41,952 bases of DNA, taken from positions 1 through 41,952 of the IMG/VR virus record IMGVR_UViG_3300033143_003529; one strand, given 5' to 3'. The notes beneath the pieces are model-generated. The model made no database searches and was not told where the DNA came from. It saw only the letters and a list, made by a program, of their open reading frames with translations. The translations under genes and the position numbers were made by a program. The stretch is from a virus. Below, in pieces: positions 1 through 41,952 of this stretch; within the stretch, counting starts at the first letter, position 1; every line of letters begins with the position of its first letter.

Positions 1-114
1 ACTAATACTACCCTCGGATCATCTTTAACGGGTGGGTCAGCCCAAGCACCGTCTAATAAGGCAATTACCTGTGTCTTTCCTCTAATTTTATCAAGAATAT
101 CATCTATCGTTCTA
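1..114. repeat. Terminal direct repeat, left copy
   Basis: Bases 1-114 are identical to the last 114 bases of the window. Both copies lie inside one glycosyltransferase reading frame that continues in frame across the join. This is what an assembly of a circular or circularly permuted molecule looks like. It does not by itself show that virion DNA has fixed 114-bp ends. Confidence 0.95.
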
Positions 115-167
115 GAGAGAAACATCTCGTTTCTACTTGGGATTATAATACTTAGATCATATTTCAT
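1..167 (-). CDS. GT27-like glycosyltransferase, N-terminal part (split by window edge)
   Basis: The ATG at 167-165 opens a frame running off the left edge and continuing at 41838-41025, giving one protein of 326 aa. The N-terminus has the GT-A nucleotide-binding strand (IIIPSRNE, about residues 7-14) and an LLDG strand near residue 38. The start overlaps the end of the downstream 398-aa gene by 11 bases, so the two are probably coupled. The catalytic motif lies in the other part; see the entry at 41025. Confidence 0.9.
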   Translation of the reverse strand, partial: MKYDLSIIIPSRNEMFLSRTIDDILDKIRGKTQVIALLDGAWADPPVKDDPRVVL

Positions 168-1353
168 AATTTCTTTTGACATCCTCTACTGTACCCCAGT
201 AGGGAAACCTCTTAATTGGTTGAACATTTGGAGTTAATGCTGTTCCAAAACTCACTCCCTGTCTCGTTTTTATATTTATAAGTGGTTCTCCTGTGAACTT
301 CTGCCATTTTAATTCTGGGCTTGAAAAAATCTCTATTCCCTTTATCTTTTCTTTTAATAATTTAATGTAATGTTCTCTTTCCAGTATTATACTTCCTCCG
401 GTAGTTCCGTGCTTATAAAACCTTGTCCTATTCTCTCTGTTCCACATCAGCCAGACATTATCATAGGTATATATTACACTCGGGTCTGTTGGTATAAAGT
501 CAAAGTATCCTTTTTCCGGGTACAAACAATCAGATTCGGTCATTATTACATATTTTGTCTTTGCCGCTTCGCATCCTATGATTGCCTGTTTAAAAGAATT
601 CTTATAGTTCTGTCCTATGTCTCCTACGCAGATATTCTTTCCAAACTCTATCGGTTTCTGGGAGACTGATATTATCGGTAAATTCCCTTTAACTTTTAAA
701 ATATTCCCTATTACTTTGTTTTCAAATGACTCCTTCTCTTTGTTGGCCGTATAATAAACTATTGTTCTATTTACTTTCTTGGGGTGGTGAACCCATCCCC
801 ACTTATTAAAAAAATATCTTCTGGACTCATAACGTTCTTTTCGTCTATCCACTATCCTGGAATGAATTAACCTACAATCCTCGTTAATCATCGTATGCTT
901 GTCTGGAAATGCCTGTTCGGTCTGTAGGCAGAAATCGGTATCTTCAAATCCTGGCCCATATCCTTCATCAAATCGGAGACCTGTTTTCTTAAATGCGACA
1001 CATCCAAAAGGAACTATATTAAACTTTGTTCCCTGATACATCATCGGAGCATCTGTTCCGTCTAGTTTCGTTAGTCGTGCTGCCACTATGCTCACTGAAT
1101 TGTCCTCTAGTGGTTTTATAAGAGCTTTATCCCATCCTGGAAAGAATCCTGTTATATCATCATCAATCATTATCATTATCTCCCCCTTTGCTTTCTCTAG
1201 GCAGTAATTTCTATTTTTTGAAGGGCTTTGATTTATACAACTTGCTATTACTTCTGTGTCTTTATAATAAAGGTTGTCTTTTATCTCTTTTATCTGCTCG
1301 TCAACATTTTCTTTAAGGGTTGGGATTTGGATTGTTTTGTTTATCTTTAACAT
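157..1353 (-). CDS. GT-A glycosyltransferase-like protein, possibly two domains
   Basis: 398 aa. Residues 1-180 look like a GT-A (family 2-like) domain: the segment GEIMIMIDDDITGF near residue 60 carries an Asp-rich metal/nucleotide-sugar motif, followed by GPGFEDTDFC, which resembles the acceptor-side ED motif. The second half (about 220-398) has another Rossmann-like stretch with MTESDC, perhaps a second, partial transferase domain. It overlaps the upstream methyltransferase by 41 bases, and its stop overlaps the start of the next transferase, so it belongs to one translationally coupled cluster. Donor and acceptor cannot be read from sequence. Confidence 0.75.
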   Translation of the reverse strand: MLKINKTIQIPTLKENVDEQIKEIKDNLYYKDTEVIASCINQSPSKNRNYCLEKAKGEIMIMIDDDITGFFPGWDKALIKPLEDNSVSIVAARLTKLDGTDAPMMYQGTKFNIVPFGCVAFKKTGLRFDEGYGPGFEDTDFCLQTEQAFPDKHTMINEDCRLIHSRIVDRRKERYESRRYFFNKWGWVHHPKKVNRTIVYYTANKEKESFENKVIGNILKVKGNLPIISVSQKPIEFGKNICVGDIGQNYKNSFKQAIIGCEAAKTKYVIMTESDCLYPEKGYFDFIPTDPSVIYTYDNVWLMWNRENRTRFYKHGTTGGSIILEREHYIKLLKEKIKGIEIFSSPELKWQKFTGEPLINIKTRQGVSFGTALTPNVQPIKRFPYWGTVEDVKRNYEI

Positions 1354-1921
1354 AAAACCAAGTTTTGTTTCCTATCAGAAATAAAGGTTTAATTTTTCTT
1401 GCACTAACCCATCCGTCAACTGCTGCTCTCACCTCAAACATATAATTTGTATAATCGTGTCCTGCCACTATCCCTCCAACCTTCACTTTTTTTGACCACT
1501 CAATTATATCTCTTACTACGAACTCAAAGTCGTGGTTACCGTCTATGTAGACAAAGTCTAAAGATTCATCCAGGAAATCATCTATGGCATCCATACTAAA
1601 CTTTCTAACAAATTCAACGTTATATTTGGCCAGTCTGATTTTAGCGGTTTCATAATAACCATCCATCAGTGCTTGGTCCCTAAACTCTGAATACTCATCG
1701 TAAGACTTATAGGGGTCTATAAGAAACAGTTTTAACCCCCTCATCTTGTGGCATAACCATTTAGAATAAAGTCCCCTTAATACTCCTATTTCTGCTCCAA
1801 CCCCACACTCTAATCTATTTAACAAGCTACCAAAACCATCGGTTCTATTGATAGGAAGTTTTACTATTGATTGATTTAAATCTACTTTGAACTTGTCTTT
1901 TATGTGTTTAAGTGCATCCAT
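1313..1921 (-). CDS. SAM-dependent methyltransferase, Methyltransf_24-like
   Basis: 202 aa, class I Rossmann methyltransferase. GAEIGVLRGLYS is the SAM-binding glycine loop (motif I), LFLIDPY is motif II, and VYIDGNHDFEFVVRDI is the hallmark Asp-Gly-x-His strand of the Methyltransf_24 group, often found beside sugar and glycan genes. It overlaps the upstream transferase by 14 bases and the downstream one by 41. It probably methylates a sugar or glycan made by its neighbours; the acceptor is inferred only from context. Confidence 0.8.
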   Translation of the reverse strand: MDALKHIKDKFKVDLNQSIVKLPINRTDGFGSLLNRLECGVGAEIGVLRGLYSKWLCHKMRGLKLFLIDPYKSYDEYSEFRDQALMDGYYETAKIRLAKYNVEFVRKFSMDAIDDFLDESLDFVYIDGNHDFEFVVRDIIEWSKKVKVGGIVAGHDYTNYMFEVRAAVDGWVSARKIKPLFLIGNKTWFYVKDKQNNPNPNP

Positions 1922-2762
1922 ATATCTTTTCTGCCCAATCGGCCGGATAATTCGGTATGGGCATGTTTTTATTTATTAAATCTATAAAGAAGTCTTTTTG
2001 TTCGTGAACCCAGTGACCATAAGAGTAATCATAGCTTGCCTGAACATTAGTGTATTTATACTGCCTCTTTTTCATTTGCTTCTTTAAAAGATGTGCATAC
2101 CAGGTATTCTTATTAACTACTGCCCGACCACCTTTTAAGATGGTTGTCAAACATATCTCCTCTCCTTCTTGACCCCAGCCCATATAACCTTCAACTTTCA
2201 TAAACCTCATTCTGTCAAAGTGTTTCCTGGTCATAAAGAAGAATGATGCCTGGGTTGTTATAATATCGTCAATCATAATATCCTTTCTTTCCCTGGCCTT
2301 GCTATCCCATCTATATTGTTTAAAAGAACTGTTTTTTAATGCCCGCCATATCCAGTAAGTATAATCAATACACGGTCTATTTTCCCACGTCTTTCCTTCC
2401 CAACTTTCCATACTTAATCTTCTTCTTCTCGGTACTACTACCCAATCATCAGCACAATCCTTTGCTAAAACTTCATCAAATCCTTCGGCTACTGCACAAT
2501 GAGCGTCCATCCAGCAGATAAACTTACCTCTTGAAATAGATACTGCTGCGTTCACTGCCTGTCTCTTCCTTCTTTCGTGGTTGTACGGAAGTGGAAAGCT
2601 GATATATTTTACCCTTTTATCCTCTATCTTCTCGTAGGGAGTGTCTCCGTAGCCGTCTAAGACGACAATCATCTCTATCTCCCCTGTGGCTTTCTTTAAA
2701 ACATCCTCTATCGTTTTATTAAGGAACTGTTCTGTCCGGGCCGGTATAATTACCGAAAGCAT
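1908..2762 (-). CDS. GT27-like (DxH) glycosyltransferase
   Basis: 284 aa, GT-A fold. LSVIIPARTE begins the nucleotide-binding region. MDAHC (Asp86-x-His88) matches the DxH metal motif typical of polypeptide GalNAc-transferases (GT27) rather than the DxD of ordinary family 2 enzymes. A run of basic residues and Ala/Asn precedes it, as in GT27. The C-terminal half has GWGQEGEEI, then GGRAVV and a Tyr-Ala-His, parallel to the Trp-Gly-Gly-Glu / Cys-Gly-Gly / Gly-His region of GT27. It is a clear paralogue of the transferase crossing the window edge. The start directly follows the stop of the 463-aa gene. Family assignment is by motif only. Confidence 0.8.
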   Translation of the reverse strand: MLSVIIPARTEQFLNKTIEDVLKKATGEIEMIVVLDGYGDTPYEKIEDKRVKYISFPLPYNHERRKRQAVNAAVSISRGKFICWMDAHCAVAEGFDEVLAKDCADDWVVVPRRRRLSMESWEGKTWENRPCIDYTYWIWRALKNSSFKQYRWDSKARERKDIMIDDIITTQASFFFMTRKHFDRMRFMKVEGYMGWGQEGEEICLTTILKGGRAVVNKNTWYAHLLKKQMKKRQYKYTNVQASYDYSYGHWVHEQKDFFIDLINKNMPIPNYPADWAEKIYGCT

Positions 2763-4153
2763 TATACTTCATACCCTGTTACCATCACATAAACTGTTCC
2801 TCCACTCGTTGTTATCGTTAAATCTGCTGTATCCTCTCCCGAAAAGAGAGGAGTTTGAAAGGAGTGAGACCATCCTGAATTACCTGCCAGTTCTGCTTTC
2901 CATACTGGGTCATCTCCCCCTGTTTTATCATCTTCTAATATAATCGTTGCTGCTGTTGATGTATTTATAAATATATCTGTTATATACCATCTCTTTCCTG
3001 CGGCCGGACTCCAGATTATTCCATCGGTTACTGCTCCAACATTTGTATAATATTTTGTAACATGACTGGAAGATACATCTTTTTTGTGAGGTTCTGCCTC
3101 TATACTTCCTCCTACCTTTAAAACTCCTGCTGAATTAGCTTGTATAGGTGTAAAGTCTCCCGCTCCATTTATCTGTGCAAATAGTGTTGATTTCACTACT
3201 TGTGCCGATCTATCGGGGGACATATCAGTAACTAATCTATGAATTGATGTTAAAGAGTTTCGTGGATGTAAAAGTGTTTGCACACGGAAATGAGTTTGTA
3301 GGGTTCCTCCATTAGTATAAACAACCCTGAAATATCTACCCGTTACTGGAAACTGAAATCTTCTTGTATCACTCGCAGAAATATCCATTGTAAAGGTATA
3401 TACATCATCCCAGTTGATATTGTCGGTTGAGAATTGAAATGTCATCCCGTCAACTGCTGAGTCGTGAGATGCCGATAACATAATTGTTATTGTTTGATAA
3501 TCAATAACGTCAACACCAGTCCCCGTATAAACCCCACCTATACCCAAAAGTGCAGTTGTACTATTATTTGTATCGTCTATATTGGGAGTTTTTTGTATAA
3601 TATTTCCTCCTCCACCTCCCAAAGCCATCTTTGTTAATGCTTTGTATTTCTTTCCTTTCTCGTCAGTTAATATAACATTTAAAGGTTTTTTCTGATTAAA
3701 TTCAATCTTTGGCTTCTGTTTTAATGCGTCTGCAATACTTTTAATCAATCCCTTTAATCCCTTAACCTCCATTTCTTTAGGAATCTTTACCTCTGCTGGC
3801 TTTACAATCACTCTTGGAACAGGAACAACTATCTTGGGGAGTTTAATCTCAGGAATATTCACATTAGCCTCAGGAACCTTAATCTCAGGAACAATAACTT
3901 CTATCTTGGGTTGATCAACACTTACGCTAGGAGCCTCTACTTTAATAGCAGAGATAATATTTTGTATCTCCGTAGCGTTCATTCTTGAATTCTGTGCGAT
4001 TTCCTTTAATAAAGGAGTTAAAACACTAACCAAGTCTTTTCCTACGTTGGCTACTATAAACTTTCTATCCTCCTCGTTCCTTGCCCTTCTAGCTTTTTCT
4101 ACCGCTGTATCTATTGAACTTTTAAGTTGTTTAAGTTTATTTGCTTTTAACAT
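2762..4153 (-). CDS. Putative virion protein with VP-rich repeat segment
   Basis: 463 aa, family not recognised. Residues 1-60 are charged and helical. Residues about 66-130 form an irregular repeat of short Pro-Glu-Ile/Val-Lys strands, suggesting an extended beta or stalk region. A Gly-rich hinge near residue 180 is followed by beta-rich C-terminal domains with FQFSTDNINWDDVY and a GRYFRV strand, similar in style to discoidin/CBM-like phage appendages. It lies directly after the portal gene in transcription order (1-base gap) and touches the glycosyltransferase gene, so it may be a head or tail accessory protein or a glycosylation substrate. Function is inferred from position and composition. 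Confidence 0.6.
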   Translation of the reverse strand: MLKANKLKQLKSSIDTAVEKARRARNEEDRKFIVANVGKDLVSVLTPLLKEIAQNSRMNATEIQNIISAIKVEAPSVSVDQPKIEVIVPEIKVPEANVNIPEIKLPKIVVPVPRVIVKPAEVKIPKEMEVKGLKGLIKSIADALKQKPKIEFNQKKPLNVILTDEKGKKYKALTKMALGGGGGNIIQKTPNIDDTNNSTTALLGIGGVYTGTGVDVIDYQTITIMLSASHDSAVDGMTFQFSTDNINWDDVYTFTMDISASDTRRFQFPVTGRYFRVVYTNGGTLQTHFRVQTLLHPRNSLTSIHRLVTDMSPDRSAQVVKSTLFAQINGAGDFTPIQANSAGVLKVGGSIEAEPHKKDVSSSHVTKYYTNVGAVTDGIIWSPAAGKRWYITDIFINTSTAATIILEDDKTGGDDPVWKAELAGNSGWSHSFQTPLFSGEDTADLTITTSGGTVYVMVTGYEV

Positions 4154-4154
4154 G

Positions 4155-5915
4155 TTAAGTTCGTGAAGTTAATCCTTCTAATTCTCTAACCCCTTTCATT
4201 ATTCCATCGGCCATTTGATTCTCTTGTTGTCCTGGCATCTCTGGAACTTGAATTTGAGGTTGTTCTGCTTTTTTCTTTTCAAACTCTTCAACCTCTCTTA
4301 ATTCATCAGGAGTTAAGTCTATAATCTCAAGAGTTCTTCTTTGAATAATCCTTTGAAGTGCGGGATTATCAGGGAATTGTTGTTTTACTGCCATTAGTTT
4401 CTGTAATCCACTCACATTCTCTGCTTCTTGTTCAGAGCTTGACTTAGATATAATTTGGTATCCTTCCTTTGACTTCCACTCTATTGGTTTAATCTTTCTA
4501 GACCATATCTTTCCCTTAGAAGAGGTCTTATAGAGAGTCCTCGTTTTACCATCGTTGGCATCCAGGATTTTGTACCATTTTGAGGCTAATTCTTTCCAAG
4601 ACCTTCTATAAAACTTAGCCATACTCATCGTCATCTCCATTGATTTACCAACAAGCATTTCAACCTCCCCTAAGGTAATTTGTTTCTTCTCTGACACCCC
4701 TTTCTCTGTAGCTGTAGTAGATGTACCCTTCTCTACAAGCTTAATTAAGAAATCAATCATCGTAAGTGTATCCTCTAATCCTGATATATTAACCGGCATT
4801 ATCGTGTCTTTAGGATTACCTGGAGCTGGGAGCATTTTTCCTGCACCAGGAGTATAAGTTTGAGGTTGGTATCCTTGTTGAGTTGAGTCATACCAATGCA
4901 TTTGGAAGTTCTTTAGAGTTCTATTCTCTATCATTTGAGAAAACCATATATTTAACACCTTATTAGGAACTCTCACTAAATCAGCAGGCCCATCTGACCA
5001 TATATCTTGAGTTTCTACGTCATCTCCCCAAGTTACGAATGGTAAGAAGTCCACTCCTAGCATCTTTTTAAGTGGTTCCTTTAAGAGTCTAATACGATCA
5101 TCTACATAAACCACTACATATCTGACGAATTCTTTAATTTTAGGATCCCACAAATAAGGATAATGCTCACTTAGGTTAAGAATAGTATCTCCGGCTTGGA
5201 AATGAGCAAAGTCTTTATCTTCTACTCCCATAGCCTTTAATCTCTCTTGTTTTGCCTCTAAAGCCTTCTGATTCGCTTGAGATTGAATAATCCCCTCTTT
5301 CATTGAAAGATACTTATTTAGCTCTTTTTTACCCTTTTTAGTATAATTTGGGTTCGCTAGAACCTCTCTAAGCGATCTAAATATGTTCTGATGAATTAAG
5401 AATCGTGCAGTTTCTATATTTAATGGATTTACCATTGGATCTACTATCACGTCATAAATATCCAATGCGTCTATATCAAACTCATCGTTAAGGAAGTTTA
5501 ATTTCTTAAAGGCTCTACCATAGAGCATAGTAGTTTTCTTGTCTTGAATATCTACTCCCTCATAATTAAGTCTATCAGCGTCTTCATCCCATCTCGCCTG
5601 TAAGAATAGCTCCTTCTGCATATCACCAGTCTTCTCTTTAAATGTTATGCTTGGTGGATCATCTATCTTACTTAAAATAGTCTTAATCGTTTCTTTCATT
5701 AAAGGAATATTAACCGCTTGTCTTTGAGTTAAACGATTTGTTCTTACTTTATTCCTATAAAGCTCATAGTTGTCGTCCCAATTCTCGTGTCTTCTTTCTT
5801 GAAAATCAAAAGCAACTGTCTTTTGCTTAACAAGTTTTTGCATTAAAGAATCCGAAAGCTCATTTCCCTTCGTTTCGTCTTTTTGTGCAGGGTTATAATA
5901 TTGTACTGTTGGCAT
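4155..5915 (-). CDS. Portal protein
   Basis: About 586 aa from the ATG at 5915. An upstream in-frame GTG at 5969 would give 604 aa, but it lies in the loop of a strong hairpin and has no ribosome site, so the ATG is preferred. Length, an acidic/basic N-terminal wing with ITFKEKTG, the DIYDVIVDP segment, a long helical stem region and a Gln/Glu-rich C-terminus fit large podovirus-type portals. It sits just after the terminase genes. The portal would form the dodecameric DNA channel at the capsid vertex. It is expressed from the promoter at 6033-6060. Confidence 0.8.
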   Translation of the reverse strand: MPTVQYYNPAQKDETKGNELSDSLMQKLVKQKTVAFDFQERRHENWDDNYELYRNKVRTNRLTQRQAVNIPLMKETIKTILSKIDDPPSITFKEKTGDMQKELFLQARWDEDADRLNYEGVDIQDKKTTMLYGRAFKKLNFLNDEFDIDALDIYDVIVDPMVNPLNIETARFLIHQNIFRSLREVLANPNYTKKGKKELNKYLSMKEGIIQSQANQKALEAKQERLKAMGVEDKDFAHFQAGDTILNLSEHYPYLWDPKIKEFVRYVVVYVDDRIRLLKEPLKKMLGVDFLPFVTWGDDVETQDIWSDGPADLVRVPNKVLNIWFSQMIENRTLKNFQMHWYDSTQQGYQPQTYTPGAGKMLPAPGNPKDTIMPVNISGLEDTLTMIDFLIKLVEKGTSTTATEKGVSEKKQITLGEVEMLVGKSMEMTMSMAKFYRRSWKELASKWYKILDANDGKTRTLYKTSSKGKIWSRKIKPIEWKSKEGYQIISKSSSEQEAENVSGLQKLMAVKQQFPDNPALQRIIQRRTLEIIDLTPDELREVEEFEKKKAEQPQIQVPEMPGQQENQMADGIMKGVRELEGLTSRT

Positions 5916-5945
5916 TTGTTTGTACGCTTTTCCCTTGAAAGAAAA

Positions 5946-5995
5946 GCGGGCTATCGCAAACTCTAACACAAAGTGTAGAATCTATGATAGCCCGC
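5946..5995 (-). terminator. Leader hairpin with U-rich tail upstream of portal
   Basis: Perfect 10-bp inverted repeat (5946-5955 with 5986-5995). The 30-nt loop holds a second hairpin (ACAC/GTGT, 5966-5976). On the minus strand the stem is followed by TTTTCTTTC, as in an intrinsic terminator. It lies between a consensus promoter and the portal ATG, so it may be an attenuator, a stop for readthrough from upstream, or an mRNA-stabilising 5' structure. Confidence 0.6.
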
Positions 5996-6032
5996 CGTTG
6001 TTGTTGGTAAGGGCTTATTGACTTATTATTCT

Positions 6033-6060
6033 ATTATAACAAATCAAAAACAGTTGTCAA
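6033..6060 (-). promoter_or_regulatory. Consensus sigma-70-type promoter for portal/late genes
   Basis: On the minus strand TTGACA (6060-6055) and TATAAT (6038-6033) are both perfect and separated by 16 bp. The predicted start near 6026 gives a leader of about 110 nt to the portal ATG, containing the hairpin at 5946-5995. Confidence 0.8.
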
Positions 6061-6097
6061 TGCTTCTTATTATTATGACGAATGTAATTCGTTTTTG

Positions 6098-6301
6098 TTA
6101 CACTTTCCATAAGGGATGAATTGCTTGTATCTCTCTCATATTTTTATCTTTATCAAAATGTAATATCATTTTACCAGGCCCAAATCTATGAACTTGTGCG
6201 TGAGCTAACCTAATAAAGTAGTCTTTAAGTTTCTCTGCTTCAATGGGAGAGATATTATCTAGCTCTATATTTATTATTGCTTTAGTTACTTGTGTGTCCA
6301 T
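6098..6301 (-). CDS. Small hypothetical protein after TerL
   Basis: 67 aa, not recognised. It has alternating beta/helix character, with an amphipathic helix (EAEKLKDYFIRLAHAQ) and no membrane segment or Cys. Its start codon overlaps the TerL stop by one base, so translation is coupled. The promoter for the portal lies just after it, making this the last gene of the upstream packaging transcript. A role in packaging is only suggested by position. Confidence 0.6.
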   Translation of the reverse strand: MDTQVTKAIINIELDNISPIEAEKLKDYFIRLAHAQVHRFGPGKMILHFDKDKNMREIQAIHPLWKV

Positions 6302-7542
6302 TAGTGTCCAACTTCAGGGTAATACGGATTTAAAGGTTTAGTTGCTTCGACTTGTTGTACTATTATTGGCTTATAAGAGAATATCGCATATCTTATAGCA
6401 TCCATTAAATGATCGTTAAACTTCTCTGGCACGTCCTTAGATGCCTTTTCTTCCTCATCTTCGGGGTAATGATACATACTCACCTCAGATAGCGTTTCAG
6501 GACAAGTATTAAATATAAAGAATCTCTTCTCTCTTATTAATTGTTGAATATAACTTACACCACCCTTAACGTCTTTATTAGTCTCCATTACTGGTATAGA
6601 ATCTCTCCGACACTCTTCTATTCTATCTGGCTCTGCTGGATCAGGATATACTTTATTAACCCTATGTTCTGTTAGTTTGTTCTTAATAACCTGTCGTATC
6701 TCTTCTGTGGTTCTCTCTGCCTTCTTCCACTCACTCGTAATATACCACACATTATCATAAAAATAACAAACTGCTATTGCTGCTGGATTTCTATAACCCC
6801 AATCAATTCCTATTATTCTAGCTTCAGCTTTTTTCATTATATCTCTGGGATCAATAATTTGTTCGTCTGGTATATCATAAACTAACCCAGTCATCTTCTT
6901 AAACTCTCCCATGTATCTCCTGGCAAACTCTTCTGGTCTTAATCTACGCATCTCTGCGTCATAAAACTCTTTTGAGAAATAAGGACTTTCTATTGATTTC
7001 CAGCTAAATAACGATAAACTCTTATCCTCTCCTTTATCCCAGGGTATATAGAAATCTCTATAAAGCCACTTTAAGTTATAAGGAGTAGTAGTAATGAGTC
7101 CCTGTCCACCAGTCATTGATACTCTTGACCTTAATACTGTCCAAGTAAGAACAGATGTCATACCTCCCTCGTCTAACCACCACCAGCTTAATGTCATTCC
7201 CTCTATTCCTAAAGGATTATCAGCTGACCTAATAAATACCTTTCCTCCTGTCGGGAGATCTATTACTCCTTTCTGCTCTTTGTGATACTTTCTTAATTCG
7301 GGAAATATCTCAAAGAACTTTGGCATTGTAGATTGCTGAAGTATTTTATAAGTAGGTGCTATGATTGCTCCATACTTACCAGGGCCAGGGAATTCCATTA
7401 TCTTCTTTCCAGCCCAATGACAACCTAAGAATGTCTTACCAGACTGAACACCACAAATCACAGCTCCAAATTGTGTAGTAAAGTTAAATGCTGCAAATTG
7501 TTTAGGGAAGAACTTAACCGTCCTCTCTCTTGGATTTGTCAT
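6301..7542 (-). CDS. terL: Terminase large subunit (ATPase-nuclease)
   Basis: 413 aa. The N-terminal ATPase has Walker A GVQSGKT (31-37) and Walker B LDEG (123-126) after a hydrophobic strand, followed by TTTP (151-154) as the coupling motif. The C-terminal RNase H-like nuclease has GIDWG (Asp247), an Asp near 301 and NDHLMDAIRY (Asp377/Asp381), the expected acidic triad. It cuts and pumps phage DNA into the prohead through the portal. It overlaps the TerS-like gene by 29 bases. Length is typical of Terminase_6-type enzymes. Confidence 0.95.
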   Translation of the reverse strand: MTNPRERTVKFFPKQFAAFNFTTQFGAVICGVQSGKTFLGCHWAGKKIMEFPGPGKYGAIIAPTYKILQQSTMPKFFEIFPELRKYHKEQKGVIDLPTGGKVFIRSADNPLGIEGMTLSWWWLDEGGMTSVLTWTVLRSRVSMTGGQGLITTTPYNLKWLYRDFYIPWDKGEDKSLSLFSWKSIESPYFSKEFYDAEMRRLRPEEFARRYMGEFKKMTGLVYDIPDEQIIDPRDIMKKAEARIIGIDWGYRNPAAIAVCYFYDNVWYITSEWKKAERTTEEIRQVIKNKLTEHRVNKVYPDPAEPDRIEECRRDSIPVMETNKDVKGGVSYIQQLIREKRFFIFNTCPETLSEVSMYHYPEDEEEKASKDVPEKFNDHLMDAIRYAIFSYKPIIVQQVEATKPLNPYYPEVGH

Positions 7543-7813
7543 TATCTAATACAACTTTAATAATAAATGGTAGCTTATCTCCTTTTACTTCAACCTTCTC
7601 TGTTATCTTACCTAAAAGTCTATTAAGAATCTCTACTATAATTTTAGAATTACCACTCTCAATAGCTTTCTTAATAGCTTTTACTAACTTCTCTTTATCT
7701 GCCAATATCTCATCTTCAAAATACTCTTGAAATGATTCAGCTTGAATTGTAGCTTTGTTCTTAGCTCCCTTTGATCTTCCACCAGTTTTCTCTCGTCCTT
7801 TAGTGAATGGCAT
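7514..7813 (-). CDS. Terminase small subunit-like protein
   Basis: 99 aa. The basic N-terminus with GGRSKGAKNKA resembles the DNA-contacting segment of DUF5681-type proteins found next to TerL. A helical middle (AIKKAIESG, VEILNRLLGK) could mediate oligomerisation. It is positioned directly before and overlapping TerL. Recognition of packaging sites is inferred from context. It is shorter than many TerS proteins, so a different DNA-binding accessory role is possible. Confidence 0.65.
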   Translation of the reverse strand: MPFTKGREKTGGRSKGAKNKATIQAESFQEYFEDEILADKEKLVKAIKKAIESGNSKIIVEILNRLLGKITEKVEVKGDKLPFIIKVVLDNDKSKREDG

Positions 7814-7910
7814 ATTGCTCTAGTATAGATAGAATAGAATATAATAGATATACTATTACTACTCCTCCTACTAACTTTAGTAATTGAATTATTGTTTCTC
7901 CTTTACTCAT
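7800..7910 (-). CDS. Possible 36-aa membrane peptide
   Basis: A short frame from the ATG at 7910 bridges the 210-aa gene and the TerS-like gene, overlapping both. It encodes one hydrophobic helix (LLKLVGGVVIVYLLYSILSI). The GGAG sequence lies too close to the ATG for a good ribosome site, so the real start is uncertain. It fills an otherwise empty gap of about 90 bases. Confidence 0.4.
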   Translation of the reverse strand: MSKGETIIQLLKLVGGVVIVYLLYSILSILEQYAIH

Positions 7911-8535
7911 ACTCCTTTAACACCCAATAATTCTTATTAAGATAATGAGTTATAACCTTTCCCAGCTCTACGCCTGCTTTTATATTAGATCGTAATGTTG
8001 CTATCTCTTGATCTAAACCACCTTCTTTTCGTTGTCTTTTTTCTGACCACTCTCCCTCCATTTGTTCTTCCATTCTTGATACATCTAATTCAAGTGCGGC
8101 TAATATTGTATAAAGCTTTAATATCTCATTGGCTGTCTTTTCTAACTCCTTTCGTTCTTTTCTTCTATTGTCTCCATGTTTCATCTCAACTAACTCTTTA
8201 ATCTTGGCTTCCCATATTTCTTTTCTTGCTGCGTTTATCTCATCCGCTAATTCTTTTGGCGATTGTCCTGGCTTTAATGTCCTAACAACATCTAATAGCC
8301 CTAATAAGTCTTTTGGTAGTTCAGCTTTTTGGAATAACTTCTCAATTTCGTCCTTTACTGCTCTTACATGTTCAGATGTTTTATCAAAGAGTTGTCTTAT
8401 TCCCTCTTTAATTTCTACAAGAGTTGCTATTCTTACCTCGTGTTTCCACGTTTTCCTAACAATTAAGAATATCTCCATTTTTAGAAACTTCCTTTTTCTA
8501 TAGTTTTGTCTAAGTCTTTTAATATATTTTAACAT
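7903..8535 (-). CDS. Hypothetical coiled-coil protein
   Basis: 210 aa, strongly charged and mostly helical. Long Glu/Lys/Arg heptad-like stretches (residues about 35-70 and 95-190) suggest coiled coils. A basic first 25 residues precede it; no signal peptide, Cys cluster or catalytic motif. It lies between the glycan island and the terminase genes and overlaps the rhamnosyltransferase fragment by 17 bases. Function unknown; the position near terminase would also suit a packaging accessory. Confidence 0.55.
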   Translation of the reverse strand: MLKYIKRLRQNYRKRKFLKMEIFLIVRKTWKHEVRIATLVEIKEGIRQLFDKTSEHVRAVKDEIEKLFQKAELPKDLLGLLDVVRTLKPGQSPKELADEINAARKEIWEAKIKELVEMKHGDNRRKERKELEKTANEILKLYTILAALELDVSRMEEQMEGEWSEKRQRKEGGLDQEIATLRSNIKAGVELGKVITHYLNKNYWVLKEYE

Positions 8536-8743
8536 ATTTTGTTATAAATTTACCTATTTCCCATTTAATACGTCTATAAAACGATGGACTCTCGTGGAAT
8601 AATACATAACCTTTCTCATATATTAATCCACCACGTTCTCTTAATTGATAAAGTTGAATCTCTTTAATCGCATCTCTCGAAAGCATATCATCACTATCTA
8701 GTTTGGTGATAAGAACGAAAGGCTTGTCTAATTTTCCATCCAT
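8519..8743 (-). pseudogene. Fragment of a rhamnosyltransferase-like gene
   Basis: 74 aa. VLITKLDSDDMLSRDAIKEIQ resembles the central (T/L)RLDxDD core of the putative rhamnosyltransferase family (PF11316-like), and parallels WETILGSDDMAHEKAVECIQ of the intact gene just upstream. The N- and C-terminal thirds of such an enzyme are missing, and an in-frame stop lies just before the ATG. It overlaps the 306-aa gene by 50 bases. Most likely a decayed duplicate; a short functional peptide cannot be excluded. Confidence 0.5.
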
Positions 8744-9614
8744 ACTTATAAACGCCTATCTTAATTAATAATTGTAAAAACCATCGCTTTATTACTGCTT
8801 TACCCTCTCTTACTTCTCCCTCTATATCAGAGGGCGTTTCGACCTTGATACCAAAACCCCTTAAGATTTCAGTTCCTTGTTGCCAAGTAAATAGTTTTCC
8901 TCTAAATGGATGCCACCAATTTGTGCTGATGTTATTCTTGTGAACCAAATAACAATACATTCCATCGTTTAACTTCTCACAATCAAATAGATTTGGAATA
9001 TCCTCGTGAGTTTTAAATCCTTTCATATACTCAACGTGCTTTTCTGCGTTTAAAAATGTTTCCATTGGATACATAATTGTATAAAATGGTGGGTTTGTTT
9101 CTGGATTCCACTCTGCCAATCTCTGTGTATTTGCGTTAAAAAGATACCCATCACCATGAGTAAGTGCTTTATTTTTCTCTGATTCGTGTTCTTGAATACA
9201 CTCTACAGCTTTCTCGTGAGCCATATCATCAGAGCCAAGTATAGTTTCCCATATATATTCTTTTCCCTCACAAATCTCTCTTAAAGCGGGTAGTGTCTTA
9301 GTGAGTCTTTCTAATAGATTATCATTCTCATATTTATCGTCCCAGAACCCAATGCCGTGAAATGTAAATACAAACTTATAATCTATACTCTTTAAATATC
9401 TATACAACTCTTTTATTAAAGGCCTTTCTTTATCTACTTGCCTAAATGAAATCCAATGAACGAAGTTTTTGTTTGTTTGATTTAATAGGCTTTTAAGGGT
9501 GTAATTCTTAAATATCATTATCCTATAAGAAAGCCACTCATCGCTAAAACGATTACGATGTACTCCTAAACCCGTAAAGGGTGTCATTATAAAATGGACA
9601 AAGTTTTTATTCAT
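8694..9614 (-). CDS. Putative rhamnosyltransferase-like glycosyltransferase
   Basis: 306 aa. The N-terminus NFVHFIMTPFTGLG, then LLNQTNKNFVHWISF, followed by WETILGSDDMAHEKAV with an acidic SDD core, fits the GT-A-like putative rhamnosyltransferase family (PF11316 type). No membrane segment is evident. Its start overlaps the stop of the upstream methyltransferase gene, making it part of the glycan operon. It probably transfers a sugar to the growing glycan. The family call rests on overall pattern. Confidence 0.65.
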   Translation of the reverse strand: MNKNFVHFIMTPFTGLGVHRNRFSDEWLSYRIMIFKNYTLKSLLNQTNKNFVHWISFRQVDKERPLIKELYRYLKSIDYKFVFTFHGIGFWDDKYENDNLLERLTKTLPALREICEGKEYIWETILGSDDMAHEKAVECIQEHESEKNKALTHGDGYLFNANTQRLAEWNPETNPPFYTIMYPMETFLNAEKHVEYMKGFKTHEDIPNLFDCEKLNDGMYCYLVHKNNISTNWWHPFRGKLFTWQQGTEILRGFGIKVETPSDIEGEVREGKAVIKRWFLQLLIKIGVYKYGWKIRQAFRSYHQTR

Positions 9615-10183
9615 ACTTCTGCCGAGATAATATAGCCATCGTCTTTATAATTAATACCTGGCCATAATGCTCTTGGTATTTTTTTTAATTTAATATTCTT
9701 AAAACCGTTTTTCCTTAATAATACCTCATAATCTCTCATAGAATAACCTTTATATTTATATCTCCTATCTTTTACATCTGCCTTATCGTCATACTCCCAC
9801 TCAACGTGTTCTTTTGGCTCATCGAAAACGTTTATTTCAATTAAGATAACCTCTTTTTTCGCAGATTTTTTAATGTTTTTTATAACTTGACCAATCTTCT
9901 CCTCGGGAATATACATTAATGTCGCAGCAAGAAAAACTATATCAAACTTTCTCTTAAATGGCTCATCTGTGTCTGTAATATCTTTAAGTTTTATTGTTGT
10001 GTTCGGAACTTTACTAGCTGATTCAGTCCTTGTTTCATCAATATCACATCCCCACATTTTCACTTCTGGATACTTTTCATTAATTGCCCTTAAATTATCA
10101 CCCTGCCCACACCCCATTTCTAATATTGACTCAAATTCTCTTCCCTTTAAAGCAGTTAATATTATGTCTGTATATTTTTTCAT
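9611..10183 (-). CDS. SAM-dependent methyltransferase (class I)
   Basis: 190 aa. ILEMGCGQGDNL (motif I) and GCDIDETRTESA (motif II) form the SAM site; DIVFLAATLMYIP is motif IV and the Ile/Glu-rich strand near residue 125 is motif V. It is similar in size and order to the adjacent 242-aa methyltransferase, suggesting an old duplication. The start overlaps the stop of that gene by 4 bases. Sugar O- or N-methylation is inferred from the surrounding glycan genes. Confidence 0.8.
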   Translation of the reverse strand: MKKYTDIILTALKGREFESILEMGCGQGDNLRAINEKYPEVKMWGCDIDETRTESASKVPNTTIKLKDITDTDEPFKRKFDIVFLAATLMYIPEEKIGQVIKNIKKSAKKEVILIEINVFDEPKEHVEWEYDDKADVKDRRYKYKGYSMRDYEVLLRKNGFKNIKLKKIPRALWPGINYKDDGYIISAEV

Positions 10184-10908
10184 CTAATACAAGTAATTAT
10201 GTAACCAAAGTTAGCCCAAAGATTAACCGGCCACATTTCTGCTGTTATTTTAGATATTTGAACTCGCTTAAAATAGTGCTTGGCCAACAGTTTCTCATAA
10301 TCATAAGCGTAATAAGAACGGTGATTGTCCCACCAGACAGCAAATCTATCAAACCACTTCGGAGAATGAAGCTCTATAAATATCATCCGGTTATATCCCA
10401 CTCTACGAATTTCTCTTAAAACCCTATCAATTCTATTGGGTGGAATATACATCAGCATAGCGTGGGTTAAAACTAAGTCATAACTCTCTCCGTTAAAGGG
10501 TAAGTTTGTAGCGTTTCCAACCTTTAATTCTATTTCTCTCAAATCGTGTTCTTCTAAAAAGATTTCTCCCGACTCTCTCATTTCTTTTCTTCTTGGATTT
10601 TCGTCTTTATTATATTTTATAGTTCTGTCTATTTTAGGAAAAGTATGCTGTTTAAACTTCTCTTGAGCAATTTTAATAGCTTCTGCGTTAATATCACAAC
10701 CAGCTACAACCGTATCTTTGAATTCTTTTTTAATATTAAACAAGTTAGCACCCGCACCACACCCTATCTCCAAAACGCTTCGGAATCTATTATAATTTCC
10801 TATTATTCTGATTATTTCTTTTCGCATTGGGTGATCCAGGTTCCAATAATGTGAATCCCAATCTATGTTGCGAGTAGTCCAAAATTTATCGTTCTTTGAT
10901 AAAGTCAT
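10180..10908 (-). CDS. SAM-dependent methyltransferase (class I)
   Basis: 242 aa. VLEIGCGAGANLFNI (motif I), AGCDINAEAIKIA (motif II), YDLVLTHAMLMYIPP (motif IV) and MIFIELHSP (motif V) give a complete Methyltransf_11/25-like core. An insertion of about 50 residues between motifs II and III is rich in Lys, Arg and Glu. It overlaps the upstream GT-B-like gene by 23 bases. Likely a glycan-tailoring enzyme. Confidence 0.82.
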   Translation of the reverse strand: MTLSKNDKFWTTRNIDWDSHYWNLDHPMRKEIIRIIGNYNRFRSVLEIGCGAGANLFNIKKEFKDTVVAGCDINAEAIKIAQEKFKQHTFPKIDRTIKYNKDENPRRKEMRESGEIFLEEHDLREIELKVGNATNLPFNGESYDLVLTHAMLMYIPPNRIDRVLREIRRVGYNRMIFIELHSPKWFDRFAVWWDNHRSYYAYDYEKLLAKHYFKRVQISKITAEMWPVNLWANFGYIITCIR

Positions 10909-11692
10909 AATTGTTCACGTTCTTACGCCAAAACTCTCTGGCTATTAGATTGGGTTTCTCTCTTTTACACACCATCTCTAATAGACAGAGTAACTCCTCC
11001 TCAGTTTCATAATTCCAAATATGTGGATATTTTATTCGTGAAATTGGATATTGTCCCATTAAAACAGACTTCGCTAAAACCTCAGAAAATCCATCATGTT
11101 CGTTAAGTCTTAATCCACAATGATAACTCTTAATATCTTTATTAAATTGCTTATTTGATACCCTACCATGATAAATTATATTACATGGAGATTTTTGAAT
11201 GTCTGTTCCATAAATATGAAATACAATATTGGGTAACGATGTTGCTATTTTTTCTACTATATTCCATCCATATTCATCTTCTCTACCCATATGACCCGTT
11301 ATAAATACATGTGCTTTCTCTACCTTTGGAGGATAAAAACACACAGGAAAATCATTAATATCTTCTAAAAATGATGGCTTAATCTCTGAGTCAATCCCTT
11401 TCCACAATAATCCTGCTCTCTCAACGCCATTCTCGCAATAATGCTTTGCGTTTCTAAATAATAAATACCAAGGGAAAATGCTTTTTAATAATGTTTGAAT
11501 ATCACTCCCAGCCCAAACGATTGTCTTTTTACCTCTATGAATAAAATAGTGAAAATAATCTCCTATGTGATACATTCCAAAAAATACAATGGGTTTAAAT
11601 ATATCCCACGGAAAACAATATCGTTCTAATCCCCAAGTCTTTTCTGCCTTATCACGAAAATTGACTATTGATGAGGATACTCTTAGTTTCAC
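10886..11692 (-). CDS. GT-B-like glycosyltransferase
   Basis: 268 aa. The N-terminal half carries a short Rossmann-like part (KTIVWAGSD). The C-terminal half has IVFHIYGTD, then GLRLNEHDGFSEVLAKSVLMGQYPI, which matches the donor-binding Glu-containing motif of GT-B enzymes (GT4-like). It is shorter than a typical 350-400 aa GT4, so the acceptor domain is reduced. Its start overlaps the stop of the CapD-like gene. Donor sugar unknown. Confidence 0.65.
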   Translation of the reverse strand: MKLRVSSSIVNFRDKAEKTWGLERYCFPWDIFKPIVFFGMYHIGDYFHYFIHRGKKTIVWAGSDIQTLLKSIFPWYLLFRNAKHYCENGVERAGLLWKGIDSEIKPSFLEDINDFPVCFYPPKVEKAHVFITGHMGREDEYGWNIVEKIATSLPNIVFHIYGTDIQKSPCNIIYHGRVSNKQFNKDIKSYHCGLRLNEHDGFSEVLAKSVLMGQYPISRIKYPHIWNYETEEELLCLLEMVCKREKPNLIAREFWRKNVNNYDFIKER

Positions 11693-12516
11693 GTTAATTG
11701 AATTGGTTTAATAATAAAGAATCCATCTCTTTCTTCTACTTTCTCGTCTGAAGCAATTAGTTCTTCAAAAAGCTTCTCTCCTGGCCTTGTTCCTATAATC
11801 TTAATTTCAATATCTTTACCAGACGTCCTGATAGTTTGTTTAGCTAAATCCATTATATTTATGGGTTGTCCCATATCCATAATAAGTATCTCGCCAGGTT
11901 GTCCTATTTCTGACGCTTTAATCACTAATCTACATGCTTGGCCCATACTCATAAAGAATCTTTTCATTTGAGGGTGGGTTACAGTTACTGGCCCTCCCTT
12001 TTCTATTTGTTTCTTCCATAAAGGAATAATACTACCTCTACTTACCAAGACGTTGCCAAACCTAACAGCAACATATCCAGCAGATTGACACATTCTCTCT
12101 CCCTCTTTCTTGGTTTGTCCCATTACACAAGTAGGATTAACAGCCTTATCGCTTGAAATAAATATAAACTTCTCAATATTATGTTTTAAAGAAATATCAA
12201 TTAAGTTCCTTGTTCCTATTATGTTTGTTTTAAAAGCTTCTTTGGAAAACACCTCCATTAGTCCAACGTGTTTATACGCTGCTGCATGAAATACTATATC
12301 TGGCTTGTATTTTTCAAAAACTTCTTTAATTCGGTCTTTCTCTCGGATATTAGCCAGAATTGGAGTAACTAAATATTCTTGTATTAAATTAAAGAGTTCA
12401 CTTTCGTTTTGGTCTAACGCTAAAATCTCCTTCGGATGAAGTTTAGATATTTCCCTTACTAATCCTGAGCCGATAGAACCAGCTGCACCAGTAATTAATA
12501 CCCTTTTATTCTTCAT
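11689..12516 (-). CDS. NDP-sugar 4,6-dehydratase-like SDR (CapD/PseB/PglF group)
   Basis: 275 aa. GAAGSIGS (10-17) binds NAD(P). HAAAYKHVGLME (78-88) and SSDKAVNPTCVMGQTKK (121-137) are hallmark motifs of this group, in which Met132 replaces the usual SDR Tyr and Lys136 is kept; Ser-Asp-Lys (122-124) is the dehydratase triad. Such enzymes convert UDP-GlcNAc to a 4-keto-6-deoxy sugar. It is a soluble form without the membrane domain of the largest relatives, and short for the group. It overlaps the second SDR gene. Confidence 0.85.
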   Translation of the reverse strand: MKNKRVLITGAAGSIGSGLVREISKLHPKEILALDQNESELFNLIQEYLVTPILANIREKDRIKEVFEKYKPDIVFHAAAYKHVGLMEVFSKEAFKTNIIGTRNLIDISLKHNIEKFIFISSDKAVNPTCVMGQTKKEGERMCQSAGYVAVRFGNVLVSRGSIIPLWKKQIEKGGPVTVTHPQMKRFFMSMGQACRLVIKASEIGQPGEILIMDMGQPINIMDLAKQTIRTSGKDIEIKIIGTRPGEKLFEELIASDEKVEERDGFFIIKPIQLT

Positions 12517-13375
12517 GTTTTTTTATTTTACCATCTTTTAACCAATCTTTCAAGCCATTTTTAAATATAAATTGAGGTTTATAGCCCAATTCCTTCTTGG
12601 CTTTTGAAATATCATAAACAAAACGAAGTGGATCAACCGTTCTTAATGGTAATCTTTCAAATTCTTTATGATAACCAAAGAACTCTGCCATTACGTTAAA
12701 CACCTCTTCTGTAGAAATCTCTTCTCCTGTACCGATGTTGTAAGATTCGTTAAGTTTCTTTGATTCTAAAGCTAAAAGGTTCGCCTGAACTATATCTTTA
12801 ATATAAGTAAAGTCATTTGATTGTTTGCCACCATAAAGCTTAGGAGCCATTCCCCTATCCATTCTATCTATAAAACCTCCTATCGCACCATGTCCAATTT
12901 TACCTTCTCCGTAAAGATGAGCATATCGAAGTATAATATGTTTTACTAATTTTTCTTTCTTAATAATATATTCTCCGATGGCTTTTGAGCAACCATAAAC
13001 AGAATTACCCCTAACCTGAAAGTCTTCTTTAATCGGAGGTTCTTCTTGAATGGGCATATAAACCGAACCAGTAGAAGCATAAACTAATCTCTCTACTCCC
13101 TTCCAAAGACACGCCTTAACCACGTTTTCTGTTCCCTTAATATTAGTTTCGTATGTTAGTAATGGGTCTTTATCTGCGTCTGAAAATCTTGCTATCGCAG
13201 CTAAATGTAAAACCTTATCGCCTTTTTTAATAGCACGCTTGAGTTGTCTAAAATCTCTTATATCTAGTCCACACTTAGTATCAAAGTTTAAAACTTCGTA
13301 TCCCTTTTCTTTTAAAGCATCTATCGTGGGCGTTCCTACAAAACCAGAACCTCCGGTAACTATTACTTTACTCAT
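12506..13375 (-). CDS. NAD-dependent epimerase/dehydratase (extended SDR)
   Basis: 289 aa. GGSGFVG (8-14) is the NAD-binding loop, HLAA (57-60) follows, STGSVY sits near 101 and Tyr127-x3-Lys131 (YGCSK) is the catalytic pair. The C-terminal substrate-binding part (YNIGTGEEIS) is typical of sugar epimerases and dehydratases. It probably makes or modifies a nucleotide sugar used by the operon. The start overlaps the acyltransferase stop by 8 bases. The exact reaction cannot be told from motifs. Confidence 0.85.
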   Translation of the reverse strand: MSKVIVTGGSGFVGTPTIDALKEKGYEVLNFDTKCGLDIRDFRQLKRAIKKGDKVLHLAAIARFSDADKDPLLTYETNIKGTENVVKACLWKGVERLVYASTGSVYMPIQEEPPIKEDFQVRGNSVYGCSKAIGEYIIKKEKLVKHIILRYAHLYGEGKIGHGAIGGFIDRMDRGMAPKLYGGKQSNDFTYIKDIVQANLLALESKKLNESYNIGTGEEISTEEVFNVMAEFFGYHKEFERLPLRTVDPLRFVYDISKAKKELGYKPQFIFKNGLKDWLKDGKIKKHEE

Positions 13376-13760
13376 ATTTTTCTGCTGGGCTACCTCGCCA
13401 TTTCTCGTTGGCTGGTATGCTTTTAGTTACTAAACTTCCTGCTCCGACAAAAACATTTTCACCTATTACAATGCCTGGTAGAATAATACAACCACCACCT
13501 ATAACAGCTCCCTCTCCTACGATAGTTTCTTCAAGACTATCTGATGGTGGATATTTGTCATTTAAAAATGTAACTCTTGGGCCGATGAAAACATTATCTT
13601 CAATAATTACTCCTCGTGGAATAAAAGCAAAAGATTGAATATTACAATTCTCACCTATAATTCCCCCAATATCACAAAATGAACCAATCCTTGTTCCATC
13701 ACCTATGTCGTAAGGATCATAAAAGTTATTATAAAACCATTGTTCATATTTTTTTTCCAT
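13368..13760 (-). CDS. Hexapeptide-repeat sugar acyltransferase (WlbB/FdtC-like)
   Basis: 130 aa. Repeated hexapeptides (IGENCN, IEDNVF, IGPRVT, VGEGAV, IGGGCI, IGENVF, VGAGSL) build a left-handed beta-helix. The loop FIGPRVTFLNDKYPP and the end SIPANEKWRGSPAEKY resemble WlbB/WbpD and FdtC acetyltransferases, which N-acetylate amino sugars made by DegT aminotransferases. It lacks the N-terminal nucleotide-binding domain of PglD. It directly follows and overlaps the DegT gene, which supports that role. Confidence 0.85.
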   Translation of the reverse strand: MEKKYEQWFYNNFYDPYDIGDGTRIGSFCDIGGIIGENCNIQSFAFIPRGVIIEDNVFIGPRVTFLNDKYPPSDSLEETIVGEGAVIGGGCIILPGIVIGENVFVGAGSLVTKSIPANEKWRGSPAEKYE

Positions 13761-14721
13761 AAAAGTCTTTGATTTTTTTAATTACATACTCGACCTCTTT
13801 ATTTGAAAGATTTTCATTACAAGGAATTCTTAATGTTTCTGATTCATATTTTTGAGCAACGGGTAGTTTAGGATACTTAAACGCCAAAGGATATTCATTC
13901 TTTATGGTTTCTACACCATGCTCTTTAAGATAATCATAAAACCCATCTCTATTATTTGTTGATGATATAATAAAGTCTTGCCATACTCTACCTGGTTGAT
14001 TATTAGGTAATCCAACATCTTTTAATTTTTTAAGATATATTTCAGCGATTTCTTTTCTTCTTTTTAAAATCTCGTCTATGTGATTAAACTTCACTAAAAG
14101 TAAGGCTGCTTGTAGGTTATCCATTCTTGAATTAATACCAAAACCCGAATTCTCGCCCTTAAAATGATTTCTCGCTTCTTTTACATAGTTATAAACTACC
14201 TGATTATTTGTTGTTAAGGCTCCATTGTCCCCAAACCCACCTAAAAGTTTAGCAGGATAAAAACTCCAAGCTTGAAATATACTCGTTGGGTTTTTAATTG
14301 CTCCTAATGCCTGACAAGCGTCTTCTATCACTATCATTGTCTTTGGTTTAGGAAATATCTCACCGGCAATATGAGCTACAATTCCAATTTGTCCTCCCAC
14401 TTGGCTATTCAAATCATATAAAACAGGAGTATTTCCAGACGTTAATACAGCTCCTATCGTTGACTTAAAAGTATAACAAGGCGTTATTATTTCAGCTCTT
14501 TTTGCAATCGCACTCATTCCTAATGCTAATGCGTCTGTTCCAGAATTTAATGCTACTGCGTATTTAACTCCTACATATTCGGTAAGCTTCTTTTCAAACG
14601 CTTCTATGTCACCTCTTAATATTAAATCACCACCATTCATTACTCTGAAATAAGCTTCGTCATATTCTTTTTTATATTTTCGGTATCCTTTAGGATAATT
14701 TACGAAAGGGACTTTGAACAT
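13744..14721 (-). CDS. DegT/DnrJ/EryC1/StrS sugar aminotransferase
   Basis: 325 aa, PLP-dependent. [10 protein letters not shown] (59-68) holds the phosphate, [11 protein letters not shown] places Asp134 at the PLP ring, and [18 protein letters not shown] places the Schiff-base Lys158. It would aminate a 3- or 4-keto nucleotide sugar, the kind of product made by the SDR enzymes downstream, and its amine would be acylated by the next gene. Slightly short for the family (about 365 aa), mainly in the middle. It overlaps the HNH gene by 22 bases. Confidence 0.9.
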
Positions 14722-15167
14722 AAATTTTTATGAAATTTACTATGACACTTTTTACAAAGTGTAATTCCATTATTAATATTAAATCTTAATTCTAAGTATT
14801 TTGAAAAAGCAAAAATATGATGAGAATGTAATTTTATTCCTCCTCTTTTTAAACACAAGCGACACGTCCAATTATCTCTTGCGAAAACAGATTCACGCCA
14901 TAAACGATACTCTATACTATTTCTTATTCTCATATTTTCTGATGTATTTCCATTTTTCCAAGCGTGTTGATTTTTTCTCATTATCTGACTTAATTTCTTC
15001 TTATGTTCCTCAGAAATTTTATGTCTTTTTTTAAATTGAGTATTTGGAGAAAAATGTTTTCCCTTATTTGCTATACTCATTTTCTTTTTACTTTCTTTTA
15101 GATGATGCTTTCCTTTCCGATTTTTAGCAAGTTTTTCAAGATGTAATTTTTGTTTTTCTGATTTCAT
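14700..15167 (-). CDS. HNH homing-type endonuclease with NUMOD-like repeats
   Basis: 155 aa. The N-terminal 75 residues are very basic, with repeated [13 protein letters not shown] / [12 protein letters not shown]-like NUMOD3 DNA-binding motifs. The C-terminus has [15 protein letters not shown] and [15 protein letters not shown], a complete zinc-stabilised HNH site. Its ATG overlaps the transketolase stop and its end overlaps the DegT start, so it is wedged inside the sugar operon. Probably a mobile free-standing endonuclease gene. Confidence 0.85.
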
Positions 15168-15634
15168 AATTTTACAAACGCTGGTTTTTCATTTTGATAA
15201 CTCTCTATTATTGACATTGCTACATCAATTGGAGTTTTGGGATAATACCTCTTTATGTTGGGTAAGTTTTTTAATAAGTCTTCTTCGTTTTCTTTTTCCC
15301 CAAGATTGTGGGTAAAACCAAGAAATCCACCAGAGCCAGTTCCTATTAGTTTTACATTGAGGTTATTATAACACACATCATCTCTAACTTGTTCATACGC
15401 TCTCATAAGCAAGAAAATAGCATTAGAATAACAATATGGTTTCTTTCCTGCGAGTGCTAATCCACAGGCTACTCCGATTATATTTTGTTCAGCGATTCCA
15501 CAGTTAATAAATTGCTTTGGGAGTTTATCTCTAAACGGCTCAAGAAAGGAAAATCCTAAGTCTCCGGTTAAGAGTATTATTCTGTCATCTATTTCTGCGA
15601 GTTTAAGTAGTGATTTGACGAATGCTTTTCTCAT
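15164..15634 (-). CDS. Transketolase C-subunit, pyrimidine-binding domain only
   Basis: 156 aa. [28 protein letters not shown] (catalytic Glu49) and [21 protein letters not shown] match the pyrimidine-binding domain of transketolase and DXP-synthase-like enzymes. The frame ends at PAFVKL, where the domain normally ends, so the usual transketolase C-terminal domain is missing. The HNH gene begins exactly here. It overlaps the N-subunit by 32 bases; together they could form one TPP site and may transfer a two-carbon unit to a sugar. Confidence 0.85.
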
Positions 15635-16352
15635 AAAGTTCTTTAGTTAAATTTTTATAATGCCATTCTGTTTTATCTTCCATAAAAGATACCCCTTTTC
15701 CTTTAATGGTGTTAGCAATAATACAAATAGGTTTAAGAAACTCCCATTCAAAATCAGAATCTAAATAATATTCTAATTTTGTTAAATGATGCCCATCAAG
15801 TTCTATTACATTCCAATTAAAAGATTCCCACTTTTCATCTAATCTTTCTAAATTTAATACATCATTAGTTCTACCAAACGCCTGGTGTTTATTATAATCC
15901 ACCACAACTACTAAATTATTTAATTTATGATGTGCGGCGAATAATATAGCTTCCCAGGTTGAACCCTCATCCATTTCCCCATCACTCATAAGACAATATA
16001 CTTTTCTATTTCTATCTCCTAGGGCTAATCCTACGGATACTGATAATCCATGTCCTATACTACCAACTGAATGAATAACTCCTGGCACTTCTTTATGTGG
16101 TAATGGATAGCTTTTTAAATAACCAGCTACATCTTTTTCTGGAAAATATCCTTGTTCTGCGAAAATAGAATATAGTGCCGAAGCTCCACTTGCTTTTGAA
16201 AATAAAAAAACATCTTCTGGTTTCATCGCCTCAAAAATAGCTATTAAAATCTCTACACAACTCAAAGCACTTCCTATGTGACAGGCATTTGCAGAAAATG
16301 AAGCCTTAAGTATTCTCCTTCGTATCTTTTTAGCTAATTGAATATTCTCCAT
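15603..16352 (-). CDS. Transketolase N-subunit (TPP-binding)
   Basis: 249 aa. Sequence shows His25 in the substrate/TPP region, GSIGHGLS (97-104), and the TPP/Mg motif SDGEMDEGSTWEA with Asp124 and Asn154 (DYNKHQ). The first Gly of the usual GDG is Ser here. The length matches split transketolase N-subunits. Such split pairs occur in polysaccharide clusters, where they may act on sugars. It overlaps the phosphoglycosyl transferase gene by 19 bases. Confidence 0.9.
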   Translation of the reverse strand: MENIQLAKKIRRRILKASFSANACHIGSALSCVEILIAIFEAMKPEDVFLFSKASGASALYSIFAEQGYFPEKDVAGYLKSYPLPHKEVPGVIHSVGSIGHGLSVSVGLALGDRNRKVYCLMSDGEMDEGSTWEAILFAAHHKLNNLVVVVDYNKHQAFGRTNDVLNLERLDEKWESFNWNVIELDGHHLTKLEYYLDSDFEWEFLKPICIIANTIKGKGVSFMEDKTEWHYKNLTKELYEKSIRQITT

Positions 16353-16933
16353 AATCCTGTAATTAGAATCTTAAAATCTAACACTAATGATTGTGTTTTT
16401 ACATACTCTTTTTGAAGTCGGATTTTCATAGGTCTTATATTTTTCATATAAGTCATCTCTGGATCCTTACTTCCTCGTAATCTCTCACCCTCACTCATAT
16501 TCTCAAGAGTAGCTAAATCAAGTAGTCCTGGCTTAACAGAAAGAATAATATCTCTTTCTTCTTTTAACATCATGTCAATATACATAGGAACTTCTGCTCG
16601 TGGCCCAATAAAGCTCATTTCTCCGATAAGAATATTGAATAATTGAAGTAATTCATCTATCTTCCATTTTCTTAACAACCCACCAATCTTTGTTATACGA
16701 GAATCGTCTGCTGGAGTAGATGATCCCCCAATCTTATCAGCGTTCATTACCATGGTTCTAAATTTAAACATTCTAAAGGGTTTTCCCAATAACCCTATTC
16801 TTGTTCCATAATATATTGGACTTTTTCCTATTAAAATCGCTACGATAATCATTATGGGTAACGTAAAGATTATTCCAATAATTGAAAGTATGATGTCTAA
16901 TATGCGTTTGATTGTATAATATATTTTTTTCAT
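16334..16933 (-). CDS. Monotopic phosphoglycosyl transferase (bacterial sugar transferase)
   Basis: 199 aa. A hydrophobic re-entrant helix (about 10-36) is followed by GKPFRMFKFRTM (50-61), the catalytic Asp93-Glu94 dyad in KIDELLQLFN and MSFIGPRAEVP. These are the hallmarks of PglC/WcaJ-type enzymes, which transfer a sugar phosphate from UDP-sugar to undecaprenyl phosphate at the inner membrane and start lipid-linked glycans. The size fits the minimal PglC-like form. It is at the head of the sugar operon; its ATG overlaps the stop of a small membrane protein. Confidence 0.92.
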   Translation of the reverse strand: MKKIYYTIKRILDIILSIIGIIFTLPIMIIVAILIGKSPIYYGTRIGLLGKPFRMFKFRTMVMNADKIGGSSTPADDSRITKIGGLLRKWKIDELLQLFNILIGEMSFIGPRAEVPMYIDMMLKEERDIILSVKPGLLDLATLENMSEGERLRGSKDPEMTYMKNIRPMKIRLQKEYVKTQSLVLDFKILITGLWRIFN

Positions 16934-17097
16934 TAATCTTTATGTATAAAATGATGACCTATTAAAATAATTATAGGAAATGTAAATGAACAGAATATTC
17001 CTAATAATAGAAGATAAACCCACCAATCTGATAAGCGAAAAATCATAGATAGGATTGCTAATATGGTTAAAGTTACTGCGAATAATTCTACTATCAT
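16933..17097 (-). CDS. Small two-helix membrane protein upstream of PGT
   Basis: 54 aa from the ATG at 17097, almost entirely hydrophobic: two predicted transmembrane helices separated by RLSDWW, ending in HHFIHKD. Its TAA overlaps the ATG of the phosphoglycosyl transferase (TAATG), so it is translationally coupled to it. A 13-codon upstream frame (ATG at 17135) ends in a TGA overlapping this ATG, possibly a leader peptide. Function unknown; a partner of the membrane transferase is conceivable. Confidence 0.6.
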   Translation of the reverse strand: MIVELFAVTLTILAILSMIFRLSDWWVYLLLLGIFCSFTFPIIILIGHHFIHKD

Positions 17098-17138
17098 TGT
17101 TTTAATTCTTTTAATAATCTATCTATCTTTTTCATAGT

Positions 17139-17510
17139 TTATTTGACTAGTAATTTTGTTAAGAATGCTTTACACCCATTTGATTGATTATCAAGGTTGT
17201 TGTCTTTTAACTTCCATTGAGCGACTAATTCTCGCCTATCATCATATCTTTTAACTCTTACTATTTCACCAGTAGCATCAACTCCCACACTCTTATTTCC
17301 AATAGCCAACAAAACATCAGCAAGACGGATAGGATGACTAATAATATAACCCTTAGCTCCACAATTTTCACATTGTTCTTGTTTTGCATTATTTTCATCA
17401 ATCTGAGCAATAACAATACCATCACCATCACATTCTTTACAGAAAATTTTGTTTTTTACTATCTCAGGATTAGCTTCTTGTATTACTTCTTTTAGTTTAT
17501 CTATGTTCAT
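17139..17510 (-). CDS. Hypothetical zinc-ribbon protein
   Basis: 123 aa. Two CxxC pairs (CKECDGDG and CENCGAKGY, about residues 24-54) form a DnaJ-like or rubredoxin-like zinc ribbon. The remainder is mixed alpha/beta without known motifs. It sits between the FtsK-gamma gene group and the glycan island. Similar zinc-ribbon proteins are common among phage early genes, but no function can be assigned. Confidence 0.6.
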   Translation of the reverse strand: MNIDKLKEVIQEANPEIVKNKIFCKECDGDGIVIAQIDENNAKQEQCENCGAKGYIISHPIRLADVLLAIGNKSVGVDATGEIVRVKRYDDRRELVAQWKLKDNNLDNQSNGCKAFLTKLLVK

Positions 17511-17546
17511 AGTTTGTTGATATAATTTTTTGCGATTTTTCTATAT

Positions 17547-17651
17547 TTAGTCCAATCTTAGCTTTATTTTTTTAAGACTTATATCGTCTTTATCTTTTGT
17601 AAACCCCTTTTTAGCTCTTTGTAAACCCTTTTTATTCACTATCTTTTTCAT
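17547..17651 (-). CDS. Possible 34-aa basic peptide
   Basis: An ATG at 17651 opens a frame of 34 codons rich in Lys and Asp, with no hydrophobic segment and no recognised motif. It and the next small frame fill the 280-base gap between larger genes. The 3' end of the peptide coding region is AT-rich and no clear ribosome site is seen, so this is tentative. Confidence 0.35.
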   Translation of the reverse strand: MKKIVNKKGLQRAKKGFTKDKDDISLKKIKLRLD

Positions 17652-17667
17652 AGTTTATTTTAGTTAT

Positions 17668-17769
17668 TTAAAACAGTAAGGCACGCATCAATAAAAGCAC
17701 ACCTTTAAGCATAAGATACGCTACTGTTAGGTGTCCAATTATGTAAAATGTTTTTTCTTCTTTGTTCAT
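17668..17769 (-). CDS. Possible 33-aa membrane peptide
   Basis: An ATG at 17769 gives 33 codons with a hydrophobic helix (GHLTVAYLMLKGVLLLMRALLF) at the C-terminus after a charged start. It follows the FtsK-gamma gene in transcription order. Small single-helix proteins are common in phage early regions; no function assigned. Confidence 0.4.
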   Translation of the reverse strand: MNKEEKTFYIIGHLTVAYLMLKGVLLLMRALLF

Positions 17770-17789
17770 ATAACCTCTATAAGTTTAAT

Positions 17790-18020
17790 TTAGTCTTGGG
17801 TATTTTTTATTAAAACCTCTCTTCTTTTGTTTGAGCAAAATTTACCTACAATTTTATCTTCTTCAAGCTTATCTACTAATTTGGCGGCTCTAATATATCC
17901 TATTCTTAATTTCCTTTGTAAAAATGAAGCTGAACATCTTTGATGTGAAATGGTAATTTTTTTAGCCCATTTGTATAGGGGGTCTTCTGACTTTAAGATT
18001 TCTTTTAATTCTTTCTCCAT
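17790..18020 (-). CDS. Free-standing FtsK gamma-type winged-helix protein
   Basis: 76 aa. SASFLQRKLRIGYIRAAKLVDKLEEDKIVGK, then RREVL, is the conserved FtsK/SpoIIIE gamma domain core, including the recognition helix IGYxRAA. In the bacterial translocase this winged helix reads KOPS/SRS sequences and activates XerD. Here no motor domain is attached: the protein starts about 15 residues before the domain and ends with it. It may bind host KOPS-like sites or the host translocase, or act as a DNA-binding regulator. Stand-alone copies are known from phages; the role here is inferred. Confidence 0.88.
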   Translation of the reverse strand: MEKELKEILKSEDPLYKWAKKITISHQRCSASFLQRKLRIGYIRAAKLVDKLEEDKIVGKFCSNKRREVLIKNTQD

Positions 18021-18063
18021 ATATATTTATTTTAAGTTAGTTAGTTTAATTATTCGCACAACA

Positions 18064-18082
18064 ACGCAGATTATGCGACTTA
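18064..18082 (-). repeat. Stop-codon-proximal hairpin repeat, copy 1
   Basis: On the minus strand this is TAAGTCGCATAATCTGCGT. It begins with the stop codon of the 157-aa gene and forms a CGCA/TGCG stem. A copy with two mismatches starts at the stop codon of the next gene upstream (18570-18588). Confidence 0.6.
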
Positions 18083-18553
18083 ATAAGTTTTAGTGTTCCA
18101 AGTAATAAAATTATTTTCTTTTTTAGCAAAAATTAAGAAATAATATCTACCAAACCATCTTCTGTCTAAAACTATATGTATTTTCTGTAAATAAAATCCA
18201 CTATCCTTAAATGTTTGGTATCTTTTTGGTGTCCAACTATTAAGAGCTTGATTGTTTATTAAAAACGCTATTCCTGTCTTAGCTATTGATAATGCTTTTT
18301 CAAAGAATTTCCAACTTTCGTGAAATGGTGGATTACCAATTACCCAATCTACTCGTTTATCCCACTTATAAAAATCACAACCTCTTTCTATTTCACACTC
18401 ATATTTTTGAGCAACTCTTAAATTATTAAACCAAACATTATCACCAGAACCAGCATCTAAAAAAGTATCCTCTCTTTTCGTTGGAATTAAAGCTAATAAA
18501 TCTTTAACCATTTGTTCGTTTGTATAATAGAAATTTTTAGGTCTTTTTTTCAT
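18080..18553 (-). CDS. N6-adenine-type methyltransferase-like protein
   Basis: 157 aa. FLDAGSGDNVW (about 33-43) is a SAM-binding motif I; WVIGNPPFHESW (about 71-82) carries the NPPF motif IV of N6-adenine DNA (or Gln/RNA) methyltransferases. There is no separate target-recognition domain, so it resembles small phage orphan methylases. It is flanked on both sides by nearly identical hairpin repeats. Could modify DNA or RNA; the substrate is not clear. Confidence 0.7.
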   Translation of the reverse strand: MKKRPKNFYYTNEQMVKDLLALIPTKREDTFLDAGSGDNVWFNNLRVAQKYECEIERGCDFYKWDKRVDWVIGNPPFHESWKFFEKALSIAKTGIAFLINNQALNSWTPKRYQTFKDSGFYLQKIHIVLDRRWFGRYYFLIFAKKENNFITWNTKTY

Positions 18554-18569
18554 AATTAAATGTCTCTTT

Positions 18570-18588
18570 ACGCAGATTGTGCGTCTTA
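18570..18588 (-). repeat. Stop-codon-proximal hairpin repeat, copy 2
   Basis: On the minus strand this is TAAGACGCACAATCTGCGT, starting at the stop codon of the HNH gene. It matches copy 1 at 17 of 19 positions and keeps the CGCA/TGCG stem. Confidence 0.6.
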
Positions 18589-18933
18589 TTTTAATTGCTC
18601 TATTATGTCTTGATAGTATTTTAAGGTTAAGTAGCTACCCTCTGGGCGATTTTTAGCCCTCTCTTCTAACCAATCTATCCAGTCTTGCCCTCTTTTCTCT
18701 ATTATTTGTTGTTCAATCTTTTTAGCGTCTTGATGATGTAATACAAAGTGACATTTTTTACAAAGTGTGATGTGATTATCTTTATTATAGCGTAGGTGTC
18801 CATAACTCCCTTTAAAAAAATAGTGATGTCCTTGTAATCCAAAAATTGAACCACAAACCTCACAACACTCTTCTAAGTATTTCATAAACCATAACTTGTC
18901 CGCTTGTTTTCTTAATCTTTGTTTTTTTGTCAT
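18586..18933 (-). CDS. HNH endonuclease
   Basis: 115 aa. CEVCGSIFGLQGHHYFF, then [15 protein letters not shown], contains two CxxC zinc pairs and the HH metal site of the HNH fold. A short basic N-terminus and a helical tail are present. It is far from the terminase genes, so it may be a homing/mobile endonuclease or a host-DNA nuclease. Its start overlaps the stop of the 87-aa gene by one base. Confidence 0.8.
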   Translation of the reverse strand: MTKKQRLRKQADKLWFMKYLEECCEVCGSIFGLQGHHYFFKGSYGHLRYNKDNHITLCKKCHFVLHHQDAKKIEQQIIEKRGQDWIDWLEERAKNRPEGSYLTLKYYQDIIEQLK

Positions 18934-19196
18934 TATTTAGCTGGAGCATTAAAATATCGCCTGGCCTGACTTAATCCGTAAGTTCCTCCAAAATATAATC
19001 TCCATTCTGATCGTTCCATTCTACATTCTCTTAAAGCGTCTGTGGTTGAGTCAATCGTGACTTTATGATCGTTTAAATCTCTTTTTAAATTATAAATCTC
19101 AAGGCCTATATCGTGATTTAATTCAATAACTCTTACGAAAAGCCCTAAAAAAAGAAGCGTTGAGATAAAAAGTGTTAATGCAATTATTTTGAACAT
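18933..19196 (-). CDS. Small membrane-anchored coiled-coil protein
   Basis: 87 aa. One N-terminal hydrophobic helix (about 3-22) is followed by a polar helical region (ELNHDIGLEIYNLKRDLNDH). This layout resembles an Rz-like inner-membrane spanin or a small lysis accessory, but no partner lipoprotein is seen. It overlaps the next, holin-like gene by 13 bases. Function uncertain. Confidence 0.5.
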   Translation of the reverse strand: MFKIIALTLFISTLLFLGLFVRVIELNHDIGLEIYNLKRDLNDHKVTIDSTTDALRECRMERSEWRLYFGGTYGLSQARRYFNAPAK

Positions 19197-19378
19197 TTTT
19201 TTATTAAATTAATTATAAAATCTCCTATATCGTCTATTAAAACATAAAGCGAAAGAACTACTGCTATTGCTCCCGAGATTGAAAAAACTATGTTTGGGAC
19301 TAAAATATAGAAAGCGTATTTGGTAAGAATTAGTCCGAAAAAGATCGCGATTGAGATTAGTGGGATTGTGTAGTTCAT
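19184..19378 (-). CDS. Small two-helix membrane protein, holin-like
   Basis: 64 aa with two hydrophobic helices (about 4-26 and 30-48) and a basic C-terminus ending KKCSK. The architecture fits class II holins, but it is about 6 kb from the lysis cassette that has its own holin candidate. It may instead be an early-expressed membrane protein acting on the host. Start overlaps the methylase stop. Confidence 0.5.
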   Translation of the reverse strand: MNYTIPLISIAIFFGLILTKYAFYILVPNIVFSISGAIAVVLSLYVLIDDIGDFIINLIKKCSK

Positions 19379-20622
19379 AACATTGGCACAGGTTGTGCTT
19401 TTATACGATTTTTAGCGATTTTAATATACTCTGAATTTAATTCTATTCCAAGATAGTTTCTTTTATATCTTTTAGCGACAACCCCCACAGTTCCACTTCC
19501 CATAAACGGATCTAAAACTATTCCTGCTTTAAATCCTTTTTTGCATTTACAATCTGTCCAACCAAGTGTATTGTATTTATTTTCTCCTTGAACTCCTGTT
19601 CTCGCAAAAGCTGCTGGCATATAATAAGGATCATTTTTATCTACACTATCTCTTGCCATTCCAGTATGAAGTTTGTGCTTTCTAATATTCACTAATTCTT
19701 TTTTTATTATTCTCTCTCTCGCAATTCCACACTTCTTACAAATCTCTTTAGGACAACTACTTAATATCATAGGAGTTATAAGTTTTTCAGGAAAGGTAGC
19801 AAAGTGAGCTTCTGAAAATGGTTGTGTGGCTATTTTCCACATATCTCCGGGGTTTTTGCCTAAAGAATTTAGTTGGACCATTTTATCGTTAGTATAACCC
19901 GTTATCTTTTTCTTTCCTTTTGATGTTGAATTCATCTCATTAACTGGATAATTACATCTTTCAATCGTATTTTGTTTATGCGGTTTCCTCACTGCATCTA
20001 AATCAAACCAATACTTCTTCCTCTTAACCAATATAAATACTGGCTCATAACTATTAGCAAATCTATCTTTTACTGAACTAGGCATATGATTGGGTTTGTG
20101 CCAGACTATTGTATTTCTTAATATCCAACCTTGTTGGTCTATTATTTTAAGAATTAAGCGATAATTTTGGAGCATTAGACACTTAGGTTGTAATAATCCT
20201 TTCTTTTTTCTTGGCGTGTTGTCTACTCCAGAGCATTTGGCTGAGCAAAATTTCTGTTGAGGATGTCCTGTAAACTCTTTATCGCATTGTTTACAAATCC
20301 TTTTTTTATTAGGCATTACCCAAACCTGTTTTCCTGTCGGTTTGTTGTCTTTATTCATTCCTTTTCCTGAAGAAGTATAAGCATCCCCGTGATTCCAGTA
20401 CATAACTCCTGTTGGTTTTAAAACTCTTTTCAGCTCGGCCGTAATCTTTAAAAGTTTTTCAATAAATTCTTCTAAAGTAGATTCTAATCCAATTTGCCCA
20501 TCAACTCCATAATCTCTCAATCCCCAATAAGGAGGACTCGTAATGATCGTATCTATAAAATCGTCTGAAAATGTTTTAAGAACTTCTAAAGTATCACCTT
20601 GAATTATTTGATTTACTTTCAT
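19375..20622 (-). CDS. DNA methyltransferase (beta-type, SPPYW) with zinc-finger insertion
   Basis: 415 aa. TSPPYWGLRDYG (28-39) is motif IV; VLDPFMGSGTVGVVA near the C-terminus is motif I and GIELN motif II, an order typical of beta-class N4-cytosine or N6-adenine methylases. A CKQCDKEF...CSAKC zinc finger is inserted at about 110-130 and a second Cys cluster at about 290-300. No cognate restriction gene is seen, so it probably protects phage DNA from host nucleases. Confidence 0.9.
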   Translation of the reverse strand: MKVNQIIQGDTLEVLKTFSDDFIDTIITSPPYWGLRDYGVDGQIGLESTLEEFIEKLLKITAELKRVLKPTGVMYWNHGDAYTSSGKGMNKDNKPTGKQVWVMPNKKRICKQCDKEFTGHPQQKFCSAKCSGVDNTPRKKKGLLQPKCLMLQNYRLILKIIDQQGWILRNTIVWHKPNHMPSSVKDRFANSYEPVFILVKRKKYWFDLDAVRKPHKQNTIERCNYPVNEMNSTSKGKKKITGYTNDKMVQLNSLGKNPGDMWKIATQPFSEAHFATFPEKLITPMILSSCPKEICKKCGIARERIIKKELVNIRKHKLHTGMARDSVDKNDPYYMPAAFARTGVQGENKYNTLGWTDCKCKKGFKAGIVLDPFMGSGTVGVVAKRYKRNYLGIELNSEYIKIAKNRIKAQPVPML

Positions 20623-20624
20623 TT

Positions 20625-20924
20625 TTAAATCTTATTATCTTTCAAAACCTGATAAAGTCCTCTTCCTAAACCTATAACCGTTTCTTCTTTTAAATCACCC
20701 GTAGAATTATAAATATAATCTATTGCGTGGATAATTTCATGTAAAAGTGTTTCAAAGATATAAGCTTCTGGCATTTTCTTTCCCCCATCGTCAACCTCTC
20801 TTAAATAAATCTTTTTACGAATTACGTCAGTAAAACCAAACCTATCAGTTCTTTCTGCGAACTCATAAGGATAAATTACATCCCAAATATATCCTCCTAT
20901 TTTAAGTTTTTTTGGTATTTTCAT
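20625..20924 (-). CDS. Putative zinc metallopeptidase
   Basis: 99 aa. LLHEIIHAIDY contains the zincin HExxH motif (His62, Glu63, His66) with a short helical tail. The protein is the size of the minimal metallopeptidase domains found in phages. The third zinc ligand is not obvious; Glu80 or Glu81 is possible. The ATG overlaps the stop of a 48-aa zinc-finger-like gene. Substrate unknown. Confidence 0.65.
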   Translation of the reverse strand: MKIPKKLKIGGYIWDVIYPYEFAERTDRFGFTDVIRKKIYLREVDDGGKKMPEAYIFETLLHEIIHAIDYIYNSTGDLKEETVIGLGRGLYQVLKDNKI

Positions 20925-21067
20925 TTTCTCTTATAATAATTTATTAAAGCTCTTTCTTTTTTTCTTTCTTGTTTGTGATCCCAACAACAAGTATATTGTA
21001 TTTCAACATGAGATTTAAACCTCTTTCCACAGACTACACACTTTTGAGGATATTTCTTTTCTTTCAC
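20921..21067 (-). CDS. 48-aa zinc-finger-like protein
   Basis: A GTG at 21067 opens a 48-codon frame with CVVCGKRF and CCWDH, a plausible CxxC...CCxxH zinc finger, then a very basic tail. Its TGA overlaps the ATG of the metallopeptidase (ATGA), supporting a real gene. It is the first gene after the putative origin. Only a weak ribosome site is seen at the GTG. Confidence 0.5.
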   Translation of the reverse strand: MKEKKYPQKCVVCGKRFKSHVEIQYTCCWDHKQERKKERALINYYKRK

Positions 21068-21085
21068 AATATGTTTATATTATTA

Positions 21086-21100
21086 GTAACGTAACGTAAC
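21086..21100. repeat. GTAAC tandem repeat (3 units)
   Basis: Three perfect 5-bp units, directly beside an AT-rich segment in the putative origin. Could be an iteron-like site or the edge of an unwinding element. Confidence 0.5.
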
Positions 21101-21185
21101 GTATATATAATATTGTTGTTGTTGTAGCGGACATTTTGATAGGACATTAAGTTTATTTGTATTGGGGGTAAGTAGTGTAAAAGTC

Positions 21186-21216
21186 TGTGGAATAAGTGGA
21201 AAACCTTTGTGGATAA
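21186..21216 (-). promoter_or_regulatory. DnaA-box cluster
   Basis: Perfect consensus box TTATCCACA at 21216-21208, then TTTTCCACT at 21203-21195 and TATTCCACA at 21194-21186, all in the same orientation within 31 bases. Confidence 0.6.
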
Positions 21217-21321
21217 ATTTTTATGCCTGCCACACTACCGTTTATTTTTATGCCCTAAGACTACTTGCTGCTAGGAATAGAACACAACATTAACGAGTAG
21301 TGTCGCAGAAAGAAATGCTAA

Positions 21322-21522
21322 TTAATCTGAGATAACACCCTCATCAAAAGACTTAACTATATAACAAACATTAACGCTACCGTCTTGATTATCCATTATT
21401 TCTTTTTTTACAATACAACCCTTTATCGTAATTTCTATATCTTGTCCAAGTTCAAGTGGTTGTGGTCTTAATGGTATTCTACCCGCTATTTTAATTAAGA
21501 CTTGATCAATATTCTTTTTCAT
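21322..21522 (-). CDS. Small hypothetical protein before origin
   Basis: 66 aa, beta-rich (ELGQDIEITIKGCIVKKEI ... VCYIVKSF), compatible with a small OB-like or SH3-like barrel. No catalytic motif. It overlaps the SWIM protein gene by 17 bases and is the last gene before the putative origin, so a DNA-metabolism role is plausible but unproven. Confidence 0.55.
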   Translation of the reverse strand: MKKNIDQVLIKIAGRIPLRPQPLELGQDIEITIKGCIVKKEIMDNQDGSVNVCYIVKSFDEGVISD

Positions 21523-21712
21523 ACTTAACTCCTTTAAAGTGATTTAATGCGATTCTTATATGACGACATTGATGGCCTCTAATTCCAGCAATACAATCAC
21601 ATTTATATCCAGTTTTCTTGTGCCATGACACAACGTGGAAAGTTCCTTTATTTGATTTTGAAGGAACCCTCCACCGAAAGGTGGGTTTGGGTGGTATTCT
21701 ATAAACTTTCAT
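21506..21712 (-). CDS. SWIM zinc-finger protein
   Basis: 68 aa. KCDCIAGIRGHQCRH (Cys38, Cys40, Cys49, His51) is a CxCxnCxH SWIM finger preceded by a beta-rich region. SWIM domains bind DNA or proteins and occur in recombination partners (Shu2/ZSWIM7-type) and in mobile elements. Located between the nuclease gene group and the origin; a role in recombination or replication is inferred. It overlaps both neighbours. Confidence 0.7.
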   Translation of the reverse strand: MKVYRIPPKPTFRWRVPSKSNKGTFHVVSWHKKTGYKCDCIAGIRGHQCRHIRIALNHFKGVKYEKEY

Positions 21713-22103
21713 CTTCGTTAATAACTGGTATATCCTCTTCTTTTACTTCTTTGTTTGGAGAACAAAATCCTTCCTCTCCCTCAATCCAGTCAATGGCGGT
21801 TAAATAAATAACATTTCTCATTTTACCACTTACATTCTCTCTGTTTATCCAAACCTTTACTTTCTCCCCTTGCCATTCATTCGTTTCTTCACCAAAAACA
21901 TCTATTAAATAATTCATTGTGGTTTGGTTAAAAGATAGATTCTTAACTCCATTCTTTGTTTCTACTTTAAAGACATGCCTATCTCCGTATTCCCCAGAAA
22001 CTATTTCACCATCGTTTGCGATTATGATTATATCTTCGTTGTTAACGTCTTCTTTGGCCTTAACCCAATCTCCCTTAACGCTTATTTTCTTTTGAACTTT
22101 CAT
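21699..22103 (-). CDS. Hypothetical protein, possible ssDNA-binding-like
   Basis: 134 aa, beta-rich core (WVKAKEDVNNEDIIIIANDG, VFKVETKNGVKNLSF, EKVKVWINRENVSGKMRNVIYLTAID) and a strongly acidic C-terminal tail ending in EDESL. An OB-type core with an acidic tail is reminiscent of phage single-strand binding proteins, but no family signature is certain. It is coupled to the Cas4/RecB-like nuclease (4-base overlap), which supports a recombination role. Confidence 0.5.
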   Translation of the reverse strand: MKVQKKISVKGDWVKAKEDVNNEDIIIIANDGEIVSGEYGDRHVFKVETKNGVKNLSFNQTTMNYLIDVFGEETNEWQGEKVKVWINRENVSGKMRNVIYLTAIDWIEGEEGFCSPNKEVKEEDIPVINEDESL

Positions 22104-22783
22104 TTTTTTGTTTTATTAGTTATTTTTTGACCTTTACACGTTTTATGAAACCTACAATACTTCGCCTGCCAACTATCCTTTTCCGGCAAATCTAATAATG
22201 ATATATCTTTCGATTTCCAAGCTTTATTCATAGAATTCAACCAAGACATCACCTCTTGCTCTAAACTCTCGTTAGAAAGCAAGACAGGATACTCTAACAC
22301 CCTCATATCGTCCTTGCTGATGTAGATAATATTGCCTTTTTCTATCCCTAACAGCCTTAGATACATCCAGGTTTGATATTCGTGGTGTCTGTTAGCTCCC
22401 TCTCCCTTTTTGTCCATCCAAGAAAATGCCCTTGAATTTTTAGATTTAATCTCGTAAAGAACTCTATCTCCTTTGTATTTAATAATTACATCTGAATATC
22501 CACTAACTCCAAGTTTTTTATCCTCTACCCTCGTTTGTGTTTCAATCTTTACACCATCCTGGGAGCTAATTAAATCTACAACCCAGTCTTCTACTTTATT
22601 TCCTAGATCAAAGACTCTTAGGGTTCTATCGTCTATCTCTTTATCGGGCTTAACTCCTAGTCTCTCTAAGTAGGTTCCTCTCATACAACTCCCTATTTTT
22701 GAAATGTGCCAACTTGTTATCTCTTTTTTCTTTCGCTTTCTACTTCTAACGGCCTGGTTGATGATATTTTGTATAGGAATCAT
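22100..22783 (-). CDS. PD-(D/E)xK exonuclease, Cas4/RecB-like
   Basis: 227 aa. GYSDVII (Asp98) and LYEIKSK (Glu111, Lys113) form the PD-(D/E)xK core; an upstream His26 and the GNKVEDWVV helix match the RecB-nuclease fold. Cys33 in GSCMRGTYL and C-terminal CRFHKTC (Cys210, Cys216) occupy places used by the iron-sulfur Cys of Cas4/AddB, although a fourth Cys is not seen. Likely a recombination or end-resection nuclease. Confidence 0.8.
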   Translation of the reverse strand: MIPIQNIINQAVRSRKRKKKEITSWHISKIGSCMRGTYLERLGVKPDKEIDDRTLRVFDLGNKVEDWVVDLISSQDGVKIETQTRVEDKKLGVSGYSDVIIKYKGDRVLYEIKSKNSRAFSWMDKKGEGANRHHEYQTWMYLRLLGIEKGNIIYISKDDMRVLEYPVLLSNESLEQEVMSWLNSMNKAWKSKDISLLDLPEKDSWQAKYCRFHKTCKGQKITNKTKK

Positions 22784-22959
22784 ATTAAATCTTCTTTTTC
22801 ATCACGAGTTAATTGTTCTTCATCTATCTCATGGTCGTCATAACACTCTCTATCTAATTCTCTCATCGCCATAACTCTGTCTGTTTCCTGTATCTCAAAT
22901 ACATTTTTGTTATAAACCTTTTTGTTTATTTGATTGATTGTTTTTTTTATTTCTTCCAT
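22780..22959 (-). CDS. Small acidic hypothetical protein
   Basis: 59 aa from the ATG at 22959, rich in Glu and Asp (REDRECYDDHEIDEEQ-like tail), helical and soluble. Its TGA overlaps the ATG of the nuclease gene (ATGA), which argues for a real coupled gene. Not recognised. Acidic small phage proteins sometimes mimic DNA, but nothing specific shows that here. Confidence 0.55.
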   Translation of the reverse strand: MEEIKKTINQINKKVYNKNVFEIQETDRVMAMRELDRECYDDHEIDEEQLTRDEKEDLI

Positions 22960-22985
22960 AATTTTTCAAGGGTAGGAGCTATAAG

Positions 22986-23025
22986 AATGGTTGCCCAAAA
23001 TTATAACCCCTACTCTGCAACCATT
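22986..23025 (-). other. Intercistronic RNA hairpin
   Basis: A perfect 9-bp stem (AATGGTTGC with GCAACCATT, loop 22 nt) starts at the stop codon of the 83-aa gene on the minus strand. No U-tract follows, so it is not a typical intrinsic terminator; it may stabilise or process mRNA. Confidence 0.5.
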
Positions 23026-23276
23026 TAATTATCTTCTTTGTCACCATCGCCCTCGTTGTCCAACATAATCATGGTGTTGCGATCACGTTCTTTAATCTCA
23101 TTCATTTCTCTGGCTTCTTCTTCATACTCTTTACAACCATCTAAGATTTTATTAGCTGCACTTCTTGCTCTTGTAATAAATTCGTTTGGTGATGCGTCTG
23201 TTATGTGTTTCATTCTATCTTCTGCTAAACTACTAGCGTCAGATAGGCCCTCAATAAGTTTTATATTAAGTTTCAT
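23025..23276 (-). CDS. Small hypothetical helical protein
   Basis: 83 aa, charged and helical (LIEGLSDASSLAEDRMKH, ARSAANKILDGCKEYEEEAREMNEIKERDRN) with an acidic tail. No membrane segment or catalytic motif. It follows the HTH-HNH gene by 6 bases and so probably shares its promoter. Function unknown. Confidence 0.6.
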   Translation of the reverse strand: MKLNIKLIEGLSDASSLAEDRMKHITDASPNEFITRARSAANKILDGCKEYEEEAREMNEIKERDRNTMIMLDNEGDGDKEDN

Positions 23277-23282
23277 AATTGT

Positions 23283-23630
23283 TTATATTAAGCTAATTAC
23301 CTTTCGACCTTTGGATTTTCCTCTAATAGGAGAATGAATCGATAAATGACAACTTCTACAAAGAGATATTAGATTAGATGGATCGTTGTTATAATTATCT
23401 CCATCAACGTGATGGATTAGTATGGCTCCCTCTAAACACCTTTGACACTTAAAATTATCTCTCTGTAAAATTGATTGAAACAATACATCCAACCAATGAT
23501 ATTTTTTACAATTTTTTCTTCTATTAGGTTCAACGTATCCACTAATTAATTGATGAATTCTTTGACGGCTAACACCAAATAATTTACCAATCGACTGATA
23601 TGACAATCCCCTTCTTTTTAGTCGCTTCAT
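23283..23630 (-). CDS. HTH-HNH endonuclease
   Basis: 115 aa from the ATG at 23630. An in-frame ATG at 23648 would add six residues, but it coincides with the predicted transcription start, while the ATG at 23630 has AAGAGA 8-12 bases upstream. The N-terminus RGLSYQSIGKLFGVSRQRIHQLI is a helix-turn-helix of the sigma/resolvase kind. The C-terminus CQRCLEGAILIHHVDGDNYNNDPSNLISLCRSCH is a full HNH site. The HTH may give target specificity or self-regulation. Confidence 0.8.
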   Translation of the reverse strand: MKRLKRRGLSYQSIGKLFGVSRQRIHQLISGYVEPNRRKNCKKYHWLDVLFQSILQRDNFKCQRCLEGAILIHHVDGDNYNNDPSNLISLCRSCHLSIHSPIRGKSKGRKVISLI

Positions 23631-23655
23631 TTGTGTTATTCTCTTCATTATAGTT

Positions 23656-23685
23656 ATTCTATCATAGCTCTTAACTATGTGTCAA
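23656..23685 (-). promoter_or_regulatory. Strong sigma-70-type promoter for HTH-HNH operon
   Basis: Minus strand TTGACA (23685-23680) and TAGAAT (23661-23656) with an 18-bp spacer. The expected start near 23649 abuts the first ATG of the HTH-HNH gene. A TTATCCACT sequence (23703-23695), one base from the DnaA box consensus, lies 9 bp upstream of the -35. Confidence 0.7.
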
Positions 23686-23713
23686 GGGATTAAAAGTGGA
23701 TAACTTTTCAACC

Positions 23714-23739
23714 AAAAAAAGAGCGGAAATCACTCTTTT
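23714..23739 (-). terminator. Intrinsic terminator before the HTH-HNH promoter
   Basis: Minus-strand stem AAAAGAGTG/CGCTCTTTT (one G-U pair) with a 5-nt loop, followed by more T residues. It lies just after the stop codon of a 48-aa membrane protein gene and separates that transcript from the HTH-HNH operon. Confidence 0.8.
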
Positions 23740-23884
23740 ATTTGATTAATTTCATTGCACAAATAGTAATCATCGCTGCTGAAAAGAAATATCCAGCACC
23801 CCATAATTGCCTTTTTAAAAGACAATCTATTGTTGCTCCGAAGTTAAGTATTATTATTGCTATTGTAAAGATTGGTGTATTCAT
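23738..23884 (-). CDS. 48-aa membrane protein
   Basis: Frame from the ATG at 23884 with two hydrophobic helices (IFTIAIIILNFGATI and GYFFSAAMITICAMKLI) joined by a short basic loop. It ends directly at the terminator. No clear ribosome site is visible, so the gene is tentative. Size and layout fit the small membrane proteins common in phage early regions. Confidence 0.45.
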   Translation of the reverse strand: MNTPIFTIAIIILNFGATIDCLLKRQLWGAGYFFSAAMITICAMKLIK

Positions 23885-23905
23885 AAAAAAAAGTAGAGAG
23901 AGAAA

Positions 23906-24271
23906 CTAAGTGAACATTGTCCCCTTTCCATTTCCGTTGACTTTCTCCATCGTTTTATTGAGGGCTTCAGTTGCTTTCTTGGTATTGTCGTAAGACCAAC
24001 CAAGTTCATCAGAAGTCATCTCTTCTTCATTAGCAATCTTTGTTAAGGAATTAAACTCTAACCAAGAATCAAGCATTGTCATAGCAGAATCTAAAGCGGT
24101 TTTCATCGCTAAAAGATTTCCTCTATCTTGAGCTGTGATTTTATCTGGATTTAATTCAGATGCAGTTCCTTGCATCATAAGATAGTCGTTATGAAGAATA
24201 GTTCCAAGATATGTCTTAACGGATTTAGTCATTTTTTTCACTCGTTCTCTCTCTTTTATGTCTTTACTCAA
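23906..24271 (-). CDS. Hypothetical helical protein
   Basis: About 121 aa. The preferred start is the TTG at 24271, placed 8 bases after a GGAGG; the GTG at 24280 overlaps that ribosome site. The protein is helical (YLGTILHNDYLMMQGTASEL, LLAMKTALDSAMTMLDSWLEF, TKKATEALNKTMEKV) with no known motif. It follows a structured RNA segment and a terminator, so it may have its own control. Function unknown. Confidence 0.6.
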   Translation of the reverse strand: MSKDIKERERVKKMTKSVKTYLGTILHNDYLMMQGTASELNPDKITAQDRGNLLAMKTALDSAMTMLDSWLEFNSLTKIANEEEMTSDELGWSYDNTKKATEALNKTMEKVNGNGKGTMFT

Positions 24272-24292
24272 TTCTATCACCTCCTTTGTGTG
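24272..24292 (-). promoter_or_regulatory. Strong ribosome-binding site (AAAGGAGGTGATAGAA)
   Basis: Minus-strand AAAGGAGGTGAT pairs extensively with the end of 16S rRNA and decides for the TTG start at 24271. Confidence 0.7.
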
Positions 24293-24336
24293 AATTTTGT
24301 AAAGTATTATCTAAGGTGCTACTTAATTCCCTTTCG

Positions 24337-24396
24337 CTAACCGATAACTTATATAAGTTGGATAATCAGATAGATTCTGACAGCCTTATCGGTTAG
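24337..24396 (-). ncRNA. Structured intergenic RNA element (three-way junction candidate)
   Basis: An 11-bp perfect inverted repeat (24337-24347 with 24386-24396, CTAACCGATAA/TTATCGGTTAG) encloses a TCAGA/TCTGA hairpin (24366-24380) and an AACTTATATAAGTT palindrome (24346-24359). On the minus strand the segment can fold into a closed stem with two inner arms. No U-tract follows. It lies between a terminator and a gene with a strong ribosome site. Confidence 0.45.
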
Positions 24397-24420
24397 AGAA
24401 AAGAAACTAAGATAAAAAAT

Positions 24421-24446
24421 AGAGAGGGTTTTAATTCGCCCTCTCT
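24421..24446 (-). terminator. Intrinsic terminator after phosphoesterase
   Basis: Perfect 8-bp stem AGAGAGGG/CCCTCTCT with a 10-nt loop, followed on the minus strand by TATTTTTTATC. It lies 13 bases after the stop codon of the phosphoesterase gene. Confidence 0.9.
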
Positions 24447-24458
24447 TTAAGGCGAACA

Positions 24459-25238
24459 TTAGGTTGAGATATGAATATCCCATCTATCACCAAAGAACTT
24501 GATTTTAGCTACCCCACATTTCGTAGGATACATATTCTTTCTTTGTGCATAACTAGACTCATATTCGAGAAATCCACCAGTTAGACAGAAGTATTGTTTC
24601 TTCCTTTTAACTGTTCGAGAACGAATATCAAACTCTCTACGGTCGAGTGCTAAAGACATTAATTCGTGAGTATGTCCATAAAGATACAAATCGGCTGTAG
24701 TATGTTGAGCTGTTCTCATCGCAGCAGTAATCTTGGTGTGAGGATACCATGCACTTGAACTTCCATGTTGAGCGTGAATAATATAGTTATGTGATTGAAC
24801 TCTCAATTTAACAAAACAAGAATATCCACCATATGGAACTTTTAATGCTTTGGCTAAAATCTTTGAAACACGAATTCCGGTTTGTTTCCAAATCCTTTCT
24901 TCGTGATTTCCATCCAGTACAACAATAATCTGCTCTCGAATAGGGTAAAGTATTTCCTCAAAGAAATCCAACTGATCTTGTGGAGTTATGACCTGTTCAA
25001 CCCATCCAGCTCCTACGGAATGTCGTGAAGCTGCTTCCATTAAATCTCCCATCAAAATGACTAGGCTACCTGATTTTTTAATATAATCAATAGTCTTTAA
25101 AAACTTTTTGACATTACAGGTAGGAGAACCTAAGTGGACATCCCCAAGGGGAATCAACTTAACTTCTGCATCGGCTGATGAGTACGTTACAACTTGTACA
25201 CCATCCTTTCTTCCCTTAAATATAGAGATGTCAACCAT
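24459..25238 (-). CDS. Calcineurin-like metallophosphoesterase
   Basis: 259 aa. All five metal motifs are visible: GDVHLG (Asp33, His35), GDLME (Asp65), GNHEE (Asn111, His112), HAQHG (His155 or His158) and GHTH (188-191). The family hydrolyses phosphodiesters or phosphomonoesters in DNA, nucleotides or proteins. GGAGGTGA lies 9 bases before the ATG. It is a single-gene unit between two terminators, with a promoter upstream at about 25444-25472, so it may be expressed separately. Substrate unknown. Confidence 0.88.
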   Translation of the reverse strand: MVDISIFKGRKDGVQVVTYSSADAEVKLIPLGDVHLGSPTCNVKKFLKTIDYIKKSGSLVILMGDLMEAASRHSVGAGWVEQVITPQDQLDFFEEILYPIREQIIVVLDGNHEERIWKQTGIRVSKILAKALKVPYGGYSCFVKLRVQSHNYIIHAQHGSSSAWYPHTKITAAMRTAQHTTADLYLYGHTHELMSLALDRREFDIRSRTVKRKKQYFCLTGGFLEYESSYAQRKNMYPTKCGVAKIKFFGDRWDIHIST

Positions 25239-25244
25239 TCAGAA

Positions 25245-25252
25245 TCACCTCC
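25245..25252 (-). promoter_or_regulatory. Ribosome-binding site of phosphoesterase
   Basis: Minus-strand GGAGGTGA, 9 bases from the ATG at 25238; one of three GGAGGTGAT-type sites in this kilobase. Confidence 0.8.
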
Positions 25253-25300
25253 AAGGCGTAAATGGCATTTAGCGGGATAGCTGGAGTTATTTAACCGTTA

Positions 25301-25317
25301 TAAGGATCACCTCCTTA
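25301..25317 (-). promoter_or_regulatory. Hairpin containing a 14-nt perfect complement of the 16S rRNA 3' end
   Basis: Minus-strand TAAGGAGGTGATCC (25317-25304) is the exact complement of the canonical 16S tail GGATCACCTCCTTA. It folds as TAAGGA-GGTGA-TCCTTA. No ATG, GTG or TTG with a meaningful frame follows at a normal distance. It lies in the leader of the phosphoesterase gene, about 55 bases before the real ribosome site. Confidence 0.6.
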
Positions 25318-25360
25318 GTGCTTAAACTCAACCATCCTTTCGCCTTCATTCGTGTAAAAG

Positions 25361-25400
25361 AACTTAAAATAAAAACCCTGAAATTGCCACTTCAAGGTTT
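25361..25400 (-). terminator. Intrinsic terminator after lysis cassette
   Basis: Minus-strand stem AAACCTTGAA/TTCAGGGTTT (10 bp, one G-U) with an 8-nt loop, followed by TTTTTATTTT. It closes the lysis operon, but also lies 37 bases downstream of the start predicted for the promoter at 25444-25472. Confidence 0.85.
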
Positions 25401-25443
25401 GGATTCATCGTATCATATATAAAAAATTGTGGCAACTATCTAT

Positions 25444-25472
25444 ATATTAAATGATATAAAGAACTGTGTCAA
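25444..25472 (-). promoter_or_regulatory. Sigma-70-type promoter upstream of a terminator
   Basis: TTGACA (25472-25467) and TAATAT (25449-25444) separated by 17 bp on the minus strand. A weaker TTGCCA-17-TACGAT pair lies at 25435-25407. Any transcript must pass the terminator at 25361-25400 before reaching the phosphoesterase gene. Confidence 0.65.
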
Positions 25473-25480
25473 GTTAATAA

Positions 25481-25714
25481 TTATTTAATCCATTGCGAAA
25501 TTATAAATAAGAAAATTGGAATAAGTATAGATGTTATTATTAATTTTCTATTAGCTTTAGTCTCTTCTTTAACGGCCCTAACTTCAGCTTTAATCTCTTT
25601 CTTAAAAGATTCAAAATGATTACCAACAAAATTATCAAACCGCTTTTCAAATGCTTTGAATTTTTCTTCTAGTCTTGCGATTGATACGTCTTGTTTATTA
25701 TTTCTTTCTTTCAT
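25481..25714 (-). CDS. XhlA-like lysis accessory protein
   Basis: 77 aa. A long charged coiled-coil region (about 10-58: IARLEEKFKAFEKRFDNF, AEVRAVKEETKANRK) is followed by a C-terminal membrane helix (LIITSILIPIFLFIISQWIK). This is the layout of hemolysin XhlA-type proteins, which accompany holins. It is the last gene of the lysis cassette and is followed by a terminator. Confidence 0.7.
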   Translation of the reverse strand: MKERNNKQDVSIARLEEKFKAFEKRFDNFVGNHFESFKKEIKAEVRAVKEETKANRKLIITSILIPIFLFIISQWIK

Positions 25715-25730
25715 ATTAAATAACTTCGTT

Positions 25731-25760
25731 AACTCTGGCCTTTAATTAAAAGCCAGAATT
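25731..25760 (-). other. Intercistronic hairpin in lysis cassette
   Basis: Stem AACTCTGGC (25731-25739) with GCCAGAATT (25752-25760), 9 bp with one G-U, and a 12-nt loop. On the minus strand it lies between the holin stop and the XhlA-like start, without a U-tract. It may tune translation or mRNA decay. Confidence 0.55.
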
Positions 25761-25774
25761 CAAGAAACTATTAC

Positions 25775-25960
25775 TTATCTATTTATGGCTTTAGGCAGTT
25801 TATCAACAGTTCCTACTACCACAAAACTTAGTAATAATGTTTTTAAAGCTTCTACTACTTCTAGTGATAAAACACTTTCAGCTCCAAAAACTTTAAGAAT
25901 AGCTATAATCACTAAAGCCCAAAATCTTCTACTGGATAAAAAATCTAATTTGTTTAACAT
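25775..25960 (-). CDS. Holin-like membrane protein
   Basis: 61 aa. After LDFLSSRRFW, two hydrophobic stretches (ALVIIAILKVFGAES and LKTLLLSFVVVGTVDKL) form membrane helices; the pattern resembles small phage holins. It lies between the M23 endopeptidase and the XhlA-like protein, which strongly supports a lysis role: it would release the endopeptidase through the membrane. Confidence 0.7.
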   Translation of the reverse strand: MLNKLDFLSSRRFWALVIIAILKVFGAESVLSLEVVEALKTLLLSFVVVGTVDKLPKAINR

Positions 25961-25982
25961 ATTTGTTTTCTAAGTTATCTAA

Positions 25983-26516
25983 CTACCTCGACCTTTTAAT
26001 TAAATTTAACATATTTATAAGAATTGCCTTAACGGCTCCAAGCCAATCATTGTGGATAGGCATAGCCCAATCAATAAAATTTAAAGGATTTACAATATTT
26101 CCACTTATCTTCATGGCCCAATGTAAGTGCGTTCCCTTATAAGGAGGTTTTGATCTACCCTCTATCGGAACTACTTTTCCACTAGACCTTACAAATCCAC
26201 TATTACCCATTTGAGCTACTATTTGTCCTTGCTTTACCATACATCCTTCTTTAACAGGAAATACAGGAAGACAATGCCAATAGAAATGCTCAGTCGGACT
26301 AGATAAAGACTTCAATACAATACCATACCCCCTACTTAATTCTTCGTGACTCTCATCTATGGTTTCGGCTTTGATTATCTTATCTACCCAACAAGTTTCT
26401 GGACTCACTAAGAATGTTCCATAATCCCACGCCAAATCAACTGCCTTATGACCAGAATGAAATCCTTGCGAAAAATGAGTGATTTGTGCTTCTTTATATG
26501 GTTTGCATATTTTCAT
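25983..26516 (-). CDS. M23-family endopeptidase (endolysin)
   Basis: 177 aa. GHKAVDLAW (His23, Asp27), an HFYWHC region (His81) and GTHLHWAM (His130, His132) are the zinc ligands and catalytic His of LytM/M23 metallopeptidases, with the usual lid GNSGFV near 104. No signal peptide is present, consistent with holin-dependent export. It cleaves peptide cross-links of peptidoglycan. First gene of the lysis cassette, followed by holin-like and XhlA-like genes. Confidence 0.88.
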   Translation of the reverse strand: MKICKPYKEAQITHFSQGFHSGHKAVDLAWDYGTFLVSPETCWVDKIIKAETIDESHEELSRGYGIVLKSLSSPTEHFYWHCLPVFPVKEGCMVKQGQIVAQMGNSGFVRSSGKVVPIEGRSKPPYKGTHLHWAMKISGNIVNPLNFIDWAMPIHNDWLGAVKAILINMLNLIKRSR

Positions 26517-26562
26517 AATTTATGTTATAATTAATTAATGAATATCATATTGGGAATTCTCT

Positions 26563-28083
26563 TTATTTTTCTTTCTGTGTTGATGTTCCCTGATTTATAG
26601 CGGCACTAATCGCATTTAAAATAATTACTCTTTGAGCAGGAGCTAACTTTTGTAATAAAGGTGAGAGTTTTTGACCTGCCATTCCAAGTTGAGCTAATGA
26701 TACGCCTGCTCCAGTAAGAAATGTAGTAGATTGCAATCCTCGTCTTAATGCAGCTCCAGCAAAAGCTCCAGGAATACCACCAACAGCACCGCCCAAACCT
26801 CCTCCAATTAAGTCTCCAAACGATATAAGAGTTCTGCCTTCACCTACTGTTATTTTTCTTAATAACGTATCTCTTAATCTAATTTCTTTAGATAAATGAT
26901 CAAACCATACTCTTACTTCAGATGGAGATCTTTTTTTGACTGTTTCTCTTAAAGTATTCGTAAATGTTCTTAACACTTCTTTATTAAAAGTTAATTGACT
27001 TTTAAGAAAACCTCTGTCCCCAAGAGTTCTATCAAGACCTTGTCTAATTTTATTAGTATTAGGTAATCTAACTCTACTTTTACTTAATAAACCCTTGCTC
27101 TGTGGTGCAAGTTTTTTAACTATATCTAAAACTTCTTGTGTGGTAATACTACCACCCTGTTTATTGATTTCATTTGCAACTTGTTTAGCTATTTTTTTTG
27201 GAGAAACTGTTCCTCCTACTTTTGCTATTTTCTTCAAAATTTTATCATCTAATTCATTAATTGCCTTTTGAGAACCTTTCACAAGATTTTCTGCTGATCC
27301 TATTTTTTTATTTTTAACTACATAATCTGTTAAATCTTTTCTTCTTAAAAGTTCTGTTGGTTTTTGTTTAATAGCACTTTGAATAAATCTCTTAGGAAGT
27401 CGTTTTGTAATTGCTTTAAATATAGCACCAGCCCCCGCTGCCACTATTGGCAACGCTCCTCCAATAGCTGCTCCAGTAACTAATCTACTTGGAGTAACTT
27501 TACCTGTTTTAGCTAATTCTCTTGCACCAGTAAATGTAGCCCCAAGACCAGCTCCTGTTAATACTCTTTTTCCTAATCCCACTGGTGCTTTTGTTCCATA
27601 CGTTGCTACTGTTAATCCTGCTTCAAGTGTTTTACCTATCACCTGTTGGGTTGTAATCATCTGTTCCTCTAATGCTTTTTCTTGCTTTTTAGATAAATTC
27701 ATTTCTTTCATATTATCTCGTATAATTTTTTTCATTCTTCTTTTCCTTGCTCCTTCTGGTGTGTCTTTAAGCTTTTTAATTAACTTAGTCGTTAAATCAG
27801 CTAAACCACCCCTACTCTTAGCTACTTTTTCTTGTTCTTTAGTGGCTAATCCTGTTCCTACTGCCCTACCAATTAATCCTCCTTGCTCGTAAAGAGACTT
27901 TGCTCCTGTTATATCAGCTAAAAACCTTCCTGCTTTTTTGGGAAAACCCTCTTCTTTTTCTTGTATGGAGGATTGTTTTTGAGTAAACATTCTACCACCC
28001 CCTCCAATATTTTGTTGTTGTTGAAACATTCTGCCCATATTATTTCCAAAGTTCATTAGTAATCTCATAAACCAGATCGGCAA
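26563..28083 (-). CDS. Internal virion / DNA-ejection-type protein
   Basis: Up to 506 aa; in-frame ATGs at 28056 and 28041-28030 are alternative starts, because the first lies inside the upstream gene. Gly/Ala-rich hydrophobic segments (about 155-235 and 425-480, for example LVTGAAIGGALPIVAAGAGAIF) alternate with basic helices. Such membrane-active stretches are typical of podovirus ejection proteins, which leave the head to build a channel. The last virion gene before lysis, right after the LysM protein; no enzymatic domain seen. Confidence 0.6.
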   Translation of the reverse strand: MPIWFMRLLMNFGNNMGRMFQQQQNIGGGGRMFTQKQSSIQEKEEGFPKKAGRFLADITGAKSLYEQGGLIGRAVGTGLATKEQEKVAKSRGGLADLTTKLIKKLKDTPEGARKRRMKKIIRDNMKEMNLSKKQEKALEEQMITTQQVIGKTLEAGLTVATYGTKAPVGLGKRVLTGAGLGATFTGARELAKTGKVTPSRLVTGAAIGGALPIVAAGAGAIFKAITKRLPKRFIQSAIKQKPTELLRRKDLTDYVVKNKKIGSAENLVKGSQKAINELDDKILKKIAKVGGTVSPKKIAKQVANEINKQGGSITTQEVLDIVKKLAPQSKGLLSKSRVRLPNTNKIRQGLDRTLGDRGFLKSQLTFNKEVLRTFTNTLRETVKKRSPSEVRVWFDHLSKEIRLRDTLLRKITVGEGRTLISFGDLIGGGLGGAVGGIPGAFAGAALRRGLQSTTFLTGAGVSLAQLGMAGQKLSPLLQKLAPAQRVIILNAISAAINQGTSTQKEK

Positions 28084-29878
28084 TCTGCTTTTTTGTTAAG
28101 TCTGGATAATACGTCACTAATTCATCAATTAATTTTTCTCTACCAAATTCATAATCATAATCAGGAGCATATTTATTAATATCATCTTTTAAATCTGTCA
28201 TTGGATCTCCAGTTACACCATCAGACTGAAACGCCTTACCATAATCAGTAATATAATCCTGACCAAGTCCAGAGGATCCTAATACATTATCTATTCTTCG
28301 AGTATATTCACTGTAAAGATTTTGATATGCTTTTTGAGAAGATCCTAATTTTGCTTGTAGTGTATTCAACATAAAGTTCCTTGCCTCTGTTGTTAAAAAT
28401 CCAGAATTAGTAAAGATTCTTTTTGTTGTTAATCCAAAATTACTCAACAAAGCCATTGAATATGCTTGAACTGTCTTATATTCACCCTCTCTTACAACAG
28501 AGTTAGGATCCATTACTTTAGCAAAAGTATAAACCCTTCCTATATCATCTGTTGGATTTGATCCAATAGAACTGATAAAGTCAATATTTTGAGCAATCGT
28601 GTTGTATTCCTTAACTATCGCTTCATTATCAAATTGAGAAGCTATTCTGTCTGCTCTTGAAGCCTTTTGATAAGCAGTTAATTCATCCCCGCTAGTCTTT
28701 CCACTTACTCCAGTTCTAGCAACTCTTCCATCTTCATATATCCAAGCCCATTCACCAGTAGATAATTGTTTGAGTTGTCCTTTTGATTCTTCTTTTTGAC
28801 TTTCAAGATACATCCACTTAAATTCCTCTCTCTCTACTTCACGAGCAGTCATTTCAGCTTCAACTTCCATTTCAGCTCTGTTAATATAGTATTCTAGCTC
28901 CTCTTTCGCCCATTTTCTTTCTTGAACAAAAGTATCTAATGCTCTCGTAGCTACGCCTTCAGCTTCTTCTTTCCCACGAGAATACATTGTATCTGCTAGG
29001 GTTAGTTGATTAACCAATCTATTTATCTTACTTTCAGCTGCATCTGCTACCCTTCTTACTCTCCCCACCCTTGATGCTTCTGATAACCAAGGGTTTTCAT
29101 TAATATCTTCTGTAGCCTCATCTCTGTCTGCTTCGGCATCAGCTATCTTTATTCTTAAATCGTTTATTTCGGTTTTAAGACTACCTAAGTCGGATTCTTT
29201 ATAAGCCGCAGAATAAATATCTTCAAATGTTTGTTCTGGACGTTCTTGAAATTTAGTTTCTAAATCATCTATCCCATACTTTTCATAAAGATCATCTCTT
29301 AACTCTTGTTCTGTTTTTAATCGTTCTTCTTCTTCAAGGTCTGGCCAAACATCAGCCGCATCACCCCCCGCTGGAGTAGTCGGAGTAGTTGGCGTGGCTG
29401 GCGTAGTTGAAGTAACCGGAGCAGCTGGAGTAACTGGTTGAACTGGAGTCGTAGTTTGAGATGGATCTGTTCCTGGTAGATTCAACGTCTGACCAGAATA
29501 AATCTTATTTGGATCTGTAATTTGTGGATTAGCCGCTATCAAGTCACTAACCGTAAAGCCCATTCTCATCGCTATAGCTGATAATGTATCACCTGGTTGA
29601 ATTTTATAGCCCTGTGAGGCTGTGGGAGCTTGTGGTTGGACTTGAGGCTGAACTTGAGTGATAGATCCTGTAGGTGTTTGATAACCCGGTGCCTGTGTTA
29701 ATGGTTTAGGTTGAGTTTGAGTTGTTGGTGTTTCATTTTCAGGAAGAGTTAAAATCTCACCTGGTTGTATTATATTAGGATCACCCGATTTATAACCCGT
29801 TATCTTTTTCCAATCCACACCTAATGTGTTTCCAATTTTTGACAAAGTGTCACCTGATTTTACTGTATAAGTTGCCAT
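28040..29878 (-). CDS. LysM-domain virion protein with coiled coils
   Basis: 612 aa. Two LysM domains (about 3-46, VKSGDTLSKIGNTLG; about 91-136, IQPGDTLSAIAMRMG) separated and followed by Pro/Thr/Gln-rich linkers (47-90, 138-175). Then a long charged coiled-coil part (about 180-360) and a helical C-terminus. LysM binds peptidoglycan glycan strands. In a gene between the adaptor and ejection-type protein this suggests an ejected or tail-tip protein that anchors in the cell wall during DNA entry. Starts directly after the adaptor stop. Confidence 0.75.
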   Translation of the reverse strand: MATYTVKSGDTLSKIGNTLGVDWKKITGYKSGDPNIIQPGEILTLPENETPTTQTQPKPLTQAPGYQTPTGSITQVQPQVQPQAPTASQGYKIQPGDTLSAIAMRMGFTVSDLIAANPQITDPNKIYSGQTLNLPGTDPSQTTTPVQPVTPAAPVTSTTPATPTTPTTPAGGDAADVWPDLEEEERLKTEQELRDDLYEKYGIDDLETKFQERPEQTFEDIYSAAYKESDLGSLKTEINDLRIKIADAEADRDEATEDINENPWLSEASRVGRVRRVADAAESKINRLVNQLTLADTMYSRGKEEAEGVATRALDTFVQERKWAKEELEYYINRAEMEVEAEMTAREVEREEFKWMYLESQKEESKGQLKQLSTGEWAWIYEDGRVARTGVSGKTSGDELTAYQKASRADRIASQFDNEAIVKEYNTIAQNIDFISSIGSNPTDDIGRVYTFAKVMDPNSVVREGEYKTVQAYSMALLSNFGLTTKRIFTNSGFLTTEARNFMLNTLQAKLGSSQKAYQNLYSEYTRRIDNVLGSSGLGQDYITDYGKAFQSDGVTGDPMTDLKDDINKYAPDYDYEFGREKLIDELVTYYPDLTKKQIADLVYEITNELWK

Positions 29879-29879
29879 G

Positions 29880-30575
29880 TTAAAATTGATTTCTACTCCT
29901 TATGTCATCTTCCAAACCGCCACCTAAGACGTTCATTCTCTTAAACATAGGAGTATCTTTAGTTTGATATGTATGTGCTTTCTCTTTAATCCTTTCCCAA
30001 ATACCGTCTAGGACTTCGAAAGCTTCTGACCTTTCTTTTGATGCTTGATTAGGATTCTTCATTTTCTCTGAACCAAGTGCTTTAGAAAATGCTAATTGAA
30101 CTATTGCTTCATCTGCTTCTGGTTCAGCTGCAGTAAATACTGTAGAAGATGTAGTGCTAGCTACCGATCCTGAAACATGAACTTGAGCATATAAAGCTAT
30201 CGATCCTCCAAAATCCTCAGCAAGATAATTTATATAGATTACCCTATTACGATCACTAAATATTTTCTCAGAACCACTAGGATAATCCTCTTTATATTTG
30301 AGGTAATCTTCAAATAATAATTTCTCATACCTTTTGTCATTAACCGTTAAATATCTAAGACTATCTGACTTTACATTTGTCGGATAATCATACTTTTCTC
30401 CTGACGATGTAATCTCTAATCTTCCCTCAAAGAATGGCCAGGAATGTCTAGCCGCAGCTTCTTCATAAGATGATTGAAGCCAACGCACTAACTCTGCTTG
30501 AGAGAATAGATCATTATTAGATATATCACCCCAATCTAAATTAAGTTTTGCACAAAACTCTTGAAATAAATTCAT
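29880..30575 (-). CDS. Head-to-tail adaptor-like protein
   Basis: 231 aa. The opening WLQSSYEEAAARHSWPFF with an upstream helix, then YDYPTNVKSDSLRYLTVND and a long C-terminal helix region (ADEAIVQLAFSKALGSEKM, RSEAFEVLDGIWERIKEKA), matches the pattern of short-tailed phage adaptor/gp4-like proteins that seal the portal. The start overlaps the stop of a 65-aa gene. Family call by pattern only. Confidence 0.6.
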   Translation of the reverse strand: MNLFQEFCAKLNLDWGDISNNDLFSQAELVRWLQSSYEEAAARHSWPFFEGRLEITSSGEKYDYPTNVKSDSLRYLTVNDKRYEKLLFEDYLKYKEDYPSGSEKIFSDRNRVIYINYLAEDFGGSIALYAQVHVSGSVASTTSSTVFTAAEPEADEAIVQLAFSKALGSEKMKNPNQASKERSEAFEVLDGIWERIKEKAHTYQTKDTPMFKRMNVLGGGLEDDIRSRNQF

Positions 30576-30769
30576 GTTATTTTATTAATTTCAGTTAATA
30601 ATTCTTCCTTATAAACTAATAAGGCTTGTTTCTTTATAATTTCGTCTTTCAGTCCATTTATGGAATTTGTCAAAGCTTCTTTATCGACATGAGAAAGCTT
30701 TTTTTGACCTGTTAAAGTTTCTTTAACCTCGTATTTACTGTTGGATAGTTTTTTTATTGTGTATTTCAT
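30572..30769 (-). CDS. Small hypothetical protein
   Basis: 65 aa, a short beta hairpin (KYTIKKLSNSKYEVKETL) followed by a charged helix (KEALTNSINGLKDEIIKKQALLVYKEELL). No known motif. It lies between the appendage protein and adaptor and is coupled to the adaptor start. Could be a small tail component or chaperone. Confidence 0.55.
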   Translation of the reverse strand: MKYTIKKLSNSKYEVKETLTGQKKLSHVDKEALTNSINGLKDEIIKKQALLVYKEELLTEINKIT

Positions 30770-30770
30770 A

Positions 30771-32021
30771 TTATTCTCCTATATTAATTAATACTTGTGT
30801 ATCACTTATAGCAATACCTACTAACCTTGAATCAGCTGGTTCTGAATCTGTAATTTCTCCAGCCGTAGCTGATAAGAAATACATTTTACCAGGCGTTAAA
30901 TTTGTAAATCCATCTAATAATCCAAAACATCTAATAATTCCTTCGCTTCCTTCAGCAATAGCTTCTGTGGCAAGTCCAATAAAATTCTCAGAAATTTCTC
31001 CTGCAGCAGCATCTGCTATTTTAACTTTAAAGTTTTCATTACCAGCAATGGTAAAACCTAAATCGTTTGTAGCGTGATTATCCCAAGAACTTCCACTATT
31101 ACCAGAAGTATGTCTTTCTCCATCAGCATAAACACTACTACCTTTGTAATACCATAGAATATGTTGGGTTGTACTACCAGCACCAGGAACTCTTACAACA
31201 AAATAATATGTAACACCAGCTAATAATCTATAAGAAGGAATCGCAAATTCTTGTTCTTTAATACCTCCTGAAATATCGTTAGTTGATATATTTACAAATG
31301 TTAAATCTGCTCCCGTAAGACTTGAACGAATACTAAGGGTTGCTGTGCTAGCTCCTGTTCCTCCGTCATTTTCACAATACATTCCTACTTTTGTAATATT
31401 AATATCTTTGGTTACCTTAAAAGATTGTGCAGCCCAATTAACTCCCCAAATATCGTCTTTATTGGCACCATCATAATCAGATTGAACTACATCATCAGCT
31501 TCGCTAGAGGGAATATATACGGCATCTCTAATAGCAATATTCTCTCCAGCCTTTTTTGTAATATTTATTTCAGCAATATCGTGTTTATGAAGTGAAGTGG
31601 CTTCGCCATCTGTTAAATCTGTCCAATCTGTTCCAGTAAAATTAGCAGAATTTCTATCTGTTGCATGATAGTGTAAGGTTGAATCTCCTGTATCTGTTAA
31701 ATCTGTTTTTTGAGCATCTGTTAAAATTCCCCACATAGAATCATAAATCTTTTTCCAGTTATCGTTAATCTCCATATATACACACGTGCTTCCTGTTGAA
31801 TCCTCGTAAAGAACAATTTGTTCTAAGAAATTCTTTGCACTCAACGTAGGTACAGAATCAACGTGTTTCTTAATTCTTCGTAGTGTTTCTAAAAAAGAAA
31901 TATAATCTTCCAATGTTGGAACTGTATTTAAAGTATCTTCTTTTGGAAGACCAATATCTTTAATAACGGTCTTTACCCCACCACTTTCCATTTTTTTATT
32001 TAATTCTGCTTCTGTAATCAT
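30771..32021 (-). CDS. Putative tail appendage/fibre protein
   Basis: 416 aa. The N-terminal helical part (1-70) is followed by a glutamine- and histidine-containing repeat (LTDTGDSTLHYHATDR, LTDGEATSLHKHDI), typical of fibre collars. A beta-sandwich (about 175-310, FKVTKDINITKVGMYCE to YYFVVRV) resembles carbohydrate-binding modules, and the C-terminus is a small barrel-like module. Probably binds a host surface glycan. Coupled to the nozzle gene by a 4-base overlap. Confidence 0.6.
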   Translation of the reverse strand: MITEAELNKKMESGGVKTVIKDIGLPKEDTLNTVPTLEDYISFLETLRRIKKHVDSVPTLSAKNFLEQIVLYEDSTGSTCVYMEINDNWKKIYDSMWGILTDAQKTDLTDTGDSTLHYHATDRNSANFTGTDWTDLTDGEATSLHKHDIAEINITKKAGENIAIRDAVYIPSSEADDVVQSDYDGANKDDIWGVNWAAQSFKVTKDINITKVGMYCENDGGTGASTATLSIRSSLTGADLTFVNISTNDISGGIKEQEFAIPSYRLLAGVTYYFVVRVPGAGSTTQHILWYYKGSSVYADGERHTSGNSGSSWDNHATNDLGFTIAGNENFKVKIADAAAGEISENFIGLATEAIAEGSEGIIRCFGLLDGFTNLTPGKMYFLSATAGEITDSEPADSRLVGIAISDTQVLINIGE

Positions 32022-33694
32022 ATTGTTCTTCTATTATAAACAAGTGTTACTCCTGTAATATGTGGATTCATATAATCCATACTCTTAACAAAAACTTTCA
32101 CTAAGAATTTTCTTCCTACGATTGATTTTTTAACTGGTATATATAATCTTTCATCTTTCATTTCGTCAGAAGTAATAGTTTTACTTCCTACTTTCTGGAA
32201 TGGCATTATGCCTATTCTTTTAGTTGTTTCTGTTAAGTTTGAGAAATCAGAATCCATTGTCCATACTTCTGTTGCAGTACCAGCTCCGGTCATAGAAGCA
32301 ATATGTCTTATCTCTCCAGCGTTTAAACCTTCTAATATAGTGATTTCATCTCCAATTTCAGCAACATTATAACCACTAACCGTTGCATCTACTGTTAATT
32401 CATCCTTACTTGTTGATGCAGTTTTAGTTTGTCCCCATCCCCATAGTTGACGCCTAAAGTTGTATAATTTCACATCTATAGCCCAATTTGGATTAGTATA
32501 TGTATCATATTCATCTCTAGCAAAATGTAGATTTATAAAGATTCCTTCTGCTGTTTTCTTATAAGGCGATCCCTCACCAAACGCTTCGGTTATAAAATAA
32601 GATGGAGACGATGCCTGTAAAAGCTGTCCTATATATTCTTGATTAGGAGAAAGGGCTGTGTCGCCATATGATACATGCCTTCTTCTATTGCTACTTATAA
32701 ATACCGCACCTGTAGTAGAATTAGTATAAGTATTAAATGTTGATAAGGGACAAAACTCCCACAATCCAGTTATTAAATTAAGAATATAAAATCCTCTTTT
32801 TTGACGATTATATCCAGTAACGGTAGAACTTCCCATTATTAAATAATTTCCATCAATAATCATTCCCGTTACAATTCTAGGCCCAAAGTTATGACCTGTA
32901 TCTGCTAAATCTGGGGTATTATAGACTCTACTAATACTATATCCATTAGTTAAAATAAGCTTTCTACCAAGAGATACAACCCAAATTCCATCAAACTTAG
33001 CAATTCCATATATTTTACCCTCTGTCCATATCCATGGTGCAATAGCTCTATCTGCTCCAACATCCCAAAGCATTAATACTCCTCTATTATTAAAATTTGC
33101 TCCAATTAAAACTCCATTTCTACCTGCTTTTATATCAGCTACGTTAAAGTCACCTGGCATTGTGAATGCGGCTGCATTCCAAGAATCATCTGTAATATTT
33201 AAAAGAGCTACAGTTGAACCATTTCCAAATAACACCCAATCTTCATAAATATCTGATGCCCTATGAGTTGTTTGTGTGGGTGTTCCAAAGTCTTGAAACG
33301 TATCATACCAAACCGTTCCATCGTAAGAACCTAAATATCTTCTTTGTGGATATAACAATCTTTGACTACTAGAATGTCCTACGATAACTCCTTGTCCATC
33401 GGTTGTTACACTTGATGTATGGTCTAATGCCCAGTTTGACAATCCATCTTGAACTTTAAATATCTCACCACCATCATCTACCCCATAAATCTGTGGATCT
33501 GTTTCTAATCTTTCAGCAAACTCATTAATTAAATCTAAGCTAGCAACTGTGCTACTTCTTGCTCTTTCTAATATTCTCCATCCAGGTTGAATTCCTCCTC
33601 TAACCGAACGCATACCTCTTGAAAAATAATATTCACCAGGGTTATCTCCATCACCAAACCCTAAAAATCCTTTAACTTGTTCTAATTCTAACAT
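32018..33694 (-). CDS. Putative tail nozzle/hub protein (gp10-like)
   Basis: 558 aa, almost all beta-strand with many Trp/Gly/Tyr. Repeated blades (for example SYDGTVWYDTF, DDSWNAAAFTMPGD, NRGVLMLWDVGAD, FDGIWVVSLG, YLIMGSSTVTGY) suggest a beta-propeller as in the P22/Sf6 gp10 or T7 gp12 nozzle. It follows the capsid and 164-aa genes, in a podovirus-like order. No adhesin domain is evident; function inferred. Confidence 0.55.
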   Translation of the reverse strand: MLELEQVKGFLGFGDGDNPGEYYFSRGMRSVRGGIQPGWRILERARSSTVASLDLINEFAERLETDPQIYGVDDGGEIFKVQDGLSNWALDHTSSVTTDGQGVIVGHSSSQRLLYPQRRYLGSYDGTVWYDTFQDFGTPTQTTHRASDIYEDWVLFGNGSTVALLNITDDSWNAAAFTMPGDFNVADIKAGRNGVLIGANFNNRGVLMLWDVGADRAIAPWIWTEGKIYGIAKFDGIWVVSLGRKLILTNGYSISRVYNTPDLADTGHNFGPRIVTGMIIDGNYLIMGSSTVTGYNRQKRGFYILNLITGLWEFCPLSTFNTYTNSTTGAVFISSNRRRHVSYGDTALSPNQEYIGQLLQASSPSYFITEAFGEGSPYKKTAEGIFINLHFARDEYDTYTNPNWAIDVKLYNFRRQLWGWGQTKTASTSKDELTVDATVSGYNVAEIGDEITILEGLNAGEIRHIASMTGAGTATEVWTMDSDFSNLTETTKRIGIMPFQKVGSKTITSDEMKDERLYIPVKKSIVGRKFLVKVFVKSMDYMNPHITGVTLVYNRRTI

Positions 33695-34189
33695 TTAACT
33701 ATCTACTTTAAATGATTTACCTCTAAAATAATATTTGTCCGACCTATTTAACTTGACCTTTTTAATGTTTATTTTACCTACAGCCCATTGAAATCGAAAT
33801 CGCCACGCATCGTCCTCTTGTAAAACCATACATATTGAGTTTTTAAGCTGTCCCATTAGTTTTTTCATCTCTGGCTCGTCTTCAGCTTCCATTACTAAAT
33901 CAAATACTCTAGCTATCTCTCTCACAGGCTCAGATAGCTTATTGTCTGGTATCTTATAAGGCAAACACTTCACAAGAGCTTCGATAATAAAATTCTTCAT
34001 ATATCTTTTAAGTGGCCCTAGTGGCCCATGAAGAACATGATGTCTTGGATGTGACCTTAGCCGATATTTCTCACCCTTTATCTCTAATTCTTTTGAGCCA
34101 TCTTTAGCTATAAATGACCTAGCATACTCTCTTCCTTTCTTTTCTCCATATTGAACGTGTTCTTTTTGTTTACTAAATGGATTCCACAT
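33695..34189 (-). CDS. Hypothetical protein after capsid gene
   Basis: 164 aa, basic and mixed alpha/beta (GREYARSFIAKDG, RSHPRHHVLHGPLGPLKRYM with four His, DDAWRFRFQWAVGKINIKKV). No family recognised. It lies between the major capsid and nozzle genes with an RNA structure in front of it, so a head-completion or decoration role is possible. Confidence 0.55.
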   Translation of the reverse strand: MWNPFSKQKEHVQYGEKKGREYARSFIAKDGSKELEIKGEKYRLRSHPRHHVLHGPLGPLKRYMKNFIIEALVKCLPYKIPDNKLSEPVREIARVFDLVMEAEDEPEMKKLMGQLKNSICMVLQEDDAWRFRFQWAVGKINIKKVKLNRSDKYYFRGKSFKVDS

Positions 34190-34211
34190 AAGTTTATGTC
34201 TTGATTAATCG

Positions 34212-34258
34212 GTTGTTCTGCCCCATAAATCTCGCGAACAACATTGAGTTTATGGGGC
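34212..34258 (-). other. Nested RNA structure after capsid gene (bistable or pseudoknot)
   Basis: A perfect 10-bp stem (34220-34229 with 34249-34258, GCCCCATAAA/TTTATGGGGC) has a loop segment GTTGTTC (34242-34236) that is perfectly complementary to GAACAAC (34218-34212) just beyond the stem. Only one base separates the stem and the second partner, so the helices are more likely alternatives than a stable classical pseudoknot. No U-tract follows. Confidence 0.6.
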
Positions 34259-34298
34259 CGACTAATACAAGGATATTAGACTATTTACCTAATTAAGA

Positions 34299-35549
34299 TT
34301 ATGCGTAGCAAAATAGATATGCTCCACACTTCCTTCTTAGATTTAACACTTTGAACCCAAACAGATTTAGTCCTTGATAAAGTTTAGCAAACTGACTTTC
34401 GGCATCAATTACCCTTGACTCAGACCATTTGTGAGCAAAAGTAATAAATCCGATATGGTTGGCTAAAATCTTGTATCCGACTACAGCTGAATCGGCAGCA
34501 CCACTTGGGTAGATAGGTTGAGCATCGGTTGAAAATCTATTATCTGAAACCATATGCACATCAAATCCAGCAACCCTTGAAACTAAACCATTTATCACAA
34601 CTTCTTGATGATAAATAGCAATATCTGGGGTTAGATCAGATGCTTGAATCAACACATTCTGAAACCAAGGTGGAACGCTTAAATGTCTATTCTCTAAAGG
34701 AACGTCATCGTCATCAAGAGCTGTTTTCAAATCACAAATCAATGCGTAAACATTGGTTTTGGTAACTTGAGTAGCCATCATTCCTTCAATCTGACAACCG
34801 TTAGAATCACTACCTGTTTCAAGACAATCTGAATTGTCTTCAAAAGGGTATTTAATGTAATTCTTTGAGGCGTTAGGATGTTCTCCTAATGCACTCTGAT
34901 CCCAGTTGACAAAATTAATAGCAGAAGAACTTGTTCTGGTAGTAATCTTAAACCAATTTGAATTAACATTACTAGACATTACTCTAAATCCTCTACCAAT
35001 AATATCTACTGGAAAGTTGTCGTGTTCAGGTTTTCCTGTAGCATTACTCGTTAATGTAGCAGTACCATAGCTAGCAGCTGTGGTAATTTTTACATACGTT
35101 CCAGTATCACCAACTACGAAATTCCAAGTTCCACTTGAACCATGAGGAATACGATTACCAGCTCTTACTTCTTCGATATATGTTGATAAAAGACGAGTAT
35201 CAACAGCTTTCTCAAGAGCTTTAGCAGCTCCCTCGATAAGTGTGCTGTCTTCATCTTCAACATAAGTGAATAATTTATCCACTCTATCAATATCAAAGTT
35301 GTAATACTTCTTTTGGTCAATAGTTAATTGAGCCTCAGTATCAACAGGATGCTGAACTGTCATGTCTGTTCCAACAGAATAATCTGTTAAATCAACGTCC
35401 TCTAAGAACATTAAGACATTAACTACATTACCAAATTTCTTGATTTCGCCTTCGTAATCTGTATTGGCAATTACAGGTGTAATAGCTCTGGCGTAAAATT
35501 TCCTTAAAGTGTTTCGAGCAAATTGCTCTCCGTAATTACTTAAAGCCAT
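34299..35549 (-). CDS. Major capsid protein
   Basis: 416 aa. The N-terminus MALSNYGEQFARNTLRKFY and a central VDRVDKLFTYVEDED, then a long beta-rich part and C-terminal SRVIDAESQFAKLYQGLNLFGFKVLN, fit P22-like HK97-fold coat proteins. Immediately preceded by a scaffold-like gene and followed by a structured RNA. Length typical for such coats; no delta-domain-like N-terminal extension is evident. Forms the icosahedral shell. Confidence 0.8.
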   Translation of the reverse strand: MALSNYGEQFARNTLRKFYARAITPVIANTDYEGEIKKFGNVVNVLMFLEDVDLTDYSVGTDMTVQHPVDTEAQLTIDQKKYYNFDIDRVDKLFTYVEDEDSTLIEGAAKALEKAVDTRLLSTYIEEVRAGNRIPHGSSGTWNFVVGDTGTYVKITTAASYGTATLTSNATGKPEHDNFPVDIIGRGFRVMSSNVNSNWFKITTRTSSSAINFVNWDQSALGEHPNASKNYIKYPFEDNSDCLETGSDSNGCQIEGMMATQVTKTNVYALICDLKTALDDDDVPLENRHLSVPPWFQNVLIQASDLTPDIAIYHQEVVINGLVSRVAGFDVHMVSDNRFSTDAQPIYPSGAADSAVVGYKILANHIGFITFAHKWSESRVIDAESQFAKLYQGLNLFGFKVLNLRRKCGAYLFCYA

Positions 35550-35588
35550 TTTTATTTTTCGTTTTTATCTCCCTCAGCGACCTATTTC

Positions 35589-36311
35589 CTATTTTGTAGG
35601 AATCTTTTTCAATTTGCCTTCTTTAATAAGTTGGAAATATCGTCTAGGATCTTCATTCCTTAGTGTCGCAATATCTGCCAAACTCATCTCAGAAGGTGGA
35701 ACCTTTCTACCCGCTGTTGGTTTCTCTAAACCTGGACGCTTTGGAGGTTTTTCTGGTTCTTCGGGAGCCTTACCCTTAAAAAGAAATGATTGTGCAAGTA
35801 TCTTCAGATTTTTTATCTCAGGATTTTCATAAGCAAACTTTTTGAATTCGTCTTCTTTTAAAGAAGTGAATTCTGGTTGTGCTTTAAGAGATTTAAAATC
35901 TCTCTCCCAAGCTTTATCTTCCTCAAGCACTCTCAACCTCTTTTTCACAGATTCTGACTCTCGCAACCTATTCCTCTCGCCCTCATCTAGAAAGTTCCAA
36001 TCTGGGTATTGTATGGAAAGTTCCTCATCAGAAGGAGCTATATTAGCTTTCACTAATTGAACTTCAAGTTCTTTGATTTTCTCTTTGTCCTGTTTGGACT
36101 CATCTTGAATCCGCTGGACTTCTCGAGAAGAATCGGTGAACTTCTTTTTATAATCTACTGGAGTTGGTGGAAGTTTATCATCAACTTCAGGAGTTTTTTT
36201 AGAAGGTTGTTTTCCTTCTTCCGTCCCTTCCTTAGGAAGAGTGGGAGTTTGAGTTTCCTCGTTCCCCTTTTTACCCTTTTCTTCGGGGTTTGGACTAAGC
36301 TTCTCAGCCAT
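35589..36311 (-). CDS. Scaffolding protein-like
   Basis: 240 aa, very rich in Lys, Glu and Pro, with a disordered N-terminus (EEKGKKGNEETQTPTLPKEGTEEGKQPSKK), a coiled-coil centre (VQRIQDESKQDKEKIKELEVQLV) and a basic C-terminus (FQLIKEGKLKKIPTK). This composition, plus the location directly before the capsid gene, fits a procapsid scaffold that is lost on DNA packaging. No protease gene is seen nearby. Confidence 0.75.
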   Translation of the reverse strand: MAEKLSPNPEEKGKKGNEETQTPTLPKEGTEEGKQPSKKTPEVDDKLPPTPVDYKKKFTDSSREVQRIQDESKQDKEKIKELEVQLVKANIAPSDEELSIQYPDWNFLDEGERNRLRESESVKKRLRVLEEDKAWERDFKSLKAQPEFTSLKEDEFKKFAYENPEIKNLKILAQSFLFKGKAPEEPEKPPKRPGLEKPTAGRKVPPSEMSLADIATLRNEDPRRYFQLIKEGKLKKIPTK

Positions 36312-36334
36312 ATTTTTGCCGTCTTAATTAATCA

Positions 36335-36361
36335 ATTATCTAATATCGATATTTAGACAAT
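36335..36361. promoter_or_regulatory. Imperfect 27-bp palindrome (operator candidate)
   Basis: ATTATCTAA-TATCGATAT-TTAGACAAT reads the same on both strands except for one mismatch (A/G) between arms and a small asymmetry in the centre. Lies before the scaffold start. A possible -35/-10 (minus TTGATT at 36364-36359 and GATAAT at 36340-36335, 18 bp) overlaps it. Confidence 0.45.
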
Positions 36362-36385
36362 CAACTTATAAGGTTTGGCGGTTAT

Positions 36386-36583
36386 TTAAACTCTTTTTAA
36401 TTGGTCTATTATGTTATCTAACTGACCATGTCTATGTATGTCGTACTCTATAAGTACCTCTCTTGCTATAATTAATCTTTCTAATTTAATCTCGTGATCA
36501 GTTTTAACTTTTGGTACCTCTTTAACTTTTTCTACTTTTATTACTTTTACTTTTTTTAGTACCTTTTTTATTTCCTTTACCAT
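36386..36583 (-). CDS. Small basic hypothetical protein
   Basis: 65 aa. The first 28 residues are nearly all Lys/Val/Glu (KKVLKKVKVIKVEKVKEV), then a helical DHEIKLERLIIAREVLIEYD part. No motif recognised. It lies between the 104-aa and scaffold genes. Possibly a small head protein or DNA-binding peptide. Confidence 0.5.
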   Translation of the reverse strand: MVKEIKKVLKKVKVIKVEKVKEVPKVKTDHEIKLERLIIAREVLIEYDIHRHGQLDNIIDQLKRV

Positions 36584-36619
36584 TTTATTTCTTTGTCTTA
36601 TTTTGATACCGACCTTTAT

Positions 36620-36934
36620 TTATATTTTATATTGTTCTTTAATTTGTTTTTCTTCCCGCTTTGGCTTTTGTAAAAAATCAAGAAGTTTTTGTATTAAGAA
36701 TGTCTGATGCCATAAAAAGTCTTTTTTCTTTTGAGAATCATCAGGATTAAAGACATTAATCGTTTTAACTAATTCTTCTTGTAAAAACTCTTCCCAGTCT
36801 TTAATAGTAATGGGCTTGGCTCGTTCTTTCAAATCATTTATTATCTTATTATAAGTCGCCCTTTCTTCTATGGTTAATTGAGTAACGTCTTTTACCCCTG
36901 CTCTTTTAAGTATTTTTTCTATTATTGTATTCAT
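36620..36934 (-). CDS. Hypothetical helical protein
   Basis: 104 aa, helical and charged (IIEKILKRAGVKDVTQLT, ERATYNKIINDLKERAK, WEEFLQEELVKTIN). It begins one base after the stop of the 661-aa Ser-Pro protein. The N-terminal 60 residues look like a small folded domain; the C-terminus is basic. Function unknown. Confidence 0.6.
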   Translation of the reverse strand: MNTIIEKILKRAGVKDVTQLTIEERATYNKIINDLKERAKPITIKDWEEFLQEELVKTINVFNPDDSQKKKDFLWHQTFLIQKLLDFLQKPKREEKQIKEQYKI

Positions 36935-36935
36935 A

Positions 36936-38921
36936 TTATCTTGGCCAAATTATCATACTATTATTTGATATTATGTCTTGTATGGCCTCACTTGGTGAAG
37001 CACTTGGACTTACCGATGGGCTTAAACTTGGAGAAGGACTCACACTCGGAGACACAGAAGGAGAGACAGACGGTGAAGGACTAACTGACGGTGAAGGACT
37101 TTCAGATGGGCTTAAACTCGGACTCGGAGACACTGAGGGTGACGGTGATTCACTCGGACTTAAACTAGGTGAAGGACTTACTGATGGAGAGGGACTTTCA
37201 CTCGGACTGACACTTGGAGATGGTGAAACCGAAGGAGATGGCGACTCTGACGGTGAGACTGAAGGACTAGGACTTATAGATGGAGATGGACTCTCAGAAG
37301 GTGATACAGATGGTGAGGGTGAAACACTCGGACTAGGGCTTTCTGAAGGACTAAGAGAAGGAGAGGGTGATACTGAAGGACTAGGAGATGCAGACGGTGA
37401 CAAACTCGGTGAAGGACTCTCACTTGGTGAAAGACTCGCACTTGCTCCTACCGTAACTTCCCAATAATCAGTTTGTAAATTAGTTTCTAAAGGTGCTGAC
37501 GGACTGACACTTGGACTAACACTCGGAGACAGAGATGGGCTTGGTGATACAGAGGGTGATGGGCTTTCTGACGGACTTAAACTTGGAGAGGGACTAACTG
37601 AAGGACTAGGTGATTCACTTGGAGATAGTGATGGACTAGGGCTTTCTGAAGGTGATACTGATGGCGACAATGAGGGACTAGGAGATTCAGAGGGACTAAC
37701 TGAAGGGCTAGGAGAAACGGAAGGACTTGGACTAGCTGACGGTGATAGAGAGGGTGAAGGTGAAACAGAGGGACTAGGAGATTCAGAGGGAGATATAGAA
37801 GGAGATGGTGAGACTGAAGGACTCGGGCTTTCGCTTGGTGATAAAGATGGACTGGGAGATACAGAGGGTGAAGGCGACTCAGAAGGTGATAACGATGGAC
37901 TAGGCGATACAGATGGGCTTGGAGATTCTGAAGGTGAAACTGATGGACTTGGACTCACAGAAGGAGAAGGACTTACTGAAGGGCTAGGACTCTCAGAAGG
38001 ACTTAAGCTGGGTGAAGGACTAACGGAGGGTGAAGGTGATTCCGAAGGAGACAAAGAAGGACTTGGGCTTACTGATGGGCTGGGACTCTCTGATGGTGAT
38101 AAGGAAGGACTCGGACTAACTGACGGGGATGGAGATTCAGACGGAGATACACTCGGACTTGGGCTTACTGAGGGTGAAGGCGATTCTGAAGGTGAAATTG
38201 AGGGTGAAGGCGATACAGATGGTGAAGGACTTACTGAAGGGGATACCGATGGACTAGGACTAACTGAAGGTGATGGGGATTCGGATGGACTTAAGCTTGG
38301 TGAAACTCCTGCTTCAAGAAAGGTAATTGTATTAGGAAACTCTATCCAAGGATTATATGCATTAGTATCTGTATTATTTTCTGGTAAATCAGTTCCACTA
38401 TCATCTCCTACACTTATACTTCCAGCGTGGTCTTGGTTGTTACCAGGGTCTCCAGATAATCCTAATTCTACAACTATCCTATCTCCCTCTTGAGCTTCTA
38501 CCGATGATACCGAAGTGTCTAAAGTTCTATTTGTTAATGTTGTTGTAAGTTCAGTAATATTTAATATATTAAATGTTTTAAGTGTTCCTCTAAGAGTTGA
38601 ACCATCGTTTGAAAAAACCCTTATAGAACCATAAAACTTTAAATTATTAACAGAACTAGCTTCTAACCCTCTAATCTGTCCCTCTACTATTTGAGCTCCT
38701 ATTGTTTGTTCTGCTAGTGGAGCTGAAACCCATTGTCTAAAAAGAATATCTTTATAAGTATCATCGTCATCATCGGGGAAAGCCACCGTTGTCATCAAAG
38801 AATCAATCTTCGTTGTAACCATCGCCAACCTTACTCCGATAGTAACATCATCCCAGTTTGAATCATAATTTGGAGAAACTGCCGCTGCTCCTGTTGATGG
38901 TAAATAAAATCTTGTTGCCAT
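36936..38921 (-). CDS. Mucin-like Ser-Pro repeat virion-type protein A
   Basis: 661 aa. An N-terminal folded domain (1-206) of beta character is followed by two long Ser-Pro blocks (about 207-475 and 495-643) built from SPSESPSPSVSPSP-type units. They are separated by an island (ETNLQTDYWEVTVGA) and ended by a short hydrophobic tail (IISNNSMIIWPR). Ser, Pro, Glu and Val dominate; no Cys in the repeats. Such stalks are extended and ideal O-glycosylation targets. The gene is coupled to the 716-aa gene by a shared TAATG. Stalk or fibre role inferred from context. Confidence 0.8.
   Translation of the reverse strand: MATRFYLPSTGAAAVSPNYDSNWDDVTIGVRLAMVTTKIDSLMTTVAFPDDDDDTYKDILFRQWVSAPLAEQTIGAQIVEGQIRGLEASSVNNLKFYGSIRVFSNDGSTLRGTLKTFNILNITELTTTLTNRTLDTSVSSVEAQEGDRIVVELGLSGDPGNNQDHAGSISVGDDSGTDLPENNTDTNAYNPWIEFPNTITFLEAGVSPSLSPSESPSPSVSPSPSVSPSVSPSPSVSPSPSISPSESPSPSVSPSPSVSPSESPSPSVSPSPSLSPSESPSPSVSPSPSLSPSESPSPSVSPSPSLSPSESPSPSVSPSPSVSPSPSVSPSESPSPSVSPSPSLSPSESPSPSVSPSPSLSPSESPSPSVSPSPSISPSESPSPSVSPSPSLSPSASPSPSVSPSPSVSPSESPSPSLSPSVSPSESPSPSLSPSESPSPSVSPSPSLSPSESPSPSVSPSPSLSPSVSPSVSPSAPLETNLQTDYWEVTVGASASLSPSESPSPSLSPSASPSPSVSPSPSLSPSESPSPSVSPSPSVSPSESPSPSISPSPSVSPSESPSPSVSPSPSVSPSESPSPSVSPSPSLSPSESPSPSVSPSPSLSPSESPSPSVSPSPSVSPSVSPSVSPSPSLSPSVSPSASPSEAIQDIISNNSMIIWPR
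36993..38303. repeat. Ser-Pro coding repeat region, gene A
   Basis: Short units coding for SPS(E/V/A/L/I)SPSPS repeat throughout, with synonymous codon changes keeping DNA copies from being identical. A non-repeat island at about 37440-37490 interrupts the array. Confidence 0.85.
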
Positions 38922-41071
38922 TAGACATCCTCCTGATAAACCCTACAAGCTATGACATTACTGCCATCCTTATAGTTGGTTAAATCGGGTATATTAGCTG
39001 TTAATATAAAATCTTCATCTTCGTCTGTAAAATTATCTGAATCAACGGTTTCCCATGCCGGGGTAATCCTATTATATATTTGTAAAGTTACTGTACTTAA
39101 AATTGGTGGGCAATTTGTCTGACCCTCCCACTCTAGTGTGCAACTATTTGCACTTACATAATCTTTAAATAAAAATATAGCATATTCGTTTGTAGCTGTT
39201 TGATCTACTCTTACTTCATTTTTTGTATCTACATCTAAATAGTCTTGTGGAATAAAATCTGTTTCTAAGTTTGTATCATCTGCCGGTAATACGTTTTCAT
39301 CTCCTCTTGTATATCCTTCCCATCCTGGACTTGGCGATTCTGATGGACTGGCTGATGGGCTTAAACTGGGACTGGGTGATTCTGAAGGACTAAGAGACGG
39401 AGAAGGACTTACTGATGGAGAAGGGCTTTCAGATGGAGATACAGACGGTGAAGGTGAAACACTTGGAGAAGGTGAAGTTGATGGACTTAGACTTGGAGAT
39501 GGAGACACACTTGGAGAGGGAGATTCTGAAGGAGATAAACTAGGTGAAGGAGAGACACTAGGACTGGGTGATTCTGAAGGCGAAAGACTTGGACTAGGAG
39601 ATACACTCGGGCTTGGGGATTCAGAAGGGCTAACAGAAGGTGACGGAGATACTGATGGCGAAGGACTTTCGGAAGGCGAGAGACTTGGAGATGGGCTTAC
39701 AGATGGAGACGGTGAAGCTGAAGGTGAAAGACTGGGACTAGGAGAAACTGACGGTGATGGTGATGCTGAGGGGGATAAACTCGGACTTGGACTTGTACTC
39801 GGACTTGGTGATACTGAAGGACTTAAAGAGGGGGATGGTGATACAGATGGAGATAATGAGGATGAAGGGCCTGCAGATGGTGTATAGGTAGCATAAAGAG
39901 AATAATCCCTTGCTCCACTTGTTGGAGTTTCTGTCCACGGGTCCTCTGCTTTAAGTGTTGCATATGAACCACTATCATAGATAGATTCTGCATATCTATT
40001 TCTGGAAGTTATTGAATTATAATAAAAGAATAATCGCTGGCTGCCAGATATTGTCCATCCATCCGCAAGAGCGGCAAGAACAATGTTATCTACTGGCAAG
40101 GGTTCACTTGCTCCATTTATCTGATACCAAGATTTAATTGTAGTTATGCTTTTTGAAGCTTCACACGCAGCAATTCTATCGTGAGAACTGGGAGCAGCAC
40201 TATCTTCGGTATACAAAGCAAGATATACATCAACAGTATCAGTACTGGTTTGCAAAGCGAAACTGGCGTGCATACTATCAAGAGTTCCTGCTGTTCCAAG
40301 AGCAAAAGTATTTCCAAATTGAGATGATTGAGTACTACCCTGAGAAAGCGTAGCACCACTTCCACCAGCAGTATTGTACCCCAAAATATCATTAGCTTTA
40401 ATAGGATAAATCGCATTATCTAAAAAATCTTGTGGAATAATTACATTATAAGTTCCTATTTCTGCATCAATTTCTAATTCTCCCCAAGTTTCTTTTCCAT
40501 CTGTATCTATTAAATGTGGTCTAAAAATAAATCCAGCTTGCCCTGTTCTATATTTTTTGCCATATTTGTTGTTCCAAAGACCTTTAGTCTTATGATAAAC
40601 AGCATATCCCCCAACTACATTTTCTGGTCTTATACAACCTTCATCTATTTCTTCCTGTGTTAGTTCTGGCTGATAATGAAAATCTAATCCTTTAGTCTGT
40701 ATAGAAAACTCTACCTTATTCGTAGATGGCTTTTCTTTTAAATACCAAACCATTTTATGACCCCCTTCCCCTTCAGTAAAACCGTAATACTCAATCTTTA
40801 CGTTGTCTTTTTCCCAAACTATCTTTTCTTTATCAAAACTAACCTGAGCTTTGTCATATTCCGTGTCTTTTAAACGAACTGAAAAATTAACCTCGTTGTC
40901 CCACCGCATCATTTTCAACTGCGGATAGAACTCTGTATCTTTCGTATCTCCTATTTCAACCTGAATCCTATCTTTCGGGTCATCTTTGGCAATGTGAACC
41001 AAAGCATTATTATCAATGGTATATTTATCCTTTATCTCGTCCGATAAGTCTTGTGTTGTTATTATTGGCAT
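38921..41071 (-). CDS. Mucin-like Ser-Pro repeat virion-type protein B
   Basis: 716 aa. N-terminal folded region (1-400): a beta-rich first part (30-240, DTEFYPQLKMMRWDNEVNFS, KGLDFHYQPEL) and a jelly-roll-like part (255-395, DTVDVYLALYTED). A Ser-Pro stalk (about 401-582) with SPSASPSPS and SPSESPSPS units follows, then a C-terminal beta domain (583-716, EYAIFLFKDYVSANSCTLEWEG). Domain-stalk-domain layout suggests an extended virion fibre. It overlaps the DxH transferase gene by 47 bases, which could couple their synthesis. Confidence 0.8.
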   Translation of the reverse strand: MPIITTQDLSDEIKDKYTIDNNALVHIAKDDPKDRIQVEIGDTKDTEFYPQLKMMRWDNEVNFSVRLKDTEYDKAQVSFDKEKIVWEKDNVKIEYYGFTEGEGGHKMVWYLKEKPSTNKVEFSIQTKGLDFHYQPELTQEEIDEGCIRPENVVGGYAVYHKTKGLWNNKYGKKYRTGQAGFIFRPHLIDTDGKETWGELEIDAEIGTYNVIIPQDFLDNAIYPIKANDILGYNTAGGSGATLSQGSTQSSQFGNTFALGTAGTLDSMHASFALQTSTDTVDVYLALYTEDSAAPSSHDRIAACEASKSITTIKSWYQINGASEPLPVDNIVLAALADGWTISGSQRLFFYYNSITSRNRYAESIYDSGSYATLKAEDPWTETPTSGARDYSLYATYTPSAGPSSSLSPSVSPSPSLSPSVSPSPSTSPSPSLSPSASPSPSVSPSPSLSPSASPSPSVSPSPSLSPSESPSPSVSPSPSVSPSESPSPSVSPSPSLSPSESPSPSVSPSPSLSPSESPSPSVSPSPSLSPSTSPSPSVSPSPSVSPSESPSPSVSPSPSLSPSESPSPSLSPSASPSESPSPGWEGYTRGDENVLPADDTNLETDFIPQDYLDVDTKNEVRVDQTATNEYAIFLFKDYVSANSCTLEWEGQTNCPPILSTVTLQIYNRITPAWETVDSDNFTDEDEDFILTANIPDLTNYKDGSNVIACRVYQEDV
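39325..39870. repeat. Ser-Pro coding repeat region, gene B
   Basis: Same protein-level unit as gene A (SPSxSPSPS), in a shorter array between two folded domains. Confidence 0.85.
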
Positions 41072-41952
41072 CTAATTTATCTATATCTTCCTGCGTCCAT
41101 CCTGGAACTGGCATAAACTTTTTAATTAACCAGCTTAAAGGATGAACCGCTTTATTAAATTTATTGTTAAAAAAGAATTCTTTTGCTAAAACCCTATTTT
41201 CTTTAACTTTTCTATCTTTCAATGGGTAAGGAAACCCGAAATCTCCTCCTTGACTCCTAAACATATGTCCATACCAGGTTTTGTGGGATACTACTACCCT
41301 TCCTCCAGATAACCACGTCTTAACTCCCACCTCTATTCCTTGTGAACCCCAGCTTCCAAACCATTCATCGCAGATATTAAGCTCAAACCATTTCTTCCGG
41401 GTAAGCATAAAGAAGGAACCCTGTAAAGACATACTACTCGTTAACTGTGTTTCTTTTAAATCTTTCTTATATTCTGCTCTTTTCCTATAATCTCTGAAAT
41501 AAGCAAATTTAGGTTCGGTGGTAAAGGTATAGCTATCTGACTGAGGATTATTCTTTCCTATCCATTTAAAATCTCTATGTTCTTTTCCTCCACACTCCCG
41601 ACAAACTCCTGAACGACCCTGGTATCTACGATGTCCTTTCTCACAAACCCAATCAAAAGCATGAAGATTTCTCATAACAGGCACCATAGTCCAATCGTCT
41701 TTCATATCATCCATTAGTTTTACATCAAATCCTTCGTCAAACCCACAATGAGCATCGCACTTGGCTACATATTTAGCGTCTGATAATGATACTGCTTTAT
41801 TACATCCTGCTCTTTGTCCTATGCTTTCTGAATAATGTACTAATACTACCCTCGGATCATCTTTAACGGGTGGGTCAGCCCAAGCACCGTCTAATAAGGC
41901 AATTACCTGTGTCTTTCCTCTAATTTTATCAAGAATATCATCTATCGTTCTA
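41025..41952 (-). CDS. GT27-like glycosyltransferase with zinc-ribbon insertion, main part (split by window edge)
   Basis: The reading frame is open to the right edge and continues at base 167-1, giving 326 aa. Asp84-Ala-His86-Cys is the DxH metal motif of polypeptide GalNAc-transferase-like (GT27) enzymes; it is preceded by GQRAGCNKAV, and GSWGSQGIEVGVKTWLSGGR plus WYGH mirror the GT27 C-terminal catalytic region. A VCEKGHRRYQG...VCRECGG zinc ribbon (Cys121, His125, Cys135, Cys138) is inserted after the metal motif, absent from the 1908-2762 paralogue. It overlaps Ser-Pro gene B by 47 bases, so this transferase is likely to glycosylate the nearby stalk proteins, a hypothesis from sequence and context. 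Confidence 0.85.
   Translation of the reverse strand, partial: RTIDDILDKIRGKTQVIALLDGAWADPPVKDDPRVVLVHYSESIGQRAGCNKAVSLSDAKYVAKCDAHCGFDEGFDVKLMDDMKDDWTMVPVMRNLHAFDWVCEKGHRRYQGRSGVCRECGGKEHRDFKWIGKNNPQSDSYTFTTEPKFAYFRDYRKRAEYKKDLKETQLTSSMSLQGSFFMLTRKKWFELNICDEWFGSWGSQGIEVGVKTWLSGGRVVVSHKTWYGHMFRSQGGDFGFPYPLKDRKVKENRVLAKEFFFNNKFNKAVHPLSWLIKKFMPVPGWTQEDIDKLDANNNNTRLIGRDKG
41839..41952. repeat. Terminal direct repeat, right copy
   Basis: Exact copy of bases 1-114. Merging the copies gives a circle of about 41,838 bp and restores one uninterrupted minus-strand gene from base 167 through the join to base 41025. Confidence 0.95.

What the first reader, a model, noticed from the sequence alone, without database searches (positions are those of the whole stretch)
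8519..16933. A phage-encoded activated-sugar and lipid-linked glycan pathway
Seen: a phosphoglycosyl transferase, a CapD/PglF-like dehydratase, a DegT aminotransferase and a hexapeptide acyltransferase occur in one operon with an epimerase, transferases, methyltransferases and a split transketolase. Known: PglF-PglE-PglD-PglC builds and loads an acetamido sugar. The set resembles that logic, although the acyltransferase looks WlbB-like. Inference: remodelling of the host surface or supply of a glycan for the virion.
Basis: partly seen in the sequence, partly recalled or inferred. Interest (0 to 1): 0.8.

Follow-up and report, generated by a model that had tools for sequence, protein, structure and literature searches.

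The report
Conserved phage rare-sugar cassette
A group of phages known only from environmental DNA, probably infecting the ultra-small Patescibacteria, carries beside its DNA-packaging genes a conserved set of genes that seems to make an unusual activated amino sugar and attach it to something, most likely the host's surface, possibly the virus particle.

Summary
Window 8694-16933 carries 12 overlapping minus-strand genes inside a circularly closed phage genome, just upstream of the terminase genes: a PglC-type phosphoglycosyltransferase, a split transketolase, an HNH protein, a DegT aminotransferase, a hexapeptide acetyltransferase, an SDR epimerase, a PglF-type dehydratase, two glycosyltransferases and two methyltransferases.

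The interpretation needs correcting. The ends are Pgl-like, but the aminotransferase and acetyltransferase are of the 3-amino-sugar class (QdtB/WbpE, QdtC/WlbB), so this is not a bacillosamine pathway. It is not passive host DNA: the cassette recurs in all 13 records of at least 37 kb examined from a phage group absent from 50,697 named phages, and its two glycosyltransferase families co-vary with capsid and portal genes. Relatives add an N-acetyl-sugar amidotransferase (12 of 13), which the window lacks. The phosphoglycosyltransferase is optional (5 of 13), so lipid linkage is not the conserved function. Portal homologues occur in Patescibacteria, once as a prophage, and in no sampled Bacteroidota or Pseudomonadota.

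Best reading: a lineage-core module that makes and transfers a rare UDP-amino sugar. Host envelope is the likelier acceptor; virion decoration is the main rival. The transketolase may branch the sugar. New variant of a known kind.

The parts
16334..16933 (-). Small phosphoglycosyltransferase, PglC type (PF02397)
   Evidence: Pfam E 1e-48; best solved relative PglC 8g1n/8e37, 80 bits; Asp93-Glu94 dyad and N-terminal hydrophobic helix; present in 5 of 13 larger records
15603..16352 (-). Split transketolase, thiamine-pyrophosphate-binding (PP) part
   Evidence: PF00456 E 4e-18; profile best match 6yak, the split transketolase of C. hydrogenoformans, 250 bits; 12 of 13 larger records
15164..15634 (-). 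Split transketolase, pyrimidine (Pyr) part, 156 aa, without the transketolase C-terminal domain
   Evidence: PF02779 E 7e-19; about 160 aa in nearly all relatives; bacterial homologues are about 305 aa except in some Patescibacteria
14700..15167 (-). HNH endonuclease-like ORF, probably an inserted homing-type element, not part of the pathway
   Evidence: PF01844 E 4e-7; other HNH ORFs lie at varying places in relatives' cassettes
13744..14721 (-). DegT aminotransferase, 3-keto-sugar class (QdtB/WbpE-like)
   Evidence: PF01041 E 3e-50; profile bits QdtB 306, WbpE 268, 1o61 140; SFYPAK lysine invariant
13368..13760 (-). Left-handed beta-helix N-acetyltransferase, QdtC/WlbB-like
   Evidence: Hexapep E 2e-19; best solved relatives 7s3u 96 bits, WxcM-like 92, QdtC 79, WlbB-type 3mqg 56
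12506..13375 (-). SDR nucleotide-sugar epimerase or reductase (function uncertain)
   Evidence: PF01370 E 6e-44; YGCSK and GGSGFVG motifs; 7 of 13 larger records
11689..12516 (-). Soluble UDP-GlcNAc 4,6-dehydratase, PglF/WbpM type (catalytic core only, 275 aa)
   Evidence: PF02719 E 4e-98; best solved relative WlaL/PglF 5bju; SDK-x7-M-x3-K
10886..11692 (-). Phage-specific glycosyltransferase gtX, predicted GT-B fold (GT4-like)
   Evidence: No Pfam, NCBIfam, PHROGs or PDB sequence match; AlphaFold model pLDDT 89; Foldseek SenB, PimA, SdgB E about 1e-7
10180..10908 (-). SAM methyltransferase
   Evidence: PF13649 E 6e-18; homologues in 13 of 13 larger records
9611..10183 (-). SAM methyltransferase, related to the preceding one
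   Evidence: PF13649 E 4e-12
8694..9614 (-). Glycosyltransferase rhamT (PF11316-like), predicted GT-A fold with basic C-terminal tail
   Evidence: PF11316 E 4e-6 over a short stretch; AlphaFold pLDDT 82; Foldseek heparosan synthase 2, K4CP, TarP; basic tail; 13 of 13 larger records
7903..8535 (-). Coiled-coil-like protein between the cassette and the small terminase; similar short ORFs at this place in relatives
   Evidence: no convincing family match
7514..7813 (-). Probable small terminase subunit
   Evidence: Position and ORF; weak homologues upstream of terL in some relatives
6301..7542 (-). Terminase large subunit, the conserved neighbour of the cassette
   Evidence: PF03237 E 2e-11, phrog_2 E 4e-42
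4155..5969 (-). Portal-like protein that defines the phage group
   Evidence: At least 160 relatives in IMG/VR; none in 50,697 named phages; the name portal rests on position and size

Best explanation
The island is a core module of an uncultivated phage lineage that probably infects Patescibacteria. It makes a rare UDP-activated amino sugar and transfers it. Proposed route (enzyme classes are shown by sequence; every reaction is inferred): the PglF-type dehydratase turns UDP-GlcNAc into the 4-keto-6-deoxy sugar. The split transketolase and the 3-keto-type DegT aminotransferase, with the acetyltransferase and, in relatives, the WbpG-type amidotransferase, modify the ring. In the window the PglC-type enzyme loads the sugar phosphate onto undecaprenyl phosphate. 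The two phage-specific glycosyltransferases (one GT-B, one GT-A with a basic, probably membrane-binding tail) and the methyltransferases extend or cap the product. No flippase, polymerase or ligase is recognised in the window, so export would use host machinery. The likeliest final acceptor is a host envelope glycan, so that the infected cell or its debris no longer binds phage. The acceptor step is inferred only.
For: Intact families and motifs in an unbroken run of overlapping genes. Near-identical content and order in all larger relatives at 44-56% mean identity, so the proteins are under selection. gtX, rhamT, methyltransferase, dehydratase and amidotransferase distances track portal or capsid distances (r 0.48-0.80, p <= 0.0015), as capsid tracks portal (0.66). 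gtX comes with rhamT in 34 of 35 IMG/VR contigs and with terL or portal in 28 of 35. gtX and rhamT are absent from 207 Patescibacteria genomes. For membrane association: PglC-type enzyme in 5 of 13 and basic rhamT tails. For the host: portal homologues in three Patescibacteria genomes, one inside a 149-kb contig with an integrase, none in 375 Bacteroidota or 378 Pseudomonadota, and C-domain-less transketolases in Patescibacteria.
Against: No enzyme was assayed. No recognised 3,4-ketoisomerase explains how a 3-keto substrate arises from the PglF product. The role of the transketolase is unproven. The window lacks the amidotransferase that 12 of 13 larger records carry, so its product would differ. 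The phosphoglycosyltransferase is missing from most relatives. The prophage in G420 lacks the cassette. The host of this particular phage was not linked directly.
Confidence: 0.5

Rival explanations
1. Virion decoration: the sugar is transferred to a phage structural protein (capsid, tail or fibre), giving a glycosylated particle; host lipid carriers are used little or not at all.
For: The transfer genes evolve with capsid and portal genes (r up to 0.80) and sit beside terminase in a structural gene block. Most relatives lack the phosphoglycosyltransferase. gtX resembles, among others, protein O-glycosyltransferases SdgB and GtfA in fold. The window also has two Ser-Pro-rich proteins beside GT2-type genes, and a Patescibacteria-binned relative has sugar genes beside such a protein.
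Against: The Ser-Pro-rich proteins are absent from most cassette-bearing relatives, so they are not the common acceptor. A PglC-type enzyme in 5 of 13 and basic rhamT tails point to membranes. SdgB/GtfA similarity is fold-level only (11-15% identity) and shared with PimA and TarM.
Confidence: 0.3
2. Metabolic helper genes: the transketolase and related enzymes mainly support host central carbon metabolism (pentose phosphate pathway) in a metabolically reduced host.
For: A split transketolase is present, and Staskawiczbacteria carry a similar short pair, mostly next to glmS. A 2025 study invoked phage support of central carbon metabolism in Patescibacteriota (PMC12911398).
Against: In the phages the pair lies inside the sugar cassette beside capD and degT, and bacterial homologues lie in surface-sugar operons with degT, phosphoglycosyltransferase and capD.
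Confidence: 0.07
3. DNA hypermodification: the activated sugar is put onto phage DNA to evade restriction.
For: Phage-encoded sugar transfer to DNA is known in other phages (own knowledge); a DNA methylase gene lies at 19375-20622 (PF01555).
Against: No base-hydroxylation gene was recognised among the window genes scanned; membrane-linked features do not fit.
Confidence: 0.05
4. Passive transferred host DNA or a contig chimera without function in the phage.
For: Bacteria do carry comparable tkt-degT-phosphoglycosyltransferase-capD operons.
Against: Same cassette and place in every larger relative, co-variation with capsid genes, phage-specific glycosyltransferases, closed genome.
Confidence: 0.02

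Closest known systems
Campylobacter Pgl pathway (PglF-PglE-PglD-PglC, bacillosamine)
   Same: PglF-type dehydratase with Met-x3-Lys signature and PglC-type phosphoglycosyltransferase (PMC8987622)
   Different: Aminotransferase and acetyltransferase are of the 3-amino class, not PglE/PglD; split transketolase added; no oligosaccharyltransferase recognised
Qdt/Fdt and Wbp/Wlb pathways (3-acetamido sugars; WbpG amidination)
   Same: QdtB/WbpE-class aminotransferase, QdtC/WlbB-class acetyltransferase; relatives also carry TIGR03573 (WbuX/WbpG-type) amidotransferase, a glutamine amidotransferase and, in 5 of 13, a Gfo/Idh/MocA oxidoreductase
   Different: No 3,4-ketoisomerase and no UDP-sugar 6-dehydrogenase recognised in the island; starts with a PglF-type dehydratase; the window itself lacks the amidotransferase
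Split-gene transketolases (C. hydrogenoformans 6yak; proposed sugar-branching pairs of miharamycin and amipurimycin)
   Same: PP and Pyr parts on separate chains, next to keto-sugar genes
   Different: The phage Pyr chain lacks the transketolase C-terminal domain; the branching role is unproven even in Streptomyces (PMC12247030)
Bacterial surface-sugar operons with phosphoglycosyltransferase, degT, tktN, tktP and capD
   Same: Same enzyme set in many phyla (for example L153, L166, L169, L191, L192, L197)
   Different: Bacterial CapD is often 600-700 aa against 275 in the phage, and the Pyr chain is about 305 aa against 156; no gtX or rhamT
O-antigen nucleotide-sugar genes reported in Patescibacteriota phages (PMC12911398)
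   Same: Phages of the same host phylum carrying nucleotide-sugar genes
   Different: That paper names galE, rmlB, rmlD, manA, gmd and rmd; I found no mention of this cassette, of transketolase or of its conservation as a lineage-core module
O-antigen-modifying temperate phages (for example Kapi1, PMC8787464)
   Same: A possible outcome, altered host surface glycan (abstract only)
   Different: Those modify residues with a few transferases (own knowledge); here the phage encodes the donor-sugar pathway, and no integrase was recognised in the window

Membership tests
Pgl bacillosamine pathway | PglF-type dehydratase with [ST]DKxnMx3K | tested here: met
   SDKAVNPTCVMGQTK at residue 122; best PDB profile match WlaL. 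Window has Ser where PglF has Thr; most relatives have Thr
Pgl bacillosamine pathway | PglE-type 4-keto aminotransferase | tested here: not met
   QdtB 306 and WbpE 268 bits, 1o61 140 bits
Pgl bacillosamine pathway | PglD-type acetyltransferase with N-terminal Rossmann domain | tested here: not met
   130 aa, hexapeptide repeats only; closest to QdtC/WlbB types
Pgl bacillosamine pathway | PglC-type phosphoglycosyltransferase | tested here: met
   Best match 8g1n, 80 bits; Asp-Glu dyad
Qdt/Fdt 3-acetamido sugar pathway | 3-keto aminotransferase and 3-N-acetyltransferase | tested here: met
   by family; regiochemistry not assayed
Qdt/Fdt 3-acetamido sugar pathway | FdtA/QdtA 3,4-ketoisomerase | tested here: not met
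   No such family among the window proteins scanned
Wbp/Wlb pathway (ManNAc3NAcA) | UDP-GlcNAc 6-dehydrogenase and Gfo-type 3-dehydrogenase | tested here: not met
   Neither in the island; Gfo-type protein in 5 of 13 larger records
Split-gene transketolase | PP and Pyr domains on separate chains with cofactor motifs | tested here: met
Split-gene transketolase | Transketolase C-terminal domain on the Pyr chain | tested here: not met
   Absent in window and relatives
N-acetyl sugar amidotransferase pathway (TIGR03573) | Amidotransferase present | tested here: not met
   Absent from window; of 5 relatives' proteins tested, 4 pass the cut-off of 203 bits and the fifth scores 198
Lineage-core phage module | Conserved position and gene set across diverged relatives, co-varying with virion genes | tested here: met
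   tkt, degT, hexT and terL do not co-vary
Surface-glycan export system | Flippase, polymerase or ligase | tested here: not met
   None recognised by Pfam among the main window proteins

The most novel reading that the evidence does not exclude
The phage module makes a C2-branched amino sugar. The minimal, C-domain-less split transketolase transfers a hydroxyacetyl unit to the ketone made by the PglF-type dehydratase, giving a sugar not known from phages and showing that split-gene transketolases branch keto-sugars, a role so far only proposed for 13 Streptomyces pairs and two antibiotics (PMC12247030).
Probability: 0.15. Interest if true: 0.85.

Novelty: new variant of a known kind. Interest (0 to 1): 0.6.

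Why it matters
Phage sugar genes are usually reported as scattered auxiliary genes. Here a full donor-plus-transfer module is as much part of the lineage as its capsid genes, and carries two glycosyltransferase families that matched nothing in Pfam-A, NCBIfam, PHROGs or PDB sequences beyond a weak PF11316 hit. It gives a concrete entry into how phages deal with the surface of Patescibacteria, and no named phage record matches this group. The constant pairing of a minimal split transketolase with a keto-sugar dehydratase makes the open question of transketolase-made branched sugars directly testable with small soluble enzymes.

Tried and rejected
Direct search of viral contigs with the single window transketolase found nothing; an alignment was needed. 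Named phage records with CapD or DegT similarity are distant or look like bacterial contamination (for example 46% hits in unannotated Staphylococcus and Listeria records), and were not used. The idea that Ser-Pro-rich virion proteins are the common acceptor was rejected because most cassette-bearing relatives lack them. The idea that the short Pyr chain is truncated by the HNH insertion was rejected because relatives without HNH there have the same length. gtX and rhamT gave no sequence match in the PDB, so folds were predicted. I first expected the tkt tree to place phages as one clade; it needs at least three label changes, with only Patescibacteria interleaved, and the tkt, degT and hexT genes do not track portal, so they are probably exchanged. 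Literature searches for this cassette found no description, within an open-access library only.
Full report
WHAT IS THERE. The window is an IMG/VR virus record of 41,952 bases with an exact 114-nt repeat at its two ends, so it closes to a circle of about 41.8 kb. Nearly all substantial genes run on the minus strand. Phage genes include a terminase large subunit (6301-7542), a probable small subunit, a portal-like protein (4155-5969) and a major head protein (34299-35549). The island lies upstream of the terminase. In transcription order: phosphoglycosyltransferase, transketolase PP chain, transketolase Pyr chain, HNH protein, DegT aminotransferase, hexapeptide acetyltransferase, SDR epimerase, PglF-type dehydratase, gtX, two methyltransferases, rhamT. 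All 11 junctions overlap. The catalytic motifs are intact. The other window proteins scanned show a DNA methylase, a metallophosphoesterase, an M23 peptidase and LysM domains, but no recognised flippase, polymerase, ligase or integrase.

WHAT THE ENZYMES RESEMBLE. The dehydratase profile matches C. jejuni PglF (deposited as WlaL) at 271 bits, CapE at about 207 and the inverting enzyme PseB/FlaA1 (2gn4) at 187. Its SDK-x7-M-x3-K motif is that of the PglF/WbpM class, in which Met replaces the catalytic Tyr (PMC8987622). The phosphoglycosyltransferase is closest to PglC. The middle steps are not Pgl-like. The DegT profile scores 358 bits against 7b0d, 306 against QdtB and 268 against WbpE, but only about 140 against 1o61/4ztc, which I take to be PglE from memory. 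The acetyltransferase matches 7s3u, a WxcM-like protein, QdtC and 3mqg. So the chemistry suggested is a 2,3-diamino-type or related 6-deoxy sugar, not bacillosamine. No ketoisomerase was recognised, so this assignment stays open.

THE TRANSKETOLASE. The PP chain profile is closest to the split transketolase of C. hydrogenoformans (6yak; PMC7661550). The Pyr chain is only 156 aa and ends at the end of the Pyr domain. The same holds in relatives, so this is a stable minimal form, not a truncation. Of 80 cellular loci found with the PP chain, most have a Pyr chain of about 305 aa, often beside degT, a phosphoglycosyltransferase and a CapD commonly of 600-700 aa. Short Pyr chains were seen in Staskawiczbacteria, mostly next to glmS, and in a Wildermuthbacteria MAG. 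In a maximum-likelihood tree the phage PP chains intermingle only with Patescibacteria sequences. The cellular sample is biased, because it was chosen by similarity to the phage chains. Split transketolases have been proposed, not shown, to branch keto-sugars in miharamycin and amipurimycin synthesis (PMC12247030).

CONSERVATION. A portal profile found at least 160 relatives in IMG/VR (80 kept), while the window's portal-like protein matched nothing in 50,697 named phages. I read out 16 records in pieces. Counting those of at least 37 kb together with the window (13 records): dehydratase, DegT, Pyr chain, rhamT and methyltransferase in 13; PP chain, gtX and amidotransferase in 12; acetyltransferase in 11; glutamine amidotransferase in 9; epimerase in 7; Gfo/Idh/MocA oxidoreductase in 5; phosphoglycosyltransferase in 5. 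One PP chain and one gtX are missing at contig ends. This set was chosen from hits that carry enough flanking sequence; several more distant relatives (L104-L106, portal 43-44% identical) lack the cassette. The typical order is (phosphoglycosyltransferase)-PP-Pyr-dehydratase-DegT-(oxidoreductase)-amidotransferase-glutaminase-gtX-methyltransferase/rhamT-(epimerase-acetyltransferase)-terminase-portal. The amidotransferase is TIGR03573, above the curated cut-off in 4 of 5 tested proteins. The window is the one large member without it.

CO-INHERITANCE. Pairwise distances of gtX (r 0.71 with portal, 0.80 with capsid), rhamT (0.73, 0.78), methyltransferase (0.48, 0.80), dehydratase (0.52, 0.49) and amidotransferase (0.50, 0.63) follow the virion genes, as capsid follows portal (0.66). 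Transketolase, DegT and acetyltransferase, and also terL, do not, or only weakly. So the transfer part behaves as a core phage component, and some donor-sugar genes are exchanged. gtX occurs in 35 IMG/VR contigs, with rhamT in 34 and methyltransferase in 32. Some of these have quite different terminases (for example L247, L248, L249) yet still carry the cassette near terL. Neither gtX nor rhamT was found in 207 Patescibacteria genomes.

FOLDS. gtX is predicted with high confidence (pLDDT 89) as a GT-B enzyme, nearest to SenB, PimA and SdgB. rhamT is predicted (pLDDT 82, weak tail) as a GT-A enzyme, nearest to heparosan synthase 2, chondroitin polymerase and TarP, with low whole-chain TM-scores. 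The rhamT C-terminal tails are strongly basic (net +5 to +12 in the last 45 residues), which fits membrane contact but does not prove it.

HOST. In Patescibacteria samples (380 genomes of the phylum and 374 of one class, overlapping) the portal profile matched G420, G461 and G771 at E < 1e-159, and G282 weakly. In G420 the match lies in a 149-kb contig with an integrase-like gene, terminase, capsid and tail genes, flanked by host glycosyltransferase and membrane genes. It is a prophage, and it has no sugar cassette. None of 375 Bacteroidota or 378 Pseudomonadota genomes matched. Patescibacteria are therefore the likely host phylum of the group. The host of this particular phage was not linked directly.

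HOW IT PROBABLY WORKS. Shown: gene content, motifs, conservation and co-variation. Inferred: every reaction, the acceptor and the benefit. The most economical reading is that the phage builds its own activated rare sugar and places it, through two dedicated transferases, on a glycan of the infected cell, using host export; the particle itself is the main alternative. Known O-antigen-modifying phages offer a functional parallel for a changed surface (PMC8787464, abstract only), not a family relation.

PRIOR KNOWLEDGE. Nucleotide-sugar genes in Patescibacteriota phages were reported in 2025 (PMC12911398) and in groundwater viruses in 2024 (PMC10980836). In the passages read they name galE, rmlB, rmlD, manA, gmd, rmd and glycosyltransferases, without this cassette. 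Searches of an open-access library found no description of it; subscription papers and preprints were not covered.

Noticed in passing
window 36936-38921 and 38921-41071, with 157-2762 and 41025-41951 (continuing across the closed ends): Two proteins with long Ser-Pro-rich repeats lie directly after a block of GT2-type glycosyltransferases and a methyltransferase. One of these transferases (1908-2762) weakly matches polypeptide GalNAc-transferases (E 0.0025), suggesting O-glycosylation of the repeats. Most relatives lack both.
   Followed up: partly
L235/L236 (G461 contig C6, 10000-33200): A portal relative binned in a Patescibacteria genome has a different sugar block (SIS isomerase-like, GHMP kinase-like, nucleotidyltransferase-like, epimerase, several glycosyltransferases) beside a Ser-Pro-rich repeat protein.
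   Followed up: no
L229-L231 (G420 contig C1, about 31.5-53 kb): Prophage of this group in a Patescibacteria chromosome, inserted beside a long array of host glycosyltransferase and membrane protein genes; it lacks the sugar cassette.
   Followed up: partly
L153, L166, L169, L191, L192, L197, L207, L208, L211, L222: A bacterial operon pairing split transketolase with DegT, a phosphoglycosyltransferase and/or CapD occurs in many phyla; I found no report of its sugar product.
   Followed up: no
L158, L177, L186, L212: Staskawiczbacteria genomes carry a split transketolase whose Pyr chain lacks the C-terminal domain, in three of the four loci beside glmS.
   Followed up: no
window 14700-15167, 18586-18933, 23283-23648; L137 18241-19251: Several HNH ORFs in the genome; one sits inside the sugar operon, and in one relative (G033) an HNH-like domain is fused in frame to the transketolase Pyr chain.
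   Followed up: no
terL genes across relatives: Terminase large subunit distances do not follow portal or capsid distances, and the cassette occurs near quite different terminases, suggesting exchange around the terminase-cassette junction.
   Followed up: partly
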